Shown: in pieces, positions 1-64,000 of the stretch | Layout: every line of letters begins with the position of its first letter | How positions within the stretch are numbered: position 1 is the stretch's first letter | Source: a bacterium | GTDB lineage: Bacteria > Zhuqueibacterota > QNDG01 > JAFGCO01 | Direction of reading: 5' to 3' | Length of the DNA stretch: 64,000 bases | NCBI GenBank assembly: GCA_016932575.1 | Contig: JAFGCO010000029.1 | Location: 1 to 64,000 of the forward strand | Notes under the pieces: model-generated | Told to the model about the DNA's origin: nothing | Databases searched by the model: none | The model's input: only the letters and a program-made list of their open reading frames with translations | Position numbers and translations under genes: made by a program

Positions 1-264
1 TGCTCTTATGCTCTTGTGCTCTTATGCTCTTGTGCTCTTATGCTCTTATGCTCTTGTGCTCTTATGCTCTTGTGCTCTTATGCTCTTGTGCTCTTATGCT
101 CTTGTGCTCTTGTGCTCTTGTGCTCTTGTGCTCTTGTGCTCTTGTGCTCTTGTGCTCTTGTGCTCTTGTGCTCTTGTGCTCTTATGCTCTTGTGCTCTTG
201 TGCTCTTGTGCTCTTGTGCTCTTATGCTCTTGTGCTCTTGTGCTCTTGTGCTCTTATGCTCTTC
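1..264. repeat. 8-bp tandem repeat array, at least 32 copies
   Basis: The unit is TGCTCTTR (minus strand YAAGAGCA), perfectly phased from base 1 to 256, with a degenerate 33rd unit TGCTCTTC at 257-264. The array continues past the left edge. Only the last base varies. In the outer part A- and G-type units mostly alternate (units 1-12), units 13-22 are all G-type, and later A-type units are 23, 28 and 32. Because 8 is not a multiple of 3, each unit is read in a new frame and three units give an 8-residue peptide period (EHKSTRAQ). A TAA stop appears only when an A-type unit falls in one particular phase. The array forms the 3' end of the NuoC-like gene. Confidence 0.97.
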
Positions 265-762
265 AATACCTGGTATACTTTCAAAGGTCTTTTTGACATA
301 TTTTCGCGTATCAAAATCTTTCCTGAAAGGCGGTATTTTATATTTCCGTTCCAGAAAAAGCGGGATAAGCCGCGGATGTCCTTCAAAATGAATGCCAAAA
401 AGTTCATGTATTTCGCGCTCATAGGGCTCTGCATTTTCAAAGATCGGAATGACTGAAAGAAACACCGGTTTTTCTCTGGGAATTCGTGTTTTCACAAGTA
501 TGTTGATTTTTTCATTTTCAGTATATGTTTTATTGTCTTTCATATAAGCAGAAAGTATGTATACAAGCTCGAATGCCTTCTCTTGGATCCAGTCCACACA
601 AGAGATGATGCCCAGATGACTATAACCGTTATTTTTTAAAAAACTCAGGACAGCCAGAACTGCCTCTTTTCTTGATTGAATGACAATCCGGTTTTTTTCT
701 GATACATCCACATCAATCTTATCAAAAACTGACACTAATTCTTTCTTTAACGAATGACTCAT
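94..762 (-). CDS. NuoC/MbxK-like subunit (30-kDa type) with repeat-encoded C-terminal tail
   Basis: This is the hydrophilic subunit that docks the small and large catalytic subunits in complex I and group 4 hydrogenase-type complexes. The family signature is visible at about residues 114-138, YEREIHELFGIHFEGHP, followed by PPFRKDFD. The ATG at 762 overlaps the upstream stop (ATGA) and has a purine-rich GGGGGAAAGGG just before it; an upstream start at 795 would lie inside the neighbour. The conserved protein ends near residue 166. The remaining 55 or so residues are EHKSTRAQ repeats read from the 8-bp array until the first in-phase TAA. Whether the tail is really translated or tolerated is unknown. 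A large-subunit gene would be expected next, beyond the left edge. Confidence 0.85.
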   Translation of the reverse strand: MSHSLKKELVSVFDKIDVDVSEKNRIVIQSRKEAVLAVLSFLKNNGYSHLGIISCVDWIQEKAFELVYILSAYMKDNKTYTENEKINILVKTRIPREKPVFLSVIPIFENAEPYEREIHELFGIHFEGHPRLIPLFLERKYKIPPFRKDFDTRKYVKKTFESIPGIEEHKSTRAQEHKSIRAQEHKSTRAQEHKSTRAQEHKSTRAQEHKSTRAQEHKSTRA

Positions 763-1316
763 CCCTTTCCCCCGATCGAAAACAATGGCGGCCATTCCAA
801 CTTCCCCAGGGCCCTTTCCTGATTTTCCCGATACGCCTGATAATTTTTCCGGTAGCGTTTATATCCGTCAGCCATATCTTTGTCAATCAATGTCCAGAGA
901 TGGGTGACAGCCACAAAAATAGCTTCCGGTCTCGGCATACAGCCGGCGATCCAGCCGTCCACCGGGATGTATTTATCCAGATGTTTAATCGTATTGTATG
1001 AATCCCAATACATGCCTCCGTTGATGGGGCATGAACCGAATCCGACCGTAAATTTCGGCTCCGGCATTTGTTCATAAGTCCGAATAATGGCTCGCAGCGT
1101 TTTAACGGAGACATATCCGGTAATTAAAAAAAGATTTGCCTGCCGGGGTGTGGCCACAGGCAGCACACCGAAGCGTTCTGCATCCCATCGGGCTGTAATG
1201 GAGGGAGGGACTTCAATGATCCCGCATCCTGTACAAAAATAGACCGCATGAAGCGAATACTTATGCCCCATCTTCGCCGGTGTTTTCAGCCATTTGTTTA
1301 ATTGATTCCGATCCAT
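759..1316 (-). CDS. NuoB/MbxJ-like small subunit (4Fe-4S)
   Basis: 185 residues matching the small subunit of group 4 [NiFe]-hydrogenase-related complexes and NuoB. It holds the proximal [4Fe-4S] cluster that passes electrons to or from the catalytic subunit. Four candidate ligands are visible: C28 and C31 in FCTGCG, C96 in GFGSCPINGG and C126 in GCMPRPEA. The CxxC form resembles hydrogenase and Mbx small subunits rather than the tandem CC of classical NuoB. It lies 98 bp after the NuoH-like gene and overlaps the NuoC-like start by 4 bp. Whether the complex evolves H2 or reduces sulfane sulfur cannot be decided without the large subunit. Confidence 0.9.
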   Translation of the reverse strand: MDRNQLNKWLKTPAKMGHKYSLHAVYFCTGCGIIEVPPSITARWDAERFGVLPVATPRQANLFLITGYVSVKTLRAIIRTYEQMPEPKFTVGFGSCPINGGMYWDSYNTIKHLDKYIPVDGWIAGCMPRPEAIFVAVTHLWTLIDKDMADGYKRYRKNYQAYRENQERALGKLEWPPLFSIGGKG

Positions 1317-1414
1317 TCGACCTCACTTCTTTCGGATGATCAAAGCGACCTTAATAAAACGTAAATAGAGCTGAAAAAATCCGCTGATTCTATTCACAGT
1401 TTATGGTTCGCTTT

Positions 1415-2332
1415 TTAACCCGCACTCACTGATTTCATCACAATGACGACAATTAATCCGACCAGGGCCAGCAGTGTCGGCCATCGCCATAAATACTGCA
1501 CCGCCTGCTCAATTCTCAATCGGGGCAAAGCCGCATTGATAAAAATCCCAAGCACAAAGACAACCAGCATCTTTATAAAAAAGAACAGCGGGTTTCCGGC
1601 ACCCCCTAAAAAAAGATTGACAAAGAGGGCAATGCCGATAAAAAGATTCAACGCGTGCTGTATCGTGGCCAGGGCCAGGTAGGGACCTCCATATTCCACC
1701 ATCGGACCAGATGAAATTTCCTGAGGTGCCTGGACAACTTCAAACGGCCGGATTCCCAGAATCGCCGGCATAATTGAAATATAGCCGATCCCCGACAATA
1801 CAAGCGGAGAAGACAATAAAGCCCACCCTGCGTATTGCTGCCTAAAGACGATTTCAACAATTGAAATGGTCTCATAATGCGTCATCAGAGCAAGCAGGAT
1901 CAGAAGCAGGGGGACTTCATAACCCAGTGCCAGAATCAGTTGTCGGGAAATACCGATACTGGTATTCGGATTGGCCGCTTCTCCGCCGCTCAATGCCAGT
2001 CCCAAAGGAGCCAGAAGCAGCATGTAGAGAATCACCAGCATACCACCTGAATCACTGAGCGGATGAATTCTTCCAACCGGAATAAATAAAATGACAACAA
2101 TAGAACCTGCCAAAGACAAGATGAGCCCCAGATTGAATAAATGGCCATGGGTCACGCTCTTTTGACTGAACAGCCGGATGATATCGATGATTGGCTGAGT
2201 CCACGGCGGACCATACCGCCAATGGATTCGGGCCATCATTTTTCTGGATAATCCTAAAAAGAATATGCCAATAATCAAAGCCAGTATTGGCGATAAAATC
2301 ATCGCGATTATCTGCATTACCACAGGCTCCAT
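1415..2332 (-). CDS. NuoH/MbxM-like membrane subunit
   Basis: 305 residues with about eight hydrophobic helices. It corresponds to the NuoH/HyfC/MbhM membrane anchor that links the peripheral electron-transfer arm to the antiporter-like arm. The family motif is seen as GIRPFEVVQAPQEISSGPMVEYGG in the central cytoplasmic loop, with several acidic residues that in NuoH line the coupling channel. It starts inside the last 16 bp of the preceding NuoL-like gene, so it is probably translationally coupled. Its place before the NuoB and NuoC-like genes (M-J-K order) is the Mbx/Mbs arrangement, not the J-K-L-M order of Pyrococcus Mbh. Confidence 0.9.
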   Translation of the reverse strand: MEPVVMQIIAMILSPILALIIGIFFLGLSRKMMARIHWRYGPPWTQPIIDIIRLFSQKSVTHGHLFNLGLILSLAGSIVVILFIPVGRIHPLSDSGGMLVILYMLLLAPLGLALSGGEAANPNTSIGISRQLILALGYEVPLLLILLALMTHYETISIVEIVFRQQYAGWALLSSPLVLSGIGYISIMPAILGIRPFEVVQAPQEISSGPMVEYGGPYLALATIQHALNLFIGIALFVNLFLGGAGNPLFFFIKMLVVFVLGIFINAALPRLRIEQAVQYLWRWPTLLALVGLIVVIVMKSVSAG

Positions 2333-4173
2333 TTCAATTGCATGAAGATCAAAACAGCCAAAAACAGCACGATATACGTAACATAATGGCCCACATAACC
2401 GGTATAAGTCTTTCTAACAATATTGCACAGTGTCTGTGTCCATCCTGCCAGTTTGAAATAAAAAATATCCATAAAATCCTTCAGATAGGGCTTGATCATC
2501 CTGTAAAAGGGATTGTAAAAATCCACAGTGTAATGATACTTACCTTCGGGAATGGACGCACCGGCAGCATATGTATTTTCCTGAGAAGCAGAAACGGATT
2601 TGGGGCCTGTTTTTAAAATGAGCCATATAATCACACAACCGGTCAGAATAGCAGCAAAGAGATTGATTGTGTTTAATGATCCGGTTTCCGAAACGATTCC
2701 CCACAAAGTCACATTCAATGATTTAAAACCAAATGACGCAATAATCGAATTGATCACTTTTAATGGCAAACCAGGAAGAATGCCAAATAAAAGAATAGTC
2801 AAAGACAAAATAACAATGGGGATCTGCATATTGACAGGAGATTTCTTAATATCCTTATATTTTTCGGGAAGCTGTCCTAAAAACAGGTTGTGTAAAAATT
2901 TATAAACAGACAGAATGGTTCCCCAGGTCCCGATTAAAGCCGTAAAGGCCAAAAATGGCGAACCATTTAAAATCAATGTCTTATAGATCAGCCACTTGGA
3001 TACAAATCCATTTGTCAAAGGCAGCCCAATCAGGCCTGAAATTCCAAAAAGAGCGCCAATAAAGGCGATTGGCATTTTCTTGATTAAACCGCCCATTGAG
3101 TTTAAATCACGCTCTCCTCCGGTGCGATACTGAACAGCTGCTACACTCATAAAAAGAAGGACGATATAAATGGCATGATTCAATGTGTGAAATATGCCTC
3201 CAGCCAAACCGAGATTTGTTCCATAGGCAATACCCAGCACCATGTAACCGCCCTGTCCGATCCCATGCCATGCCAAAAGTTTTTTTGCGTCATTCTGTAA
3301 CATGGCAATAAAGGTTGGTATAACAATGGTTACGGCTCCTAACCAGGCGAGGATATAATTAAACTTCAACAGTCCGTAACCCATATTCAATGTCTGCACG
3401 GATCCGATAATAACATACATAATCATAAGAAAACCATAGACACCCATTCGGGTAAGCATGCCCGAAAGAACCGCCGTAAATGGGGAGGGCGCTTCTGCAT
3501 AAGCATCCGGCAGCCAAGTGTGAAGCGGCATAATGGCATTTTTAATGGCAAAAGCAGTGCCGAAAACAATCAATAAAAATAACAGGTATCCTGGAGAAGC
3601 AGAAGAAACCAGATTTGAAAGCATATAGATATTCACAGTTTGATAAACTGCATAGAGGGACAGCATCCCGATCAGCATGGCCATGGATCCGATAATCGAA
3701 AAAACAATATATTTCATCCCTGCTGCCAGGGCGCTTCCCCGGTTATAACTGATTAACAGGAATGTGGACCAGCTCATCATTTCCCAGAAAATAAAAAATG
3801 AAACCAGATCGCCCGAGAAAACAATACCCAGCATTGAAGCATTGATCAGGAGCATCATCAGATAATAAAAATCGGTTCTTTCCCTGTCCCTCATATAGCT
3901 TAATGAGAAAATAACCGACAGGGCACCTAATGTGGAAACTGCCATGGCAAAAAACCAGGAAAGCGGACTTATTCTCAGAGTGAGTTCCAGTCCCATAAAA
4001 TGATAATAAGAGGTTACTGCTCCAATTTTACCGTATAAACCGGCAATCATGGCCACCAGGATCACTGAAACAAATACAGCAAATCCATCTCTCAATCCGG
4101 ATGATATTTTACCCAACAGATAGGTCAATAGTGAGCCACCAAAAGCGGCAGCCAGTAAAAGTTCCAAACTCAT
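2317..4173 (-). CDS. NuoL/MrpA/MrpD-type antiporter-like subunit (second copy, MbxH'-like)
   Basis: 618-residue polytopic protein of the Proton_antipo_M family, proposed to conduct H+ or Na+ in the membrane arm. The key charged residues of active members are present: a glutamate in FFIFWEMMSW (TM5) and a lysine in AIKNAIMPLHTWLPDAYAEAP (TM7), then an N-SH-Y/H region around GGIFHTLNHAIY. The C-terminal part carries an extra amphipathic stretch and one further helix, as in NuoL. It overlaps the upstream MrpD-like gene by 4 bp. Two antiporter-like subunits in tandem are characteristic of Mbx/Mbs rather than Mbh complexes. Confidence 0.9.
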   Translation of the reverse strand: MSLELLLAAAFGGSLLTYLLGKISSGLRDGFAVFVSVILVAMIAGLYGKIGAVTSYYHFMGLELTLRISPLSWFFAMAVSTLGALSVIFSLSYMRDRERTDFYYLMMLLINASMLGIVFSGDLVSFFIFWEMMSWSTFLLISYNRGSALAAGMKYIVFSIIGSMAMLIGMLSLYAVYQTVNIYMLSNLVSSASPGYLLFLLIVFGTAFAIKNAIMPLHTWLPDAYAEAPSPFTAVLSGMLTRMGVYGFLMIMYVIIGSVQTLNMGYGLLKFNYILAWLGAVTIVIPTFIAMLQNDAKKLLAWHGIGQGGYMVLGIAYGTNLGLAGGIFHTLNHAIYIVLLFMSVAAVQYRTGGERDLNSMGGLIKKMPIAFIGALFGISGLIGLPLTNGFVSKWLIYKTLILNGSPFLAFTALIGTWGTILSVYKFLHNLFLGQLPEKYKDIKKSPVNMQIPIVILSLTILLFGILPGLPLKVINSIIASFGFKSLNVTLWGIVSETGSLNTINLFAAILTGCVIIWLILKTGPKSVSASQENTYAAGASIPEGKYHYTVDFYNPFYRMIKPYLKDFMDIFYFKLAGWTQTLCNIVRKTYTGYVGHYVTYIVLFLAVLIFMQLKWSLW

Positions 4174-5666
4174 CCCAGCACACTCCTGATATAGTCAATT
4201 TGGTTGAGCAGCTCTGATGCAGCAGAGTCTAAAATCCCCAGCACAAATTTTGGATAAATCCCGATGATAATGATGACTGCTGTAAAAAGAAACATGGGGA
4301 TTAATGCGGCAATCGGGGCCTCATTTCTTTCAGAATCTCCGTTTCCTTTTTTAAAGTAAATCACCTGAACTATCCTGAAAAAATAGGCACCTTCAATGAC
4401 TGTTCCCATTAAAACAAGACCGGTCAGTATAGTAAACAAAACCGTCCCTTTGGCCAGAGCCGATTGGATAATCAAAAATTTACTGGGAAATCCGATAAAC
4501 GGGGGCAGGCCTACGATTGAAAATGCACCAATGGTAAAAGCCACGCAAGTCAGCGGCATACGCTTTCCCATACCCTCGAATGAAGCGGTTTTCATAGAGC
4601 CGCTTCTGATAATCATATATCCGGCTGCCATAAAGAGCAGGCCCTTCCCCAAAGTATGGCTGATCATCTGAAACAGCCCGCCGGCCACAGCATGTGAAGT
4701 GGCGATGGCAAATGCAAATACCATTAATCCAATCTGGCCGATACTTGAATAGGCAAGCATTCTCTTGATGTTATTCTGACTGAAGGCACACATCTCACCG
4801 ATGAGCAGGGTCAATACGCCTAAAAATACAAAAAACATGATGAAATCCGAAATTCCAAATATCGTAAACAGAATACGAATGACTGCATAAAGCCCCACTT
4901 CGATGGCAATACCGGAAAGAATGGCGCTGATCGATGAGGGGGCTGAAGAGTGAGCATCCGGAAGCCAGGCATTGAGTGGAAACAAAGCTGCCTCAACGCC
5001 TAAACCGGTAATCATCAGAGCCATGGGAATAAATACAGTCACAGGATCGGCCGATGATATCTGCCGGGCGAGATCCGCCATGTTCAGGGTGCCGAAAAGA
5101 CCATATAACAAACCGATACCGATTAAAAGCAGGCTTGACCCTATCGCGCCCTGGATTAAATATTTTACCGCAGATTCAATACCGCTTTTATTGCCAAAAT
5201 AGCCTACCAGGGTATACGAGGATATGCAGAGAATTTCAAAGAAAACAAAAAGATTGAATATATCACCAGTCAACACAACACCCATGGCTCCGGTTAAAAG
5301 CAGCAGATAAAGAATATGATACCTGACTTCCGGTCCTTCTTTGATATACACCACTGCATAAATGGAAACCATTAATCCGGCAAACGCAATTAATGCCGAG
5401 AAAAGAATCCCAACCGGACCCGCAACCAGATTAATGCCGAAAGGCGGTACAAATCCTCCGATCTGAATAATAATCGGCTTATCCAATACATCCGGAATGT
5501 TTGATAATGCTCCGACAAGGACAAATGAATAAACAAAAACCGGAACCCATTTTACAATCTTTTTGGAAATCATTCCCAACAGGGGGATTCCGAATGCAAA
5601 TCCCAGGGGCACAACAATGAAAAGGACAGGATTGATCCCGTTTAAAAATAAGCCAAAATCATTCAT
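4170..5666 (-). CDS. MrpD/MbxH-type antiporter-like subunit
   Basis: 498 residues from the ATG at 5666, which has AAAGGATT upstream; the frame is open further up but only through the intergenic region and the end of the MrpC gene. About 14 membrane helices of the Proton_antipo_M family. TM5 glutamate is present (E144, FVFFEIL). At the TM7 position where a lysine is usual (VKAALFPLHxWLPDA) the sequence reads VEAALFPLNAWLPDA, with Glu225. A lysine later in the protein (SHTLGKGLLF) is kept. This may be a subfamily trait and would alter the proton-relay model for this subunit. It sits between the MrpC-like and second antiporter-like genes. Confidence 0.9.
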   Translation of the reverse strand: MNDFGLFLNGINPVLFIVVPLGFAFGIPLLGMISKKIVKWVPVFVYSFVLVGALSNIPDVLDKPIIIQIGGFVPPFGINLVAGPVGILFSALIAFAGLMVSIYAVVYIKEGPEVRYHILYLLLLTGAMGVVLTGDIFNLFVFFEILCISSYTLVGYFGNKSGIESAVKYLIQGAIGSSLLLIGIGLLYGLFGTLNMADLARQISSADPVTVFIPMALMITGLGVEAALFPLNAWLPDAHSSAPSSISAILSGIAIEVGLYAVIRILFTIFGISDFIMFFVFLGVLTLLIGEMCAFSQNNIKRMLAYSSIGQIGLMVFAFAIATSHAVAGGLFQMISHTLGKGLLFMAAGYMIIRSGSMKTASFEGMGKRMPLTCVAFTIGAFSIVGLPPFIGFPSKFLIIQSALAKGTVLFTILTGLVLMGTVIEGAYFFRIVQVIYFKKGNGDSERNEAPIAALIPMFLFTAVIIIIGIYPKFVLGILDSAASELLNQIDYIRSVLG

Positions 5667-5727
5667 TTTCGAAAATCCTTTTTCCCATACGGTATAACGA
5701 CCATCTGGATCAATGGTTCTAGCCGGA

Positions 5728-6111
5728 TTACCATCTTTGCTCCCTGATTTGTCGCAGATCAAGCGTTCCGTAATGCTGGTAGAGCCGAACAGCCAAAGAA
5801 AGAGCCAGTGCCAAAACCGCAACGCCGATAACAATCGCAGTCAGTACCAGCGCCTGAGGAACGGGATCTACCATGCTTTTGCCTTCAATCGAAGCATTTG
5901 AAAAAATAGGAGCTGTTCCTTTGCTTATATAACCTACAGAAACCAGAAACAGATTGACTCCCGTCTCAAGAATACTCAAACCGAGAATCACCTTGATCAA
6001 ATTTCGCTTCACCAGCATGATAAATAATCCGATGAATATCAGACCGAAGGCCCCTATATAATAGGTATAATTCTGCATAAAATGGATCACACCCTGAATA
6101 TCCATTTTCAT
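5728..6111 (-). CDS. mrpC: MrpC/NuoK-type membrane subunit
   Basis: 127 residues with three hydrophobic helices, the usual size and layout of NuoK, MrpC and MbhG. The motif VILGLSILETGVNLFLVSVGYI contains the conserved TM2 glutamate. There is an unusually hydrophilic tail after the third helix, ending in RQIREQRW. It lies 17 bp after the MbhE-MrpB fusion gene and 61 bp before the MrpD-like gene. In Mrp antiporters and in Mbh/Mbx the C and D subunits touch and form the ion path, which fits the local order. Confidence 0.88.
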   Translation of the reverse strand: MKMDIQGVIHFMQNYTYYIGAFGLIFIGLFIMLVKRNLIKVILGLSILETGVNLFLVSVGYISKGTAPIFSNASIEGKSMVDPVPQALVLTAIVIGVAVLALALSLAVRLYQHYGTLDLRQIREQRW

Positions 6112-6128
6112 CTCCTGTTATCAAATCT

Positions 6129-6815
6129 TTATTCACTGTCTTCTATCAGGTGATCGATCACACCGGCCAGTTCGGACCCCACTTTAAAACCAATGGCGAT
6201 ATACAGGATTGGAATAACGCCTGCACTGAACAGTGTATTCAGCTCACCCTTTGGTAAAAAGTTTGAAAGGAAGTATCGTCCGCCGACTGCCAGACCTGCC
6301 AGTCCGATCCCGATAAAAATCAGTCCGCCTAACGATTCGACTGCTTTACTGCCAGTTTCACTAATCCGTCTCCCCCGGCATCCCAGATACACAAGAACAA
6401 AGGCCGAAGCAACGATAGCTCCCCCCTGGAAACCACCCCCCGGAGTCAAATGACCATGAATAAAAATATACGCGCCAAAAAGCAGGATCAACGGGAACAG
6501 AAACCGACAGCCAGTATACAGCACCAGGCTTGCTGATTCTATTTCCCGTTTCTTTTTCTTTCGATTTGTGCTTAAAACGGCACCCAAACCAATCGCTGCC
6601 ACAAAGAGAACCGTTATTTCGCCAAGCGTATCAAATCCCCGGTAATTGAGCACCACTGAAGTGACAATGTTCGCAGCGCCGGTTTCTTCCCTTCCCTGAT
6701 CAATATATCGCTGTCCGACCCGGGTTTCTGAAGAACCAAAAGGTATCTCTTGCAGCACTGTAATCATACCCCAGGCGATGACAACCAACAGAAAAATACT
6801 GATAATGCTTCTCAT
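6129..6815 (-). CDS. MbhE-MrpB fusion protein (membrane subunit)
   Basis: 228 residues that join two subunits which are separate in Pyrococcus Mbh. Residues 1-80 resemble MbhE, the MrpA C-terminal segment, with TSVVLNYRGFDTLGEITVLF. Residues about 95-228 are an MrpB/MnhB domain with the signature HGHLTPGGGFQGGAIVASAF. A Lys/Arg-rich linker NRKKKKRE separates them. Six or seven membrane helices are expected. It overlaps the DUF4040 gene start region by 4 bp and so is part of the same message. In canonical Mrp the equivalent segments belong to MrpA and MrpB. Confidence 0.88.
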   Translation of the reverse strand: MRSIISIFLLVVIAWGMITVLQEIPFGSSETRVGQRYIDQGREETGAANIVTSVVLNYRGFDTLGEITVLFVAAIGLGAVLSTNRKKKKREIESASLVLYTGCRFLFPLILLFGAYIFIHGHLTPGGGFQGGAIVASAFVLVYLGCRGRRISETGSKAVESLGGLIFIGIGLAGLAVGGRYFLSNFLPKGELNTLFSAGVIPILYIAIGFKVGSELAGVIDHLIEDSE

Positions 6816-7054
6816 TCCTCAAACCTCTCGGTTCGTCTGATTGCAACGATGAAAACCGCTGTGATCAATGCCGCTCCTATTGATGCCTCTGCCATGGCCA
6901 CATCCGGAGCCTGCAGAAAATAAAACAGGATGGATGCGATCAGGCTGACCATACAGGCAGCAATCACTGCACTCATCAGATCTTTAAAAATAAGGGCGGC
7001 AACAGCCGCTACAAGCATCAATAATACGAATAGGGATACGACAATGATCATCAT
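6812..7054 (-). CDS. MbhD-like DUF4040 membrane subunit
   Basis: 80 residues, almost entirely three hydrophobic helices. It matches the DUF4040/MbhD segment that corresponds to part of MrpA. The conserved QAPDVAMAEASIGAALITAVFIVAIRRTE stretch is present, including the glutamate in VAMAEA that is typical of the family. It overlaps its neighbours by 4 bp on each side, which points to coupled translation and fixed stoichiometry within the Mrp-like module. Confidence 0.87.
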   Translation of the reverse strand: MMIIVVSLFVLLMLVAAVAALIFKDLMSAVIAACMVSLIASILFYFLQAPDVAMAEASIGAALITAVFIVAIRRTERFEE

Positions 7055-7380
7055 GTTTTCCTGTCCTTCTTAAAATCTTTGGTCTGATCCACCACGGTTT
7101 TATGACAAAGAGGAACCCCAATTTTATTGGATGCTCTGGCAATGGCATGGCTGGAGATGGGATTGGTAGCCATGACAAACAGAGCAATGAGACATGCCTT
7201 CCAAAACCATGAGGGCTCCAAAATTCCAATACCGAGAATCGCCAGAAAGGCGCCCAATGTCGTACATTTGGTACCTGCCTGAATCCTATTATAGACATCG
7301 GGCAATCTCAGCACACCCAAATTCCCTAAAAATAAAAACAGAACGCCTATTCCTGTAATAATTGTTCCGAATCCATTCAT
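7051..7380 (-). CDS. mrpG: MrpG/MnhG-type subunit
   Basis: 109 residues with three helices. MnhG family motifs are visible: GVLFLFLGNLGVLRLPDVYNRIQAGTKCTTLGA and a C-terminal DQTKDF. It is a structural subunit of Mrp-type Na+/H+ antiporters, and MbxC in Mbx-like complexes. The coding frame touches the MrpF gene directly upstream and overlaps the DUF4040 gene by 4 bp. Confidence 0.9.
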   Translation of the reverse strand: MNGFGTIITGIGVLFLFLGNLGVLRLPDVYNRIQAGTKCTTLGAFLAILGIGILEPSWFWKACLIALFVMATNPISSHAIARASNKIGVPLCHKTVVDQTKDFKKDRKT

Positions 7381-7641
7381 TTAAATGCCCTTTTCTAAAA
7401 ATCTGGCGATTGCAACCAATCCGACAAAAGCCAACAGGGAATACACCAAAGCAACATCCAGATACACATATCGCTTAAACACGAAACCGAGAAAAACCAG
7501 TAAAGCGACAACCGTTGTGGTAATCGTATCTACTGCCACAGCACGATCTGAAGCCGTCGGTCCCTTCAGCATACGCAACAGGCAAAGAAAAATACCTGCG
7601 CCTATGAAAGCCAAATAAATAAAAATAATTGTCCCGCTCAT
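7381..7641 (-). CDS. mrpF: MrpF/MnhF-type subunit
   Basis: 86 residues with three helices. The MnhF signature RMLKGPTASDRAVAVDTITT is intact, with the conserved Asp in the first loop. It is the equivalent of MbxB/MbhB. It follows the MrpE gene after 87 bp, the largest gap inside this half of the operon, and abuts the MrpG gene. No terminator-like hairpin is seen in the gap. Confidence 0.9.
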   Translation of the reverse strand: MSGTIIFIYLAFIGAGIFLCLLRMLKGPTASDRAVAVDTITTTVVALLVFLGFVFKRYVYLDVALVYSLLAFVGLVAIARFLEKGI

Positions 7642-7728
7642 GCAGACCTCATTGGATACCTTTTAAAGACACCTTTCAGCAAAATTGGTTTTATCCTTCA
7701 TACTTCTGAAGATTGAATTTGGATCTGA

Positions 7729-8253
7729 CTACTCGGCAAATATCACCCTCAGATATTTTTCAAATCTTTCGCCGATCATTTTTGTGGTTTCATCAGTTTT
7801 CTGTGACTGGACATTGATCCAGTGAATAAGGAGTGTATCCCCCAGGATGTCCAGGGTAAATGTACCAGGCGTTAAGGTAATCGAATTTGCCAGAATCATC
7901 TTTGCTATATCCTGCTTCAATCCTGTCTTGATTAAAACAATACCCGGCTTGATGGGCATTTTTGGGTGAATCACCCGATAGGCCACATCAATATTGGCAA
8001 CGACTATTTCCTTGAAAAGCATGATCATATAGATAATAATAAATACCAGCCGCTTTATGCTGAGCGGGGGAAATCCCAATGCAAGATAATTTTTATGCAA
8101 AACAAGAGACAGGGCAAAACTGATGAAAACACCGATGCTGAGTTCCTGCCATTGGAAGCTGGAGGTTAGTGCAAGCCATGAGATGAACAGAATAAAAAAC
8201 AGATAGGCAAAACTTCTCATGCGATGGATTGTTTTATATTTTACTTCCGGCAT
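7729..8253 (-). CDS. mrpE: MrpE/MnhE-type subunit
   Basis: 174 residues. The ATG at 8253 is preferred because GAAAGGG lies about ten bases upstream; a TTG at 8274 is the alternative. The MnhE family pattern is present: two N-terminal helices, the cytoplasmic RLVFIIIYMIMLFKEIVVANIDVAYRVI segment, and the C-terminal GTFTLDILGDTLLIHWIN. It is the first structural gene after rex, 24 bp away, matching MbxA/MbhA as first gene of archaeal operons. Transcription presumably starts at the Rex-controlled promoter. Confidence 0.9.
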   Translation of the reverse strand: MPEVKYKTIHRMRSFAYLFFILFISWLALTSSFQWQELSIGVFISFALSLVLHKNYLALGFPPLSIKRLVFIIIYMIMLFKEIVVANIDVAYRVIHPKMPIKPGIVLIKTGLKQDIAKMILANSITLTPGTFTLDILGDTLLIHWINVQSQKTDETTKMIGERFEKYLRVIFAE

Positions 8254-8277
8254 CGAATCATGCCCTTTCTTCAAAAA

Positions 8278-8916
8278 TTATCTTTTCTTTACAAGATCTT
8301 CCCTCGAGGAATAATAGATCAGTCGGGCCATTTCTGTACTTAAATCAACACATGTGACTTTAATATTATCCGGCATTGCCAGTTGACATGGGGCAAAAGA
8401 CAAAATGGCATTGACACCCGCATCTGCCAGCCGGCGGGCAATGGTGGGTGATACAGTTTCAGGTACTGCTAGTATACTCAATTGAATATTTTCGGATTTT
8501 ACTCTTTTTTCAAGATTACCCATGTCTTCAATGGTGACATCACCAATTTTCCGCCCGATTTTATTCGGTTGGTTATCAAATGCCATGGTAATCTTAAACC
8601 CCTCCAATTCAAAATTTTTATATAAAAGTAATGCCTTTCCAATGTTCCCCACACCAATCAGGGCCACTTTTTTTGCAGGCTTCAAGCTGAGTATATTTTG
8701 TATTTCTTCCTTAAGCGCCTGAACATCATAACCAACGCCGCGTTTGCCAAAATAACCAAAATAGGAAAAATCTTTCCGTATCATCGCAGGATTGACATGG
8801 CAGACCTCTGCAAGTCTGGAAGAAGAAACCGTATCGGTCCCTTGTTTTGACAAACAAACCAGCGCCCTAATATAAGGGAAAAGGCGGCCGATGGTTTCAT
8901 TTGGAATAGATTTCAT
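8278..8916 (-). CDS. rex: Redox-sensing transcriptional repressor Rex
   Basis: 212 residues. Rex senses the NADH/NAD+ ratio and leaves DNA when NADH binds. The winged helix occupies residues 1-75 (SSSRLAEVCHVNPAMIRKDFSYFGYFGKRGVGY) and the Rossmann domain starts at VALIGVGNIGKA with the GxGxxG at 88-93. The domain-swap C-terminal helix (DLSTEMARLIYYSS) is kept. It heads the Mrp/complex-I-like operon and has a Rex-type operator overlapping its own promoter. The natural reading is that reducing power controls expression of a ferredoxin-linked, ion-pumping oxidoreductase. Function is secure; the target list is inferred from position. Confidence 0.96.
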   Translation of the reverse strand: MKSIPNETIGRLFPYIRALVCLSKQGTDTVSSSRLAEVCHVNPAMIRKDFSYFGYFGKRGVGYDVQALKEEIQNILSLKPAKKVALIGVGNIGKALLLYKNFELEGFKITMAFDNQPNKIGRKIGDVTIEDMGNLEKRVKSENIQLSILAVPETVSPTIARRLADAGVNAILSFAPCQLAMPDNIKVTCVDLSTEMARLIYYSSREDLVKKR

Positions 8917-8923
8917 GATAATC

Positions 8924-8947
8924 TTGTGATAGTGATTACATTCACAA
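8924..8947 (-). promoter_or_regulatory. Rex operator (probable)
   Basis: An 18-bp dyad at 8930-8947 reads TAGTGATTACATTCACAA, against the Rex consensus TTGTGAAxxxxTTCACAA; the half-sites GTGA and TCACAA are intact. A further TTGTGA at 8924-8929 forms a wider dyad with the same TCACAA arm, so two half-site registers share one arm. It lies between the -10 element and the rex start codon, covering the expected transcription start. Binding would block initiation, giving autoregulation and operon control. Confidence 0.75.
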
Positions 8948-8948
8948 T

Positions 8949-8977
8949 ATAATACAAACTTTTTTTCCCGATTGCAA
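8949..8977 (-). promoter_or_regulatory. Sigma-70-type promoter of the rex operon
   Basis: On the minus strand TTGCAA (8977-8972) and TATTAT (8954-8949) are separated by exactly 17 bp. The Rex operator begins right after the -10. FCB primary sigma factors often use a different promoter consensus, so the match is suggestive only. Confidence 0.5.
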
Positions 8978-8985
8978 GATTTTTT

Positions 8986-9333
8986 TTATTTCGGTTGATT
9001 TTTTTCATCGACCCGCACGATTTTTTCTTTGAATGTTCGGGTTTCTCCATTGCTGACCAGTGCATATGAAATCACACACAGCTTGTCTCCGATTTCACCC
9101 AACCGGGCGGCCGGTCCGTATAATGCCATCATACCGGAATTTTCTTTTTCTTCAATGATATACGTTTCGAACCGTTCTCCGTTGTTGAAATTCAGGACCT
9201 GGACCTTCTCTCCGGGAATCATATCGCTCAATATAAGAAGCGAACGGTCGATCCCGATGCTGCCGGAGTAATTCAATTCTTTTTTTGTCAGAACGGCATT
9301 CATTATTTTTGATTTTAAAACATGTCGAAACAT
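8986..9333 (-). CDS. panD: Aspartate 1-decarboxylase
   Basis: 115 residues from the ATG at 9333, which has GGAAAGGAAAG upstream. PanD converts L-aspartate to beta-alanine for pantothenate and CoA. The self-cleavage pair is exactly where expected, Gly24-Ser25 in NYSGSIGID, and Lys9, Arg54 and Tyr58 of the active site are kept. The conserved GPAARL and GDK blocks follow. It is the last gene of the operon running from 14.5 kb and ends just before the rex promoter. The usual pantothenate partners panB and panC are not nearby. Confidence 0.94.
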   Translation of the reverse strand: MFRHVLKSKIMNAVLTKKELNYSGSIGIDRSLLILSDMIPGEKVQVLNFNNGERFETYIIEEKENSGMMALYGPAARLGEIGDKLCVISYALVSNGETRTFKEKIVRVDEKNQPK

Positions 9334-9358
9334 GCCGCTTCTTTCCTTTCCATTTTTT

Positions 9359-10156
9359 TTAATCATTCCATAAAGCATGGCCTGCCATAAAAACAGCGGT
9401 TGCCAGTGTGGTATAGGCAAACCAGCGCTTCAAATGCACGGGTTTGATTTTCAAAGAAATATGACCACCCAATAATCCGGCTGCAACCGCCGTGACGATG
9501 AAGGGAATCAACCATATTGAATCAAAATCACCGGCCAGCGCATGACCGCCAAAACCCATCATGGCCGTGAAAGCCACCATCGCCGAAGAAGTGCCCACGG
9601 CAATGCGCATGGGGACGCCGCAGAGTAAAACCATGATCGGAATTTTGAAACTTCCGCCCGAAATGCCGGTCATACCCGCAAAAAAACCAACACCTGCGGT
9701 CAATGGGATCGTAAGCCAGAGATTGACCTGATATTGTGATCCCCCAAAGGAACGCGTCCAGAATCCGATTTGTTTTTTCTGCTTCGGTTTTTTCACTCGG
9801 ATGGGTCTGATCATAAACACCACAGCAATGGTCAGAAGTAGAGCAAAAACGATTTTTAAACAGCCGTCATTGAACCGGTGGGCATAGAATCCTCCCGCAA
9901 ATGCCATGATATCGGTCGGCGGATCGATCATCAGCGCCAGTTTCCAATCTATTGTCCTGTGTTGATGAAATATACACATGGCTGCTAAAGAAACAATCAT
10001 TAAAATGAACTGGGCGTGGGCGGCGGCCATGGACATGGAAAAACCCGCGGCAACAAGCAGGGGGACATAAAAATTGCCGCCTCCCCTGCCCAGCATACTC
10101 ATCAAGGAACCCAGTAAAAATACTGAAAAACAAACGATGATTATATTTAAGGTCAT
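9359..10156 (-). CDS. TSUP (TauE/SafE) family permease
   Basis: 265 residues, about eight helices in two homologous halves. The first half has SMLGRGGGNFYVPLLVAAGFS and the second GISGGSFKIPIMVLLCGVPMRIAVGTSSAMV, the paired signatures of the TauE/SafE family, whose members move sulfite, sulfonates, sulfide-derived or other small anions across the inner membrane. The substrate cannot be read from sequence. It sits 56 bp after the DUF169 gene and 25 bp before panD. A sulfur-compound role would agree with an Mbx-like sulfane reductase next door, but this is only inference. Confidence 0.85.
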   Translation of the reverse strand: MTLNIIIVCFSVFLLGSLMSMLGRGGGNFYVPLLVAAGFSMSMAAAHAQFILMIVSLAAMCIFHQHRTIDWKLALMIDPPTDIMAFAGGFYAHRFNDGCLKIVFALLLTIAVVFMIRPIRVKKPKQKKQIGFWTRSFGGSQYQVNLWLTIPLTAGVGFFAGMTGISGGSFKIPIMVLLCGVPMRIAVGTSSAMVAFTAMMGFGGHALAGDFDSIWLIPFIVTAVAAGLLGGHISLKIKPVHLKRWFAYTTLATAVFMAGHALWND

Positions 10157-10212
10157 AAATCAAATAACATTGCTGAAATTCTCATGTCCCATTCGATGTA
10201 AATCGAGTCATA

Positions 10213-10818
10213 TTATCTTGACTGGACAAGATTAAAATGTTTCCTTGGAATACCGACAACCAGACGATTACCATCGAGATTGGCATACTTCCTTGAATCC
10301 ATGCATCCGAAAGAGACGGCCATTTTCTCTTCTAAAAGCGTTTTCACAGCAATTTCTCCGCAAATGGAGAGCATGCTGCTTAGAGATACTGTGACGCTCT
10401 GTCCGGTTTTGTTTCGATAAAGACCGATCAGCCCCATCACCTCTTTCGGCATCAGACTCGCTGCAATCATATCGGGTTCACCTTCCGTGTTCAATCCGAT
10501 GTATTCAAAGTCACCGGAGAAACGGGGCAGCCCGGCAAGCAATGTTTTCAACATTTCATCGGATAGTCCGCTTTTTTCACCGCAATGTTTCAGAAATGCC
10601 GTATCATCCTGCCACCCAAACACGTACTGCGCGCCGGGACAGTCGATGCTCTTCCTGTCCAGAATCACTGGATGCCTGATTGCCTTGAAGACCGCCTCGC
10701 AAAAGCGGACATTACAAAGCCTTTTTACTTGACGAAAATCGGGATTTTCGCGATAAAACTTGATTTTGATCCATTGACCCCTGAATTGGCTGGAAAAGGT
10801 ATGATGGATATGATTCAT
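10213..10818 (-). CDS. DUF169 family protein
   Basis: 201 residues. The ATG at 10818 has AAGGGG upstream; an earlier in-frame start would run into the preceding gene. The layout fits DUF169: an N-terminal C-x-F-C-E block (NVRFCEAVFKA), the central CPGAQYVFGW motif, and a C-terminal VSLSSMLSICGEIAVKT segment with a conserved Cys. DUF169 proteins are common in anaerobes and have no settled biochemical function. Several Cys residues (in VRFCEA, DCPGA, SICGE, GCMDS) could bind metal or be redox active. Its neighbours are an FAD disulfide reductase and a TSUP permease. Confidence 0.75.
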   Translation of the reverse strand: MNHIHHTFSSQFRGQWIKIKFYRENPDFRQVKRLCNVRFCEAVFKAIRHPVILDRKSIDCPGAQYVFGWQDDTAFLKHCGEKSGLSDEMLKTLLAGLPRFSGDFEYIGLNTEGEPDMIAASLMPKEVMGLIGLYRNKTGQSVTVSLSSMLSICGEIAVKTLLEEKMAVSFGCMDSRKYANLDGNRLVVGIPRKHFNLVQSR

Positions 10819-10834
10819 GACCGGCCCCTTTTTT

Positions 10835-12184
10835 TCAGCACATTTTACCGGAAGCGTCAAAAGCTGCTTTCACAATGGGATACATAGTAGGCGCCGCCGT
10901 GACAAAAGGATGTGTTGCCATCTGCAGAGTTTCCAGTTCTGTATAGGAGACCCGCTGCTGAATCGCCATTCCGATTATATTAATCAATTCCCCGCAGCAC
11001 ATTCCCCCGGCCACCTGACCTCCAAGAATAATACCGGACTTCTTAGAAAAGATCAGTTTCATATGAATTTTATGTGCCCTTGGCAGAGTCGCCGGATGTT
11101 TGTCGATGGCTTCCGCAGCACCTATGATAATTTCAAAATTTTCCTTTTGTGCGGTCGTTTCGGTCAGACCAGCGGAGCCCATGACCAGGCCATCCACATA
11201 GGTGGAATATATCGCAATGGTCCCCTTGTTTTCCCGGACAACTTTCAATTTGTAAAGATTGGCACCTGCGATGCGTGCCTCTGCAGTTGCTGTGGATGCA
11301 AGCATCACCGGAGCGTCTTTTCGTGTATAAAAATCCCGTTTGCCTGCACAGTCGCCAACGGCAAAAATGTCGGGATCAACCGTACGCATGTATTCATCCA
11401 CCCAGATACCTTTTCCTTTTCCGATGTCCAGACCCGCTGAGACTGCAAGGCTGGTGTTTGGTACTGCACCCACACCAAGAATGATACTGTCTGCGGGAAT
11501 GACTTCGCCGGAAGAAAGCCGGACTTTTTCAACCGTACCATTTCCGATAATTTCTTCTACCCGCGTGCCTGTCGCCACTCTGATTTTCTTTGAATTTAAT
11601 TTTTCTTCAGCTAATTTAGAAAATTCGGGATCAAAAGAATTTGCCAGTAAATGATCAAGCATCTCGACCAGGGTGACCTTCATGCCGGAGATCTGAGAAA
11701 TTTCATCAGCAAACTCCACACCGATAAATCCACCTCCGATCACCACGACATGCTTGCCCTTTTTTACATTGTCAATCGCAGGAATCAGATAATCCATGTC
11801 TTTGTGAACCGGATAAACGCCTTTTTTATCCATACCGGCAATGGGCGGTATATAAGGAACGGATCCGACAGCAAGAATCAGTTTATCATATCCGATCTCG
11901 GAATTATCCTTCAAAGTGACTTGTTTTTTTTGCCGGTTGATGGATCGCGCTTCACCGGAAATCACAACTGCACCAATCTTTTCCAAAGGCGCAATCCCCA
12001 TTTTATTTTCTTCCGGATGATTCAGACTGGAAAACATATAGGGAATACCGCAGGGAACGCATCCGTTTTCAATGCTCCTCACAACCGCAATGGTTTTGTC
12101 AGGATAATATCTGTTCGCAGTGACTGCGCTGACCAGTCCTGCAGGACCGCCGCCGATAATCAGAATATCGAATGTCTTGTTCAT
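10835..12184 (-). CDS. FAD/NAD(P)-dependent disulfide reductase (CoA-disulfide reductase/NADH oxidase family)
   Basis: 449 residues. FAD-binding GGGPAG at 11-16, a second Rossmann motif VVVIGGGFIGVEFADE near 146-161, and the FAD-contacting DIFAVGDCA. The active-site region reads NGCVPCGIPYMF, with Cys45 in the CGxPY position used by CoA-disulfide reductases, NADH oxidases and NADH-dependent persulfide reductases; an additional Cys42 is three residues before it. Substrate candidates include CoA or polysulfide/persulfide species. The start overlaps the methyltransferase stop by 4 bp. The NAD(P)H-linked sulfur option is attractive beside the Mbx-like operon, but unproven. Confidence 0.85.
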   Translation of the reverse strand: MNKTFDILIIGGGPAGLVSAVTANRYYPDKTIAVVRSIENGCVPCGIPYMFSSLNHPEENKMGIAPLEKIGAVVISGEARSINRQKKQVTLKDNSEIGYDKLILAVGSVPYIPPIAGMDKKGVYPVHKDMDYLIPAIDNVKKGKHVVVIGGGFIGVEFADEISQISGMKVTLVEMLDHLLANSFDPEFSKLAEEKLNSKKIRVATGTRVEEIIGNGTVEKVRLSSGEVIPADSIILGVGAVPNTSLAVSAGLDIGKGKGIWVDEYMRTVDPDIFAVGDCAGKRDFYTRKDAPVMLASTATAEARIAGANLYKLKVVRENKGTIAIYSTYVDGLVMGSAGLTETTAQKENFEIIIGAAEAIDKHPATLPRAHKIHMKLIFSKKSGIILGGQVAGGMCCGELINIIGMAIQQRVSYTELETLQMATHPFVTAAPTMYPIVKAAFDASGKMC

Positions 12185-12831
12185 TGGTTCTCCTGTTGAT
12201 GAGTTTTGATTGATTTAATAACGACAAAAGATCCTTGTCCATATCCCGGAAGGACCGGCTCAACATGATTGATTCGATCCAGGGATTTGAAAAGAGTTTG
12301 CAGTATTTCATGAGAATGAAATCCGCTATCGGATAATAAATGAAGCGCCTCATCGACTGAATAAAATGTGGCTTCCCTATAAAACCGGCTTTGTGTACGA
12401 TTTCGCTCATAACGCCGACCCAACGGACTTCGCTTATCGACAAATCCTAAAATGAGGGGTGATTTTGGCCGCAATATCCTGTGAATTTCTCTGAACGCCT
12501 CAACTGCACTATCAACAAAGCAAATAGCAGTCACCATTAGCGCAAAATCGAATCTGCTTTCACGAATGGGTAAAGATTCAGCAATACCGCGTATCATGTT
12601 AATCCGATACTGTTTCGCCAGTTGGCACATTTTGGGACTGGGTTCCACGCCATATGTGATATTTAATGGACCGGCAAACCGGCCGGATCCAGCGCCGATT
12701 TCGATACCGGCGCCATATTCAGGCATCATTTTTCTTATTGCCTGAAGTTCCGATTGATAGACAAACGGATGTCGGTCAAACCAGGTTTCGTAATCTTCGG
12801 TGTAATCTTCAAAGGCTTGAATGCGCGGCAT
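12181..12831 (-). CDS. Class I SAM-dependent methyltransferase
   Basis: 216 residues of the Methyltransf_11/25 type. SAM motif I is GIEIGAGSGRFA at 42-53; motif II-III follow as GVEPSPKM and ESLPIRESRFDFALMVTAICFV; the post-motif HRILRPKSPLILGFVDK is typical. Substrate unknown. It is embedded between the DUF4405 protein (9 bp upstream) and the FAD reductase (4-bp overlap), so co-expression is expected. Methyltransferases of this type recur next to NifX/DUF5320-type clusters in anaerobes, though the reason is not established. Confidence 0.85.
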   Translation of the reverse strand: MPRIQAFEDYTEDYETWFDRHPFVYQSELQAIRKMMPEYGAGIEIGAGSGRFAGPLNITYGVEPSPKMCQLAKQYRINMIRGIAESLPIRESRFDFALMVTAICFVDSAVEAFREIHRILRPKSPLILGFVDKRSPLGRRYERNRTQSRFYREATFYSVDEALHLLSDSGFHSHEILQTLFKSLDRINHVEPVLPGYGQGSFVVIKSIKTHQQENQ

Positions 12832-12840
12832 AAAGCAGTT

Positions 12841-13542
12841 CTACTTTAAATGGGTCTGTTGGTATTGACGGATCAAACGCTCCACCTCGCTCATACGAAA
12901 TCCGTACCGCTTTCGCAGATGTCCTATTTGGATATTGGATGAAACAGACGCATCGATGTTTAATCCGGATAGTATTTCCGCCGTCGGTATCCCATAATTG
13001 GCTGAAATATGAGCCAAAGTCATTTTTCCCCGGACTTGGATCGGGTAATCCAATTCGTCGGTATTGTGCGCTGCCCGGGCTGTCTGAAAATAACGGCCTT
13101 TTCTTTCTCCCGAATCATCCACTTTCTGATCCCCTGAAACATGATGGTGGCCGTGCGATCCGTCTTTCAAGTCCCGGATTTCAATCTTGATCAAAAACGA
13201 GAAGATAAATAAAAACAGGCTTACAATAGAAAATGCGAATAAAATCGGTATCCGCCATTTCTTCGAACCGACAAGTCGCCGAAACAGGCATTGAATGGAT
13301 TTCCAGTGCAAAACGATATGCAGAACCAGAAGCCCCAGCATGACAATCCCGAGAATTAGATGAATGGTCCCCCACTCATGCCGGTCCAGGCCCAGAAAAT
13401 ACAGGTCCACAGAGCGTCCGAACTTTGCAATGCGATCCTTACCGGGTATCAGCACATATTTCATCAGAAAACCAAGACCGGATATCGCAGCCAGGAAAAT
13501 AAACATCAACGCGTCAATGACAAAGTTGATTTTCCCTTTCAT
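12841..13542 (-). CDS. DUF4405 cytochrome b-like membrane protein with C-terminal soluble domain
   Basis: 233 residues. The N-terminal half has four hydrophobic helices with histidines H55, H61, H75 and H79 (DRHEWGTIHLILG...VLHIVLHW), spaced as heme b ligands in DUF4405 proteins. After a His-rich linker (GSHGHHHVSGD) the C-terminal 65 residues hold a small domain, GKMTLAHISANYGIPTAEIL and IQIGHLRKRYGF, seen at the ends of anaerobe membrane redox proteins. Probable role: electron transfer at the membrane. It starts 1 bp after the small Gly/Cys-rich gene. Heme binding is inferred. Confidence 0.75.
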   Translation of the reverse strand: MKGKINFVIDALMFIFLAAISGLGFLMKYVLIPGKDRIAKFGRSVDLYFLGLDRHEWGTIHLILGIVMLGLLVLHIVLHWKSIQCLFRRLVGSKKWRIPILFAFSIVSLFLFIFSFLIKIEIRDLKDGSHGHHHVSGDQKVDDSGERKGRYFQTARAAHNTDELDYPIQVRGKMTLAHISANYGIPTAEILSGLNIDASVSSNIQIGHLRKRYGFRMSEVERLIRQYQQTHLK

Positions 13543-13543
13543 C

Positions 13544-13759
13544 CTATCTCCGGCTCATAGGCTGGCCGCAATTCGGGCAGGTCATTTTCGAGCAGGGCAT
13601 TCCCTGCTGATGGTCTGCTTGAACGCCGCATGCCAAACATACACATTGTCCTCCCGGTCCGGCGCCCTCCCAGCTTCCTCTGCCTCCGCCTCTGCCACCT
13701 CGGCCCCTTCCGGTTCCCGGACCCTGGCCCGTCGGACCCGTACCATCTCCTCGCGGCAT
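13544..13759 (-). CDS. Small Gly-rich protein with two CxxC motifs (DUF5320-like N terminus)
   Basis: 71 residues. It opens with MPRGDGTGPTGQGP, the same motif as the DUF5320 protein at 14.8 kb, continues with a run of Gly and Arg, and ends in a rubredoxin-like or zinc-ribbon pair, VCLACG and MTCPNCGQ. A strong AAAGGAGGG precedes the ATG. Proteins of this sort sit beside dinitrogenase-cofactor-fold (NifX/NafY) proteins in many anaerobes. The paired CxxC sites suggest one bound metal ion. Function unknown. Confidence 0.8.
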   Translation of the reverse strand: MPRGDGTGPTGQGPGTGRGRGGRGGGRGSWEGAGPGGQCVCLACGVQADHQQGMPCSKMTCPNCGQPMSRR

Positions 13760-13760
13760 C

Positions 13761-14141
13761 TTAATGCCCTCCTTTTATTCCAAAGTGAGATTCTACCGTA
13801 GGATTGTCAGTTGCCTGTAATTCACCCTTTTTATATTTTTCCACCACTTCTTTCACGGTTCCCGATGCACCGCTTACGATTGTAATCCCGGCTGCTGTCA
13901 ATGTCCGGAACGCATTTGGTCCTGCATTCCCGGTGAGCACCGCTTCCACACCCTTCTCTGCCATCAACTGTCCTGACTGCACACCCGCACCTCCCATACT
14001 CTGGGCCTGATTGTTTTGAATGGCGTCAAACTTCATGGAATCCGTCTCAACGATAAGAAACCAGGCACATCGCCCGAACCTTGGATCCACCTGGGAATCC
14101 AGAGTATTGCCCTGGGACGTGACACATATTTTCATATTCAT
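13761..14141 (-). CDS. NifX/NafY-fold protein (dinitrogenase Fe-Mo cofactor family), copy 2
   Basis: 126 residues of the Nitro_FeMo-Co fold. Typical features are MKICVTSQGNTLDSQVDPRFGRCAWF at the N terminus, the Gly-rich GGAGVQSGQLMAEKGVEAVLTGNAGPNAF centre, and a C-terminal Gly/His end. Family members bind iron-sulfur or Fe-Mo-type clusters; many, as here, occur in genomes with no nearby nitrogenase genes and have no proven function. Overlaps copy 1 by 4 bp and abuts the small CxxC protein. Copies 1 and 2 are diverged, so this is not a recent duplication. Confidence 0.85.
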   Translation of the reverse strand: MNMKICVTSQGNTLDSQVDPRFGRCAWFLIVETDSMKFDAIQNNQAQSMGGAGVQSGQLMAEKGVEAVLTGNAGPNAFRTLTAAGITIVSGASGTVKEVVEKYKKGELQATDNPTVESHFGIKGGH

Positions 14142-14536
14142 ATCCTTTCTTGATCCGTTTCTTCATGATCGCAGGCTGTTTTATCCAAACCATATCCCTT
14201 GCCCTGTCCCGGCAGGCACAAGGATTCGCCGCCTTTGAGTGTACCATTTATTAACTGGGAAATTATTTCATCGATTTTTCCGGAAATCCCCAAAATAGGC
14301 TGAATATTGTATTGCTGAAACAGTTCCAAAGCACGTCCGCCCATACCGCCCGCAATGATATGTTCCACATCCATCTCACTCAAAAACTGCGGCAGATATC
14401 CTGGATGGTGACCGGGATTCTTGATTTCATCGCTCTGAATCACTTTGCCATCTGTGATTTCCACAATCGTAAATATCGGACACCGGCCGAAATGGGCAGA
14501 CACATGACCACTATCAGTGGATATGGCTATTTTCAT
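14138..14536 (-). CDS. NifX/NafY-fold protein, copy 1
   Basis: 132 residues from the ATG at 14536, which has AAAGGAG seven bases upstream. The N terminus MKIAISTDSGHVSAHFGRCPIF and the VEHIIAGGMGGRALELFQQYNIQPILG region identify the Nitro_FeMo-Co fold. The tail is longer than usual, with LCLPGQGKGYGLDKTACDHEE adding Cys and His residues that could help bind metal. It is the first gene of the tightly packed run that extends to panD. Confidence 0.85.
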   Translation of the reverse strand: MKIAISTDSGHVSAHFGRCPIFTIVEITDGKVIQSDEIKNPGHHPGYLPQFLSEMDVEHIIAGGMGGRALELFQQYNIQPILGISGKIDEIISQLINGTLKGGESLCLPGQGKGYGLDKTACDHEETDQERI

Positions 14537-14692
14537 GTACGGCTCCTTTAACTTGATGTCATTCATCCGCATTTCGGATGAATGACAGTTATCCTTTTTA
14601 TAAAAATTGGAATAAAATCTGTCACTCCGTCAAAAAAAGTCGGACGAGCTGATATTCATTATAAACGGATCGGATTTTTTTATGAATTTTCA

Positions 14693-14733
14693 TCAGGGAT
14701 AAGCTGCCTGATTAAATGGCAGCTTATCCCTGA
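14693..14733. terminator. Long perfect hairpin, possible terminator or processing site
   Basis: A 16-bp perfect inverted repeat (14693-14708 with 14718-14733) around a 9-base loop, lying between the DUF5320 gene and the first NifX-fold gene. Neither strand has a U-tract directly after the stem, so it is not a standard intrinsic terminator. It could separate the fur-DUF5320 message from the downstream operon. Confidence 0.5.
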
Positions 14734-14763
14734 ATGATACCAAAAATCACTTTGATTCCGAGC

Positions 14764-15111
14764 TTATTTTGCTTCTTTTTCGATTTCAGTGATTCTCTGG
14801 TTGATCTGTCCGAGCGCGTTTTCAAGGCTTTTTGCCTGATTCTTCAGCGCTTCGACTTCCTGCTGTGGCGTGGGCTCAACTCCGTAAGGCATAACCGCCG
14901 GCGGAGCGTATCCGTATCCATACCCGTATTGAGGATAATATCCGCGTCCGCCTCTGAAGCCAAGTCCAAGCCCGCGTCCATAGCCAAACCCTGCTCCGCG
15001 ACCTCGAATTGGATTTGCAAATCCCGGAACAGAATACCCGGCGCAATAACCCGCAGCACGTCCTGTCATCGGCCCCATTCCTGCAGGACCGGTTCCGTCT
15101 CCTCTTGGCAT
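14764..15111 (-). CDS. DUF5320 family Gly/Tyr-rich protein
   Basis: 115 residues from the ATG at 15111 with GGAGG nine bases upstream; an in-frame ATG 18 bases earlier overlaps that ribosome-binding site. Layout: MPRGDGTGPAGMGPMTGR, then a low-complexity stretch rich in Gly, Tyr, Arg and Phe (residues 20-72), and a C-terminal coiled coil from about 80 (EVEALKNQAKSLENALGQINQRI). DUF5320 proteins accompany NifX-fold proteins in anaerobes. Function unknown. It follows the Fur-family gene by 39 bp and is probably co-transcribed with it. Confidence 0.85.
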   Translation of the reverse strand: MPRGDGTGPAGMGPMTGRAAGYCAGYSVPGFANPIRGRGAGFGYGRGLGLGFRGGRGYYPQYGYGYGYAPPAVMPYGVEPTPQQEVEALKNQAKSLENALGQINQRITEIEKEAK

Positions 15112-15150
15112 ATTAAACACCTCCTTCATTTAGTTTGTAAATAAAATTTT

Positions 15151-15648
15151 TCAATAATCAATCATTTTCTGCTCTGCATGCTGGCATTCATTGCACAATC
15201 CATAAAAATGAATCGTATGATGCATAATTTTAAAGTGGTGCTTTTTTGACAATGCCTTTTCAGTCTTTTTCATTAACTCCACCTCTTCCTGCATAAAATC
15301 ATTATAATCGATAATGGATTTGCATCGCATACAGACCAGATGATGATGATGGCCTTTTGACAGCGGATTCCTGTTCAATTCATATCGTGCTTTTCCGTCT
15401 CCAAAGTCAAATCTCTGCACAACACCAATCTGCGTAAATAAATCCAGGGACCGGTATACTGTCGTCAATCCGATCGAGGGATTAACAGCCAATGCTTTCA
15501 CATAAACATCCTCCGCGCTTAAATGCTTATCTGTATTTCGAAGTATGCTCATCACCAATTCACGCGGATTGGTTAATCTGAATCCTGCATCATTGAGCCG
15601 GTTCTCCCACCATGGTCCACACATTCTATTTCGCATTCTCTTTCCCAT
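15151..15648 (-). CDS. Fur-family metalloregulator
   Basis: 165 residues. N-terminal winged helix (RLTNPRELVMSILRNTDKHLSAEDVY...SIGLTTVYRSLDLFTQIG), followed by the dimer/metal domain with GHHHHLVCMRCKSIIDY and a CNEC near the C terminus. The two CxxC pairs form the structural zinc site, and the His cluster fits the regulatory metal site. Fur, PerR and Zur cannot be told apart here, but the nearby operator is of the Fur type. The start is uncertain: ATGs at 15648, 15636 and 15624 are all in frame and none has a well-spaced Shine-Dalgarno sequence. Confidence 0.9.
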   Translation of the reverse strand: MGKRMRNRMCGPWWENRLNDAGFRLTNPRELVMSILRNTDKHLSAEDVYVKALAVNPSIGLTTVYRSLDLFTQIGVVQRFDFGDGKARYELNRNPLSKGHHHHLVCMRCKSIIDYNDFMQEEVELMKKTEKALSKKHHFKIMHHTIHFYGLCNECQHAEQKMIDY

Positions 15649-15691
15649 ACATTAATAAATCTATCACGATCGTTAGATACTCGCTGTTATT

Positions 15692-15710
15692 GATAATGAA
15701 AATCATTTTC
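15692..15710. promoter_or_regulatory. Fur box
   Basis: The 19-bp GATAATGAAAATCATTTTC differs from the classical GATAATGATAATCATTATC at only two positions. It lies between the Fur-family gene (start about 45 bp away) and the divergent lipoprotein gene at 15825, so it can act on both. Autoregulation is the simplest reading. Confidence 0.8.
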
Positions 15711-15768
15711 AATATAATAAAGAATCCGGGGAAAATCAAGTAAATAACACATTTCGCCTGTTTTTCGA

Positions 15769-15797
15769 TTGACTTTGCCTTCGTGTTTTTGTAAAAT
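15769..15797 (+). promoter_or_regulatory. Sigma-70-type promoter for the 15.8-kb gene
   Basis: TTGACT (15769-15774), a 17-bp spacer and TAAAAT (15792-15797), 27 bp before the start codon, with GGAGGGAG in between as the ribosome-binding site. Confidence 0.5.
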
Positions 15798-15824
15798 CGA
15801 ATACAATTATATGGAGGGAGAAAA

Positions 15825-16487
15825 ATGATGAAAAAATTCATTCATTTCGTTCCGATTCTCATGTTCATCTGCTGTGCGGCTCACCACAGCCTTCAACCAG
15901 CTGGAAAAGGCAACTGGACCGCCAATATCAGTGTCGGCGGCCCTGTCATTGCTGTTTTCGGCACACACATGCCGATCCCCTATCTGACAGCCGGCACCAC
16001 TTATGGATTTCGAGACCGTATCAATCTTAACGGTAATCTGCACCTTCTGCCTCTGGCCTATCAGATCGCAGGACTGGATATCGGAGCAGTCTGGTTCCCT
16101 CTGAAACAAAAAGGGTGGAGACCGATACTGGGGCTCCAGCCCAGATTGATGGGCTTGGCCAGTCTGAAAGACAATGTTTCTGAGCGTTTTCGCTTTTATC
16201 CCATCTTCACACCATCGGCAGCCTGGCGGATAAAAAACGGATTATTTTATACAGGCATGGACTGGACTTTTCCGCTGAATGCTCCGGATTTCAATGAAGA
16301 TGCACCCGCCACGCTGATCTCCCCTTTTTGCGGATACCGCTGGTCTCTGAGAAATAAATTTCATTTATATACTGAAATCAAATGGCAGGGAGCCAACCTG
16401 CCGTCTGACAAACTGGCTGTAGACTACTGGCCGATAGGCGGTCACGGTGCATTTTCCACGTTGATATCCATTGAAAGGGGGTTTTAA
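15825..16487 (+). CDS. Exported protein, probable outer-membrane beta-barrel or lipoprotein
   Basis: 220 residues. The N terminus MMKKFIHFVPILMFICCAAHH is a signal peptide with Cys residues that could be a lipobox. The rest shows alternating hydrophobic residues and many aromatic, short strands (ANISVGGPVIAVFG, LTAGTTYGFRDRINLNGNLHLLPL, FHLYTEIKWQGANL), as in 8- to 10-strand barrels. No named family recognised. Start supported by GGAGGGAG. The next gene follows after 1 bp, so the two form an operon. The Fur box upstream suggests iron-responsive expression, which would fit an envelope protein, but the link is untested. Confidence 0.7.
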   Translation: MMKKFIHFVPILMFICCAAHHSLQPAGKGNWTANISVGGPVIAVFGTHMPIPYLTAGTTYGFRDRINLNGNLHLLPLAYQIAGLDIGAVWFPLKQKGWRPILGLQPRLMGLASLKDNVSERFRFYPIFTPSAAWRIKNGLFYTGMDWTFPLNAPDFNEDAPATLISPFCGYRWSLRNKFHLYTEIKWQGANLPSDKLAVDYWPIGGHGAFSTLISIERGF

Positions 16488-16488
16488 C

Positions 16489-17313
16489 ATGAGATATACA
16501 AATGTGATTTTTTGTCTCGCCTCCCTCTTTCTGGCATGTGAACTGGACCCGTTCCTTTTCGACTCCAAATCATCGGATCATTATGAACTGCCGGGCAACA
16601 CAATTCCCATGGAATTGATCCAGAAAGTCAGTTTTGAAAGTGCTGGAAATATGCTTTACGGCATCTGGGTGGCCTCCAATGGCAGGCGTCCGGGACTGAC
16701 GCTGCTATATTGTCATGGCAATAAAAACGGTATTGATGAATACTGGGACCGGGTGCAGTTTCTGCATGAGATCGGTTTTAATCTTTTTATTTTTGACTAT
16801 CGGGGTTATGGAAAATCAGAAGGAGAATCCTCGGAAAAAGGATTGCATGAAGACGGAACGGCAGCATTGAACTACATCCGTAATCATAATCAGGTCACGG
16901 CGGATTCGTTGATTCTTTATGGATATTCCCTGGGCAATGTGGTTTCCATTTATCTCGCAGCTGAACAGATCGATCCGCTCTGTCTTTTTGCTGAAAGCCC
17001 CTTTGCCTCTTCCGCATCCCTGGCCCAGGGCAGCAGCGGGCTGGCTTTGCCGCACAGATGGCTGACAAAAGGAACATACGACAATTCTGAACGGGTTAAA
17101 AATATCCGGACCTCCTTCTGTCTGTTTCACGGAGAGTCGGATGATTTTGTACGCTGGAAAGACAATGGGCGTGTCGTCTGGGAAAACGCACCGGAACCTA
17201 AAATCCTTTACTTAATCAAGGAAGCCAATCATAAGGATATTCCGCAAACTCTGGGAATCAGCGAATATCAGGATATCATCAGCGAACACATTGCATCAGC
17301 GATACATAATTGA
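16489..17313 (+). CDS. Alpha/beta-hydrolase lipoprotein
   Basis: 274 residues from the ATG at 16489, preceded by GAAAGGGGG. Signal peptide with a lipobox-like LFLAC ending at Cys17. The hydrolase core shows the oxyanion region LLYCHGNKNG, FDYRGYGKSEG, the nucleophile elbow GYSLGN with Ser147, an Asp in HGESDDFV and a His in EANHKDI, so the Ser-Asp-His triad is complete. It resembles the ABHD12/13 or BEM46-like group. Substrate unknown, likely a small ester or lipid at the envelope. Confidence 0.85.
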   Translation: MRYTNVIFCLASLFLACELDPFLFDSKSSDHYELPGNTIPMELIQKVSFESAGNMLYGIWVASNGRRPGLTLLYCHGNKNGIDEYWDRVQFLHEIGFNLFIFDYRGYGKSEGESSEKGLHEDGTAALNYIRNHNQVTADSLILYGYSLGNVVSIYLAAEQIDPLCLFAESPFASSASLAQGSSGLALPHRWLTKGTYDNSERVKNIRTSFCLFHGESDDFVRWKDNGRVVWENAPEPKILYLIKEANHKDIPQTLGISEYQDIISEHIASAIHN

Positions 17314-17494
17314 ACAAAATGTCGTTCTGAAGCCTGTAATAAGTAGATCAGGGTTCATGCAGCCCTTCGAATCGTCAAACTGTAAAAGGAATTTTTCCGA
17401 TTGATGTTTAAAAATATTTTTCAATATCAAATTCAGCCATATTCTGATTAAGGAGGATAATATCACACACATTGATCAGCGGCGTTGGTCTCAG

Positions 17495-19012
17495 GTGGCG
17501 AAAATATGCCTTTTTGCAGTACTTTTTCTTTATATTGGATTGTGGCTTCTCTCTCCGCAGGAGTTTGTGGGCTCTGATCCGTGGGAATACTCCCTGCGTG
17601 CCTTTAAAATCGCAGAGTCTGCTGATTTCAGAGGTCATCGTTTTTTTGATCACCGGCTTTCCCTTACCGTTCCTACTGCAGTGGCATACAAACTTTTTGG
17701 CGTAAATATATACACAACAAATCTGTTACCACTGATTTCATCACTCCTGATTATTATCACTGTCTGGCTGGCATTGCCGGACGGAAAGGGCCGAATGATC
17801 GGCACGATTTTCTGCCTGACATCGGTCCCGCTTTTTAAATCTTCGGTTGAACTTCGGCCCGATATTATTGCCGGGGCATTCATGGCATTATCATTTTACC
17901 TGCTGCTCTTGAGGAACCGAATCACCCGCCACAAACGCGGAATAACTGCAATTTGTCTTCCAATCGTCTCAGTCACTCTTCTTTTTATCGCCTTTCTGGC
18001 AAAACTGAGTGCCTATTGGATTGCACCGCTCTGGGTATGGGCTTTTATCAACGATCTCAAATCGGACAGGAAAGCCGTATTGCTCCGTTGTTTCTATGGC
18101 CCCGCTCTCATCACGGGAATCTGTCTTGCCTCAGGATATCTTTTATTCTGTAAACTCATATGGAATGATCCATTTGCACGACTGAAAGCGGTTCAAGCCC
18201 TGACGGGTGTTCATCTCTGGTCCTGGGACAAAGCGTCTTCGCTGGCTATTCTGAAGCGGCTGACGATTTCTCCGGTTGGCCTCCTTGTCAGACAATATGG
18301 CGTTCCCATCATTGTTCTGGCCTTTCTGGCGCCACTCGTTGCATCAAAACCAGTGATGCCGTGGGCATTATACGCACTATCATGCCTGTTCTTTTTCTGG
18401 TTTGGCTCAACGAGTTACACACGCTATGAACCCATGCCTCTTCTGGATCGAATGACTCTTCCCGTCCTTCCTGCATTCATTATTTTGGCTGCCCATCTGA
18501 CCTCCCGGTTCTCTGTCACGTCCGGTCGTCCGGCATGGATAAATTCAACAATTCCCGTTCTCCTGGTTATCGCGGTAAACGGCTTTTCATTTGCGCAGCA
18601 TCTGAAAACCTGGAAAGGAAAAGATCTGCCGGAAGCCGAAGCAATATCCATTGTTCAGCAGGAGACGGAAAAAAACCCGGAAAAGCAGTTCCTCCTGATC
18701 TGCTCAGATCTCAGAAGCCCGGAGTCACTTGCATTTTACTTCGGCTATCGTTATCCTGAAAACCTGCGCGTATTATCATTCGGGGAACTGACGCAGGCAT
18801 TCGACCAGACCAGTTATGTATTTGTATTTATTAACAGAAACTGCTCAAGATTTCTTGAGGAGGCATACGGAAAACGTCACTTTGATACTGAGATTGATGC
18901 GCTTTCTCTTCCAATTGTGTTTTCATCAGGCAGTATTGTATTGTTTCGGACCGATGATAAAAAGAATATCGCACGATTGATCGATTCTGCCTTGCAGGCA
19001 CAGAAAAAATAA
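17495..19012 (+). CDS. GT-C fold membrane glycosyltransferase (GT39/83-like)
   Basis: 505 residues with about ten helices, a first periplasmic loop with GSDPWEYSLRAF (acidic residues typical of polyprenyl-phosphate-sugar users) and ELRPDIIAGAFMAL in helix 4. Likely transfers a sugar from a lipid carrier to a protein or glycan. A GTG at 17495 is the first ordinary start, but it has no Shine-Dalgarno sequence. A perfect AGGAGG sits at 17451-17456, and in frame, five bases after it, is ATC at 17462, which would add 11 codons (ITHIDQRRWSQ). Initiation at a non-standard codon is possible. Confidence 0.75.
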   Translation: MAKICLFAVLFLYIGLWLLSPQEFVGSDPWEYSLRAFKIAESADFRGHRFFDHRLSLTVPTAVAYKLFGVNIYTTNLLPLISSLLIIITVWLALPDGKGRMIGTIFCLTSVPLFKSSVELRPDIIAGAFMALSFYLLLLRNRITRHKRGITAICLPIVSVTLLFIAFLAKLSAYWIAPLWVWAFINDLKSDRKAVLLRCFYGPALITGICLASGYLLFCKLIWNDPFARLKAVQALTGVHLWSWDKASSLAILKRLTISPVGLLVRQYGVPIIVLAFLAPLVASKPVMPWALYALSCLFFFWFGSTSYTRYEPMPLLDRMTLPVLPAFIILAAHLTSRFSVTSGRPAWINSTIPVLLVIAVNGFSFAQHLKTWKGKDLPEAEAISIVQQETEKNPEKQFLLICSDLRSPESLAFYFGYRYPENLRVLSFGELTQAFDQTSYVFVFINRNCSRFLEEAYGKRHFDTEIDALSLPIVFSSGSIVLFRTDDKKNIARLIDSALQAQKK

Positions 19013-19035
19013 CTGAAAAAAAAAGAGGTGTCATT

Positions 19036-19527
19036 GTGAAATATGTGAAAGATAAAATCATAGTGATTATCATTGGCATTCTTGCCGCACTCATATCCTG
19101 TCAAAGAAAAAATATTGCCCCTGACATAATAACAGAAAAAAAACAGATAGAAAAAGCAATCCGCAGCAGTATTGGCTGGGCAAAAAACAAAGACCTTGAT
19201 TTGTTGTATCATGTGATCGCAAATGACACAAATTATATCGAAGTCGATCCGAATGACAGGATTGTGAAAGGGTTTCAGGAGTTTAAAAAAGCCGAAGATT
19301 TCTGGATGAGCCATGATTTTAAGGCGATTCGGTATGACATACGGGATTTGAAAATAAATATCTCGAGATCGGCCGGTGTGGCCTGGTTTTTTTGTATGCT
19401 TGATGATATTAATGAGTGGAAAGGTCAGCCTGCCAATTGGGAAAATACCCGATGGACGGGCGTGCTGGAGAAAAGAGATGGCAATTGGGTAATTGTTCAG
19501 ATGCATTTTTCATTTCCCGGCAATTAA
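19036..19527 (+). CDS. SnoaL/NTF2-like lipoprotein
   Basis: 163 residues, GTG start with AAAGAGGTG upstream. The N terminus KIIVIIIGILAALISCQRK is a lipoprotein signal with Cys22. The mature part has the DUF4440/SnoaL-like pattern: an amphipathic first helix (IEKAIRSSIGWAKNKDLD), VIANDTNYIEVDP, VKGFQEFKKAEDFW, and a final strand pair ending in LEKRDGNWVIVQMHFSF. Many such proteins bind small ligands or are non-catalytic. It follows the glycosyltransferase by 23 bp and is probably in the same message. Confidence 0.8.
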   Translation: MKYVKDKIIVIIIGILAALISCQRKNIAPDIITEKKQIEKAIRSSIGWAKNKDLDLLYHVIANDTNYIEVDPNDRIVKGFQEFKKAEDFWMSHDFKAIRYDIRDLKINISRSAGVAWFFCMLDDINEWKGQPANWENTRWTGVLEKRDGNWVIVQMHFSFPGN

Positions 19528-19575
19528 AAAAAACAAATGAGAAGAACGGCTTAAATCAGGGATTCAGCCATCACA

Positions 19576-20826
19576 ATGCATTTTCTTTCAATCCGGGGTC
19601 AAAATTTTATCAGCCATGAGAAAACTGTTCAATTAAAAGGTGCTGGACTCGGCAACTGGCTTAACCTCGAGCATTTTCTTTTTGGCTGGCCCGGCACGGA
19701 TTCACAAATCAGGCAGGCGATTCAGGAAACCTACGGGGAAGAAAAATATACCCTGTTCTGGGACAGGTACTACTCAGTTTATGTTCAGGAAGCAGACATA
19801 CGCTATGTTCATCAGTGCGGCATGAACCATGTCCGGATACCGGTTAACTACAGGCTCTTTTTCACGGACAGCTTCGAAAAATCAATCGCGATAAGAGAAA
19901 TAGACAGAGTTCTATCCTATTGTAAAAAATATGGGATTTGGGGTATTATCGATCTGCATGCCGTACCCGGCGGTCAGAATCCCGACTGGCACAGCGATAA
20001 TCACTCGGGCAAGGATCATTTCTGGCATGACCGCAGGGCCATGGATCTTGTAGTGAAACTCTGGGGACGCATTGCTGGCTATTACCGGAACAACCCTGTG
20101 GTAGGTGGCTATGATCTGATAAATGAGCCCTGTTTTTTTTCCAAAGCATCTGAAACAGCCATGCTCAGTTTTTTCCGTAAGTGCACGGCCGCCATCCGTT
20201 CAAAGGATACGAATCACATTATTTTCTATGAAGGAAATACTTACAGCCGGGATTTTTCCATGTTTTCAGAAAACCTGGACGATCATTCGTCGTACACATT
20301 CCATTTGTATCCCTTTCTGCAAATACCCGGGGAATTACATTCGGATCACATCCATGACAAATTAATCGAAAGCCTGTATCGTGATGTCACCTACGAGCAC
20401 CTGATTCAGAAGCTGAAAAAGCCGCTGTGGTGCGGTGAAACAGGCCATCCGCTGCATCTTTCCGGAAGCCGTCACATTTTAGAGGCGTTTTTATTGATCC
20501 TCGAAGATAAACAGATAGGGTGGGCCCTGTGGCCGTTAAAAGATTCCGGAGCCATGGCCATCACTTATGCAAAAAAAGAGTCTGCCTGGAACAGACTGTG
20601 CAGGCAGTTGTCGGAAGACTGGATTTTCTGGAGTATTTTTACCCAGGACAGCATTCTCTCTGCAGAAAAAGAAAAGGATAAATATGCCTATTACAAATGG
20701 CTCGCGAAAGAATCAACGAAAGCCTGGGAAATAGTACGCAACAATCTTTCCAAATGTCCCTTCGATCGATTGCTGGAAGCGCTGGAAGATTTCAAATTTG
20801 AAAATTGTATAAAAACGGAATTCTGA
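19576..20826 (+). CDS. Glycoside hydrolase family 5 (endo- or exo-beta-glucanase type)
   Basis: 416 residues. Both retaining catalytic glutamates are evident: acid/base Glu184 in YDLINEP and nucleophile Glu288 in PLWCGETGH. Other GH5 marks are GAGLGNWLNLE, HVRIPVNYRLF, IIDLHAVPGGQN and HLYPFL, closest to exo-1,3-beta-glucanase/cellulase-type subfamilies. No signal peptide is visible, so the enzyme should be cytoplasmic and act on imported oligosaccharides, in line with the GH94 phosphorylase at 31-33.5 kb. No strong ribosome-binding site precedes the ATG. The exact subfamily and substrate are uncertain. Confidence 0.88.
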   Translation: MHFLSIRGQNFISHEKTVQLKGAGLGNWLNLEHFLFGWPGTDSQIRQAIQETYGEEKYTLFWDRYYSVYVQEADIRYVHQCGMNHVRIPVNYRLFFTDSFEKSIAIREIDRVLSYCKKYGIWGIIDLHAVPGGQNPDWHSDNHSGKDHFWHDRRAMDLVVKLWGRIAGYYRNNPVVGGYDLINEPCFFSKASETAMLSFFRKCTAAIRSKDTNHIIFYEGNTYSRDFSMFSENLDDHSSYTFHLYPFLQIPGELHSDHIHDKLIESLYRDVTYEHLIQKLKKPLWCGETGHPLHLSGSRHILEAFLLILEDKQIGWALWPLKDSGAMAITYAKKESAWNRLCRQLSEDWIFWSIFTQDSILSAEKEKDKYAYYKWLAKESTKAWEIVRNNLSKCPFDRLLEALEDFKFENCIKTEF

Positions 20827-20859
20827 TCTGCATTTCATCATAAGGGGTAAATTGACCTC

Positions 20860-21750
20860 TTATTCAAAAAACACCAGCCCCTCATTGAATACCTGGTCAG
20901 CATATGTCTCTAAATTCAGCACAGAATCAGGATTGTTATAATCCACGATTCGCCGGTTCAATGATAAAAATGTCATTATTTCTCCGGTTCCTTCCGGCTG
21001 ATTCACCGTAGTGACTTCCAGTTCATCCCTTCGCTGCGAAATCACCACGCCATGACTGTCGATGATGCCTTTGATAATAAACGGCTCCATATCCGAGATG
21101 CAATGCTCCACTTCTGTGTACAGGCCCTCATTTTTTCCAAAGCCATCTTTCCAGTTCTGATATTCTCCCACATGAAACCGCCTGGACAAATTCAACGGAT
21201 CTCCGAGAAGACCCGCCGGCCGATAAATGGTGTAATCCGTATTGGTTTTCAATCGCCTGGGAAATACGGGCAGCTGACTGTAAAATATCGTGGGAGGCGC
21301 TGTGGTGTCAGGAACCGCGTTCCTTTTGAAAAAGGCCTTATAGGTTTCATTGATATTACTGTATTGATACAAAACCCATTGATCATCCATAGACAAAACA
21401 ACCTGTCCCGTATCTGTAAACGTCATCACCGGTGGAAAAATATGATTTGAGGCAGTACTGACATTAATCAATCGGTTTTGATATTGGGCATAATGGATCA
21501 CAAGACCATGATAATAAGTTGTATCATTTGACTGATCCTTTGTATGAAACGTGACACTGAATATTTCAACACCACGAATATCTAAAGAATCTTTACTCCC
21601 GGAATACCATGCACAGGCATGCACGCATGTCTTATTCAGCGGGATATGAATCTCAATGAACTCTTTTTCCGGTCCCGTGGTATTTTTATCACACTGAAAA
21701 AAACACAGAACAATGATAAGCCCCATAATCATATGAAATGTTTTCATCAT
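20860..21750 (-). CDS. Hypothetical lipoprotein
   Basis: 296 residues from the first of two adjacent ATGs at 21750, with GGGGAGC upstream. Lipoprotein signal MMKTFHMIMGLIIVLCFFQC, then a Thr/Gly/Pro linker (DKNTTGPEKEF). The body is beta-rich with no recognised domain. Divergently placed to the sorting-domain protein at 22 kb and convergent with the GH5 gene. Function unknown; placement suggests an envelope role. Confidence 0.7.
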   Translation of the reverse strand: MMKTFHMIMGLIIVLCFFQCDKNTTGPEKEFIEIHIPLNKTCVHACAWYSGSKDSLDIRGVEIFSVTFHTKDQSNDTTYYHGLVIHYAQYQNRLINVSTASNHIFPPVMTFTDTGQVVLSMDDQWVLYQYSNINETYKAFFKRNAVPDTTAPPTIFYSQLPVFPRRLKTNTDYTIYRPAGLLGDPLNLSRRFHVGEYQNWKDGFGKNEGLYTEVEHCISDMEPFIIKGIIDSHGVVISQRRDELEVTTVNQPEGTGEIMTFLSLNRRIVDYNNPDSVLNLETYADQVFNEGLVFFE

Positions 21751-21877
21751 GAGCTCCCCATAAGTGAATGTGTTTGTCGTCTTCTGATTGTTTGTAAGTA
21801 TACACAAAATATGAATCAAAATCAAGGCCCTGGATTACGCAAGAGCCCGTATAAACATACTTGATTTTTAGGACACA

Positions 21878-21892
21878 TTTAACTAAGTTAAA
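21878..21892. promoter_or_regulatory. 15-bp dyad, candidate operator
   Basis: TTTAACTAAGTTAAA is a perfect 7-1-7 dyad in the divergent intergenic region between the lipoprotein (start 21750) and the secreted protein (start 22056). It could serve both. No matching regulator is recognised. Confidence 0.35.
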
Positions 21893-22055
21893 CATTATTA
21901 TTCTGCTCTTTGACCTGAACTCAGAAAACATCAGCTGAAAAGCAGTTCATTCGGAGGAACAGCATCATTACGCCCGATTCATCAAATCAATCCGCCGATA
22001 AAATCTGATGTCTTTTATTAAAACAAATTTGCCTCTTTTTACAGGAGAGACAACC

Positions 22056-25000
22056 ATGAAAAAAATATGGATGCATCTGTTTACTGGACTTTTCACAGGA
22101 ATCACAACATCTTGCCTTTTTGCTCAGATGGATGATTTGCATGGAGATGCGAAAGAAATTCGACGAGGATTGCATGACGGCAATCAGTTTCATGTCACGT
22201 TTTACAATGACGGCACATTCGGTCAGATTGACAGTGAAACGGATATTGCCGGCGAATGGCCTGCCGGCATGGGGCATCTGTATTTATTCGACGGCAACCC
22301 GTTTGTGGGTTCTGAAGTTATGGATAACGAAGGCGTATGGCGGCACATTGTCAGTACCGTTCGCAGTGTCAGTATTCAGTTTGCTACAGGCGACCAGGGC
22401 CCTTCAGGAGAGTGGTGGACCTTTCTGCCGCTGCCCGGATTTGCCAATCAAAACATGGATCTTGTGGCCATGTCGCATATTCCCGCCTCCTGGCCCTTTT
22501 TCTGGCCGGATAAATGCGGGGATGTGACAGATCCCTGCTGGTATAATTCCTGGAACGGTTACTTTGGCAAAAATCAGTTTAACGCGGACCAGGAAAGCTT
22601 TTTTGTCGCCGATGATTACAATAACCGGGAGTTCAACTTTTATCCCGATACTACTGATTTTTACCGGGGCGGTCTGGGGATACGCATGAGTGTCCGCGGA
22701 TTTCAATGGTCACTTCCATCAATTGAGGATGTGCTCTTCACAGTGTTCGATCTTGAAAATATCGGGACCTATGATCATTATAAAATGGTATTCGGGTATA
22801 AAGTCGGCAACACCATGGGAAGTACAACTGAAAATTACGAAAGTGAAGCGGATGATCGAGGATTTTATGATACAGATGAAGACCTGGTCTATTTATTTGA
22901 CAATAATGACACAGGAGCCGGCGGCTGGAGCCCGGTGGGATACTTCGGCAGTGCGTTTCTCGAATCACCCGGAAATCCAGTTGACGGCATTGACAATGAC
23001 AATGACGGGAAGGATGGTACGGGAATTGTCATAAAAGAGGATATGTTTCAGCCGCGAGAGCTTCAGGCAGGTGATGCCATCGTTCTTATTGATTATTCAA
23101 GCTATGAACGCATGATTTATACAATGAATTCTGATCCGATTTTAATTAACTTTCAAAATCGGCTATATGAATTTTCTCCGGGTGATGTGATAGAAGAAAT
23201 TCCGAATAATAGAATGGATGATAATCTCAACGGCCTGATTGACGAAAACAACGGAGAGGTTACCGGTGAGGGAGAGAATCAGGTGATGACTTATTTGTAT
23301 ACAGGACTCAAATGCATTGATTATTATACAGGAGAAGGCCGATACAATCCACTGATTGATGAACGGCGGGATGACAGCATAGACAATGATGGAGACTGGG
23401 ATGCATTGTTGGACGATGTGGGTGCGGACGGTATGGCCCATACAGGAGATACAGGAGAACACGACGGTCGGCCCACACCGGGAGAGCCCAATTTTGACAA
23501 AACCGATGTGCATGAATCCGACCAGATCGGGCTGACCAGTTTCAATCTGTATCACTGGGAAATGATTCCGCATGATGATGATGAAATTGTGTGGGACAAT
23601 CTCAAACCAGGATATTTTAATGCCAATCTTCAGAATGATAATATTGAATTGTTTTTCGGCTCCGGATATTTTTCAATGAAACCCGATCAGACAGAACGCA
23701 TATCCATGGCGCTGATGTGCGGTGTGTCTCTGAGTGATCTGATGGACAATAAAACCGCAGCCACCTCTGCGCTTCATCATAATTACCGGCTTCCCAAAAA
23801 ACCCGAAGTCCCGGTACTCATGGCTGTGGCGCATGATCATAAGGTCACACTCAACTGGAGCGATGTGGCCGAAGTCACCAAAGATCCGGTCACCGGATAC
23901 GACTTTGAAGGATACCGGATATACCGATCAGCAGAATCATCTTTTTTCGGCGATCCGGTTATCCAGTTCGATCTGAACAATGAATATGCAGGATATTCCC
24001 AGATCCCGGAAAACGGCTCCTATTTTTATCTTGGTGCAAACACGGGGCTTCAGCACAGCTGGGTTGATACCAATATTGAATACGGGATTAAATATTACTA
24101 TATCGTCACTTCCTATGATCATGGCAATCCTGATATGGGAATTGCTCCTGCTGAATGTTCGAAAAACGTATATACCGATGCATCGGGTCAGGTGTTTGTG
24201 GGTCAGAACGGTGCCGTGGTCATACCTGTGGAGCCCTCCGCACCAAATTACAGCATGTCTGTCCGGCCAATCAGCGGTGTGACGGATGGAACCGTATCTG
24301 CGGACATTGTGGATCCGGCCGCCATGAAAAAAGGGCATACCTATCATATCACTTTTGAAGATTCACTGGACCGATTTAATCTTTTCACAAAAAATTTTAC
24401 ATTAACCGATCTGACAGCCGGAGAAATCCTGATCAACAGATATTCTTTGCTCGATCAAATCACATATAGCCATGTACTCCAGGGATTCCGGCTATCTCTG
24501 AGAAACGCCGGTAACGGGATCCTTGAACTGAATCCGGATTCATCCGGCTGGAACAATCCGGGGATTATGCCTTACAATTTCAGACGTCCCGGCCTGGTAC
24601 GCGATCCCTATCAACCCACGGCCGCCGACTTTCAGATCATTTTCGATGAAGTGGGTATGGACACGTCTGTTTCCTTTTACAGAATGCACGAAGAACTGCC
24701 TGCCGTCCCTGTAAACTTTACAGTCATTAACCTCTCAACCGGAGTAAAAGTGAAATTTGCCTTCAGAGAGCGTGATCTCATTGATGAATGGGAAGCCGGG
24801 GAATTTACGGGATACAAGGCAGGCAGACAGAATAGATCTGACGAGATTATTTTTCTGACATCCGATTCACTCATCGCAAGCTGGCAGGTATCCTATATAA
24901 GAAGCGTGTCAGATACACTACAGGCCGGCCCGGGAGATATTCTGACCCTGAAGCTGACCAAACCGTTTCTGTCGCAGGATGTATTTGAATGGACCATCCC

Positions 25001-25310
25001 GAACGAACAAACGGTCTCAGTCAATACGGATGACAAAGCGATACCGGACCATTTCTCTCTTTCCCAGAATTATCCGAATCCCTTTAATCCCGTAACCACC
25101 ATTAAATACGACCTTGCCAGAATCACCCGGGTCACCTTAAAAATATTCAATTGTATGGGTCAGGAAGTCGGCACACTGGTTAAAACGGTTCAGCCTGCTG
25201 GAACCTATCAGGTGTCCTGGAATGCATCGAAAGTCTCTTCCGGTGTGTATTTCTATCAGATTCAGGCAGACACATACTCTGAGCGAAGAAAAATGCTGGT
25301 CATTAAATAA
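22056..25310 (+). CDS. Large secreted protein with fibronectin-III region and type IX sorting domain
   Basis: 1,084 residues from the ATG at 22056, preceded by ACAGGAGAG. Signal peptide ends near LFAQ. Middle: beta-rich, with repeated Asp/Asn loops like calcium-binding motifs (DGIDNDNDGKDG, DDSIDNDGDWD). Around residues 590-710 lies a fibronectin-III-like unit (PVLMAVAHDHKVTLNWSD). The last 80 residues are the Por/T9SS type A sorting domain: LSQNYPNPFNPVTTIKYDL, LKIFNCMGQEV and a final strand SERRKMLVIK. Thus it is exported by type IX secretion and probably anchored or released at the surface. The family recurs in Calditrichota/KSB1-like genomes; function unknown. Confidence 0.85.
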   Translation: MKKIWMHLFTGLFTGITTSCLFAQMDDLHGDAKEIRRGLHDGNQFHVTFYNDGTFGQIDSETDIAGEWPAGMGHLYLFDGNPFVGSEVMDNEGVWRHIVSTVRSVSIQFATGDQGPSGEWWTFLPLPGFANQNMDLVAMSHIPASWPFFWPDKCGDVTDPCWYNSWNGYFGKNQFNADQESFFVADDYNNREFNFYPDTTDFYRGGLGIRMSVRGFQWSLPSIEDVLFTVFDLENIGTYDHYKMVFGYKVGNTMGSTTENYESEADDRGFYDTDEDLVYLFDNNDTGAGGWSPVGYFGSAFLESPGNPVDGIDNDNDGKDGTGIVIKEDMFQPRELQAGDAIVLIDYSSYERMIYTMNSDPILINFQNRLYEFSPGDVIEEIPNNRMDDNLNGLIDENNGEVTGEGENQVMTYLYTGLKCIDYYTGEGRYNPLIDERRDDSIDNDGDWDALLDDVGADGMAHTGDTGEHDGRPTPGEPNFDKTDVHESDQIGLTSFNLYHWEMIPHDDDEIVWDNLKPGYFNANLQNDNIELFFGSGYFSMKPDQTERISMALMCGVSLSDLMDNKTAATSALHHNYRLPKKPEVPVLMAVAHDHKVTLNWSDVAEVTKDPVTGYDFEGYRIYRSAESSFFGDPVIQFDLNNEYAGYSQIPENGSYFYLGANTGLQHSWVDTNIEYGIKYYYIVTSYDHGNPDMGIAPAECSKNVYTDASGQVFVGQNGAVVIPVEPSAPNYSMSVRPISGVTDGTVSADIVDPAAMKKGHTYHITFEDSLDRFNLFTKNFTLTDLTAGEILINRYSLLDQITYSHVLQGFRLSLRNAGNGILELNPDSSGWNNPGIMPYNFRRPGLVRDPYQPTAADFQIIFDEVGMDTSVSFYRMHEELPAVPVNFTVINLSTGVKVKFAFRERDLIDEWEAGEFTGYKAGRQNRSDEIIFLTSDSLIASWQVSYIRSVSDTLQAGPGDILTLKLTKPFLSQDVFEWTIPNEQTVSVNTDDKAIPDHFSLSQNYPNPFNPVTTIKYDLARITRVTLKIFNCMGQEVGTLVKTVQPAGTYQVSWNASKVSSGVYFYQIQADTYSERRKMLVIK

Positions 25311-25322
25311 CAGGTGAATATC

Positions 25323-26402
25323 ATGGAAAAAATTGTGTGCTTTGGTTTGGGCATCATGCTGTTCATTGGTTTGACAGAATGTTCTAAAAGTCCGAGTGGA
25401 CCGGACGGACCTGCCAAACCGAATTTGCTCGCGCCGGCAATGGATACAACACTGACGGATATCACGCTCGTATTTGACTGGAGTGATATGAAAAACGCCG
25501 TCATATACGAGCTGATGGTGGATAACAATGCCGATTTTAAAAGCCCGGAGCTTCTGTCAGACACACTCACCCAGTCATCCTGTCGTATAACAGCGCCCTT
25601 ACCTGACAACTGTTATTATTGGCGGGTGCGAGGTATTGATGATCATGAAAATCCGGGTCAGTGGTCAGAGATCCGTTCTTTTTATGTCGATATTATGATT
25701 TTCATTGAGGGCGGTACTTTTCAAATGGGTGATACGGACGGCAGTGGAGATACGGATGAACTTCCTGTTCACTTTGTCAGCGTTCAGTCTTATGAAATGC
25801 TGAAGTATGAAGTCACCCAGGAATTATGGCAAAGTGTCGTGGGCAATTATCCCTCAAGTTTCACCGGCAATCTGAACAGACCCGTGGAACAGGTATCCTG
25901 GCTGAATGCGGTTGAATTCTGCAATATGCTCAGCCGGAAGCATCAATTCACCCCATGTTATATGATTCAGGAGAATAATGTCAATTGCGACTTTGATGCG
26001 GATGGATACAGACTGCCTACTGAAGCAGAATGGGAATACGCAGCAAGAGGAGGGACTCAGAATATCGAAAATCTCTACAGCGGAAGCAGCCAGATCGGTG
26101 CTGTGTCCTGGTATGCAGCCAATTCAGACAGCAAAACCCATGAGACGGGTCTGAAAATGCCCAATGAGCTTGGCCTTTTCGATATGAGCGGGAATGTTTG
26201 CGAATGGTGCTGGGACTGGTATAGCGAATATGGAAGCACTGCCCTGACAGATCCCGCAGGTCCGCTTTCCGGTGTGTATCGCGTTCTTCGTGGCGGAAGC
26301 TGGTTTTTCAGCGAAAGGGGCTGCCGATGCGCGAGCCGCTTCAGAAATGCGCCGGATGTCGGGTTAAGCCATGTTGGATTCCGGATTGTGCGTTCTCACT
26401 GA
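25323..26402 (+). CDS. FGE-fold (SUMF1-like) lipoprotein
   Basis: 359 residues from the ATG at 25323 with CAGGTG upstream, 12 bp after the secreted protein. Lipoprotein signal ending LTEC at Cys20, a Pro/Gly linker, a fibronectin-III-like segment (about 30-125) and an FGE-sulfatase domain from 127 to the end (IEGGTFQMGDTDG, RLPTEAEWEYAARGG, GNVCEWCWDWY, RVLRGGSWFF, VGFRIVRSH). In true formylglycine-generating enzymes two active-site Cys lie after GGSY; here that stretch is shorter and reads FFSERGCRCASR, so the catalytic pair is not clearly preserved. A binding or scaffold role is more likely than sulfatase activation. Confidence 0.85.
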   Translation: MEKIVCFGLGIMLFIGLTECSKSPSGPDGPAKPNLLAPAMDTTLTDITLVFDWSDMKNAVIYELMVDNNADFKSPELLSDTLTQSSCRITAPLPDNCYYWRVRGIDDHENPGQWSEIRSFYVDIMIFIEGGTFQMGDTDGSGDTDELPVHFVSVQSYEMLKYEVTQELWQSVVGNYPSSFTGNLNRPVEQVSWLNAVEFCNMLSRKHQFTPCYMIQENNVNCDFDADGYRLPTEAEWEYAARGGTQNIENLYSGSSQIGAVSWYAANSDSKTHETGLKMPNELGLFDMSGNVCEWCWDWYSEYGSTALTDPAGPLSGVYRVLRGGSWFFSERGCRCASRFRNAPDVGLSHVGFRIVRSH

Positions 26403-26417
26403 GATCACTATTTGTAA

Positions 26418-26452
26418 AAAGATAATTGATCCGAACTCTGCAGATTATCTTT
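26418..26452. terminator. Weak bidirectional hairpin between convergent genes
   Basis: AAAGATAAT (26418-26426) and ATTATCTTT (26444-26452) pair over nine bases around a 17-base loop, between the convergent FGE-fold and acetylesterase genes. AT-rich and with a short U-run, so only a modest terminator. Confidence 0.4.
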
Positions 26453-26478
26453 GCAGCAATTCCGGCCGATAAATCCTT

Positions 26479-28506
26479 TTACTTCAAGACATTTTCAGGC
26501 CATGTTAAACCTGGCCAATCATCCGTACGAAAAGGAGAAGCAGGCAATCCGGCCTTGTTGTACAGATTGCATTCCGGATTATCTGCCCAGGCATACCGTA
26601 CAGCAACGGGATTTTCTACCGATGGGGTAGATACCACGACCTCATCTCCCTCGATCACAGCATCCGCCCATTCAAATTTTTGATCGGCTCCGGCAATAGC
26701 AAATCCTTTTAGCGGCCCTCCGCTCTTCGCGGTGAGTCCACCATTGACATGATCGAATAATATCCGGATCCGCCTGCCTTCCCGGCGCATGGACCGATAA
26801 ACCGGACCGGAATCAACCACATCCAGATCATAGGCTTTGGCCAGGGCAATTAAAGCGAGCCGTTTTCCCACATCCTGTTTGTTCCGGGGATGGATATCTT
26901 CGGCCACACCGATATCAATGGTTACTGCCATACCTGTTGATTGACAACTTAACGCCATCAACTGTGCTTCGCGCAATTCCGCCCATTCAGAATTTACGGG
27001 TTCCTGATTCCTGGCCAGATAATTTGCCAGCTGAACATAAAGAAAAGGAAAATCCTGTTTCCAGTGAGACCGCCAGTCTTTTATCAGGGTTGGAAAAAGG
27101 GTGCGGTACTGAAATGCCCGGTCTGTATTTGACTCTCCCTGATACCAGATCACACCGCGCATACCAAAAGGAATCACAGGATGAACCATGGCATTAAATA
27201 ACACAGTGGGGAGATTTTCCTGACCGGTCATTTCCCGGGGAACAGGCGGAAGCCGATCTTCAGGCACACCAATTTTGTAAAGCCATTCTCCTGACAATGT
27301 AAAACGATCACCGTGTTCACTGATCAATGCCATCTGATCATCAGATCCCCAAAAACCACCACCGCCATGATGATCAATCACCCTGACCACAATGATATTG
27401 ATGCCCGGCTGGATGGTACCTTCCGGAAGTTTATATTCCCGATTCTGATTATAGATGTCCATACCCCCTACGCGGACACCGTTCACCCATGTCTGATCAA
27501 TGTCATCGATCGGTCCTAAGGAAAGGTCCCAATGATACGTATTGACGGAATCCGGAATATCGACCGCTTTTCGATACCAGATAATACCATCATAATTCCC
27601 GATCCCGCTTTCTTCCCATAATCCGGGCAGTTTTGCCGTTTGCCAATCATCCGCCATTAAATGAGGATCTGCCCATTTCGGCTGACCATCTGACAATCCC
27701 TGATCAAGCGCTTTTATGGTTTCGATCCAATCTTGTTGGGCTTGCTGATACAATTGTTGTTGTTCCAGATAGGAGAACGGGATTTTTGTACTGTCTTCCA
27801 TGCTTTCAACATCTTCGGCAAATTCAGAGAAAGGAACCAACCCGGCCTTACTGATCCAGGCTTCGGCCACGGTCCCCCCCCAGGCCGCCTGAATCAGACC
27901 AATGGGAATTTCAATCCGCTGATGAATATCTCTTCCGAAAAAGTAGGCAACCGCCGAAAAGTTGGACACTGTCTTTGGAGAGCAGATCTGCCATCCCTGT
28001 GTCACGATATCATTCAGGGGCCGGCTTGAAACATTGTGCTCGATTTGCAAAAACCGAATCCTGGAAAAATGTGCGGATTCAATTTCCTGCTCGGCATCAT
28101 TGGATTGTGACACCGGCCACTCCATATTGGATTGACCGGAACAGATCCATACATCTCCAATATACACATCCGAGAAACGAATGACATTTTTCCCAAATAT
28201 CACCATCTCATAGGGACCGCCTGGTTTCATTGCCGGCATTTCAAGAAACCAGGTTCCGTCGTCATTGGCATGGGTTATCTGTTTCTGATAATCCAGCCGG
28301 ACAGTAACTCTGCATCCCGGCTCTGCCGTACCCCATACGGGTATGGGCTTCTTTTGCTGAAGCACCATATGATCACCGAAAATATCCGGAACCGTCACTT
28401 GCCCGGTCTTTCCGGCTTCATCAAAAACCCCGAATTGCACAACGGAACAATGTGTTGAAAGAATGCAGGCAGTGATAAATGCAAAGAATAGGAGCCTTTC
28501 CCCCAT
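26479..28506 (-). CDS. Sialate O-acetylesterase-type (SASA) carbohydrate esterase
   Basis: 675 residues. Signal peptide (LLFFAFITACILSTHC). Two-part SASA domain: the first block ICSGQSNMEWPVSQSN with nucleophile Ser126, and the second RGVIWYQGESNTDR followed by TIDIGVAEDIHPRNKQDVG with the catalytic His. Between them is a galactose-binding-like insertion with sugar-contacting motifs (GLWEESGIGNYDGIIWYRK), as in many members of this family. It removes acetyl groups from sialic acid or, more often in non-host bacteria, from plant polysaccharides such as xylan. The convergent gene is 76 bp away. Substrate uncertain. Confidence 0.88.
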   Translation of the reverse strand: MGERLLFFAFITACILSTHCSVVQFGVFDEAGKTGQVTVPDIFGDHMVLQQKKPIPVWGTAEPGCRVTVRLDYQKQITHANDDGTWFLEMPAMKPGGPYEMVIFGKNVIRFSDVYIGDVWICSGQSNMEWPVSQSNDAEQEIESAHFSRIRFLQIEHNVSSRPLNDIVTQGWQICSPKTVSNFSAVAYFFGRDIHQRIEIPIGLIQAAWGGTVAEAWISKAGLVPFSEFAEDVESMEDSTKIPFSYLEQQQLYQQAQQDWIETIKALDQGLSDGQPKWADPHLMADDWQTAKLPGLWEESGIGNYDGIIWYRKAVDIPDSVNTYHWDLSLGPIDDIDQTWVNGVRVGGMDIYNQNREYKLPEGTIQPGINIIVVRVIDHHGGGGFWGSDDQMALISEHGDRFTLSGEWLYKIGVPEDRLPPVPREMTGQENLPTVLFNAMVHPVIPFGMRGVIWYQGESNTDRAFQYRTLFPTLIKDWRSHWKQDFPFLYVQLANYLARNQEPVNSEWAELREAQLMALSCQSTGMAVTIDIGVAEDIHPRNKQDVGKRLALIALAKAYDLDVVDSGPVYRSMRREGRRIRILFDHVNGGLTAKSGGPLKGFAIAGADQKFEWADAVIEGDEVVVSTPSVENPVAVRYAWADNPECNLYNKAGLPASPFRTDDWPGLTWPENVLK

Positions 28507-28639
28507 AACGTCTCCTTCCTGTCAAAATATACATCATGAAACAGCGATGCATACCCCCTTGTGATCATTACTTTGATTTCAAATAAACAATTATTTTATC
28601 AATGAGTGGCTAAAATTATTACCGAAGCTTTAAAAAAAT

Positions 28640-28666
28640 AGAAAGCCTGCCTCTCGGGGCAGGCCT
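28640..28666 (-). terminator. Intrinsic terminator of the barrel-TPR gene
   Basis: On the minus strand GCCTGCC-CCGAGA-GGCAGGC forms a 7-bp GC-rich stem (28645-28651 with 28658-28664), followed by TTTCTATTTTTTT. It lies about 25 bp after the stop at 28690. Confidence 0.75.
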
Positions 28667-28689
28667 ATTATTAAAAATATAGTAAGTAA

Positions 28690-29934
28690 TTATAAAGTCT
28701 GTAAATAATCATTCGCACGAGCCACGTATTCGCTGTCGGGATAATCTGTCACCAGTTCACTGAAATATTCTTTGGCCTTGGTATAATTCCCCAGCTCTAA
28801 CTGACAAATACCGTTCATCAGAAGCGCATCATCATATTTACTTGAAAGTGTATATTCAAGTACCGAACTGAATGCAGCAGCAGCATTGGCATAGTCTCCT
28901 TCGGCATGATGGCTTTCCCCAATCCAGTACTGGCAATTACTAGCCAGAGGATGGTTCTTGTTCATATAAAGCAACTGCTGAAACAGCCGAATCGCCTGCT
29001 TATGAAGACCGCTGTTGTAGCTGGCCAGAGCATTTTGATAAATCGTCATAAAATCCTGGGCATCCTCCTGTGGTGCATCCTCTGAAATGACATTGGTATA
29101 ATTCACAAATTCACTCGCGACAAAACCACTCACAGCGGCGATTGCCCGCTCATTGGCAATCACCCTCAATTCAAGATCCTCCAGTTGTTTCTGTTTGGTT
29201 TCAATCCGGTCCAGTAACGTTTCGACTTTATATAAGAAACGCGCAAAGTCATTATTCGCTGCAGGCGGTTCCGGTTTTGCCTCTTCAATAATGACAACCT
29301 CATTCTCTTCATCGGGGAGTAAAAAGTCCACTGCAACATTTTCCTCCACCTGATTACGATGCATTGAAAAAGAAACGCCCGTTTCAAGAACCCAATATTG
29401 TGATTTAACATCACCCGTTGAAAATAAAGCATACCGATAATCTGCATTCATGGTAATTGAAAAGTTATAATAGGATTTATAAATAAATCCTGAACCCACC
29501 ATGAATCCGTAATCGGTAAATGTGGTTTCGATTTCACGACGATCTGGCAGCTTATCAGTACGGGTCACCTGCGCACCCATTAATCCTGTGTAAACAAACG
29601 GGCTCATTTTGGCGTTTTTTAAAAATAAAAAGTTGGTCCTGAGATTAATATTCGGCAGCATGACTGATTGGGCTCTTTCCGCACGAAAGATATCATCTGT
29701 CACAGTCGCCAATCCGGTACTGAAATCAAGAAGAATTCGCGGGGAAAGTTGATATCGGAAAAAGAGAGACAAACCCGGCCCCATACCGGAACCCGGTATT
29801 TGACTGGCATCCTGCCTTGTACCGACAAATTGCCCGCCCATTTCATCCGGTTGAAACGGATGAAATCCGGCATCGCCAGAGGCGGCAAAAACGAGTTTCG
29901 CCGATATAAGTGTCAAAGCCATGATGCGTTTCAT
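28690..29934 (-). CDS. Outer-membrane barrel domain fused to coiled coil and TPR (CpoB/YbgF-like)
   Basis: 414 residues. Signal peptide ending VFA. Residues 20-195 form a beta-barrel-like domain with strong paralogy to the next gene (TGLATVTDDIF and NFSITMNADYRYALFS match SGFFTITDDVF and LYSIHINADYRYVFLA). A Pro/Glu linker and a coiled coil at about 232-262 (LYKVETLLDRIETKQKQLEDLELRV) lead into three TPRs (about 295-414), YQNALASYNSGLHKQAIRLFQQLL and onward, like the C-terminal half of CpoB. CpoB works with Tol-Pal in cell envelope constriction. A barrel joined to such TPRs would hold the periplasmic domain at the outer membrane. Function inferred. Confidence 0.75.
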   Translation of the reverse strand: MKRIMALTLISAKLVFAASGDAGFHPFQPDEMGGQFVGTRQDASQIPGSGMGPGLSLFFRYQLSPRILLDFSTGLATVTDDIFRAERAQSVMLPNINLRTNFLFLKNAKMSPFVYTGLMGAQVTRTDKLPDRREIETTFTDYGFMVGSGFIYKSYYNFSITMNADYRYALFSTGDVKSQYWVLETGVSFSMHRNQVEENVAVDFLLPDEENEVVIIEEAKPEPPAANNDFARFLYKVETLLDRIETKQKQLEDLELRVIANERAIAAVSGFVASEFVNYTNVISEDAPQEDAQDFMTIYQNALASYNSGLHKQAIRLFQQLLYMNKNHPLASNCQYWIGESHHAEGDYANAAAAFSSVLEYTLSSKYDDALLMNGICQLELGNYTKAKEYFSELVTDYPDSEYVARANDYLQTL

Positions 29935-29946
29935 AATGTGACCCCT

Positions 29947-30603
29947 TTACTGGTAAAACAGCAATCCGATTCTGATGACAATAAACTGACGACCGTCATG
30001 TTCCGAAGCCAGAAAAACATATCGATAGTCTGCATTGATATGAATCGAATACAGGTAATTGGGCTGAATTTCAAGTCCGCCCCCTAAGAGACCGCACATC
30101 TGTAAAAATCGCTCGCTGATATGTGTACGACTCGTTTTTGTTTTCACCTTATCGAAAGCGGCAAAGCCGTTAATCCCACCATAAAAGCTGGGATGCCAGG
30201 TGCGGCTTTGGCTTAAATATGTACCATAACAAATCTCCAGGGAGGGGAATACTGTTGTCTGATATTGCTTCATTTTAAATACATCGTCTGTAATCGTGAA
30301 AAATCCGGATCCGATACTTAAAAATGTATTGGAAGGATTCCTGTATTTTAAATAAAAATAAAATCCCGAACCGATTCCGGACTTTCCTATCGGATAATCA
30401 TCATGATGGGTCATTACAAGGCTGATTCCCAATCCTTCAGGATTGACCAGGTTGAATGCCTGACCCGGGGAGGAAAAAAAGAGGCATACAAAAACGATCA
30501 TCAGCCAGGGATTTGAAATGGGGTTGTTGAGAATCGTCCGGTGAAGACGAAATTCCTGGCCATCCGCGTATCGAATTCTGTTTAATTTCAAAATATTTGT
30601 CAT
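29947..30603 (-). CDS. Outer-membrane beta-barrel protein, paralogue of the barrel half of the adjacent gene
   Basis: 218 residues. A hydrophobic export segment (LMIVFVCLFFSSPGQAFN) lies 34 residues from the first ATG, so the true start may be the Met at 30501; neither ATG has a clear ribosome-binding site. The body aligns with the N-terminal 190 residues of the neighbour: SIGSGFFTITDDVFKMKQYQTTVFPSLEI and the terminal IHINADYRYVFLASEHDGRQFIVIRIGLLF. Thus a tandem duplication, after which one copy kept or gained a coiled-coil/TPR tail. Twelve bases separate the genes; they form one operon ended by the hairpin at 28.65 kb. Confidence 0.7.
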   Translation of the reverse strand: MTNILKLNRIRYADGQEFRLHRTILNNPISNPWLMIVFVCLFFSSPGQAFNLVNPEGLGISLVMTHHDDYPIGKSGIGSGFYFYLKYRNPSNTFLSIGSGFFTITDDVFKMKQYQTTVFPSLEICYGTYLSQSRTWHPSFYGGINGFAAFDKVKTKTSRTHISERFLQMCGLLGGGLEIQPNYLYSIHINADYRYVFLASEHDGRQFIVIRIGLLFYQ

Positions 30604-31058
30604 AATTGCAATAAATATTAACTAATTTAAAAATAATTATTTATCAAGTGATTTAACATATGATAAATCACTCCCTAAACACCTGTGCATAATAAAAGCA
30701 TTGAACATTTATGCAAATATTATACCAGAAAAAGAATAATGCAAGATAATAAATAACAAGAGATTAGATTAACTATATTTAGTTGATATAGAGATAAACT
30801 TACCATATATAGGCAATATTTTCCTGCGTTCGTTTGACCGATGCAGCAACAATTGCCATAATGCTGAAAACGAACGGTGTAAAATGAAAAAAATTATCTC
30901 ATTTTGAAAGATTATTCCGCCTTTTAATGTAAAACAAAAAAAATCAATGAACGGTTGTGCGGGCAGATACAGGCAAGAGACACGCTTATAATCCGAAAAA
31001 TGGAATTTTCATACATGCCTTTCTGTATTATTCTGGCAATTAAAGAAAAGAAGCATTC
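30604..31058. other. AT-rich non-coding stretch
   Basis: No convincing gene. A 9-bp inverted repeat CGTTCGTTT (30827-30835) and AAACGAACG (30868-30876) and a shorter AACTA/TAGTT dyad at 30771-30784 are the only structured elements. Probably holds the promoter of the barrel-protein pair and the downstream region of the phosphorylase gene. Confidence 0.5.
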
Positions 31059-33494
31059 TTATCCCATAATCACCTCAACCTGATGCAGGCTTCCCGCTTT
31101 ATAAACAGGAAGAATGTTTCCATCATGAGGCTTTCCATCGATAGTGACCGTTTTAATTCCCTTCTGAATACCCGATGGATTTTTTATCGTGATATTATAG
31201 GTTGCGCCGCGAAAAATACGCTGAACATGAAACTCTTTCCAACTACCCGGAATACATGGATTAATCTGCAAACCATCGTAATTAGGTTTAATGCCAAGTA
31301 TATACTGCGTGATTGCAACATAGGTCCAGGCGGCAGTCCCAGTCAGCCAGGAATTTTTCGCTTCACCCGGTTTGAATGCATCCTTACCCGCGATCATCTG
31401 AGAGTAAACATACGGCTCTGTTTTATGCAAATCACTTATTTCTTCAAGGAAAGAGGGAGCAATTCTGGACCAGTAATCAAATGCCTGATTACCATTACCA
31501 ATTATTGTCTCTGCAATCATGATCCAGGGATTGTTGTGACAAAAAATTCCGGCATTTTCTTTGTAACCTTCCGGGTAGGAAGAAATTTCTCCGTATTTCA
31601 CTATGTACTTCGTAAACGCGGGATTATTCAGAACAATACCATATTCACAGGCAAGATATTTGTTAACGGATTCCAATGCAGCCTTCGCCCGTCCATCTTC
31701 AACACCACATCCGGCCATGATACAAAATCCCTGAGGCTCGATAAATATCTTCCCTTCTTCACATTCATCGCTTCCGACTTTTTCACCAAAATAATCATAA
31801 GCCCTGATAAACCATTGACCATCCCAGGCATGTTCATCGACGGCTTCTCTCATGGCTCTGATATGTTTTTGATACTCTCCGGCCAGATCTTTTTTCCCCA
31901 GAATCTTGCAGAGATTGATAAATTCCTGGCCGTATAAAATAAACATGGCTGCGATAAAAACAGATTCCGCTACACCGCCCTCTTTATTTTCAGTTGTTTG
32001 AAAAGATTCACCCGGGATCGTTGAAAAACAATTTAAATTCAGACAGTCATTCCAATCAGCACGGCCGATCAAAGGCAGTCCAAGTGGCCCCAGATTATTG
32101 ACAACATGCATAAACGATCGTCGAAGGTGCTCGAACAGCGTGTCTTTATGGGCCTCATTATTATCAAAGGGGACCTGCTCTTCGAGGATAGAAAGATCTC
32201 CGGTTTCCTTGATGTAGTCAGTCGTAGAAAGAATCAGCCAAAGAGGATCATCATTAAAATTACCACCGACATCGGCATTACCGCGTTTGGTCAGGGGCTG
32301 ATACTGATGCCAGGCACCCCCGTCGGGAAGCTGGGTAGCGGCGATATCAAGAATACGCTCCCTCGCCCGTTCAGGTACCTGATGAACAAAACCGATTAAA
32401 TCCTGATTAGAATCTCTGAAACCCATGCCCCGGCCAATCCCAGACTCAAAATATGAAGCTGATCGTGAAAAATTAAATGTGATCATGCACTGATATGCAT
32501 TCCAGATATTCACCATTCGATCAATGCGGGAATCGTGGGTTTTGACCTGATATTTCCCCAGCAGATTATCCCAGAAAGATTTTAACTCATGAAATGCCTT
32601 CTCAACATCTTGAACTTTTTGAAATTTTGCCATTACCGCTTCGGCCGGTTTTTTATTAATAACCTGATGCGAAACAAATTTCTGATCGACAGGATTTTCA
32701 GCGTACCCAAGAATAAAAATCAGATCACGGTTTTCACCTGGCGCAAGTTCAATATCGAGGCAATGCGACGCGATTGGATGCCAGCCATGAGCGACTGAGT
32801 TGCCGGCTTTTCCCTTCATCACTGCGTCCGGTCCGTCAAAGCCGTTGTAAAGCCCAATAAATGTTTCTCGATCCGTGTCAAAACCCGAAATAGGCGTATT
32901 CACCGAATAATAGGCATAATGATTCCTTCGCTCGCGGTATTCGGTTTTATGATAAATCGTGGAATCAATAATTTCCACCTGTCCGGTGGACAAATTGCGT
33001 TGGAAATTGGTCTGGTCATCCCAGGCGTCCCACAGACACCACTCAATGAACGAAAATAATGTGAATTTTCTGGATCGATCGGTGTGGTTTGTTAACTTGA
33101 CCTTTTGAACTTCTCCCCAGGTGTCTAAGGGGACCATAAATAATATTTCAGCTTCAAGACCATTCCGCTGGCCATTGATGATGGTGTATCCGAGACCATG
33201 ACGGCATGAATATCGGTCTAATTCAGCTTTGACCGGTTTCCAGCCAGGAGACCATACATCTCCTCCCTCATTAATATAAAAGTATTTACCCCCGTCATCC
33301 ATCGGAACATTATTATAACGAAATCGGGTAATCCGCCGTAAACGGGCATCTTTATAAAAACTGTACCCGCCGGCAGTATTTGAAATAATTGAAAAAAAAT
33401 CCTGATTGCCTAAAAAATTTATCCATGGCCATGGAGTTTGTGGCGAAGTAATTACATATTCCCGGTTTTCATCATCAAAGTGACCAAATTTCAT
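31059..33494 (-). CDS. Cellobiose phosphorylase (GH94)
   Basis: 811 residues, the usual size. GH94 enzymes split cellobiose with phosphate to give glucose 1-phosphate and glucose, saving ATP. The N-terminal beta-sandwich (1-290) and the alpha6/alpha6 barrel (about 310-770) are both complete. Substrate-binding [10 protein letters not shown] is at 356-365 and the general acid is Asp483 in [10 protein letters not shown]. Other conserved blocks include [23 protein letters not shown] and [10 protein letters not shown]. No signal peptide: cytoplasmic. RBS AGAGGAGAC before the ATG. Works logically with GH5 and an oligosaccharide importer; chitobiose or cellodextrin phosphorylase activity is less likely but not excluded. 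Confidence 0.93.
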
Positions 33495-33986
33495 TGAGTG
33501 TCTCCTCTATTTACTGCACGGCACCTTCAATATAAAATCATATTATTGAATAAATAATGATCGGTTTTATAATGGATCTCGCTATAAGCGAAATCGAAAA
33601 ATCAGAAACTGAGGGAAAAGACATGGTACACAGCATAAATATTTAAAAAAATCAGTGACCAACGCCAGTGGTGAACCAACCTCTATCCTGATCATCGATT
33701 TGTATAGATCAAAATTAATTCAGCGGTTAATATAGCAAAACACAGTTCGAAATGCAAGCGCAATCGTTTGCGGAAACAGAAAATAAAAAAAAATACAAAT
33801 ACCAATCCGGCGAACCTTGAAAAATTGATGTGACAATAAAATAATTGTATCGCATACTCCGCTTATAACGAAGCACCTGAATTTCTTTTTAAACAATGAT
33901 TCCGCCAATCGAACCTGGCTGTCAGAAAACAAGCTTTCCGAAAACAAACGGGCGTGAAAAAACAGAATCTGCCAAAACAGATGAGT
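33495..33986. other. Non-coding stretch between the phosphorylase and the sensor cluster
   Basis: No supported gene; a small minus-strand reading frame at 33720-33947 lacks a ribosome-binding site and any family features. The short dyad TCGCTATAAGCGA at 33579-33591 is a possible operator for the phosphorylase gene, about 85 bp before its start. No clear terminator follows the last sensor-cluster gene. Confidence 0.4.
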
Positions 33987-35558
33987 TCATTTTAAGCTTT
34001 CACCAATAATTGTTAATAATTTCTCAAAAGTATATGGCTTTTGTAAATATGGAAATCCCTTATCTTTAATCATTTTCCATTGAGACTTTTGATCTGTATA
34101 ACCACTGGTCATCAATACTTTCATTTTAGGATTTTTCTTTAACAGATTTTCCACAAGTTTAATCCCATTTGTATTGGGCAAAACCACATCACTGAATATC
34201 AATTGAAAATCACCCCTCTCCTTCTCAAAAACATCCATGGCTTCCTGGTCATCCATGGCTACAAAAACCTGATATCCGCCCTTTTCCAGGGCTCTCTTGG
34301 CAAAATGCCTGACACTGGCTTCGTCTTCAATCACCAGAATACGCTCACCTTCCCCTTTTCGAATATTTAAAGGCAAATCCAAACTTTCTTTTCGGGTATG
34401 TGCTGTAGATGAGAGAGGCAGGTATACATTAAAAATGGATCCCTTTCCTTTTTCACTCTTCACCTCAATCCAGCCTTTATGCTGCTGAATAATCCCATAA
34501 ACAACCGAAAGTCCGAGACCGCTTCCTTTGCCAAATTCTTTTGTACTGTAAAATGGCTCAAATATATGTTCAATGACTTTCTGATCCATTCCGCTGCCTG
34601 TATCTGCCACAGAAAAAAAAACAAACTGATCCGGATACGCATTGCTGATGTTCTTTACATCCGGTTGATTCAATTGTATTTTTTCCGTTCGAATCGTTAC
34701 TTTTCCGCCCTCCAGCATGGCATCTCTTGCATTGACCACCAAATTCATAATCATTTGTTCGATAGATGTCTGATCTGCAAACACGATCAGTATTTCCGGA
34801 GTAAGGTCATAACGAACTTCAATATCTTCCCCAATAATCCGATGAAGCAGACCCAGCAGGTTTTCAATTGTTTTATTAAGATCGATATAATTAAATTCCA
34901 TGGGCTGGCGACGGCTGAACAGTAACAATTGCCGGGTTAAATTCATTGCCCGCTCTGTACAAATCTGAATCTCCTTTATATCATGATACAACTGCGTATC
35001 CTTATCGATCTGGTCAAACGACATATCGGCATATCCACGAATGGCGGTCAGTAAATTATTAAAATCATGGGCCACACCACCTGTCAGCCGACCAATCGCT
35101 TCCATTTTCTGAGACTGAATAAGCTGTTCTTCAATCCTTTTTTTATCTTCCTCGGCCTGTTTCTTTTTTCGATGCATCTCGACTTCACGTAATTCGCGTT
35201 CGATAGCCGGAATCAATCTTGTAAGACTGTCTTTCATGATATAATCATGCGCGCCAGCTTTCATGGCAGTCACTGCGGTTTCTTCCCCAATTGCTCCGGA
35301 AACAATAATAAAAGGAACATCCAAATGACGTTCCTTAATAATCTGCAAGGCATCCGGAGCGCTGAATCGCGGCATAAGATAATCAGCAATGATGACTTCC
35401 CAGGTTTCTTTATCCAGAGCAGCAATCATGGCATCACGCGTATACACACGCTTATATTCAGGGCTATATCCGCCCTGTTGCAGAGCATGCACCAGCAGCA
35501 ATGCATCATCCTCTGAATCTTCGACAATCAACACACGCAATGGTTTACGACTCATCAT
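33987..35558 (-). CDS. Receiver-histidine kinase-receiver hybrid (REC-HisKA-HATPase-REC)
   Basis: 523 residues, soluble. N-terminal receiver (residues 7-125) with Asp59 in IIADYLMP; HisKA with [14 protein letters not shown]; HATPase with [16 protein letters not shown] and [14 protein letters not shown]-terminal receiver from 405 with Asp457 in [13 protein letters not shown] and the switch Thr/Lys. The H-box and [10 protein letters not shown] place it with NtrB/FixL-like (HPK4) kinases. A receiver-driven kinase without a sensor domain can pass phosphate from the large sensors to another target. It begins in the ATGA overlap with a remnant kinase end, with AGGAG upstream. Confidence 0.93.
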
Positions 35559-35785
35559 GAACTCCTGACTTTTGGCGGTGCATTGTTTAACAAAGTAAAA
35601 TAAAATGCTGCGCCTCGATCAATTTCAACTTCCGCCCAGATCCTCCATTTATGTCTGTGGGCTATTATTTTTACTGTGGCCAGCCCGATTCCGGTTCCTT
35701 TATAGTCCGGATGCTGACACCGAAAAACTTCAACCAAATTGAGGGAATAATTATTTGCGTTTTCAATAACGGTTCTTTCATTCAA
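35555..35785 (-). pseudogene. Remnant of a histidine kinase C-terminal ATPase domain
   Basis: A 76-codon frame. Residues 18-68 carry [46 protein letters not shown], the last quarter of a HATPase_c domain, and match the ends of both large sensor kinases (for example [22 protein letters not shown] in the adjacent one). HisKA, the N-box and the DxGxG motif are absent, and a catalytic-region Gly-Gly has become KW. It sits directly between the end of the first sensor kinase and the start of the hybrid kinase. Best explained as what is left of a deleted fourth sensor kinase or a partial tandem duplication. It may still be translated and couple to the hybrid gene. Confidence 0.7.
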
Positions 35786-35797
35786 AGTCCCCGAAAA

Positions 35798-38700
35798 TCA
35801 AGATGAATTTGTTCGGCTGTCATTTTTCTTTGAGGGGAACGTAAAAAAGAATGTAGCGCCTTTTTCAATCTGAGCTTCTGCCCAAATTTCACCCCCATGC
35901 CTTTGAACAATCCGTTTGACTGTAGCCAGGCCAATTCCCGTACCTTGAAAATCAAGATGCTGACGCTGAAACACATCAAACAGCCTGTCCGTATATTGCA
36001 TATCGAAACCAATACCATTGTCTCTAATATAATAAATTGTTTTATTCCCTTGTTTCTTACAGCCGAATTCAATTTTCGCTTTGGCTGTTGTTGAGGTAAA
36101 TTTCCAGGCGTTATCAATTAAATTATTCAACATCACACGCAGCAGTGTGGCATCACCGAAGATGATCATACCCGGCATCACCTTGAACGCCACGGATCGA
36201 TCCGGTGCAACATTCTTGTATTCATTGAAAATGGACTTTGACATTTTGCTTATATTCACATCTTTTAAATTCATCTCACTCCGAATCAAACGTGACAGCT
36301 TCAACAAACCATCGATCAAACGTCCCATCTGCTGACTGGCATGCTGAATTCGTTTCAGATAATCTTTCCCTGTATCATCCAGCTTGTTTATATAATCATC
36401 CAGCAGTGCTTGACTGAACCCGTTCATACTCCGAAGCGGTGCACGAAGATCGTGCGATACAGAATAGGCAAAGGCTTCCAGTTCACGATTGGCAGTTAAA
36501 AGATCCGCCGTTCGCTCTTCGACTTTACGTTCCAAATCTTCATTCAGGGCTCGTATTTCTTTCTGTGCCCTTTTCAGCTTTGCAAGCTGGTTCTGTGCCT
36601 TTTTCTCTGCACATCTGCGCTCATTCACCTGTATCTGAAGCTGATCATTGACTGCCTGCAATTGTTTGTTCTGCCGTGTGAAATGATGCGTCCTGATCCG
36701 AAAAACGACCGCCCCTGCAAGCAGTATGGTCATAATCACCAGCAGACGAAACCACAGGGTTTGTATAAACGGGGGTGTCACAATAATTCGGAGCGATGCG
36801 CCTTTCATGTTCCAGATGCCATGATTATTTGATCCGCGTATTTTTAAAGTGTAGGTTCCCGGATCCAGGTTTGTAAAAGTAACAGACCGCTTCTTTTCGA
36901 TGTCATGCCAATCGTGATCAAAACCTTCCAGAAAATAGGCATATTGATTGTCCTCGCTTGACAGAAAATTTAAAGCGGCAAACTCAAACGTCAGCACCGA
37001 CTGATCATATGCCAGCGTAATCTCATTGGTTTCTGAAATTGGTTTCTGAAGAACAGATCCGTTTTTATCAGGCCAAACCGGCCGGTTATTGATAAAAAAG
37101 TTGCTGAACACCACTGGCGGAATAAATGTATTGCTTTTCACTTCATCCGGAAAAAATGAAGTGACTCCCCGAATCCCTCCAAAAAAAAGTTCGCCTGAAG
37201 GATCTGCAAAATACGCATTATAATTGAACTGATTGCATTGCAATCCGTCATCAGAATCATAATTTTTAAACCGTTCGGTTGCCGGATCAAACCGGGAGAG
37301 TCCCTGATTGGTGCTCAGCCACAGGTTCCCTTTCAGATCCTCCAAAATTCCATAGATTGTATTATTCGCCAATCCGTCATTCTCATTATAGGCCACAAAC
37401 GTACCGGAGTCACGATCCATCAAATTCAAGCCGCCTCCAAGTGTTCCTATCCAGAATCGGCCCCGGTTATCTTCAAATATCGATTGAATAAATGAATTGC
37501 TCAAACTTGTTGAATCCCGCGGATTATGCACATATTGAACAAATGATTCGGATTCGGGATCGAAACGGTTTAATCCACAAAATGTGCCGATCCAAATCAC
37601 ACCGGTCCGATCTTCATATATGACTTTACAATCAAAATGACTGAGGCTGGTTGAATCACCTTCATTAAAGTGATACTGGTCAAAACGATCATCAGACCGC
37701 CTTAAAACACTCACACCAATATGGGTTGCACACCACAAATCACCATTTCGATCTTCCACAATTGAGTAAATATCATTATTGGAAATACTGCCTGGATCAC
37801 TCGGATTGTGACAATAATATCTGAACCCCCCCTCGGCCGGATTATAATAATTCAATCCGCCGTTAAACGTACCAAACCATAAAATGCCATGTTTATCTTT
37901 AAGAATCACTTTAATATTGTTGGAATGGATGCTATAAGGATTTTCGGGATCATACATAAAATAGGTGTACTGCCCTGTTTGATGACCAAGCAAATTAATG
38001 CCCCCGGTTTCGGTACCAAACCACAGGTCGCCTTCATTATGCCGATAGATTGCATAAACAACCGGGCTGTTTAAAAAACGGGAATCATTTGAGAGGAAGC
38101 TGTAATGATGAAAAGCAGCCTTATAGGGACTGTAATGATTCACGCCTCCCCTTGTGCCAATCCACACATCTCCAATTTCATCTTGAAAAATACACTGAAC
38201 CGACTGGTGATTTAAACTGTACTGCCCTTCAGTGCCGGGTTTATGTAAAGTCATATCTTCCAGATTTTTGTCAATGATATAAAGCCCCTGTCGGCTACCT
38301 ATCCACATATTCCCGTCAGTATCTTCAAAGAAAGCACGTACTGTATAAATAAGTTCTCCAGTCGGACCTCTCAAATGCCGGAGATGTCCGTTCTCAGGAT
38401 TATATATATATAATCCTCTCATATTGGTCCCTACCCATAATCTTCCCTGTTTATCTTCGGTAATTGAATACACACTGAGACCATCAGGCTTGAATTTTGA
38501 GAAAGCCCGAATGTGTTTAATTTTACCCGTTTGCATATTCATGCAATCCACGCCGGCTCCAAGAATACCAATCCATAACTGATTCTGCGAATCAATATGG
38601 AGTGCCTGAATCTCATTTCCTGCAATTGAGGACACATTTGTGGAATCATGAAAATAGTGTTGAAAACATTGGGTATCGAAATCATAAAAATTCAGTCCGT

Positions 38701-39163
38701 TTCGCGTTGCGATCCAGAGTCCCTGATCAGATTTAACAACTTGATTGATATTATTGCAAGTCAGACCGCATGAATCATCCGGATGATACTGATAGTGAAT
38801 AAATGAATCCTTTTCAGGATTATAGATATTTAATCCACCCGCATCTGTGCCGATCCAAATGCGATTCAGATGGTCTTCCTGAATATCACGGATCAGGTTA
38901 TAACTGAGACTGCCTGAATTTTCATTGTCATGCTGATAAACAGTAAATTCGTATCCGTTATAACGATTTAATCCATCATTCGTCCCAAACCATAAATATC
39001 CCCGGCTATCTTTAAAAATCACATTCACTTTGCTGTGTGACAATCCATTATCAATGGTCAGATGATCAAACCGCAAATGCACCGGCTTTGTATTGCCCAT
39101 CGAATGGATGAACAGAAACAAGATAATTTGATAAACAGGATATGACCTTCTTTTCAGGGACAT
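35798..39163 (-). CDS. Beta-propeller (Reg_prop)/YYY sensor histidine kinase, sensor 1
   Basis: 1,121 residues. Signal or anchor sequence, then fourteen Reg_prop-type motifs of the form W-[IFL]-G-T-x-x-G-[LV]-N-x-[FY] (residues about 25-690), enough for two seven-bladed propellers. A YYY immunoglobulin-like domain (about 745-810, with YAYFLEGFDHDWHDI and FTNLDPGTYTLKIRGSNNHG) and a membrane helix (about 820-838) follow, then a coiled coil, HisKA (SVSHDLRAPLRSM) and HATPase ([25 protein letters not shown]). Periplasmic part and domain order resemble Bacteroides hybrid two-component sensors of oligosaccharides, but the AraC and receiver parts are missing. Ligand likely an oligosaccharide; inferred. 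Confidence 0.93.
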   Translation of the reverse strand: MSLKRRSYPVYQIILFLFIHSMGNTKPVHLRFDHLTIDNGLSHSKVNVIFKDSRGYLWFGTNDGLNRYNGYEFTVYQHDNENSGSLSYNLIRDIQEDHLNRIWIGTDAGGLNIYNPEKDSFIHYQYHPDDSCGLTCNNINQVVKSDQGLWIATRNGLNFYDFDTQCFQHYFHDSTNVSSIAGNEIQALHIDSQNQLWIGILGAGVDCMNMQTGKIKHIRAFSKFKPDGLSVYSITEDKQGRLWVGTNMRGLYIYNPENGHLRHLRGPTGELIYTVRAFFEDTDGNMWIGSRQGLYIIDKNLEDMTLHKPGTEGQYSLNHQSVQCIFQDEIGDVWIGTRGGVNHYSPYKAAFHHYSFLSNDSRFLNSPVVYAIYRHNEGDLWFGTETGGINLLGHQTGQYTYFMYDPENPYSIHSNNIKVILKDKHGILWFGTFNGGLNYYNPAEGGFRYYCHNPSDPGSISNNDIYSIVEDRNGDLWCATHIGVSVLRRSDDRFDQYHFNEGDSTSLSHFDCKVIYEDRTGVIWIGTFCGLNRFDPESESFVQYVHNPRDSTSLSNSFIQSIFEDNRGRFWIGTLGGGLNLMDRDSGTFVAYNENDGLANNTIYGILEDLKGNLWLSTNQGLSRFDPATERFKNYDSDDGLQCNQFNYNAYFADPSGELFFGGIRGVTSFFPDEVKSNTFIPPVVFSNFFINNRPVWPDKNGSVLQKPISETNEITLAYDQSVLTFEFAALNFLSSEDNQYAYFLEGFDHDWHDIEKKRSVTFTNLDPGTYTLKIRGSNNHGIWNMKGASLRIIVTPPFIQTLWFRLLVIMTILLAGAVVFRIRTHHFTRQNKQLQAVNDQLQIQVNERRCAEKKAQNQLAKLKRAQKEIRALNEDLERKVEERTADLLTANRELEAFAYSVSHDLRAPLRSMNGFSQALLDDYINKLDDTGKDYLKRIQHASQQMGRLIDGLLKLSRLIRSEMNLKDVNISKMSKSIFNEYKNVAPDRSVAFKVMPGMIIFGDATLLRVMLNNLIDNAWKFTSTTAKAKIEFGCKKQGNKTIYYIRDNGIGFDMQYTDRLFDVFQRQHLDFQGTGIGLATVKRIVQRHGGEIWAEAQIEKGATFFFTFPSKKNDSRTNSS

Positions 39164-39232
39164 AAAAAATACCTGCTTTCTTGTTCACTGACAAAATATT
39201 TTTTTTAACCAATATAATGATCAAGTTCCTGT

Positions 39233-39679
39233 TTAATGTCCTTTAGGTACTTCATTCAGCAAGGCCCAATATAAAGCCAGCTGCTCCACAGCCTGCTGAA
39301 ACTGAATAAAATCGACTGGTTTTCGTACATAGCTGTTTGCACCCAGCTTGTAACTTTCGATAAGGTCCCGCTCCTCGTCTGAAGACGTTAAAATCACCAC
39401 AGGCAGCCACTTTGTTCGCTCGTCTGCACGAATGCGCCTCAGTACTTCAAGCCCGTTTACCTTAGGCAATTTAATATCGAGCATAACGATCACAGGCATG
39501 ACATTCAAATCGCGTTTTGCATACTCGCCTTCACCAAAAAGATAATCCAGTGCTTCCGAACCGTCACGGACCACTATCACATCATTAAGAATGTGATGCT
39601 TTTTCAATGTCCGGATTGTCAGTTCCTCATCATCGGGATTGTCTTCAACCAATAAAATACTTTTATTGTCCGCCATCAT
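39233..39679 (-). CDS. Stand-alone receiver domain (Rcp1-type response regulator)
   Basis: 148 residues, one receiver only. Acidic pocket in LLVEDNPDD, phospho-acceptor Asp68 in VIVMLDIKLPKVNG, switch residues in VVILTSSDEERD and Lys in YVRKPVDF. The insertion GEGEYAKRDLNVM before the Asp is the mark of Rcp1/CheY-like regulators that pair with phytochrome-type and other HisKA kinases. No output domain. It lies 15 bp after sensor kinase 2 and 69 bp before sensor kinase 1, so it may take phosphate from either or shuttle between them and the hybrid kinase. Confidence 0.92.
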   Translation of the reverse strand: MMADNKSILLVEDNPDDEELTIRTLKKHHILNDVIVVRDGSEALDYLFGEGEYAKRDLNVMPVIVMLDIKLPKVNGLEVLRRIRADERTKWLPVVILTSSDEERDLIESYKLGANSYVRKPVDFIQFQQAVEQLALYWALLNEVPKGH

Positions 39680-39694
39680 TCTCCTCCATTTTGA

Positions 39695-42600
39695 TTAATG
39701 CGTTTTTTTAGTATTTAGGGTAAAATAAAAGCTTGCTCCCTTTCCTACCTTCCCTTCTGCCCAGACACGCCCCCCATGCCTCTGTACAATCCGTTTTACA
39801 GTGGCCAGTCCGATACCTGTGCCTTCATAATCTTCATGGTGCCTCTGAAATACATCGAACAGATGGCTTGCATAACTCATGTCAAAGCCAATACCGTTAT
39901 CTCGAAAATAATAGACTGTCTGTCCATTCTTTTCGTCGCATCCAAAAATAATTTTTGCGTCTGATACCTTTGATGTAAATTTCCATGCATTGTCAATCAA
40001 ATTCGTCAGAAGCACTCTGATCAGCGATGGATCACTTTCGGTCATCATACCTTCCTGAATTTCCAGCTTCATGGATCGATCTGGCATGATTTGCCGATAC
40101 TCTTCTGCAATGGATCGCGCCATATCGCTGATATTCACTGATCGGACATGCATTTCATTCCGGGCAAGACGGGACAATTTCAGCAAACCATCAATGAGAT
40201 GACTCATGCGCTGACTGGCATTGCTGATACGCTGTAAATAATCAATCCCCCTTTCATCCAGTTTTTTCTGATAGTCATCAATCAGGACCTGGCTGAAGCC
40301 GTCCATGCTTCTGAGGGGTGTTCGAAGATCATGTGAGACAGAATAACTGAATGACTCCAGATCTTCATTGGATTGTTTTAACGCTTCGGCATACTTTTGG
40401 ATAGACATTTTTTGCTGTTCCAGTTCTTGATTGGCGACTTGTAAATCCTTGGTCCGCTCAGTCACCTGATGTTCCAGGGTTTTTCCCTGTTTTTTAATCT
40501 GAAAAAATCTATATTCAAAAATACCGAATATCACTGCCGCTAAAAAAATTATCATCAATATCCGAAACCACCAGCACTGCCAAAACGGCGGTTGAATAAT
40601 AATACAGACCGAAGCACCTGTTTCGTTCCAAACTCCGTCATTGTTAGTTCCCTTCACATAAAAGGTATATTTCCCCGGATTGATATTGGTATACGCCGCG
40701 CTTCGTCTGTTCCCGACATAACGCCATGACGCATCAAATCCCTCCAGCTTATACGCATACTGATTCTTTTCAGGCATTGTAAAATCTACGACAGCAAAAT
40801 CAAATGAAAAACTCGATTGCTGGTAAGACAAATGTACTTCCCTGGTTTCTGAAATATGGCTTTGAAGCGGAGAATTCTCCATGCCAACCAGCATGGGTTT
40901 GTTAAATATATAAAAATTTGTGATCAGTATTTGCGGCGGTGTTGTATTCTTTGACAATTTTTCAGGATAAACACAGTTAAATCCCTTTGTTGTCCCCAGA
41001 TAGACAATCCCGTTTCCCGCAGTAAATGCACTCTTTCGATTGAATTCATTGCTTTGAAAGCCGTCTGCCTTGGTAAAAATCTGGCTTTCCTCTGTTCTGG
41101 TGTTAAAACGGGCCACCCCCCTGTTGGTTGTCACCCAGAGTATGCCTGTTTTATCAAATGTCAATCCGACAATTCGATTGTCCGGCAAACCATCTTCCAT
41201 GTAATAACGTTTGAAAACTCTGGCTTGTGTGTCAAATCGATTCAATCCGATTTCTGTGCCGATCCAGAGCGTCGTATCATTCTCAAAGACAAGCGTGTGC
41301 GCCGAATTATCACTGATCGTTTTCGGGTCACCCGGATTATGGGATAATGATACAAATCGCCCCTTTTCCGGTTTAAATATACAAAATCCTGAAGCAGTGC
41401 CTATATACAGGCTCCCATCGGATCCTTCTTTGATATCATGAATCAGGTTATGGACCAATCCGCTGTTGTTTGTGTTGTACGATGTAAATGCTTGAGTTCT
41501 GCGATTAAAATGAATCAATCCCGTTCCAAAACTGCCAAGCCATAAATCGCCATGAATAGACTTCAATATACATTTAATATGGTCTTCCTGTATACCGCTG
41601 TTCAGGGTTGTAAACGATTGAAATCGTCCGGTCTTTTGATTCAATCGACACAAGCCTCCGGCCCATGTACCCACCCATATCTGATGGTGGGAATCTTCAA
41701 TAATATCTAAAACAGCGTCACTCGTTAAATTCGTTGTCTTTGAAGAATAATGATAAAACCGGTTGTTTTCTTGGTCAAAACGATTCAACCCCCCGCCATC
41801 TGTTCCTATCCATAGTTGACCCCGATGATCTTCCATAAAATCAGTGACCACATTATGACTGAGACTTCTGGATGCACCCGGAATATGTTGATAATGTAAA
41901 ATCGCTTCACTGTTTTTCAGGGAACGGTTGATTCCCCCCGAAAAAGTCCCAATCCACAAATTGTCTCTGTTATCCTGATAGATAGCATGAATAGATTCAT
42001 TGTTCAGGCTGTTGGGGACATAATCATCATGACGGTAATGCCAAAAATTGTCATGAACGGAATCATACAGGCTGAGACCGCCGTTTTCTGTGCCAATCCA
42101 CAAATGATTGCCCCCATCCACAAATAAGGTGAGAATATTATCGACTGTCAGACTATGCTCATCGCCCGGATCATGCATATAATGATCGATGATAAACATA
42201 TCCGATGCATTCAGGCCGATTCGGAATAATCCGCGATTGCTGGCAAGCCAGATCCTGCCATCCATATCTTCGACGATATAATATATAAGGACATTTGATA
42301 AAAGACCGCTTCCTTCATACTGAAGGTTGACGGATTGAAATGTTGTATCATCATTGAACAGATACAGTCCGGTTTCAGTACTGACCCACATATTGTTTCT
42401 GCTGTCTATATACACGTATTTCACATTGTTATCACGGAGGCTTTGCGGATCATTCGGATGATGTGTATATCTCGTCAGTGTATTCTGTTGATAATGAAAG
42501 CACAGCAGACCGATATCCGTACCCAGCCAGAGATTGCCCAGCGTGTCTTCTGCGATCGAACACAGATTAAAATTGATGCCATACAGGGGTGATGCATGAT

Positions 42601-43021
42601 CGTACATGGGATTTATGAAATGATCTTTTCCCCAGTCATATAAGCTTATGCCTCGTGCAGTGCCGATCCACAGATTATTATGCCGATCCTCATATAAGCA
42701 ATAAACAAGATTATGCAACAGACTCGTCTGATCGCCCACAATATTTTGAAATATTTTAAAATCCATTCCGTCATACAGATTCAGACCATAATACGTACCA
42801 ATCCACATCAGCCCCTTATGATCCTGAATCATGGATGTTATTGACGATGAAGACAATCCTTCATCCGGCGTGATATGCTTGAATTGTAATTGTATCGGCT
42901 GACTTTCGATATTCAGCACGAATATAAAAAAGAACATAACTCGTGTGACGAAACGAAGCAAAATTCTTGTTTTTCTAAATAGATAATTCATAACATTACT
43001 GATCATTGAGAATACACGCAT
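39695..43021 (-). CDS. Beta-propeller (Reg_prop)/YYY sensor histidine kinase, sensor 2
   Basis: 1,108 residues, same layout as sensor 1. Fourteen Reg_prop motifs, first GLMWIGTYYGLNLYDG and last GIVYLGTTKGFNCVYP, a YYY domain (YAYKLEGFDASWRYVGNRRSAAYTNINPGKYTFYVKG), one membrane helix (FRILMIIFLAAVIFGIFEY), a coiled coil of about 60 residues, HisKA with SYSVSHDLRTPLRSMDGFSQVLIDDY and HATPase with NLIDNAWKFTSK and DNGIGFDM. The kinase half is very similar to sensor 1, the propeller half much less so, which suggests a different ligand with shared downstream partners. No clear RBS for any of the Met codons at 43021, 43006 or 42991; the shorter starts also leave a signal sequence. Confidence 0.92.
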   Translation of the reverse strand: MRVFSMISNVMNYLFRKTRILLRFVTRVMFFFIFVLNIESQPIQLQFKHITPDEGLSSSSITSMIQDHKGLMWIGTYYGLNLYDGMDFKIFQNIVGDQTSLLHNLVYCLYEDRHNNLWIGTARGISLYDWGKDHFINPMYDHASPLYGINFNLCSIAEDTLGNLWLGTDIGLLCFHYQQNTLTRYTHHPNDPQSLRDNNVKYVYIDSRNNMWVSTETGLYLFNDDTTFQSVNLQYEGSGLLSNVLIYYIVEDMDGRIWLASNRGLFRIGLNASDMFIIDHYMHDPGDEHSLTVDNILTLFVDGGNHLWIGTENGGLSLYDSVHDNFWHYRHDDYVPNSLNNESIHAIYQDNRDNLWIGTFSGGINRSLKNSEAILHYQHIPGASRSLSHNVVTDFMEDHRGQLWIGTDGGGLNRFDQENNRFYHYSSKTTNLTSDAVLDIIEDSHHQIWVGTWAGGLCRLNQKTGRFQSFTTLNSGIQEDHIKCILKSIHGDLWLGSFGTGLIHFNRRTQAFTSYNTNNSGLVHNLIHDIKEGSDGSLYIGTASGFCIFKPEKGRFVSLSHNPGDPKTISDNSAHTLVFENDTTLWIGTEIGLNRFDTQARVFKRYYMEDGLPDNRIVGLTFDKTGILWVTTNRGVARFNTRTEESQIFTKADGFQSNEFNRKSAFTAGNGIVYLGTTKGFNCVYPEKLSKNTTPPQILITNFYIFNKPMLVGMENSPLQSHISETREVHLSYQQSSFSFDFAVVDFTMPEKNQYAYKLEGFDASWRYVGNRRSAAYTNINPGKYTFYVKGTNNDGVWNETGASVCIIIQPPFWQCWWFRILMIIFLAAVIFGIFEYRFFQIKKQGKTLEHQVTERTKDLQVANQELEQQKMSIQKYAEALKQSNEDLESFSYSVSHDLRTPLRSMDGFSQVLIDDYQKKLDERGIDYLQRISNASQRMSHLIDGLLKLSRLARNEMHVRSVNISDMARSIAEEYRQIMPDRSMKLEIQEGMMTESDPSLIRVLLTNLIDNAWKFTSKVSDAKIIFGCDEKNGQTVYYFRDNGIGFDMSYASHLFDVFQRHHEDYEGTGIGLATVKRIVQRHGGRVWAEGKVGKGASFYFTLNTKKTH

Positions 43022-43097
43022 TTAATTTCAATCACCGGCCAGGCTATATGGATCATCTTTTCTTACCTTTCAGAAGGAATGATTTTCATATAACATT

Positions 43098-46000
43098 CTA
43101 CTTTCTTTTTAAGGCCAGTGCCAGTTTGGACAAATCTTCAATTAAAAAGCCCACTTCGCTTGAACTGGCCTTGATCGTTCTCACAATTTCCTGATTTTTC
43201 TGGTTGACAGAAGCCACATTATCCATGGCATGCTGTACCTGATAGGAAAACTCCTGCATTTGATTGACCTTATCAGCAATAGAATGCAAACGTTCCATTT
43301 CTTCTTCCACAGCTGTATAAATTTGATCGAGGGTTACCCTGCCTTCACCGGCGATCCTGGCCGACTCTTTAACATCATCCAGCCCCTGTTTGATCACCTT
43401 TTCAATTTTAGATAAATCCGATTGCAATTCGGATATGGACTTTGAAATATCCACGGTTGATTTTGATGTGGTCCTGGCAAGATCACGGATTTCCTGGGCC
43501 ACTACCATAAATCCTTTTCCAAAATCGCCGGCTTTTGTGGCCTCTATCAATGCATTCAGGGCAAGAACATTCACCCGCGAAGCAACATCATCAATGAACA
43601 GGATAATTTCATCAATATGCGCGGAATATTGCATCATGCTTTTCATAATATCCCAGCTGGCGTAGACGTTTTTTTCTATATTTTCCATATAATCAAGTGT
43701 CGCCTGTATGGACTGGGTTCCCGATGCAACGGCCTGAACGGTTTTCTCAGCGGCAACACTGCTTTTTTTGGTTTCATAGGTTACATTGCGAATGGTGGAA
43801 AGAAACGACTCGACGATTGATTTTGTTTTATCGATGAAATTCGTTTGAGACATCGATCCGTCTTTCATATCATTCATAGCCCTGTCCACCTGCATAAAAA
43901 CCTGGCTCACCAGACTCGAATGAAATACCACGGTCTTTCCTGTCTCTGAAAGTTTTTCATAAGAAGCTTCAACCTGCTTTTTCTGCTGTTCCACTTCGAT
44001 GGTGCGTTCCCGTACCTCCATCTCCAGTTTTCTTCGATGGGTGTGATGGCTTCTAACCCGCCATTTATATAACATAAAAAGGATAAGGCCGATCAGCAGT
44101 GCAACACATAAACGGAACCACCATGTTTCCCAGAAGGGGGGTTCAATGATAATATCCACAGATACCCCTGTTTCATTCCAAACGCCATCATTGTTGGACG
44201 CCATAACGATAAATGAATACTCTCCGGGATCGAGATTCGTATAGGTGGCGGAGCGTTTTGTTCCGACATAATTCCAGTCGTCGAAATCGGATCCGGCCAG
44301 ACGATAAGCGTACTGATTCTTTTCAGGAAAAATGTAGTTCAAAGCGGCAAATTCAAAAGAAATCACATTTTGTTTATATGACAACCGGATATGCTTGACT
44401 TCACTGATATGGGCATTTAATGGAGAATTATCCCCTATAGGAACCGGTCTGTTGAAAATCTGAAAATCAGTAAAAACAATGGGCGGCACATACGTGTTGT
44501 GAGTTAATTCTGATGGATGGAATACATTAAATCCGTTAACCCCTCCAAAATAAATATCTCCATGACTGCTTTTAAAATGGCTGCATTGATAAAATTCATT
44601 TCCCTGCAGACCATCCGAGATATCATAGTTTTTAAATTCCCCGGTTTTTGGATCATACCGGGAGATCCCCTTATTCGTACTGAGCCAGAGATTTCCATGA
44701 TCATCCTCACGAAGCCCTTTGATTGCATCATTGGGCAAGCCGTCTTTGATATAAAATCGGGTGAATGTTTCTGTATCCCGATGGAACCGGTTTAATCCAC
44801 CGGTCGTGCCAACCCATAATGTTGAATCACTGGCTTCGAGAATGGTCAATACCCAGCCCTTGCTGATACTGGTGGTATCTTCTTCATCATGCCGGAAGGT
44901 CACAATACTCCGAGTTTCAGGATCGAGACAGTTGAGCCCCAGATCCCCGCCAATCCAAAGCTTTCCAAATGCATCCTCGATGACCACCCGAATGTGGTCG
45001 TCCGTAAGCTGGCTGTTCTGAATCGTAAAATTGATAAATCGGTTATTATCAAATTCAAGGCAGCTTACACCACCCCAGAAGGCACCGATCCACAATCGGC
45101 CCTTCCTGTCTTCGATGATACTGAAAACATTATTGCTGCTTAATCCGCTGTTTTCACGTGTATATTGCCTAGACCGTCCGGTTTTACGGTCAAACAAGTT
45201 CAAACCACCGGCCCAGGTACCTATCCAGCATCGGCCACGGCTGTCTTCGAATATCGAAAGCACCGAATTGCTGCTTAACTGACTGTTCCGGGTATCATAA
45301 TGATTAAATGTTCCGTCTTCTTCATCAAAAATATTCAGTCCTCCGCCATCTGTTCCAATCCATAAATCACCTTGAGAATCTTCAAAAAAGGATGTCACAG
45401 AATTGTGGCTCAGACTTTGATCGTTCCCGGGATTATGTTGATAGTGCCTGAATCCTCCGCCAAACTGCGGCAGCAGATTGATACCTCCGGCAAAGGTCCC
45501 TATCCAGAAGTTGCCTGTCCGGTCCTCGTAAATCGACCAGATAGAATTGTGGCTGAGACTTTTCTTATCAAACACGTCGGATGTGTAATGCTGAAAAGCA
45601 CCCGTCTCTTTATTAAAAACGTTTAGTCCCTCATTTTCAGTTCCGATCCATAAACGATTCTGCTGATCCTCCCGGATGGTAAATACAGCATTACCGCATA
45701 AACTGTTTGCATTCCAGGTATTATGACGGTAACGGGATTGTTTAAAATTGCCCAGCGAATCGATGCGAACCCGAATAAGTCCATCGCCGTGCGTACAGAT
45801 CCAGATATCTCCGTCCTGGTCCTCCAGCACACTTCGGATGATAAAATCACCAAACCGTTTAAACCTGACGAATTGCTGGTTATTGACACGGTATAAATCC
45901 ACATGACCGTGCCATGAGCCAATCCAGACATAATCTCTGCTGTCACAATAAACTGTATATAGATCGTTGCTGCTAAGGCTGTTTGGATCATCCGGTATTT

Positions 46001-46517
46001 GTTTAAACCGAACAAATCGGTCTTTTTCTCGATCATACCGGTTCAGGCCACCGCCATTGGTACCGATCCATAAATCTCCTTTTTTATCTTCGCTGATTGA
46101 CATGACCTGATTGTGACTTAAGCTGCTGTCATTATCGGCGTCATGCCTGTAATGCCGGAATGTATTGGCAGTGCTGTGAAAGAGATCCAGACCGCTCTCG
46201 GTTCCTACCCACAAATTTTTCTGGCTGTCTTCAAACAGCGCGTAAATGGAATTGCTGCTGATGCTGTTTGAATCGCTGGGATGGTGCCGGTAAACAGTAA
46301 ACTGATATCCATCATACCGATTCAAACCATCCTGTGTACCGAACCACATGAATCCATTGTGGTCCTGCAGGATACAAGTGATGGTGGATTGGGATAGCCC
46401 GCGTTCCGTCGTAAGATGCTCAAACTGAAGATGGTTGTTCTTTGGATAAAGAAGCAACGAAAATGAAAATTCGACAAACAGTACAAGAAACCAGTGAAAT
46501 CTTACCATATACCGCAT
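43098..46517 (-). CDS. Beta-propeller (Reg_prop)/YYY sensor with MCP-type signalling domain, sensor 3
   Basis: 1,139 residues. Signal sequence, fourteen Reg_prop motifs (first [16 protein letters not shown], last [16 protein letters not shown]), YYY domain ([30 protein letters not shown]) and a membrane helix ([16 protein letters not shown]). In place of a kinase, residues about 845-1139 form a long helical hairpin. Its tip reads [43 protein letters not shown], the conserved MCP signalling tip that contacts CheA and CheW. No HAMP domain is recognised between membrane and signalling helices. It is the first gene of the cluster. No cheA or cheW gene occurs in the window. Sensor is secure; chemotaxis or other Che-type output is inferred. 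Confidence 0.93.
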   Translation of the reverse strand: [1139 protein letters not shown]

Positions 46518-47051
46518 CCTTTTTTCCCTGTTGAATTAAATCATCCGGCCGTATGTACGTATCGTATTGAAACAATCGGCATTTAAGCAAATATCTTTAA
46601 TATGCTGCCAAAATCGTTCCTAATTTTCATTGAAATCAAGGCATTATATCCATTTTCAGGAAAGAAAAGATCGATAAGAATAATTAAGTATAAAATTTAA
46701 AAAAGAATGCCTTTTATATGAAAAGAACAATCTGTTTAAAAAGAAAAAAGTCTGGCACATCAGAATGTTCAGACGGCGCTGTTTCATTTTTTGCCGTACC
46801 TGTTGCAAATTGAAAAAACAGGTCTTGACAAGTATGTCAAATTTATCAGATATGGACTATAAGGTAAAAAAAGCAATCTCTCCAATACAAATGAAAAGAT
46901 TGCTTTTAATAACAATCGACTGTGGTGCCAAGTTTGCGTTTATTTACAACATTGCCGAACAGATCGCAAGCCCTCATATATCATTGAAAACAGCATTCTT
47001 AAAAAAACAATAACTTTTGGCGACGCCTCTGTTCATGCGAATTTAATCCAT
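46518..47051. other. Intergenic stretch before the sensor cluster
   Basis: Contains the terminator at 46.86-46.91 kb that closes the MFS gene and the presumed promoter region of the sensor cluster. A short plus-strand frame at 46765-47013 has no RBS or family features and overlaps that terminator, so it is not called. Confidence 0.5.
46863..46907 (-). terminator. Intrinsic terminator downstream of the MFS gene
   Basis: An 11-bp perfect stem, AAAAGCAATCT (46869-46879) with AGATTGCTTTT (46897-46907), 17-base loop, followed on the minus strand by a run of seven T. It is 145 bp past the MFS stop. Confidence 0.65.
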
Positions 47052-48653
47052 TCAGGTACCCTCGCCGCCGTTACTGACAGCCAGTTCAACAGGTTTATAG
47101 CCTCCCAGTTTTCGAAACCAGAAAATCAGAATCAGAAAACTCACTGCCATAATCAAAGGAACAATGGCCACCACAGTCATGGCATATCGTTTTGACTGGT
47201 TGACCACAGTTTCCACAAGGGTCTGTTCTTTTTTATCCAGGGTTTGCACTTCTTCTGGATCGACAGCCCTGTAGTGCCCGTAAATGGACTGTTTCTCCTG
47301 GGTAACGACCTGTTTATAGACCACACTGTTTTTATTCATCAACTGATGGTCGGTATGCTTATCCTGAATTAATCCCAAAAGCGGTGCGCCCAGAATTCCG
47401 ACGCCCAGCATGCCGATACCGCTGATGGAATTCAGGGTAACCGCACCTCCTTTCGGAAACCGCTCAGCCACAATTCCCAGCATGGTCGGCCAGAAAAAAG
47501 TCTGCCCTATGGCATACACTGTAGCAGCCAGAATAATCCAAGCGCCATGAGCGTTACTGATAAAAACCAGGCCGATGGCTGCGGCCAGAGAGCTGGAGGC
47601 CATCAATCCCAGAGGCCCGATACGTTTCACAACGGGACCCACATTAAACCGCAGAACCATCATGACAAGAGAAGAATACACCAGTACCCAGCCGCCGCTG
47701 AGTGAAAAATTTGATCGCATAACCGGATTCATCAGCTCTTTGATCCATGTATCTGTTCCCAATTCCGTGGTTGCCAGGGGAAGCATGAGCAGAACCAGTA
47801 CGATGAACAATCCGCGTCCGAATGACCGGATATAAACGCCAAGTGGAATTATGGCTATGCATGTGATCAGCAGGGCTGTTCCGAGCATGAGGCTGTCAGA
47901 CCAGCCGCTGAAAAGACTGCTGATATTTGCCAGGATATTCATGATTTCGCGTGTAAACAGAAGAATCACAATGGCAAATCCGATGATTCCCATCTCTTTG
48001 AGCATGTCTTTAAAAGAAACACCCGCCTTCACCCGCTCGCTCACAGGGAACCTGGACCGGATTAACATGGCACCATAGATCAGTGCCGGTATAAGAATCA
48101 TACCGAATGTCCAGCGCCAACTCAGGCCATTTGTAAAATACCGGCCAATGATGCCGCCTTCGCTCATGGCCAGAGAAATGAGCGATCCAAGCAAAATACC
48201 GCCCGCCCATCCGGCATGAAGAATGTTGAGCCATTTGGTTTTGGCCTGGGTGAAGAGGGAGGCCACAGCCGGATTAATAACCGCTTCAACGGTTCCGTTG
48301 CCGACTGCAACAATGAGATTGCCAAAAAACAGCCACCAAAAACTGGGGCCGATCAGGATCATGATTGTGGCGATGATATGGCAGGCGAAGGCAAAAAAGA
48401 GACCGGTTTTATATCCGATCCTGTCAATAATCAGACTGAATCCGATAATGCCAAGCGCGAAAGGCCACATGCCCGCTCCCATCAGCCAGCCCTTTTCAGT
48501 TTCACTGAGATCGAACTCGAATCCGATCGCCCCGATTATTTGGGCCCGAACAGCAAAGAAAAATGCTGTTGTCACCAAAGAAATAAAACACATCCAGAAC
48601 AGCCAGCGGTTTTTTTTAAGCACTGCATTCTCAGCTTGTTGTTCATCAGTCAT
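47052..48653 (-). CDS. Major facilitator superfamily transporter (sugar-type)
   Basis: 533 residues, twelve predicted helices. MFS marks: the first cytoplasmic loop GFSLIIDRIGYKTG and helix pattern of sugar/nucleoside MFS proteins such as FucP-like carriers. Between helices 11 and 12 is an unusual soluble segment of about 65 residues (roughly 425-490: KHTDHQLMNKNSVVYKQVVTQ and so on), not present in ordinary members. RBS AGAGGAGGG precedes the ATG. It follows the TIM-barrel isomerase by 248 bp on the same strand, so a sugar or inositol-type import and catabolism pair is plausible. Substrate unknown. Confidence 0.85.
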   Translation of the reverse strand: MTDEQQAENAVLKKNRWLFWMCFISLVTTAFFFAVRAQIIGAIGFEFDLSETEKGWLMGAGMWPFALGIIGFSLIIDRIGYKTGLFFAFACHIIATIMILIGPSFWWLFFGNLIVAVGNGTVEAVINPAVASLFTQAKTKWLNILHAGWAGGILLGSLISLAMSEGGIIGRYFTNGLSWRWTFGMILIPALIYGAMLIRSRFPVSERVKAGVSFKDMLKEMGIIGFAIVILLFTREIMNILANISSLFSGWSDSLMLGTALLITCIAIIPLGVYIRSFGRGLFIVLVLLMLPLATTELGTDTWIKELMNPVMRSNFSLSGGWVLVYSSLVMMVLRFNVGPVVKRIGPLGLMASSSLAAAIGLVFISNAHGAWIILAATVYAIGQTFFWPTMLGIVAERFPKGGAVTLNSISGIGMLGVGILGAPLLGLIQDKHTDHQLMNKNSVVYKQVVTQEKQSIYGHYRAVDPEEVQTLDKKEQTLVETVVNQSKRYAMTVVAIVPLIMAVSFLILIFWFRKLGGYKPVELAVSNGGEGT

Positions 48654-48901
48654 ATGTACCCTCCTCTATGGTTGTTACCTTTATCTTTTTCAGTCTATTC
48701 TGAGAAATATCAACATCTTTCTGACCCTTTTTATATAAGACAGCCTCGGCATGAAATAATCAATTCATTCATCAAAATACACTATCGTCAAGTGAATCAC
48801 TATTGTACAATCCTCATTCCGGCATGGATCGGAATATTTAAGAAGTTAACTTCCGCCAGCAGGAAGCCGGACATTTTATTGTAAATCGTCATGGTTTTAT
48901 T

Positions 48902-49954
48902 TTATGAATCCAATCCTAATATTTTTCGATTTAAATCCGGATGACTTTCCCCGCCGGCAAAATCATCAAATGCAACATTCGTGGCCTCGATGATGTGAGA
49001 CTCAATGAACGGTGCGCCTTCTCTTGCGCCCTGCTCCGGACTTTTTATGCAGCATTCCCATTCCAGAACCGCCCATCCCGTATAACCGGCTTCGGTTAAC
49101 AGTGTAAATACGCGTTTGAAATCCACTTGACCGTCACCGGGAGAACGGAACCGCCCGGCCCGATGCGCCCAGTCCTGATAACCGCCGTAAACACCGACGC
49201 GGCCATTCGGTCTGAATTCCGCATCTTTTACATGAAAAGCAGTGATGCGCTCACCGTATAGCTGAATAAAATGACAATAATCAAGCTGTTGTAAAACGAA
49301 ATGGCTGGGATCGTAATTAATGCAGGCGCCCGGATGGTCTTTGACGGCATCAAGAAACATCTCAAAGGTCGCTCCGTCATGAATATCCGAGCCCGGATGC
49401 AATTCATAGGCAATGGTCTGACCGAGATCCCGGGCAAGATCCAGTACAGGTTTCCACCGCTTGGCCAGTTCCTGGAAAGCTTCCTTAACCAGTCCGGGCG
49501 GACGCTGCGGCCATGGATATATCATATGCCAGGCAAACCCGCCCGACATGACGGGAATGGTTTTTAATCCGAGATTAGCAGATGCCTGAATCGTCTTGCA
49601 TAACTGATCCCCTGCCCAGTCAATAATTTCCGAATCATTCAGGTTGGAAGGATAAAATGCAGAGAATGCCGTTTTATATACATGATTCATGGCCAATACC
49701 TGCCCCTGCAAATGAGCGGCCAGTTCCGTTGGCTGAAGACCCTGTTCCTGAAGCTGATCCTTGAGCTCATTACAGTACGATTGACTCGAAGAAGCCTGAT
49801 CCAGATTAAAAACCCGCGCATCCCAAGTGGGTATTTGAACACCTTTGTACCCCAGCTCTGAAACCCATTTACCGATATTCCGAAGCGAATTAAAAGGGGC
49901 TTCATCTCTTAAAAACTGCGCCAGAAAAACAGCGGGTCCCATTATCTTTCTCAT
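48902..49954 (-). CDS. Sugar phosphate isomerase/epimerase-type TIM barrel protein
   Basis: 350 residues of the AP_endonuc_2 (xylose isomerase-like) fold. Candidate metal ligands: Glu in AYELHPGSDIHD, Asp in NYDPSHF, His in TAFHVKDAE and Glu in AVLEWECCI, the typical barrel-mouth set. This family covers keto-sugar epimerases, inosose dehydratases and isomerases, and the precise reaction cannot be named. Start supported by CGGAG. With the MFS transporter downstream it probably works on an imported sugar or derivative. Confidence 0.85.
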   Translation of the reverse strand: MRKIMGPAVFLAQFLRDEAPFNSLRNIGKWVSELGYKGVQIPTWDARVFNLDQASSSQSYCNELKDQLQEQGLQPTELAAHLQGQVLAMNHVYKTAFSAFYPSNLNDSEIIDWAGDQLCKTIQASANLGLKTIPVMSGGFAWHMIYPWPQRPPGLVKEAFQELAKRWKPVLDLARDLGQTIAYELHPGSDIHDGATFEMFLDAVKDHPGACINYDPSHFVLQQLDYCHFIQLYGERITAFHVKDAEFRPNGRVGVYGGYQDWAHRAGRFRSPGDGQVDFKRVFTLLTEAGYTGWAVLEWECCIKSPEQGAREGAPFIESHIIEATNVAFDDFAGGESHPDLNRKILGLDS

Positions 49955-50056
49955 GGCAATCTCCGTTATATATTGAGTATTAAAAGAGTTAATAAATTTT
50001 CAATAAGAATTTATCGGAATATAAATAATTTTAATTCAAGTGGCAAATAAATAAAT

Positions 50057-50073
50057 GTCATAATTCATATGAC
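50057..50073. promoter_or_regulatory. Short dyad, candidate operator
   Basis: GTCATAATTCATATGAC pairs over six bases around a 5-base centre. It is about 100 bp upstream of the isomerase gene. Weak evidence only. Confidence 0.25.
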
Positions 50074-50237
50074 GGGCCCTATCTTATTAAACCGGCGTAT
50101 TAAAATTATTTTTGCTGTTCCTGCAATTTTACGGTAATCCGGATGAGGCGATTAAGGGGCAGGTACTGTCCGCTGTTTGTTGCAGGGGGACGAGATATTG
50201 ATAATTTTTAAAAATCCGGCAACTTGGTCCGGCTGAA

Positions 50238-52631
50238 TTAACGGGAGTCTGTTTTAAGAATTTCCACCAGTTCAAAGCCTTCGAGCAATCCGTAGGATTT
50301 TATGGAATCCGTCCCGCTTATGTATTTCTGATCATATTTCTCATACTTGGGGAATATATTTTTCAGGGATCCGTAAACGGCCACTTCCACATCGTTCAAA
50401 CCATCCCGAATATATTCAGTGACATCCAGTGAATACGGCGGCCAGGCAATAATGCCCGCCGGCAAATCATTAATCCGCACAGCCGAGACTGTTCCCTGCC
50501 ACGAACCTAATTGTATTTTATACCGGGAGGAAGATCTTTGAATTGAATAGGATTGAATATAAGAGACAGCATCAGAATAAAAAGGCATGCCCTGTTTGCT
50601 CCAGCTTCCAAAACCCAGTACCCGTGGCGGGACAATTCTCCAGCCGGATTCGTTTGGTATAAGAGAAAAATCTCCATAAAGATACGCTGGAAGAACAGAC
50701 GGATTTTCGTTAACAGGTATCAATGAAATGGTATTTCTTTCTGGTTGTATATGCGTTCCGATGTTATAAACACCAAATCCACGGTCCAGCAGCCAGGCGT
50801 CCCGCAGCTGTTCAGCCAGCCTGTCATTTACGTACACATTCCATGCATTCGGTATCTGAATGACAATCATCATTGAAAGCGGATTGACCTTTTTATGAAT
50901 CGATACAGGAAATTGAATTTGAAGTAAATGATCCGGGCACAGCGTTCCCGCGTCGCCAATCGAACAGTTCTGATATTGTTTGTCATCAGAAAAAAGGTTG
51001 CATCGGTTTAACACAATACTGTTTAAATAGCCGGGTGTAAAGATTGTCTTCCCTTTTTTCAGAATTACCTTTTCTGTGCCTGTCTGTTTTTCGTCTGTGA
51101 TATGAATGCCAAAGGTATCACGGGCTGCGCTGAAAACAAGCAGGCTCTCAAACGGCAACAGATTAAAATCAAATGCCGACAGCATACCGCGGACCGTAAA
51201 TGGATACCTGGTCATTATGCCCTGCAAGGCATTCAACCGATATACCGCTTCACCCGGGATCTGCACATGCCCCCTCACACAATTACTGGAAGAATTATTG
51301 ACCAGAAATAACAGCTGACCATCTGACAGGCTCCTGCGTTGATGATAAAATTGATGTCCGGCAGTGTTATGCAAAACGATTCTGAAATCAGGGGGATTCA
51401 CTTCTTTCAGAAAATCCGGATCCCCGGGATCCTGAATATGGATCCATTCCGAAGGATATTTATCCGGCCATGTCTGAAAAACAGTTGATGATTTTCCTTC
51501 GATGGCGACAGGGGGTGTAAAATAGATAACTTTTCCTCCGGATCGTAAATAATTCTCAATCAGGTTGACCGTGGATGACCGGAGATTTTGCATTCCCGGC
51601 GGCAGGATCACGCATGAATATGCCGCCGATCCTATCTTCATCTCACCGTGTTTTGCCGAGCCGAATTTCTCAAGAACTGTGGATGTTGCCAGATCAAACT
51701 CCACCTGGCCATGCGTTAATAATTCGAAAAAGGATTGGAATGTCATCTGATCTTCATCGGATGGCGAATCTGCTGAAAGTGCTGTTTCCTCAATTTCTGA
51801 ATAATGAAAAACCAGCACGTTCCTGATCGGATCACCGGATGATAAAACCAGGGAAAGCCGTGAAAAATAGGATACGATCGATGGAAAGAGGTCCCACCAG
51901 GGGGCATGATAGGAAAATGAGGGTGCTTCATATATTTTCGATCCGAGAATTGAGTACAGGCTCTGACCGAAGCAGATCCCTTCGAATCCACAGACAAAAG
52001 CCCGGTCGCCGATGTCTTTCATCGTGAGAAAGGACAGACCTGGGTCGGTGTTCAGAAACAATGCTGCAATTGCCTGTGTTTTTCTACATTGATGGAAGGT
52101 ACTGATTTTGTCCTTCAATAACACATTTCCTGTGAAGGAAGTGTTGATTGTGTAACAATCAGGCAGGGCTGACCACTTTTGCCGAGACAGATCGAGAATC
52201 GTATTCAATGGGGGTAAATTATCATTTATCCAAATTTTCAATCCCAGACTATCTGCCTGAACTTTGGCATAGCATAGCAAATCCCGCCACTCATCTGCAG
52301 ACAGTTCAGGTAATATTTTTTCTTCCGGATAAATAATCACACCGCCGAGATTTTTGTCCTTAAATTCACTGAGTTGAAAATCTATCTCTTCCGGAGTCAC
52401 CGGAACATTCCAGATCCATCGGGTCAAAGGACGGCAGGCTTGCGGCGGATTATTAAAATGATTTTGAAGGCCCCGGAATGACATCAGCCTTTTTGAAGCG
52501 GAGGGTGTCCTGGTGCATGTTACAAACACGCAGACGGCACTCCATATAATAAGAAAGATGAATATATTGAAATTTAAAAATCGCTTTCGAATTTTTAACG
52601 AAATCAATTGAAACAAGCCCCTCTTCCTCAT
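50238..52631 (-). CDS. GH106-like (alpha-L-rhamnosidase-like) glycosidase lipoprotein
   Basis: 797 residues. Signal segment IFLIIWSAVCVFVTC with Cys39 as a possible lipidation site. The start resembles GH106 and related families: QACRPLTRWIWNVPVTPEEIDFQLSEFKDKNLGGVIIYPEE, followed by TIM-like pieces, a flavodoxin-like segment (YSCVILPPGMQNLRSSTVNLIENYLRSGGKVIYFTPP) and C-terminal beta-sandwiches with galactose-binding-like LGSWQGTVSAVRINDLPAGIIAWPPYSLDVTEYI. Full GH106 enzymes exceed 1,000 residues; this is shorter in the middle and I cannot place the catalytic Glu pair. It may be an inactive or divergent homologue. No strong RBS. Confidence 0.6.
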   Translation of the reverse strand: MRKRGLFQLISLKIRKRFLNFNIFIFLIIWSAVCVFVTCTRTPSASKRLMSFRGLQNHFNNPPQACRPLTRWIWNVPVTPEEIDFQLSEFKDKNLGGVIIYPEEKILPELSADEWRDLLCYAKVQADSLGLKIWINDNLPPLNTILDLSRQKWSALPDCYTINTSFTGNVLLKDKISTFHQCRKTQAIAALFLNTDPGLSFLTMKDIGDRAFVCGFEGICFGQSLYSILGSKIYEAPSFSYHAPWWDLFPSIVSYFSRLSLVLSSGDPIRNVLVFHYSEIEETALSADSPSDEDQMTFQSFFELLTHGQVEFDLATSTVLEKFGSAKHGEMKIGSAAYSCVILPPGMQNLRSSTVNLIENYLRSGGKVIYFTPPVAIEGKSSTVFQTWPDKYPSEWIHIQDPGDPDFLKEVNPPDFRIVLHNTAGHQFYHQRRSLSDGQLLFLVNNSSSNCVRGHVQIPGEAVYRLNALQGIMTRYPFTVRGMLSAFDFNLLPFESLLVFSAARDTFGIHITDEKQTGTEKVILKKGKTIFTPGYLNSIVLNRCNLFSDDKQYQNCSIGDAGTLCPDHLLQIQFPVSIHKKVNPLSMMIVIQIPNAWNVYVNDRLAEQLRDAWLLDRGFGVYNIGTHIQPERNTISLIPVNENPSVLPAYLYGDFSLIPNESGWRIVPPRVLGFGSWSKQGMPFYSDAVSYIQSYSIQRSSSRYKIQLGSWQGTVSAVRINDLPAGIIAWPPYSLDVTEYIRDGLNDVEVAVYGSLKNIFPKYEKYDQKYISGTDSIKSYGLLEGFELVEILKTDSR

Positions 52632-52692
52632 GCAAACAGGAATATAAGATCAAAAACATGTAAAAAAAGAATTCACGTATGATGCTGAATTA

Positions 52693-53382
52693 TCATTCGA
52701 TTCGGTCGATGATTTGATAATAAATATTTTCAACATCCGATGTGGAAGCAAGAATCTGCCAGCTTTTCTTCCTTGCGAGGCGTGCCAGTTTTGGTCCGGG
52801 ATGCACAGCTACAGGCACTTTTACTCGGGATAACAAGTGGCGATCATGCCAGTGGTCGGCCATGGCAATTGTATGCTTCCAGGATTGTTTGTGTGCCTCC
52901 AGCCATTCCTCAATATAATGAACTTTTGCCATGCCTCGCGGATGTTGTCGATGCACACCTCCGCTGTATCGATCATTTTCAACGACTGGTTCAGCACAAA
53001 TAATATCATGAATATTTAAATGAGCCATCAAAGGTTTCGCAAGTGAGCGGGGGGTTCCGCTGAGAAGCACAATGCGGACATCCTGCCTTCGCAATAATTC
53101 CAAAAGCTGGATGCTTTCAGTGATCAACGCCGGCTGTATATAGCGTTCCCAGCATGTTTCAATCCAATGATTGACTTCTCTCTCGGATTTTCCTTGCAGA
53201 TAGACCAGTTTCCATTCATACCATTTGGTAAATGGATTTTTTAAAATATGGTATATACTGCTCTGAATAATCCGAAAATAGCTGAGCAATCCTTCATGCC
53301 GCATAAAATAAAGAAGCCACCGCTCCAGACTTCGCAATACAAGCGTGCCGTCAATATCGGCAAACAGAATTGATGAATTCAT
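52693..53382 (-). CDS. HAD superfamily phosphatase (PGP phosphatase candidate)
   Basis: 229 residues of the HAD-IB type. Nucleophile motif FADIDGTLV (Asp9, Asp11), motif II Ser in IVLLSGTPRS, Lys in motif III region and Asp pair in AMADHWHDRHLL. It follows the phosphatidyltransferase by 3 bp, so translation is probably coupled. PgpC-type HAD enzymes dephosphorylate phosphatidylglycerophosphate, and the pairing with a PgsA-type gene supports this role. Phosphoserine phosphatase-like activity is the main alternative. Confidence 0.75.
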   Translation of the reverse strand: MNSSILFADIDGTLVLRSLERWLLYFMRHEGLLSYFRIIQSSIYHILKNPFTKWYEWKLVYLQGKSEREVNHWIETCWERYIQPALITESIQLLELLRRQDVRIVLLSGTPRSLAKPLMAHLNIHDIICAEPVVENDRYSGGVHRQHPRGMAKVHYIEEWLEAHKQSWKHTIAMADHWHDRHLLSRVKVPVAVHPGPKLARLARKKSWQILASTSDVENIYYQIIDRIE

Positions 53383-53385
53383 GAT

Positions 53386-54042
53386 TCAGGACGCTTTCTC
53401 TCCGACCTTGCTGTCCAGCTCATGAATCAATGCGGTGCCTTCGATAATCACAGGAAGACCGCGTATCAAGCAAACAACAGCTGTTGTGATCGCCACCCAG
53501 AATCCAATGTTCAGGGCAATCTCCACCCAATTTTGCGGAAATATGCCCACTTTTCGAAAGGCTGATGCCAGCAGCAGCAGACTGAATGAGATTGCTTTGA
53601 GAACAGCATAACCACTTCTCATGATCGGTGAACCGGTCAGAAATTTTCCAAGACCTGTCCGCATCATGCTTTTTTGACCAAATGCTGTGTAACCATAACG
53701 CAATACGTACCCTCGAATGGTATCTGTAAAAATACCCCGTGATATCACCACAACTGGAATCCACACTGGAACCAATCTGATATCTGCTAAACAGATCCAA
53801 AGCACGACTTCAACAATTCGGTCACCCGCTATATCCAGAAGGCTGCCGAGAATTGTCTTTTCGTCCAGTTTACGTGCCAGATATCCATCCAGCCAATCCA
53901 TAATAATGATAAGAATTGACAATCCGGAAGCCAATAAACGCATCCAAAACTGCTTATCGTAAATCAAAACCACCAAAATAAAAAGGAGCCCGATACGCAA
54001 TAATGTAATTCTGTTGGGCCAGGTTAATAATTTAAATCTCAT
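53386..54042 (-). CDS. pgsA: CDP-alcohol phosphatidyltransferase (phosphatidylglycerophosphate synthase type)
   Basis: 218 residues, five or six helices. The family motif D-x2-D-G-x2-A-R-x8-G-x3-D-x3-D is exact: Asp49, Asp52, Gly53, Ala56, Arg57, Gly66, Asp70 and Asp74. It joins CDP-diacylglycerol to an alcohol, probably glycerol 3-phosphate. N-terminal WPNRITLLRIGL is typical of PgsA. A GGATG sits before the ATG. The phosphatase downstream fits a two-step route to phosphatidylglycerol. Other CDP-alcohol substrates cannot be fully ruled out. Confidence 0.85.
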   Translation of the reverse strand: MRFKLLTWPNRITLLRIGLLFILVVLIYDKQFWMRLLASGLSILIIIMDWLDGYLARKLDEKTILGSLLDIAGDRIVEVVLWICLADIRLVPVWIPVVVISRGIFTDTIRGYVLRYGYTAFGQKSMMRTGLGKFLTGSPIMRSGYAVLKAISFSLLLLASAFRKVGIFPQNWVEIALNIGFWVAITTAVVCLIRGLPVIIEGTALIHELDSKVGEKAS

Positions 54043-54104
54043 ACAAGCATCCTAAAAATAAAAAAAATGGTTTAAAAAAGTTCGACCGGTTTCCAAGGTA
54101 AAAT

Positions 54105-54851
54105 TTACATCCCATGAATATTCTGCTTTTTATATCCGGCAGGAAGTTGCATTAAATCGGCGGGTGCTTTCCCTTCCTTGAATTCAAGCAGCTCCATTGT
54201 CGTTTTCATCGTCTGACCCATTACCTGATTCGTTGAGATATTCATAACCTGAACACCTTTGATCTTCTCCATTTCACTTTGCATCTGCGACACAGCTTGC
54301 TGCATGCCGGGCATTGCCGATAACATGCCGGCGCTGAATTTCTTATACAGGTCGGCATCGACCTTCAATGCTTCTGTCGCCCATATTTCCATCCGAAACT
54401 GTCCCATCGCCATATTCACGGTCATGATGTATTTTCTGCAGGGCCATTGATGAATCGTTTTTTTCTCAGAGGTTGGTTCCACAGACACTTCCATCTTCAT
54501 CATGGTCTTCATCATGTTTTGGAACTGAGCAGCTTCCGTTTCATCTTCCTGATCTGGCATCCCGGGAAACATCTCCTTTCCCACTTGCATCTCAGAATAG
54601 GTTTTTTTCTGATGATCCAGCATGATCATAACATTTTTCTTCAAATCATAGATCATGCTCTGCTCCTGATTGTCACTTCGGAATCCATTGTCAGTCAGCC
54701 ATATTTCTTCAATCATATCTTTCGCAGGCTGAGATTGCCCCATCATCTGAAACGCATCCGTATGACGTTTCTGTTTCATATAAACACCGGCATAAACCGC
54801 ATGTGAAAATACGATTAATATAACCGCCATGATTTGATAAGTCCTCTTCAT
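54105..54851 (-). CDS. Exported DUF4412 protein
   Basis: 248 residues from the ATG at 54851 with GGAGG nine bases upstream; a Met six codons earlier is less likely. Signal peptide ending VYA. The body, rich in Met, holds the DUF4412 pattern: repeated strands and a QWPCRKYIMTVNMAMGQFRMEIWAT segment, with MIEEIWLTDNGFRS earlier. Function unknown; proteins of this type are periplasmic or outer-membrane-associated. It follows the symporter gene by 23 bp and precedes pgsA by 62 bp, so an operon is likely. Confidence 0.75.
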   Translation of the reverse strand: MKRTYQIMAVILIVFSHAVYAGVYMKQKRHTDAFQMMGQSQPAKDMIEEIWLTDNGFRSDNQEQSMIYDLKKNVMIMLDHQKKTYSEMQVGKEMFPGMPDQEDETEAAQFQNMMKTMMKMEVSVEPTSEKKTIHQWPCRKYIMTVNMAMGQFRMEIWATEALKVDADLYKKFSAGMLSAMPGMQQAVSQMQSEMEKIKGVQVMNISTNQVMGQTMKTTMELLEFKEGKAPADLMQLPAGYKKQNIHGM

Positions 54852-54874
54852 AATTAACCTCCTGTGCAATTAAA

Positions 54875-55792
54875 TTATGTTGATGAATTTGACCACAAAC
54901 TGACCAAAAATGATGCAGAAAATATACAGATAAATACAAATATCACGGCAGGCAATGCAACTTGTTCATTAAAATGCTTCAATGCAATAACACTGCCTAA
55001 TCCTGCATTCTGCATACCTATTTCAATAGACAGGGCTCTCCTTCGGAGTATTTCAAATCCGGCCAATTTCCCGACCAAGTATCCCAATCCCAAACCCGAA
55101 AGATTTAATAAAAGCACGCCGGCGAGGATAAATCCATCGATTTTTAAAATAAAATTTCTATTCAGAGCAATAACCAGACTGCATATAAATGCGATGAAAA
55201 GCGTGGAAATAGCAGGAAAAACTTTTACAACGGGTTCCACTTTATCATGAAATATCCACTTCACAAAAAATCCGATAATGAGCGGAACAAGCACCATATA
55301 GGCCACGCTGATCATCATATTCCAAAAAGGAATTTTTAGTAATTCGCTGGCCAGTGTGAGTGTAAGCAAAGGCGTCAGCAAAGGAGACAGAAGGGTCGAA
55401 ACAGTGGTCAGAGATACGGAATAGGCCACATCGGCTCCGGCAAGATAGCTAAGCACATTGCTCGCCATGGCGCCGGGTGCGGAACCGGCCAGAATCAAAC
55501 CCAATGAAAATTCCCTGGAAAATGATAAGCACTTTGACAGAAGCCATGCCGAAAAGGGCATAATTGTAAACTGGGCCAGCACACCGATCAGCACAGCTTT
55601 ATAGTGACGAAAAATATGAATGAAATCCGCAGGTTTGAGTATCATTCCAATACCAAACATGGTGATGGCAAAAAACAGTTCCATATATTTTTTGAGGTGC
55701 AGAAACAAATGTGGAAAATAATATGCCGACACTCCCGCCAAAATCACCCAAACAATAAACAATTTATTGAAAATCGTGATGAATCGATTCAA
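54875..55792 (-). CDS. Bile acid:sodium symporter family (SBF/BASS) transporter
   Basis: 305 residues, ten helices expected. Start is TTG at 55792, with CCGGAG upstream. Family motifs: MFGIGMILKPADFIHIF, GLILAGSAPGAMASNVLSYLAGADVAYSVSLTTVSTLLSPLLTPLLT (the crossover region that binds Na+), and IEIGMQNAGLGSVIALKHF. Bacterial members import organic anions such as pantoate, pyruvate or bile acids with sodium; the substrate here is unknown. Confidence 0.88.
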   Translation of the reverse strand: MNRFITIFNKLFIVWVILAGVSAYYFPHLFLHLKKYMELFFAITMFGIGMILKPADFIHIFRHYKAVLIGVLAQFTIMPFSAWLLSKCLSFSREFSLGLILAGSAPGAMASNVLSYLAGADVAYSVSLTTVSTLLSPLLTPLLTLTLASELLKIPFWNMMISVAYMVLVPLIIGFFVKWIFHDKVEPVVKVFPAISTLFIAFICSLVIALNRNFILKIDGFILAGVLLLNLSGLGLGYLVGKLAGFEILRRRALSIEIGMQNAGLGSVIALKHFNEQVALPAVIFVFICIFSASFLVSLWSNSST

Positions 55793-55883
55793 ATGCTGCT
55801 CCGGAATGAAGTCAGTTGCCGAAAGAACCTTTCATTTTTTAAGTATCCAAGTATACTAAACAATTTATAAAATTCCAAGAAAA

Positions 55884-55912
55884 AAGCCGTTCTCACGGTT
55901 GAGATCGGCTTT
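55884..55912 (-). terminator. Intrinsic terminator after the 56-kb lipoprotein gene
   Basis: Stem AAAGCCG/CGGCTTT plus inner TCTCA/TGAGA around a CGGT loop; on the minus strand it runs into TTTTTTC. It is 55 bp past the stop at 55967 and just before the symporter gene. Confidence 0.7.
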
Positions 55913-55966
55913 ATTAAAATTGAAAAAACAGAAGAAGAAAACTCTGCTGCCGGTGAATCGCCTCCG

Positions 55967-56518
55967 TTACTCTGAATCATGCATAAACGGAATACAATTC
56001 GACTCTCCATCTGCATGATAAGCAATGACATTGGTAATAATCACACACTTGACTTTTCCCTGATCGCCACAAAACGGAGAATACTCATTGGTAGGAAATT
56101 TTGACCGTATTAACTGATAAGGCAGACCGGCCTGAATTGTTTCAAAACAGGCGCATGATCCGTCCTCTTGCTGAAGCAATTGATCGGTTCTGAAGTGCAG
56201 ATTATGCTCCCTTTCGAACGGCGGACCTTCCAAAATAACCCTGCCGAAAATTTCGAGTGCTTCCGCTTCAAAATTATTTGCCCGAATTTTAAAAGTCAGC
56301 AGGTTGACTTTTTTTGTTGCCAATCCGGATAAGGTGGTTTCCGTGGTGATATAATCTGTGTTCACATGCTGAATTTGGACAGATTCGGATTCAGTAGACA
56401 TGTTTTCGGGATTTGAAGGAAATTGCTCACACTGGCTGATACAAAATAAAACAAAAATACCTAAGAAAAAATGTCCCGCGATACGGGATAAGTGCGAAAT
56501 TCTTTTCATTTTACGCAT
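55967..56518 (-). CDS. Hypothetical lipoprotein
   Basis: 183 residues from the ATG at 56518 with AGAGGAAGAA before it. Long lipoprotein signal ending FCISQC. The mature part is beta-rich; Cys residues at SCACFE, FCGDQGKVKC and SNCIPF might form disulfides. No family recognised. Single-gene unit with its own terminator. Confidence 0.65.
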   Translation of the reverse strand: MRKMKRISHLSRIAGHFFLGIFVLFCISQCEQFPSNPENMSTESESVQIQHVNTDYITTETTLSGLATKKVNLLTFKIRANNFEAEALEIFGRVILEGPPFEREHNLHFRTDQLLQQEDGSCACFETIQAGLPYQLIRSKFPTNEYSPFCGDQGKVKCVIITNVIAYHADGESNCIPFMHDSE

Positions 56519-56662
56519 CGTTCTTCTTCCTCTGATTGGTCCCAAAAGGCGTTGTAAATTGTATCATTTTGATACAATTTACAAAATATTTTTCCCGAAA
56601 GCAAAGTTAATTTTAAGATTTTAAAAAACAAAACAAAAAATTGTTAAAAATTTGTAATACAA

Positions 56663-56690
56663 AAAATCCCTGCCTTTCCAAGCAGGGATT
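56663..56690 (-). terminator. Terminator copy after the composite tRNA remnant
   Basis: ATCCCTGC (56666-56673) pairs with GCAGGGAT (56682-56689), loop of eight, then a run of T on the minus strand. It is identical to the terminator behind tRNA-Asp at 57.07-57.09 kb. Confidence 0.75.
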
Positions 56691-56727
56691 TCTTATGCGG
56701 AGCCGACGGGGCTCGAATCCGCAACCT
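56663..56727. repeat. 65-bp direct repeat, copy 1 (tRNA-Asp 3' end plus terminator)
   Basis: Matches 57067-57131 at 64 of 65 positions (only 56718 T versus 57122 C). It covers the tRNA-Asp T-arm and 3' acceptor strand and the downstream hairpin. Start-to-start distance is 404 bp. Duplicated tRNA 3' ends are the usual att-site signature of integrative elements, though no integrase is present. Confidence 0.9.
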
Positions 56728-56789
56728 TCCCGACTTGTCGGGACGCTCTCGATCCACATCCTCATGATTCAGTCAACCACAATTACCTG
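56698..56789 (-). pseudogene. Composite tRNA-Asp-like remnant (copy A)
   Basis: The 3' part equals tRNA-Asp (acceptor CGGCTCC with discriminator G, T-loop TTCGAGC). The anticodon arm is replaced by a near-perfect palindrome TCCCGACTTGTCGGGA (56728-56743), and the D-arm side reads CTGAATC (56772-56766) and an imperfect partner GATCGAG (56754-56748). The 5' acceptor strand does not pair with the 3' one. It shares its 5' part with copy B at 57.8 kb, so it looks like a recombinant of two tRNA-derived elements. Not a functional tRNA. Confidence 0.7.
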
Positions 56790-56796
56790 AGGCGGC

Positions 56797-56841
56797 GGGG
56801 TGAAGCCTCACCCCGTGAGATAGGCTTCACCATCTCACGGG
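56797..56841. repeat. Cluster of mutually exclusive hairpins
   Basis: Three overlapping inverted repeats in 45 bp: GGGGTGA/TCACCCC (56797-56814), GGTGAAGCCT/AGGCTTCACC (56799-56808 with 56822-56831) and CCCGTGAGAT/ATCTCACGGG (56812-56821 with 56832-56841). The second excludes the first. No gene overlaps. Could be a recombination site, an element end or an RNA structure. Confidence 0.75.
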
Positions 56842-56958
56842 TCAGGCTTTTTGCGCGGACAGCAGGCTTCAGGTGATCTTTTTGAGGAATAACTAATCCT
56901 TCAGTCACAGAACAAACCTTAAGACACCATGAGCATGCAAAAAGCAAAAGTTTCTTTG

Positions 56959-56984
56959 CCTACTTTCTTTCGAAAGAAAGTAGG
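56959..56984. repeat. 26-bp perfect palindrome
   Basis: Two 13-bp arms (CCTACTTTCTTTC and its exact complement) with no spacer, lying inside the segment flanked by the 65-bp direct repeats. Confidence 0.85.
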
Positions 56985-57066
56985 AATTCTTCTCTTTAAC
57001 AATGACTAAAATGTGTGAACCATTGATCGGACCACCAACTGAGCTTGTGATTTTAGCCGAAAATAT

Positions 57067-57176
<110 letters not shown>

Positions 57177-57283
57177 TGAGAAAATGTCGAGCAAAAGTAT
57201 ACTAAAATTTTATCTGAAAGTCAACAAAATTTTTGGATCATATCTGTTTATTGGCAATCCTAACCAAAATCACAGCCTTTAAA

Positions 57284-57655
57284 TTAATTGATAAAAAAAC
57301 TGATAAAAGTTCCGCCCTCTTTAAGACACAGGGATGTATCCGCATAAACAGTCTCAGCACCAGATTCATTCATTAATTTTAAAAAGAAAAATGCTTCATT
57401 ATCCTTTGCAATTTCAATATCTTCAAATTGCCAGTTATAGATATTAAATCCATCTTCCTGATGCGGACTGACCAAAGGATAAGACTGCACGTTCCCGTTG
57501 TACTGCATTTCAACCCGGCCGGAATATTCGATTGTATTCCCTGTATACATTGAAACCTCACCGAAAATATCAGCAAATTTTTCAGATTCTGCTGGATTGT
57601 CACAATGAATGAATACAAAAAGCAAAAACAGCAACAGCAATTTAAAATGTTTCAT
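57284..57655 (-). CDS. Small hypothetical lipoprotein
   Basis: 123 residues. Signal MKHFKLLLLFLLFVFIHC with Cys18, then a short beta-rich domain. No family recognised. AAGGAG before the ATG. It lies between tRNA-Asp and the tRNA-Val cluster, with no apparent partner; the placement among tRNA-derived repeats could mean it came with an inserted segment. Confidence 0.65.
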   Translation of the reverse strand: MKHFKLLLLFLLFVFIHCDNPAESEKFADIFGEVSMYTGNTIEYSGRVEMQYNGNVQSYPLVSPHQEDGFNIYNWQFEDIEIAKDNEAFFFLKLMNESGAETVYADTSLCLKEGGTFISFFIN

Positions 57656-57792
57656 TTTAACTCCTTATAAATAGTATATGTCAACATGATGAGCGATATT
57701 CATTCATTACGTAATTTATTTTATTATGTTACGCAATTGCGCACAAAATAGTTCCTCAATGCCGAGTGGCTAAGTTCATTAAAAACAAGTGT

Positions 57793-57882
57793 TGGCGATA
57801 CTGGACTCGAACCAGTGACTTTCCCGACATGTCGGGACGCTCTGAATCTGCATTCGCATGATTCAGTCAACTACCATCACCA
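57793..57882 (-). pseudogene. tRNA-Val-derived element with replaced D and anticodon arms (copy B)
   Basis: A 90-nt cloverleaf-like unit. Acceptor strands TGGTGAT and ATCGCCA pair over seven bases (one G-U), and the T-arm ACTGGTTCGAGTCCAGT is identical to tRNA-Val. The D-arm is a 7-bp hairpin CTGAATC/GATTCAG (57866-57860 and 57848-57842) and the anticodon arm is the perfect 16-bp palindrome TCCCGACATGTCGGGA (57822-57837), with no 7-base anticodon loop. It cannot decode, but the acceptor stem has been kept or restored. Confidence 0.7.
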
Positions 57883-58002
57883 GAGATTGTGGTTTTTAAT
57901 AATTATCTTAAAAACTACAATGTTTCTAACATCAACTCTCCAGCTTATCTCTTTTTCACTTTAGGAGAGGATGGGAATCCTGCGTAAATATTTTGTGCTA
58001 TA

Positions 58003-58033
58003 ATAAAAAAACCGGTGCATAAGGTCACCGGCT
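58003..58033 (-). terminator. Terminator of tRNA-Val
   Basis: CCGGTG/CACCGG (58012-58017 with 58026-58031), 8-base loop, then TTTTTTTA on the minus strand, ten bases after the tRNA. Confidence 0.8.
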
Positions 58034-58041
58034 TCTCAATC

Positions 58042-58117
<76 letters not shown>

Positions 58118-58181
58118 GAAAATAGACGCTCAATATTACTTCTTAAAATATAAACACACTATCCGTTAATTTCGCTGCCTT

Positions 58182-58228
58182 TCCCGTTTGTAAAACGGGA
58201 CGCTCTGAACCCACTGAGCTAATCGCCC
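58182..58228 (-). pseudogene. tRNA-Val 5' half, truncated after the anticodon arm (copy C)
   Basis: GGGCGATTAGCTCAGTGGGT and the D-arm match tRNA-Val, and the anticodon arm is intact with a different stem (CCCGT/ACGGG) and loop TTTACAA, still anticodon TAC. After the anticodon arm the sequence leaves tRNA: there is no T-arm or 3' acceptor. It sits 64 bp upstream of the intact tRNA-Val. The 5' half alone could be transcribed with it. Confidence 0.8.
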
Positions 58229-58235
58229 GAATCAT

Positions 58236-58487
58236 TTACATGGAATCGGGCTTATCCTGTTTATTATATAAAATAGAAAGAGGGATCAGCACCACATAAC
58301 CGAGAACCAGTAAAATCGGAGCGATCCACAAGGATAAAAAACTGTTGTAGGGTTTTTGAGCGAGTGCAAAGTAACCCGCAATGATCACCAGCAGACTGTA
58401 GCCGAACAATATGTAATTCATCTTTTTAAACGGCAGCAGTTTTTCCTTTTTAAAATTCCGCCTGCTTTTTTTAATTACTTTCGCCAT
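58236..58487 (-). CDS. DUF3098 membrane protein
   Basis: 83 residues with a basic N terminus and two helices: FKKMNYILFGYSLLVIIAGYFAL and LWIAPILLVLGYVVLIPLSIL, the DUF3098 signature. This small family is mainly found in Bacteroidota and relatives, usually near ftsX or cell-division genes; here it is alone. Role unknown. GGAGG lies upstream of the ATG. Confidence 0.85.
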   Translation of the reverse strand: MAKVIKKSRRNFKKEKLLPFKKMNYILFGYSLLVIIAGYFALAQKPYNSFLSLWIAPILLVLGYVVLIPLSILYNKQDKPDSM

Positions 58488-58748
58488 ATTTCCTCCGGGA
58501 AACGGCTAACAATATATGAAAGCCAACACTCATTGTCAAGATTTATTTATCTTGATCCAAATCGTTGTGAATAATTATTAGACGATTCAAACGGATATTC
58601 AGTTGTAATCGAATATTCATTATTCATATCAATTAACTGGCTTGAATCAATAAAATTTGCATGATGACCTCAACTTGATTTATTCATTTTTTTTATATAT
58701 ATTTTTCATTATAAATCAAAACTGCCTGACTGAAAGAGTTATCATAAT

Positions 58749-59297
58749 ATGAATCCATTACAGAGAATACAAGAATTTATCATTCGCTACTTTTATCACC
58801 CCCTGCAATTACACAGAACAATTAATTTCACCGATACCATTAAAAAGGTTCAATCCATTCTTGTCTATTGTCCGGAAGAACCCTTGATCAATGATATTCA
58901 TCAGAATCTGAAAAAAATATTTCAAAACGCCAGCATCCATTACATCCTGCCTGTTGAACAGAGCAATGATATCCACAGAATCACAAAAGCCAAACACATC
59001 CATTATCTTTATAAAAACTCGATTTATAAATCAAGCAAATCAGATCCATGCAAAACACTATTAAAAAAGCCGATTGATCTTTTTATCGATCTGGATCGTG
59101 AACCAAACATATTGAATTTCTTTCTTTGCCGGATGCTTCAGCCCGTCATCTGTCTTTCTTATTATAAACCGTTCAGTAAATATTACTATAACTTTCAATA
59201 CCGATCAAATACGTACAACCCGACACCTGAACGGTTTAAAAACATTTACAGGATATTGTCTTCATGGAAAGCCGGGGAACCAGGGACGTTAAGATGA
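58749..59297 (+). CDS. Conserved hypothetical protein
   Basis: 182 residues, soluble, basic. Two alpha/beta segments stand out: KKVQSILVYCPEEPLINDIHQNLKKIF and PIDLFIDLDREPNILNFFLCRMLQPVICLSYYKPF. This pattern resembles the N-terminal half of glycosyltransferase GT-B (heptosyltransferase-like) proteins, but the nucleotide-binding half is absent, so it may be a shortened relative. No RBS of note. Flanked by its own AT-rich region and a terminator. Confidence 0.5.
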   Translation: MNPLQRIQEFIIRYFYHPLQLHRTINFTDTIKKVQSILVYCPEEPLINDIHQNLKKIFQNASIHYILPVEQSNDIHRITKAKHIHYLYKNSIYKSSKSDPCKTLLKKPIDLFIDLDREPNILNFFLCRMLQPVICLSYYKPFSKYYYNFQYRSNTYNPTPERFKNIYRILSSWKAGEPGTLR

Positions 59298-59454
59298 AAA
59301 CCGATTCCCTGGCTGTATCATAAGCAATTCCCGATGAATCTTATCCTTCAATGAAGAAGGTGTGATTTTATCGTTTAATCTCTATTTGACAATTCTTATA
59401 ACTGAAAAACATTTTATCAGACCAATTCGCCGGGCTGGCGGTTTTCTCCGACAA

Positions 59455-59486
59455 TAAAAAAGCCGCCAATGAAAATCAGGCGGCTT
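59455..59486 (-). terminator. Intrinsic terminator after the M23 peptidase gene
   Basis: AAGCCGCC (59460-59467) pairs with GGCGGCTT (59479-59486), then TTTTTTA on the minus strand, 24 bp past the stop. Confidence 0.85.
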
Positions 59487-59509
59487 GATTTTTAAAATTA
59501 ACAATAATG

Positions 59510-60433
59510 TCAATTCATGATGTAATATTCAGGATTTTTCAAATCCTCATTGACAATGACTTCATAATGAAGATGGGGGCCTGTTGTTGCGCCTGTTTCA
59601 CCGACTTCTCCAATCGTATCCCAGCGTTTGACTCTCTGACCCGGTTTTACCAGAATCTGGTTTAAATGCGCGTACCTTGTCTGAAAACCATTGCCGTGAT
59701 CAATGACCACCTCTTTTCCGTAACTCACATTCGGCTTGTATTTTCTTCTTACTTTAACGACCGTTCCCCCCGCAGATGCCAGCACTTTTGTACCGATACG
59801 ACCGCTGATATCCACACCTTTGTGAATCTGAGGTTTATTTGTAATGGGATGGATGCGATAACCGAACCTTTCAGTAATTTTTCCATTAACAACCGGACAA
59901 ATGGACGGTAAATGATCAAAGTAATCCTGCCGCTCCTGCAGTTTGAGTGCAATTTCTGTTAAATTGTTTTTTTCAAGCTGCAGAGATCTTTCCAATTTAT
60001 CCAGATCAAGCCGGATTTCCATGGCTGTTTCACTGATTTCATCCGGATAATTCAGAAAATCCAATTCTGAATAATAAGAAGGTCCGCCCACACCTACCTG
60101 ACGGATATCATTATCAATAGCTGAGAGGTTGGCGACAACACGGAGATCATCTCCTGTATCCTCCAATTGAGCGAGACGTTGATTGATATTCGATACTTTC
60201 TCTTTCATCGAGAGCAGTTCATGCTGCAATTTTTCCCGGTCATTTTCCAGAGCGGCAACTTTATAACTGTGAAAAAAAGTTGTGGTCGCGCCAATAATCA
60301 CAGCGCCAATGGTCAGAAAGACAATAAAAAGAAGGGAAAAAATAAGGCATATTTGACTGAATGAGAAGTTGTACTGCGTGATATCAATCCCATTTCTGGA
60401 TAGCCATAAAATACGAAATCGTTTTTTAAGCAT
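59510..60433 (-). CDS. M23 family metallopeptidase (LytM/murein hydrolase type)
   Basis: 307 residues. One N-terminal membrane helix (ICLIFSLLFIVFLTIGAVIIGA), a long coiled coil (about 55-110 and 140-165) and a LytM domain (about 185-300). Zinc ligands are His and Asp in IHKGVDISG and the last His of HLHYEV, with YAHLNQILVKPGQRV in between. Such proteins act in the periplasm on peptidoglycan or as activators of amidases during division. RBS GGGGAGAGAGG before the ATG. Confidence 0.92.
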   Translation of the reverse strand: MLKKRFRILWLSRNGIDITQYNFSFSQICLIFSLLFIVFLTIGAVIIGATTTFFHSYKVAALENDREKLQHELLSMKEKVSNINQRLAQLEDTGDDLRVVANLSAIDNDIRQVGVGGPSYYSELDFLNYPDEISETAMEIRLDLDKLERSLQLEKNNLTEIALKLQERQDYFDHLPSICPVVNGKITERFGYRIHPITNKPQIHKGVDISGRIGTKVLASAGGTVVKVRRKYKPNVSYGKEVVIDHGNGFQTRYAHLNQILVKPGQRVKRWDTIGEVGETGATTGPHLHYEVIVNEDLKNPEYYIMN

Positions 60434-60661
60434 CCTCTCTCCCCATATTACGCCTTGTGATGCAAGAATGGAACCCCATAATTCATAATTTGGTACGATT
60501 TAGAACAACATAATAAAATATTTTTTAAGAGTCAAGAAAAATATCTATTGATCATAAATTCACAGTAAAAAATGCAATTTCCATTCGATAATTCAATTTG
60601 CACTGAAATAAAAATACGATTAAATAATATTATTTTATCGGGATTAAATCAGAACCATCTT

Positions 60662-61522
60662 TTACCCGAGATAGCTTCTCAGCATGCGACTTCTTGAAGT
60701 ATGCCTTAAACGCCGGATTGCTTTTTCCTTGATCTGACGAACCCGCTCACGGGTCAGACTGAACCTTTCGCCTATTTCTTCAAGAGTCAGAGGATGTTCC
60801 CGCCCCAACCCGAAATAAAGACGAATCACTTCCGCTTCCCGGTCAGATAAGGTTTTCAGTGCACGCTGCACCTCAATCTTTAAAGATTCATCTAAAAGAT
60901 AATCATCCGGCGGCGGCTGCTGATCATCTTGAATAACATCTAAAAGACGATTATCATCCCCCTGATTAAAAGGTGCATCCAAAGATAAATGTTTACCTGA
61001 GATCTTGATCGTATCGGAAACCTCATAAGGCGTCATTTCCAGTTCTTCTGCAATTTCACTGGCGCTGGGTTCCCGTTCAAATTCCTGTTCGAGATTACTG
61101 AATGCCTTCCCGATTTTATTCAATGCACCAACCCGGTTTAAAGGCAACCGGACAACACGAGACTGTTCCGCCAATGCCTGGAGAATCGATTGACGGATCC
61201 ACCATACAGCATAACTGATAAATTTGAATCCCCGGGTTTCATCAAACCGTTTGGCAGCTTTAATTAAACCCAGGTTGCCTTCATTGATGAGGTCTCCCAG
61301 AGACAATCCCTGATTTTGATATTGTTTGGCGACGCTGACCACAAAACGCAGATTGGCCTTGGTTAACTTTTCCAAAGCATCCTGATCGTCCTGTTTTATT
61401 TTTCTCGCCAGCTCAATTTCCTGATCCGGGGTTAACAGAGAGACTTCACCAATTTCCTGTAAATAACGATCGAGAGACTGGTTTGCACGATTTTTATTTC
61501 TTCTCGTCATTTGTGCGATCAT
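60662..61522 (-). CDS. rpoD: Primary sigma factor, FCB type (RpoD/SigA)
   Basis: 286 residues, lacking region 1.1, as in the primary sigma of Bacteroidota and Chlorobiota. Region 1.2 ([27 protein letters not shown]), region 2 ([61 protein letters not shown]), region 3 and region 4.2 ([28 protein letters not shown]) are all complete. The ATG at 61522 has AAGGAG close by; TTG at 61525 and ATG at 61510 are options. This is the strongest phylogenetic marker in the window. Confidence 0.95.
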
Positions 61523-61629
61523 CAACTCCTTGTTAAATAAATACCCACCATTATTTTACATAAACTTGACAGACACTGTTCCAAAAAAACACTTGACTTT
61601 TATTTCTCAATTCACAATATTCTCTTGCT

Positions 61630-62043
61630 ATGACGCAAAAACAACTCATAAGTTACATTGTTATCATTTTTATTTTGATCCCTGTTCTCACGATGGGAAG
61701 TGCGTATATAAACAACTTTCATGCACGACGTGACAATGATAACCGAATCATCCTTGAATGGATCACTGAATCAGAAATAAATGTTGCCCGGTTTATTATT
61801 AAACGTAATGACCAGAAAATCGGATCTGTCCCTTCAAAATCGAGCAATTCAACAACCCAGCAGTTTTATCAGTTTATTGACAGCAATACTGAACTTCTGA
61901 AAAGCAGTGCATCTTCCTTAAATTACAGTCTGACCATTGTAGACGTAAATGGCCATTCAGAAGATTATCCAGTGATTGCCTCCATTTCAGGTAACTCCGG
62001 CATCAGGCACACGTGGGGCAGTCTGAAAGCGTTGTTTCGCTAA
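61630..62043 (+). CDS. Secreted fibronectin-III-like protein
   Basis: 137 residues. Signal sequence SYIVIIFILIPVLTMGSAYI, then one FN3-like domain (NFHARRDNDNRIILEWITESEINVARFIIKRND). This form of FN3 with LEWxTESEINxxxF is common in extracellular proteins of FCB bacteria. No RBS. Its last 41 bp overlap the 3' end of the convergent esterase gene. Confidence 0.65.
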   Translation: MTQKQLISYIVIIFILIPVLTMGSAYINNFHARRDNDNRIILEWITESEINVARFIIKRNDQKIGSVPSKSSNSTTQQFYQFIDSNTELLKSSASSLNYSLTIVDVNGHSEDYPVIASISGNSGIRHTWGSLKALFR

Positions 62044-62824
62044 TCCTGCCTGTTCTTTCAACGAATAACCCAATTTGATCAAATATCTTTTCTTTTTCCC
62101 GACCAAGCGTGACTGCATGTTTCTTTATTTTTAATACGATACTTTGTTTAACCTCTGAGCACACTGCATTGGATATCTGATTCATATGTGACAATGGCAC
62201 CTCCGGATCAGATTCAGAATGAATCAGAAGCAGCGGACAGCTGACTCTTGGCAATCGCTGCCGCGCCGTTTTTAATAATTCAAGAAACATATCCACTGCC
62301 GGCAATGGATACCATCGGTAACCCAATTCCGGATGATGTGGTTTTTTCAGTGAATGCCATTTTGGCCAGTATCTGAAAAACCGTTTGACAATTGCATATC
62401 CTGGCTTTTGAAAATAAGAACCATCGATGGGTGAAGCAATACTAACACAGCCCTGAACAGACATTTCAGAAGCCAGATAAAGCGCAATTGTGCCTCCCAT
62501 GGACAGTCCGATAATAAAAACAATATCACAATGATTCTGCACCTTCCGGACAGCATTCCGTCCGGCATCAATCCACTCCTTATATGAAATACCAATCAAA
62601 TCTTTCGGTCGTGTGCCATGTCCGGGCAGACAGGGAGCATAGACTGTAATATCCCGTGAATAAAGTGATTTTCCTAAACCACGCACGGCAAACGGAGTGC
62701 CCGTAAAGCCGTGGATTAATACACACCCGATATGTCCTGCCTGATAGAAAAACGGTGCCCTTAAATCTGAAGAATTCATCAATGCTTGCATTAGAATCGA
62801 CCCAATGATAAAAGATCGGGCCAT
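62003..62824 (-). CDS. Alpha/beta-hydrolase (carboxylesterase/monoacylglycerol lipase-like)
   Basis: 273 residues from the first ATG; Met codons at 62791 and 62776 are also possible. The oxyanion motif GCVLIHGFTGTPF, APCLPGHGTRP, elbow GLSMGG, Asp in HSESDPEVPLSH and His in KKHAVTLG complete the triad, as in Bacillus Est30-type carboxylesterases. Role probably in ester or lipid turnover; cytoplasmic. It overlaps the convergent gene by 41 bp. Confidence 0.8.
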   Translation of the reverse strand: MARSFIIGSILMQALMNSSDLRAPFFYQAGHIGCVLIHGFTGTPFAVRGLGKSLYSRDITVYAPCLPGHGTRPKDLIGISYKEWIDAGRNAVRKVQNHCDIVFIIGLSMGGTIALYLASEMSVQGCVSIASPIDGSYFQKPGYAIVKRFFRYWPKWHSLKKPHHPELGYRWYPLPAVDMFLELLKTARQRLPRVSCPLLLIHSESDPEVPLSHMNQISNAVCSEVKQSIVLKIKKHAVTLGREKEKIFDQIGLFVERTGRISETTLSDCPTCA

Positions 62825-63012
62825 AAAAGTTTAGATCTAAAAAACGTATAAAAGGGTAAGATAGTTATAACAATAACGAAGCCTTTGTCTTAAAATATAA
62901 ACTTGCCTTATTTAAAAGTAAAATTCAGAATGATACATGTAATTGTATTGTATAACGATTCAAAAAATATAATGAATTTTTTTTTTGATTTCAAGTATTT
63001 TTTATTCTCATT

Positions 63013-63900
63013 TCAAAGTCCCTGTCTGTACATATTGTCAATCCCTTCCCGGTAACCGAGTAATGATGTTTTTAAAATGTGACTGGCCCGATCGATGCAA
63101 AATGACACATCCTTCGGACGCGGTGCGACCGGATGAATATCCAGCATGGATACCTTCCGGAGACGTCCTGAAGGGAAACCTGCTTTTTCAGACAGGTACA
63201 ATCCGAATTGATACCGGTCAACACGATCAGCACCTCCCAGATGAATAATCCCGCAAAATTCGTGATTCGCCAGTTCAAGCAATGCCCCCGATAAATTATT
63301 TACCCAAACTGGCGAACGATACTGATCCATGTATAATGAAACCATACTTCCTTGACGGATTTTCTGCAGGATACGCTCAGAGAAGGAATTTCCTTTTCCA
63401 ACAGGGCGGCCGTATATTAGAGCGACTCTGGCGACAACTGAAGATGACACTTCACTCAGCACCGCTTCTTCTCCTGCCAGCTTGGCTTTACCGTATTGAT
63501 TCAGGGGATTTGCAGTATCCGACTCCTGATACCTGCCTCTCTGGCCGTCAAACACCATATCCGTAGACAGATAGATCATCCGGGCATCGATACCGGCGGC
63601 CTCGCGGGCAATAAGTTCTGTCGCACCTGCATTGATGCGGTAGGCCAAATCCGGATTTTCCTCACATGCATTGACATCGGTCCATGCAGCTGTATGAATA
63701 ATCACACTGGGGCGGACAGAACGCACACACTGAACGATCGAATGTTCATCGATCATTGACAAACGATGCATAACCGCATGCTCACAAATAACTGGATGGG
63801 TATTATAGGTGCCATGAATATCCCAGATATTTCCTCCCTGTTGAATCAGATAACCGCCAACCAGACCGCTGGCTCCGGTGACCAGTAATCGCTTCATCAT
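63013..63900 (-). CDS. RmlD-like sugar-nucleotide reductase
   Basis: 295 residues of the RmlD/MAT2B extended short-chain dehydrogenase type. NAD(P) motif TGASGLVGG at the N terminus, HTAAWTDVNACEENP, the catalytic YGKAK (Tyr-x3-Lys) after STDMVFDG, and TNLSGALLELAN-like substrate region. It reduces dTDP-4-keto-6-deoxy-mannose-type sugars to dTDP-L-rhamnose or a related sugar. No rmlA, rmlB or rmlC neighbours within the window; the gene is the last complete one before the edge. Two adjacent ATGs at 63900 and 63897 are both possible. Confidence 0.8.
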   Translation of the reverse strand: MMKRLLVTGASGLVGGYLIQQGGNIWDIHGTYNTHPVICEHAVMHRLSMIDEHSIVQCVRSVRPSVIIHTAAWTDVNACEENPDLAYRINAGATELIAREAAGIDARMIYLSTDMVFDGQRGRYQESDTANPLNQYGKAKLAGEEAVLSEVSSSVVARVALIYGRPVGKGNSFSERILQKIRQGSMVSLYMDQYRSPVWVNNLSGALLELANHEFCGIIHLGGADRVDRYQFGLYLSEKAGFPSGRLRKVSMLDIHPVAPRPKDVSFCIDRASHILKTSLLGYREGIDNMYRQGL

Positions 63901-64000
63901 CCCGCACCTTTGATTGAATTCATCATTTTATAAAAAATATATGGATTTGAATTATCAGAATCAAACAAATTTCCGGGCAATTTACTTGACATTTCCATAG

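Follow-up and report, generated by a model that had tools for sequence, protein, structure and literature searches.

The window (64,000 nucleotides from the start of contig C45) opens with eleven genes that, together with two genes on contig C32 of the same genome, appear to encode one membrane complex, and there is strong support for assigning this complex to the Mbx/Mbs family rather than the Mbh family. We put about even chances on the proposal that it serves as an NADH-fed, ion-pumping disulfide/polysulfide reductase, i.e. an MBS/MBX-type complex with a built-in NfnL/GltD flavoprotein on its NuoI subunit. The features that can be read directly from the sequence are the subunit set and order, the loss of the NiFe ligands, the cluster cysteines, the pump residues, the fused module, and an operator-like site.

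Based upon ORF calls and profile matches, the eleven genes (~94-8274) are all located on the minus strand and follow the sequence A-B-C-D-(E+F)-G-H-H'-M-J-K. The initial annotation had described the region as E-F-G-DUF4040-(MbhE+MrpB)-C-antiporter-antiporter-NuoH-NuoB-NuoC, and each of these genes was indeed found in that order, while its operon end at 8253 had to be moved, as the MrpE-like gene starts with a TTG codon at 8274. This gene, mbxA (7729..8274), has syntenic homologues of 68-74% identity in the nearest relatives. It is followed by mbxB (MrpF-like, 7381..7641), mbxC (MrpG-like, 7051..7380), mbxD (DUF4040, MbhD-like, 6812..7054), mbxE (an MbhE-like and MrpB-like fusion, 6129..6815), and mbxG (MrpC-like, 5728..6111), all of which were identified by their ORFs and by synteny with relatives. 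The next two genes encode adjacent antiporter-like subunits with PF00361 domains: the proton-channel subunit MbxH (4170..5834; 6u8y_H, E 3.7e-100), whose real start is probably ~60 codons within this ORF, and MbxH' (2317..4173), which matches 6u8y_X over nearly its full length (E 3e-75) and has a C-terminal lateral-helix extension. The NuoH-like membrane anchor MbxM (1415..2332) is encoded ahead of the NuoB-like MbxJ (759..1316), the subunit of the proximal [4Fe-4S] cluster with its short MBS-type motif, and the NuoC-like MbxK (94..795; PF00329). The C-terminus of MbxK is longer by ~50 residues, which form an (EHKSTRAQ)n stretch translated from an 8-bp repeat.

This tandem repeat (GTGCTCTT/ATGCTCTT; 1..263, plus strand) constitutes the contig edge, and the large subunit is therefore encoded outside of the window. 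The only other copy of the repeat in the 4.4 Mb assembly is at the end of C32, where a search of the same genome located a NuoD-like gene. On the minus strand of C32 are mbxL, encoding the large subunit (L005:16840-17979), and the last gene mbxN (L005:14951-16798). Ahead of mbxL, the repeat region contains a small ORF for a four-helix bundle. In two relatives (L043 and L048), the order rex-A-B-C-D-E-G-H-H'-M-J-K-L-N is found without interruption. From the unique repeat and this synteny, we infer that the operon runs from C45 on into C32. With L and N at its end, the gene order of the window recurs in nearly every complete relative, which indicates that it is not due to chance; in one relative (L093), the block A-H' is placed after N.

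The claim of an Mbx/Mbs rather than an Mbh order was borne out as well, since the order is identical to that of the P. furiosus mbx genes (PF1453-PF1441), whereas mbh has a single antiporter and its NuoH behind NuoD (PMC2678158). Fusion of MbhE and MrpB into one subunit is likewise a trait of MBS and has been described for P. furiosus MbsE (PMC8415708). However, gene order alone is not diagnostic of Mbx. Contig C11 of the same genome (L006) contains a genuine [NiFe] hydrogenase cluster in which NuoH likewise precedes NuoB-C-D and which also has two antiporter-like subunits, albeit non-adjacent ones, and we consequently dropped the combination of two antiporters and a leading NuoH as a marker. 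Together with the two of the Mbx operon, these two subunits make up the genome's entire set of four PF00361 proteins.

The family assignment was further examined subunit by subunit, and all of the subunits searched were nearest to P. furiosus MBS (6u8y), the top-scoring PDB entry for L, J, H, H', and M. MbxL scored 341 bits against MbsL and 139 bits against MbhL, MbxM matched 6u8y_M with E 1.3e-60 and 6cfw_M with E 1e-19, the NuoI part of MbxN matched 6u8y_N with E 1e-29 and 6cfw_N with 5e-9, and MbxJ aligned with 6u8y_J (E 2e-64) without gaps over CTGCG. The MBS/MBX traits present thus include the order A-B-C-D-E-G-H-H'-M-J-K-L-N (window plus C32), a large subunit nearest to MbsL, and the loss of the C-terminal NiFe motif. 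The P. furiosus complex (formerly MBX) shares with the present one its order, two antiporter-like subunits, fused E, short proximal-cluster motif, and lack of a NiFe site.

The initial annotation had named the large subunit as the place to distinguish a hydrogenase from an Mbx/Mbs complex, and on C32 this subunit was found to have no [NiFe] cysteine at any of the four positions and no C-terminal motif, rather than intact ligands. The residues at these positions are N, E, V, and E in MbxL, C, E, C, and D in MbsL, and C, C, C, and C in the C11 hydrogenase. Having lost all four cysteines, the complex is not a hydrogenase. A group 4 [NiFe] hydrogenase (MBH-type) would have the same architecture, and five relatives even encode a second, hydrogenase-like cluster just downstream, but the absence of ligand cysteines from this MbxL and its 22 clade mates leaves such a function with a negligible probability. 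The 23 large subunits with Asn at the first ligand position form one clade (support 99/83) spanning genomes labeled as >10 phyla, and the surrounding Mbx proteins mostly retain two cysteines. P. furiosus MbsL also keeps two, C85 and C385, the equivalents of which are Asn and Val in MbxL, a member of this single clade. Since C85 and C385 are dispensable for P. furiosus catalysis (PMC7684303), their loss marks a variant and not an exclusion from MBS/MBX.

The MbxJ motif is shorter than its counterpart in the C11 hydrogenase, and in MBS the shortened J motif means that only three cysteines bind the proximal cluster, which has a catalytic iron (PMC7684303). In an alignment of 65 MbxJ sequences, the three ligand cysteines are invariant and Gly takes the place of the non-ligand MbsJ C25 in 23 sequences; the MbxJ proximal cluster would be held by three cysteines only. 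Key pump residues are mostly retained in H, H', and M, with MbxH keeping MbsH E138, E219, and K393 and MbxH' keeping E128, K217, H336, and K399, while K248 is replaced by Arg. A further reading is that of a complex-I-like NADH:quinone oxidoreductase with a replacement NADH module. In line with this, the four NiFe cysteines are absent as in complex I, an NADH module is found on NuoI, and nqrABCDE-like genes are present in the genome, hinting at a quinone made by an unrecognized route. The CTGCG motif of MbxJ is, however, of the MBS type rather than the tandem-Cys type of complex I, the complex I quinone residues His38 and Tyr87 (Nqo4) are Val and Val in MbxL, and the 94.5% complete genome has no MqnA/D and no MenD above cut-off. 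We therefore disfavor a quinone-linked role despite the nqr genes and regard this reading as very improbable.

The probable electron entry point is MbxN, in which profile matches identify a NuoI domain with two clusters and, behind it, an NfnL/GltD flavoprotein. Over its full length it also matches NF010590, though below the cut-off of that profile. Across 89 MbxN sequences, 16 cysteines (four clusters) are invariant and the FAD and NAD motifs are conserved. In the confidently predicted structure (pLDDT 87, pTM 0.83), the C-terminal part matches NfnL (5jca/4ylf) with TM 0.84-0.86 by target length, and its 450 residues share the fold, FAD site, and two clusters of the NfnL of Nfn. MbxN differs from Nfn in its fusion to NuoI, in having Leu-Glu instead of Arg-Arg, and in that no NfnS-like partner gene (second FAD, [2Fe-2S]) was recognized by eye among the operon ORFs. 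Specifically, x-Leu-Glu directly follows strand beta-2 of the nucleotide domain in ~83 of the 89 sequences and Tyr-Arg-Arg in three, the latter being the arrangement in most of the other NfnL/GltD proteins compared. An acidic residue at this Rossmann-fold position generally favors NADH over NADPH. With Leu-Glu in place of the NADPH-type Arg-Arg, the MbxN pocket is likely to prefer NADH. The open-access literature yielded no biochemistry for any fused MbxN and nothing useful on NADPH-pocket residues.

Were the flavoprotein half of MbxN only a side entry or a regulator, the complex would be a ferredoxin-fed sulfane reductase just like P. furiosus MBS. The subunit-by-subunit similarity to MBS and the conserved MbxJ motif agree with this, but the cysteines and the FAD and NAD motifs kept in all 89 MbxN argue for catalytic use, and P. 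furiosus MbsN (208 residues) has no flavoprotein half, whereas MbxN is fused; we thus consider it unlikely. The fusion itself is common, with >557 relatives found, and we dropped it as a novelty because N is usually fused in the sampled bacterial Mbx loci, which were collected using the fused N as query, such that unfused bacterial Mbx would be missed. The fused N comes after L in the inspected operons, including those of Thermotogaceae, Halanaerobium, Prolixibacter, and Spirochaetota, and is found in Bacteroidota and other bacterial Mbx as well.

The first gene of the cluster, rex (8278..8916, minus strand), encodes an NADH/NAD+-sensing repressor (NF003995, 237.8 bits versus a cut-off of 126) and occupies the same place in seven relatives (L043, L048, L057, L058, L059, L061, and L073). 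It is preceded by a Rex operator-like site, TTGTGAATGTAATCACTATCACAA (8924..8947, minus strand), with a single mismatch to TTGTGAN6TCACAA (shuffle p < 0.001), the best 18-mer of which (8930-8947) is 13 nt ahead of the rex start codon. This longer consensus, searched near the start codon, also detected equivalent sites in L043, L048, L057, and L059, so that five of six loci, the window included, have one 3-16 nt before rex; L058 has none before its rex. A palindrome search with TTGT-N10-ACAA returned only chance-level matches. Rex control suggests an enzyme that is wanted at high NADH. It should be noted that Rex governs NADH-producing enzymes too in some bacteria, and its presence therefore does not fix the direction of electron flow. 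Judged from the loci compared, the loss of all four NiFe cysteines together with a rex gene, often with its operator, at the operon head is specific to this clade. As far as we searched, neither this Rex-linked, cysteine-free clade nor anything useful on Rex together with Mbx is found in the open-access literature, though an earlier description elsewhere is possible. Pyrococcus MBS is regulated by SurR, as opposed to the rex gene and operator-like site seen here.

The NfnL/GltD module on NuoI, the Leu-Glu pocket, and Rex control together suggest NADH as an electron donor, and the direction of electron flow, the sulfur substrate, and the coupled ion presented here are likewise inferred. When NADH is abundant, Rex would leave its operator. 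NADH would then give a hydride to the FAD that MbxN binds in its C-terminal half, and electrons would pass through the two [4Fe-4S] clusters of the flavoprotein half and the two of the NuoI half to the MbxJ proximal cluster, whose open iron at the MbxJ/MbxL chamber may reduce a sulfur-sulfur bond. Candidate acceptors are polysulfide or an organic or CoA persulfide/disulfide, and the energy set free would drive the proton channels in MbxH and MbxH' together with the Mrp-type sodium/proton exchange module. NADH and polysulfide differ little in potential, and NADH alone would thus hardly drive two proton channels at standard potentials. Ferredoxin may participate alongside NADH as a second donor, which would resolve this small driving force. 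An unlikely variant is that the NfnL-type FAD on NuoI still bifurcates or confurcates, such that the chain receives electrons from both NADH and reduced ferredoxin, or ferredoxin is reduced at the expense of NADH oxidation at the sulfur site. Such a mechanism would likewise remove the driving force problem and, if true, would make this a respiratory complex in which ion pumping is combined with flavin-based electron bifurcation.

The initial annotation had envisaged that ferredoxin oxidation may be coupled to ion pumping and to a reduction linked to NAD(P) or sulfane. Its reduction and pumping were in the right area, but we do not favor its ferredoxin-oxidizing direction. In that direction, the complex would be an ion-pumping ferredoxin:NAD(P)+ oxidoreductase, with reduced ferredoxin entering at NuoI and NADH or NADPH leaving at the flavoprotein. 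Ferredoxin:NADP oxidoreductases are among the relatives of the fused NfnL-type module, and a ferredoxin-to-NADPH role has long been proposed for P. furiosus Mbx (PMC2678158, PMC3035292), yet P. furiosus MBS proved to reduce polysulfide (PMC7684303). Moreover, this electron flow would skip the MbxJ/L chamber, which is the site of coupling in all solved relatives, an RnfD-family protein is already encoded on another contig of the genome, and Rex control suggests use at high NADH. We consequently rate this alternative as possible but rather doubtful.

An NAD(P)H-fed Mbx would not be a new concept, as the archaeal sudA-linked MBX of Desulfurococcaceae was previously suggested to oxidize NADPH, with protons or sulfur as the acceptor (PMC3035292). 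Those complexes likewise have a SudA/GltD-type NAD(P)H module attached, except that it is a separate gene and the Mrp part is absent in some species, whereas here the module is fused and Mrp is present. The Mbx of Thermotogaceae (L076, L112) and Halanaerobium (L085) have the order and NuoI-GltD fusion seen here, but they retain two NiFe-site cysteines, and no rex was detected in these three loci. Complex I is believed to descend from the union of an Mrp antiporter with a hydrogenase-like arm, followed by loss of the NiFe site and gain of an NADH module. Bacterial Mbx would represent a parallel route, in which the NiFe site was lost, in the present case with all four cysteines, and the same docking subunit acquired another kind of NAD(P)H module, NfnL/GltD, by fusion. 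The family occurs in numerous anaerobic phyla that are represented chiefly by metagenomes, with cultured hosts in Halanaerobium, Prolixibacter, and Thermotogales, and its donor and acceptor bear upon NADH disposal and energy conservation in fermenters.

A possible functional partner of the proposed sulfur-reducing complex is encoded 2 kb from the operon, where a gene (10835..12184, minus strand) specifies a flavoprotein resembling NADH:sulfur oxidoreductases and CoA-disulfide reductases (TIGR03385, 224 bits, below the cut-off of 579). For T. maritima Mbx, the open-access literature yielded only expression data, in which mbxA was up 4.4-fold with sulfur and a similar flavoprotein gene rose together with it (PMC9431562). 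Homologues of the flavoprotein are also found within Mbx operons, between A and B in L063 and ahead of B with an ArsR-type regulator in L053, or adjoining N, directly after it in L072 and beside it in L095.

Among the relatives with Mbx operons, loci L044 and L047, and also L046, retain Tyr-Arg-Arg in the nucleotide pocket of MbxN, and the MbxL large subunits of L044 and L047 keep a single NiFe-site cysteine where most Mbx proteins still have two. Judging from these residues, the L044/L047 complex could possibly be an NADPH version of Mbx. In L098, L103, L080, L120, and their relatives, the NiFe-site cysteines are all replaced, reading Ala, Glu, Tyr, and Glu, which is a second event, separate from the loss of all four in the clade of the window genome's protein. 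This Mbx group spans Bacteroidota, Spirochaetota, and Marinimicrobia, and its J sequences that were read also lack the equivalent of MbsJ C25.

The window genome encodes a second complex-I-like cluster (L006, contig C11:30000-48000), in which the RICGICSTSH and DPCYCCTERA motifs are both intact. Preceded by HydB/HydG-like diaphorase genes, this cluster encodes a genuine group 4 [NiFe] hydrogenase that includes Mrp subunits. In L063 a related cluster follows immediately downstream of Mbx; L049, L052, L054, and L055 have one in that position too, at least partially. By-eye gene naming also placed nqrABCDE-like genes on contig C22 (L129, C22:114000-130000) with no adjoining nqrF, and no menaquinone pathway genes (MqnA/D, MenD) were recognized in the window genome.

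Between MbxK and MbxL lie tandem copies of an 8-bp repeat, together with a four-helix-bundle ORF of the TIGR02436 type (window 1-263 and L005:18067-18590, a stretch of contig C32); the repeat is translated in frame as the MbxK C-terminal end, (EHKSTRAQ)n. TIGR02436 has six copies in this genome, and ORFs of this type also occur, at different places, in Mbx loci L054, L105, L114, and L124. Directly downstream of MbxN, four loci carry a small CBS-domain-like protein gene (L043:2713-3093, L048:14342-14725, L057:11874-12263, and L063:11878-12261). In the window, a putative TauE-like sulfite exporter family gene (9359-10156) and a putative PanD-like gene (8986-9420), both named by eye from sequence, are located between the sulfur-reductase-like gene and rex, on the same strand as these.

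Follow-up and report, generated by a model that had tools for sequence, protein, structure and literature searches.

Propeller-sensor gene array

The window, i.e., the whole 64,000-nucleotide stretch of DNA analyzed here, belongs to the draft genome of an uncultured bacterium (G000; 4.41 Mb, 72 contigs, 94.5% complete). Its sigma factor is closest to that of a Calditrichia MAG (84%), followed by those of Melioribacteraceae and Kapabacteria, which as a single gene gives a hint of affinity. Three large ORFs with Reg_prop and Y_Y_Y domains (1121, 1108, and 1139 aa; the last is P0001) were identified together with two smaller regulatory genes. The features of the region are as follows:

47052..48653, minus strand: MFS transporter, upstream neighbor of the array (Pfam); its link to the array is presumed
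43098..46517, minus strand: P0001, Reg_prop/Y_Y_Y chemoreceptor with double propeller, YYY domain, one transmembrane helix, no HAMP, and an MCP signaling hairpin (Pfam, 14 motifs, PDB matches, AlphaFold)
39695..43021, minus strand: P0002, Reg_prop/Y_Y_Y histidine kinase, HisKA + HATPase_c (Pfam, motif count)
39233..39679, minus strand: P0004, single-domain response regulator (lone REC) with no output domain, between the two kinases (Pfam)
35798..39163, minus strand: P0003, Reg_prop/Y_Y_Y histidine kinase, HisKA + HATPase_c (Pfam, motif count)
33987..35558, minus strand: P0005, REC-HisKA-HATPase-REC hybrid without propellers, a conserved cassette partner (Pfam, homology)
31059..33494, minus strand: P0007, GH94 cellobiose phosphorylase, next gene downstream (Pfam; full-length match to 3qde, 1335 bits)

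The array proper (35798-46517, minus strand) is transcribed in the order P0001, P0002, P0004, P0003, with 76, 15, and 69 bases between successive genes; P0005 follows after 239 bases. An earlier note on this DNA had drawn the array of propeller sensors from 33987 to 46517; the span is right for 35798-46517, but 33987-35558 encodes the propeller-less hybrid. The note had also described three paralogues with 14 Reg_prop motifs, a YYY domain, and one membrane helix each, two ending in HisKA kinases and one in a chemoreceptor domain, and this description was borne out. Counted directly by their W/Y-x-G motif, the blades number exactly 14 in each of P0001-P0003 and are 41-51 residues apart. Hydropathy analysis revealed one strongly hydrophobic C-terminal helix in each; P0001 and P0002 have, in addition, a signal-type hydrophobic stretch at the N-terminus. 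The output detected by Pfam was MCPsignal in P0001 and only HisKA and HATPase_c, with no fused REC or AraC, in P0002 and P0003; none of the three combines HisKA, HATPase, REC, and AraC in a single chain. Pfam searches identified no DNA-binding regulator in the cassette, the regulators there being the lone REC and the REC-HK-REC protein. Elsewhere in the window (22008-25310), a large, probably secreted protein carries a C-terminal sorting-type tail (NYPNPFNP...) suggestive of type IX secretion.

The kinase part of the array has counterparts at other loci. L130 has the same gene order but no MCP: two Reg_prop kinases, then a REC with 69% identity to P0004, and a REC-HK-REC protein with 63% identity to P0005. 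At L266, a REC with 73% identity to P0004 comes after a Reg_prop kinase. These arrangements indicate that the kinase and lone REC, with or without the hybrid, represent a conserved module. We infer that the MCP paralogue was added to this module here, rather than lost elsewhere. Two further Reg_prop proteins (L048:5408-8665 and 8756-11968) have FlgD_ig-like C-termini and no kinase; they are apparently secreted rather than signaling proteins.

Domain structure of P0001

The P0001 protein could be divided into the following parts:

44127..46442, minus strand: ectodomain, residues 26-797, 14 blades + YYY (motif count, AlphaFold, Foldseek)
44070..44126, minus strand: transmembrane helix, residues 798-816 (hydropathy)
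43968..44060, minus strand: "V.ERT" coiled-coil linker, residues 820-850, where kinase homology stops (pairwise comparison; same junction in a relative)
43206..43751, minus strand: MCPsignal domain, residues 923-1104 (Pfam, genome-wide search)

In a PDB sequence search, residues 6-798 matched the BT4663 structure (4a2l; E 8e-141), which was also ranked first by Foldseek for the P0001 model (777 columns aligned, TM up to 0.92 by target length). The AlphaFold model is all-beta up to residue 791, followed by a helix (799-852) formed by membrane segment and linker, and by a long antiparallel hairpin of two helices (864-995 and 1002-1138) with a turn between them; pLDDT was mostly >85 in the propellers and mostly about 46-66 in the hairpin. 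The MCPsignal match scored 98 bits (E 5e-28; Pfam cut-off 34.6), and the MCP part aligned with the Thermotoga maritima receptor 2ch7 over 250 residues without gaps. Based on these scores and the modeled hairpin, a chance match to the MCP domain was ruled out.

The hairpin core (LALNA.IEA..AG..G.GF.VVA) is intact, but the flank is atypical, with ASRVN instead of the AxQTN (AxQTNLLALN) of most MCPs. Other MCPs of the same class, including sister MCPs with periplasmic-binding-protein (PBP)-type sensors, possess a similarly atypical hairpin. All eight MCPs found in a genome-wide search, P0001 included, fill the signaling-domain model to the same length, which makes a shared array possible. No CheR/CheB methylation consensus was recognized by motif pattern in P0001 or in any other MCP of the genome; since the motif is missing from every one of them, the pattern is uninformative.

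P0001 thus resembles two known families. Like the hybrid two-component systems of Bacteroides (BT4663, BT3049, BT4673), a sensor kind by which gut bacteria perceive sugars, it has two seven-bladed Reg_prop propellers, a Y_Y_Y domain, and a single transmembrane helix; unlike them, it has an MCP output and no kinase, receiver, or AraC domain, and P0002 and P0003 also differ from them in lacking fused REC and AraC. With MCPs such as that of T. maritima it shares the MCPsignal domain and the long antiparallel hairpin; however, its sensor is a double propeller plus YYY of about 770 residues, there is no HAMP, the one transmembrane helix is C-terminal, and the hairpin flank is atypical. Reg_prop proteins of Xanthomonas reportedly couple the sensor to c-di-GMP (second-messenger) output and not to an MCP.

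Origin of the P0001 halves

The ectodomains of P0001, P0002, and P0003 are 37-39% identical in pairwise comparisons, and the nearest ectodomain to that of P0001 (48%) belongs not to a kinase of the window but to one from another genome, G002. The earlier claim that the same ectodomain is wired to two outputs is therefore overstated; a recent ectodomain common to the three window sensors is unsupported, and their ligands may differ. In the ectodomain tree, where MCP-bearing and kinase-bearing proteins are intermixed, P0001 groups among Reg_prop kinases. Its MCP half groups with Peripla_BP_4 MCPs (SH-aLRT 97). By these two placements, P0001 is a chimera whose halves differ in parentage.

The closest kin of its signaling domain are thus the Peripla_BP_4 MCPs of its own order, whose sensor is instead a pair of periplasmic-binding-protein-like domains, intracellular by topology. 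Four such MCPs of this genome (L054:4028-6508, L055:5468-7942, and L056:5317-7689 and 7686-10097) have two N-terminal transmembrane helices followed by two Peripla_BP_4-like sugar-binding domains and the MCP domain; with no transmembrane segment between the latter, the binding domains would be cytoplasmic.

A cleaner case than that of the window was found in genome G067, in which an MCP protein and the adjoining hybrid kinase are 64% identical along 870 residues, the similarity ending at an R-E-R-T coiled coil. By sequence comparison this pair is a clear recent output swap.

Distribution of Reg_prop/MCP fusions

The fusion was identified in 15 proteins from 10 genomes of several phyla, 13 of them Pfam-checked for both domains. 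Within the phylum of this bacterium (82 genomes), the genomes with fusions are G000 (two copies), G002, G008, G011, G067 (two copies), and G058. Beyond it they were detected in a Gemmatimonadetes MAG (L094), a Melioribacteraceae MAG (L122), one Kapabacteria MAG with three copies (L105, L174, L175), and an uncultured Carboxylicivirga with two (L178, L179). For L174 and L175, which are outside the Pfam-checked set, MCPsignal was assigned from the search match and the propellers from motif counts. Y_Y_Y was undetected by Pfam in the G058 fusion (L234); its ectodomain is very divergent and lies on a long branch, and its placement in the tree was not relied on. A profile search of 395 genomes from the phylum that includes G102, read from profile matches alone and scoring four candidates per genome, added at least nine full-length matches in six genomes, which is a lower bound. 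Uniqueness of the fusion to this genome is ruled out by these copies, and the architecture, as defined by its domain matches, is uncommon but recurrent. No propellers were present in the long MCPs from Flammeovirga and Flexithrix, which were therefore rejected as further fusions. The earlier note had called the fusion protein next to its kinase twins a striking arrangement; this is to be toned down, since the fusion recurs in several phyla, but no description of a fusion of Reg_prop with MCPsignal or chemotaxis was found in the open-access literature, to which the search was confined. Both modules are known; their combination, the repeated origin at one junction, and the pairing with kinase twins appear to be undescribed in that literature.

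The second fusion of the genome, P0015 (1158 aa, contig C49), is 44% identical to P0001 over its whole length, which argues for a maintained function. It adjoins another Reg_prop/YYY ORF broken off by the contig end.

In a tree of 83 MCP domains, propeller MCPs appeared in several places, with seven changes, at least three of them forced by strongly supported branches. The trees were made by a quick method and include some long branches; a single origin of all propeller MCPs was very strongly rejected (AU p 1.3e-38), as was a single clade of the fusions of this order with those of G067 and G058 (AU p 3e-108). Fusions of the order form one clade (support 97) within the Peripla_BP_4 class, and the clade of P0001 is kept in four genomes of the order; the MCP class of the G067 fusions is another one, shorter and canonical in its hairpin. 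Judged by tree topology, such fusions arose independently several times. Two further observations concern MCP domains: an ORF of G067 (L230:993-3062, contig C314) encodes two MCP signaling domains and adjoins a multi-CheW-domain protein, and the Kapabacteria MAG of L105 (G103; 4.6 Mb) has 46 MCPsignal matches and no FlhA.

Chemosensory and pilus genes

The earlier note had named cheA and cheW as genes whose absence would count against a Che-type role. A complete Che cluster was found on contig C62, ruling out that the genome has no Che system. The gene order is RR, CheW, CheR-TPR, CheW, MCP with HAMP, Hpt, CheA (Hpt-HATPase-CheW-REC), CheB, and REC-GAF, and the only three CheW-domain proteins of the genome all lie in this cluster; the draft, at 94.5% completeness, may lack a further Che system. 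PilQ and PilT (PilT model 461 bits, cut-off 319) are encoded upstream, and PilB-, PilC-, PilM-, pilin-, and prepilin-peptidase-type genes farther upstream. The order PilQ-PilT-TrxB-Trx-RR-CheW-CheR-CheW-MCP-Hpt-CheA-CheB is kept in G008, G002, G003, and G007 as far as the examined stretches reach. PilT is separated from the Che genes by genes of the thioredoxin reductase and thioredoxin types (L042:6388-9072 on C62), an order-wide feature. FlhA, the single marker by which a flagellum was judged, was not found in G000. Among nine other fusion genomes tested, CheW was present in all nine and FlhA was missing from six.

Type IV pilus genes next to a Che cluster, with no FlhA, are reminiscent of Pil-Chp type systems, from which this one differs in the Hpt-HATPase-CheW-REC organization of CheA and a separate Hpt gene. 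On this combination, the array probably serves pilus-driven or other surface behavior. The hairpin of the MCP at the Che locus (AEQSNLLAVN) differs both from AxQTNLLALN and from P0001; given the ASRVN flank of P0001, co-assembly with the same CheA and CheW is uncertain.

Proposed function and alternatives

On balance we slightly favor P0001 as an extracellular glycan sensor, perhaps for cello-oligosaccharide, that feeds a pilus-linked Che array, with P0002 and P0003 feeding a separate REC phosphorelay. The ectodomain would bind a periplasmic oligosaccharide. The YYY module would then shift the single transmembrane helix, as in the signaling mechanism that a 2012 study is said to have proposed for BT4663. 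The signal would cross this helix and the V.ERT coiled coil into the HAMP-less hairpin, which would regulate, via CheW, the only known CheA of the genome and bias pilus-driven surface behavior. P0002 and P0003 would signal separately from Che, with the lone REC and the REC-HK-REC protein as their partners. For the ligand, the downstream cellobiose phosphorylase, the MFS transporter, and the GH130, GH2-type, and MalK-like genes near the propeller MCP of G002 hint, by context, at beta-glycan oligosaccharides; the cellobiose phosphorylase next to the array makes cello-oligosaccharide the preferred guess. The earlier note had envisaged combined control of genes and of motility or surface behavior. 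The surface link is plausible from the Che genes beside PilQ-PilT and the missing FlhA; the gene-control arm is doubtful, as the cassette has no DNA-binding regulator. The mostly solitary occurrence of the fusion gene in other genomes, at a distance from kinase twins, counts against the favored scheme.

Several other explanations were considered. The propeller MCP may work in the Che array while the array has a non-pilus output, e.g., a second messenger or gene expression, as in Che systems of alternative cellular function. We regard this as rather unlikely: FlhA is missing from most fusion genomes, and the Che cluster includes RR and REC-GAF genes of unassigned output plus the separate Hpt protein, but the Che genes keep their synteny with PilQ, PilT, and further pilus genes. 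That P0001 bypasses CheA altogether, as a decaying or decoy paralogue, by sequestering ligand, or in mixed oligomers with the kinases, would fit the atypical flank, the lack of HAMP, and the unrecognizable methylation motif; however, the 1139-aa ORF and the tip core are preserved, the clade is conserved in the order, hairpins of this type also occur in the PBP-type sister MCPs, and CheW accompanies the fusion in all genomes tested, making this reading improbable.

It is somewhat probable, on the other hand, that the window sensors bind different glycans and are separate sensors rather than one input with two outputs, a reading compatible with the favored scheme. The low identity of their ectodomains and the nearest relative of P0001 in another genome point this way; the operon-like run, the single cellobiose phosphorylase neighbor, and the 64% identical pair of G067, which demonstrates that recent shared-ectodomain pairs arise, speak against it. 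Less probably, duplication of a giant glycan sensor followed by exchange of its tail, always at the same junction, may be a recurrent event in bacteria, such that a phosphorelay and a (pilus-linked) chemosensory array read one extracellular glycan signal side by side.

The favored role of P0001 would connect polysaccharide sensing with surface behavior in uncultured, seemingly flagellum-less bacteria, and under the tail-swap reading foraging movement and metabolism would be placed under one sensor type. That fusions arose independently and more than once at this coiled-coil junction suggests a signal, passed through YYY, transmembrane helix, and coiled coil, that is interchangeable between histidine kinases and chemoreceptors. 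If so, the poorly known HTCS transmembrane mechanism would become testable via chemotaxis read-outs.
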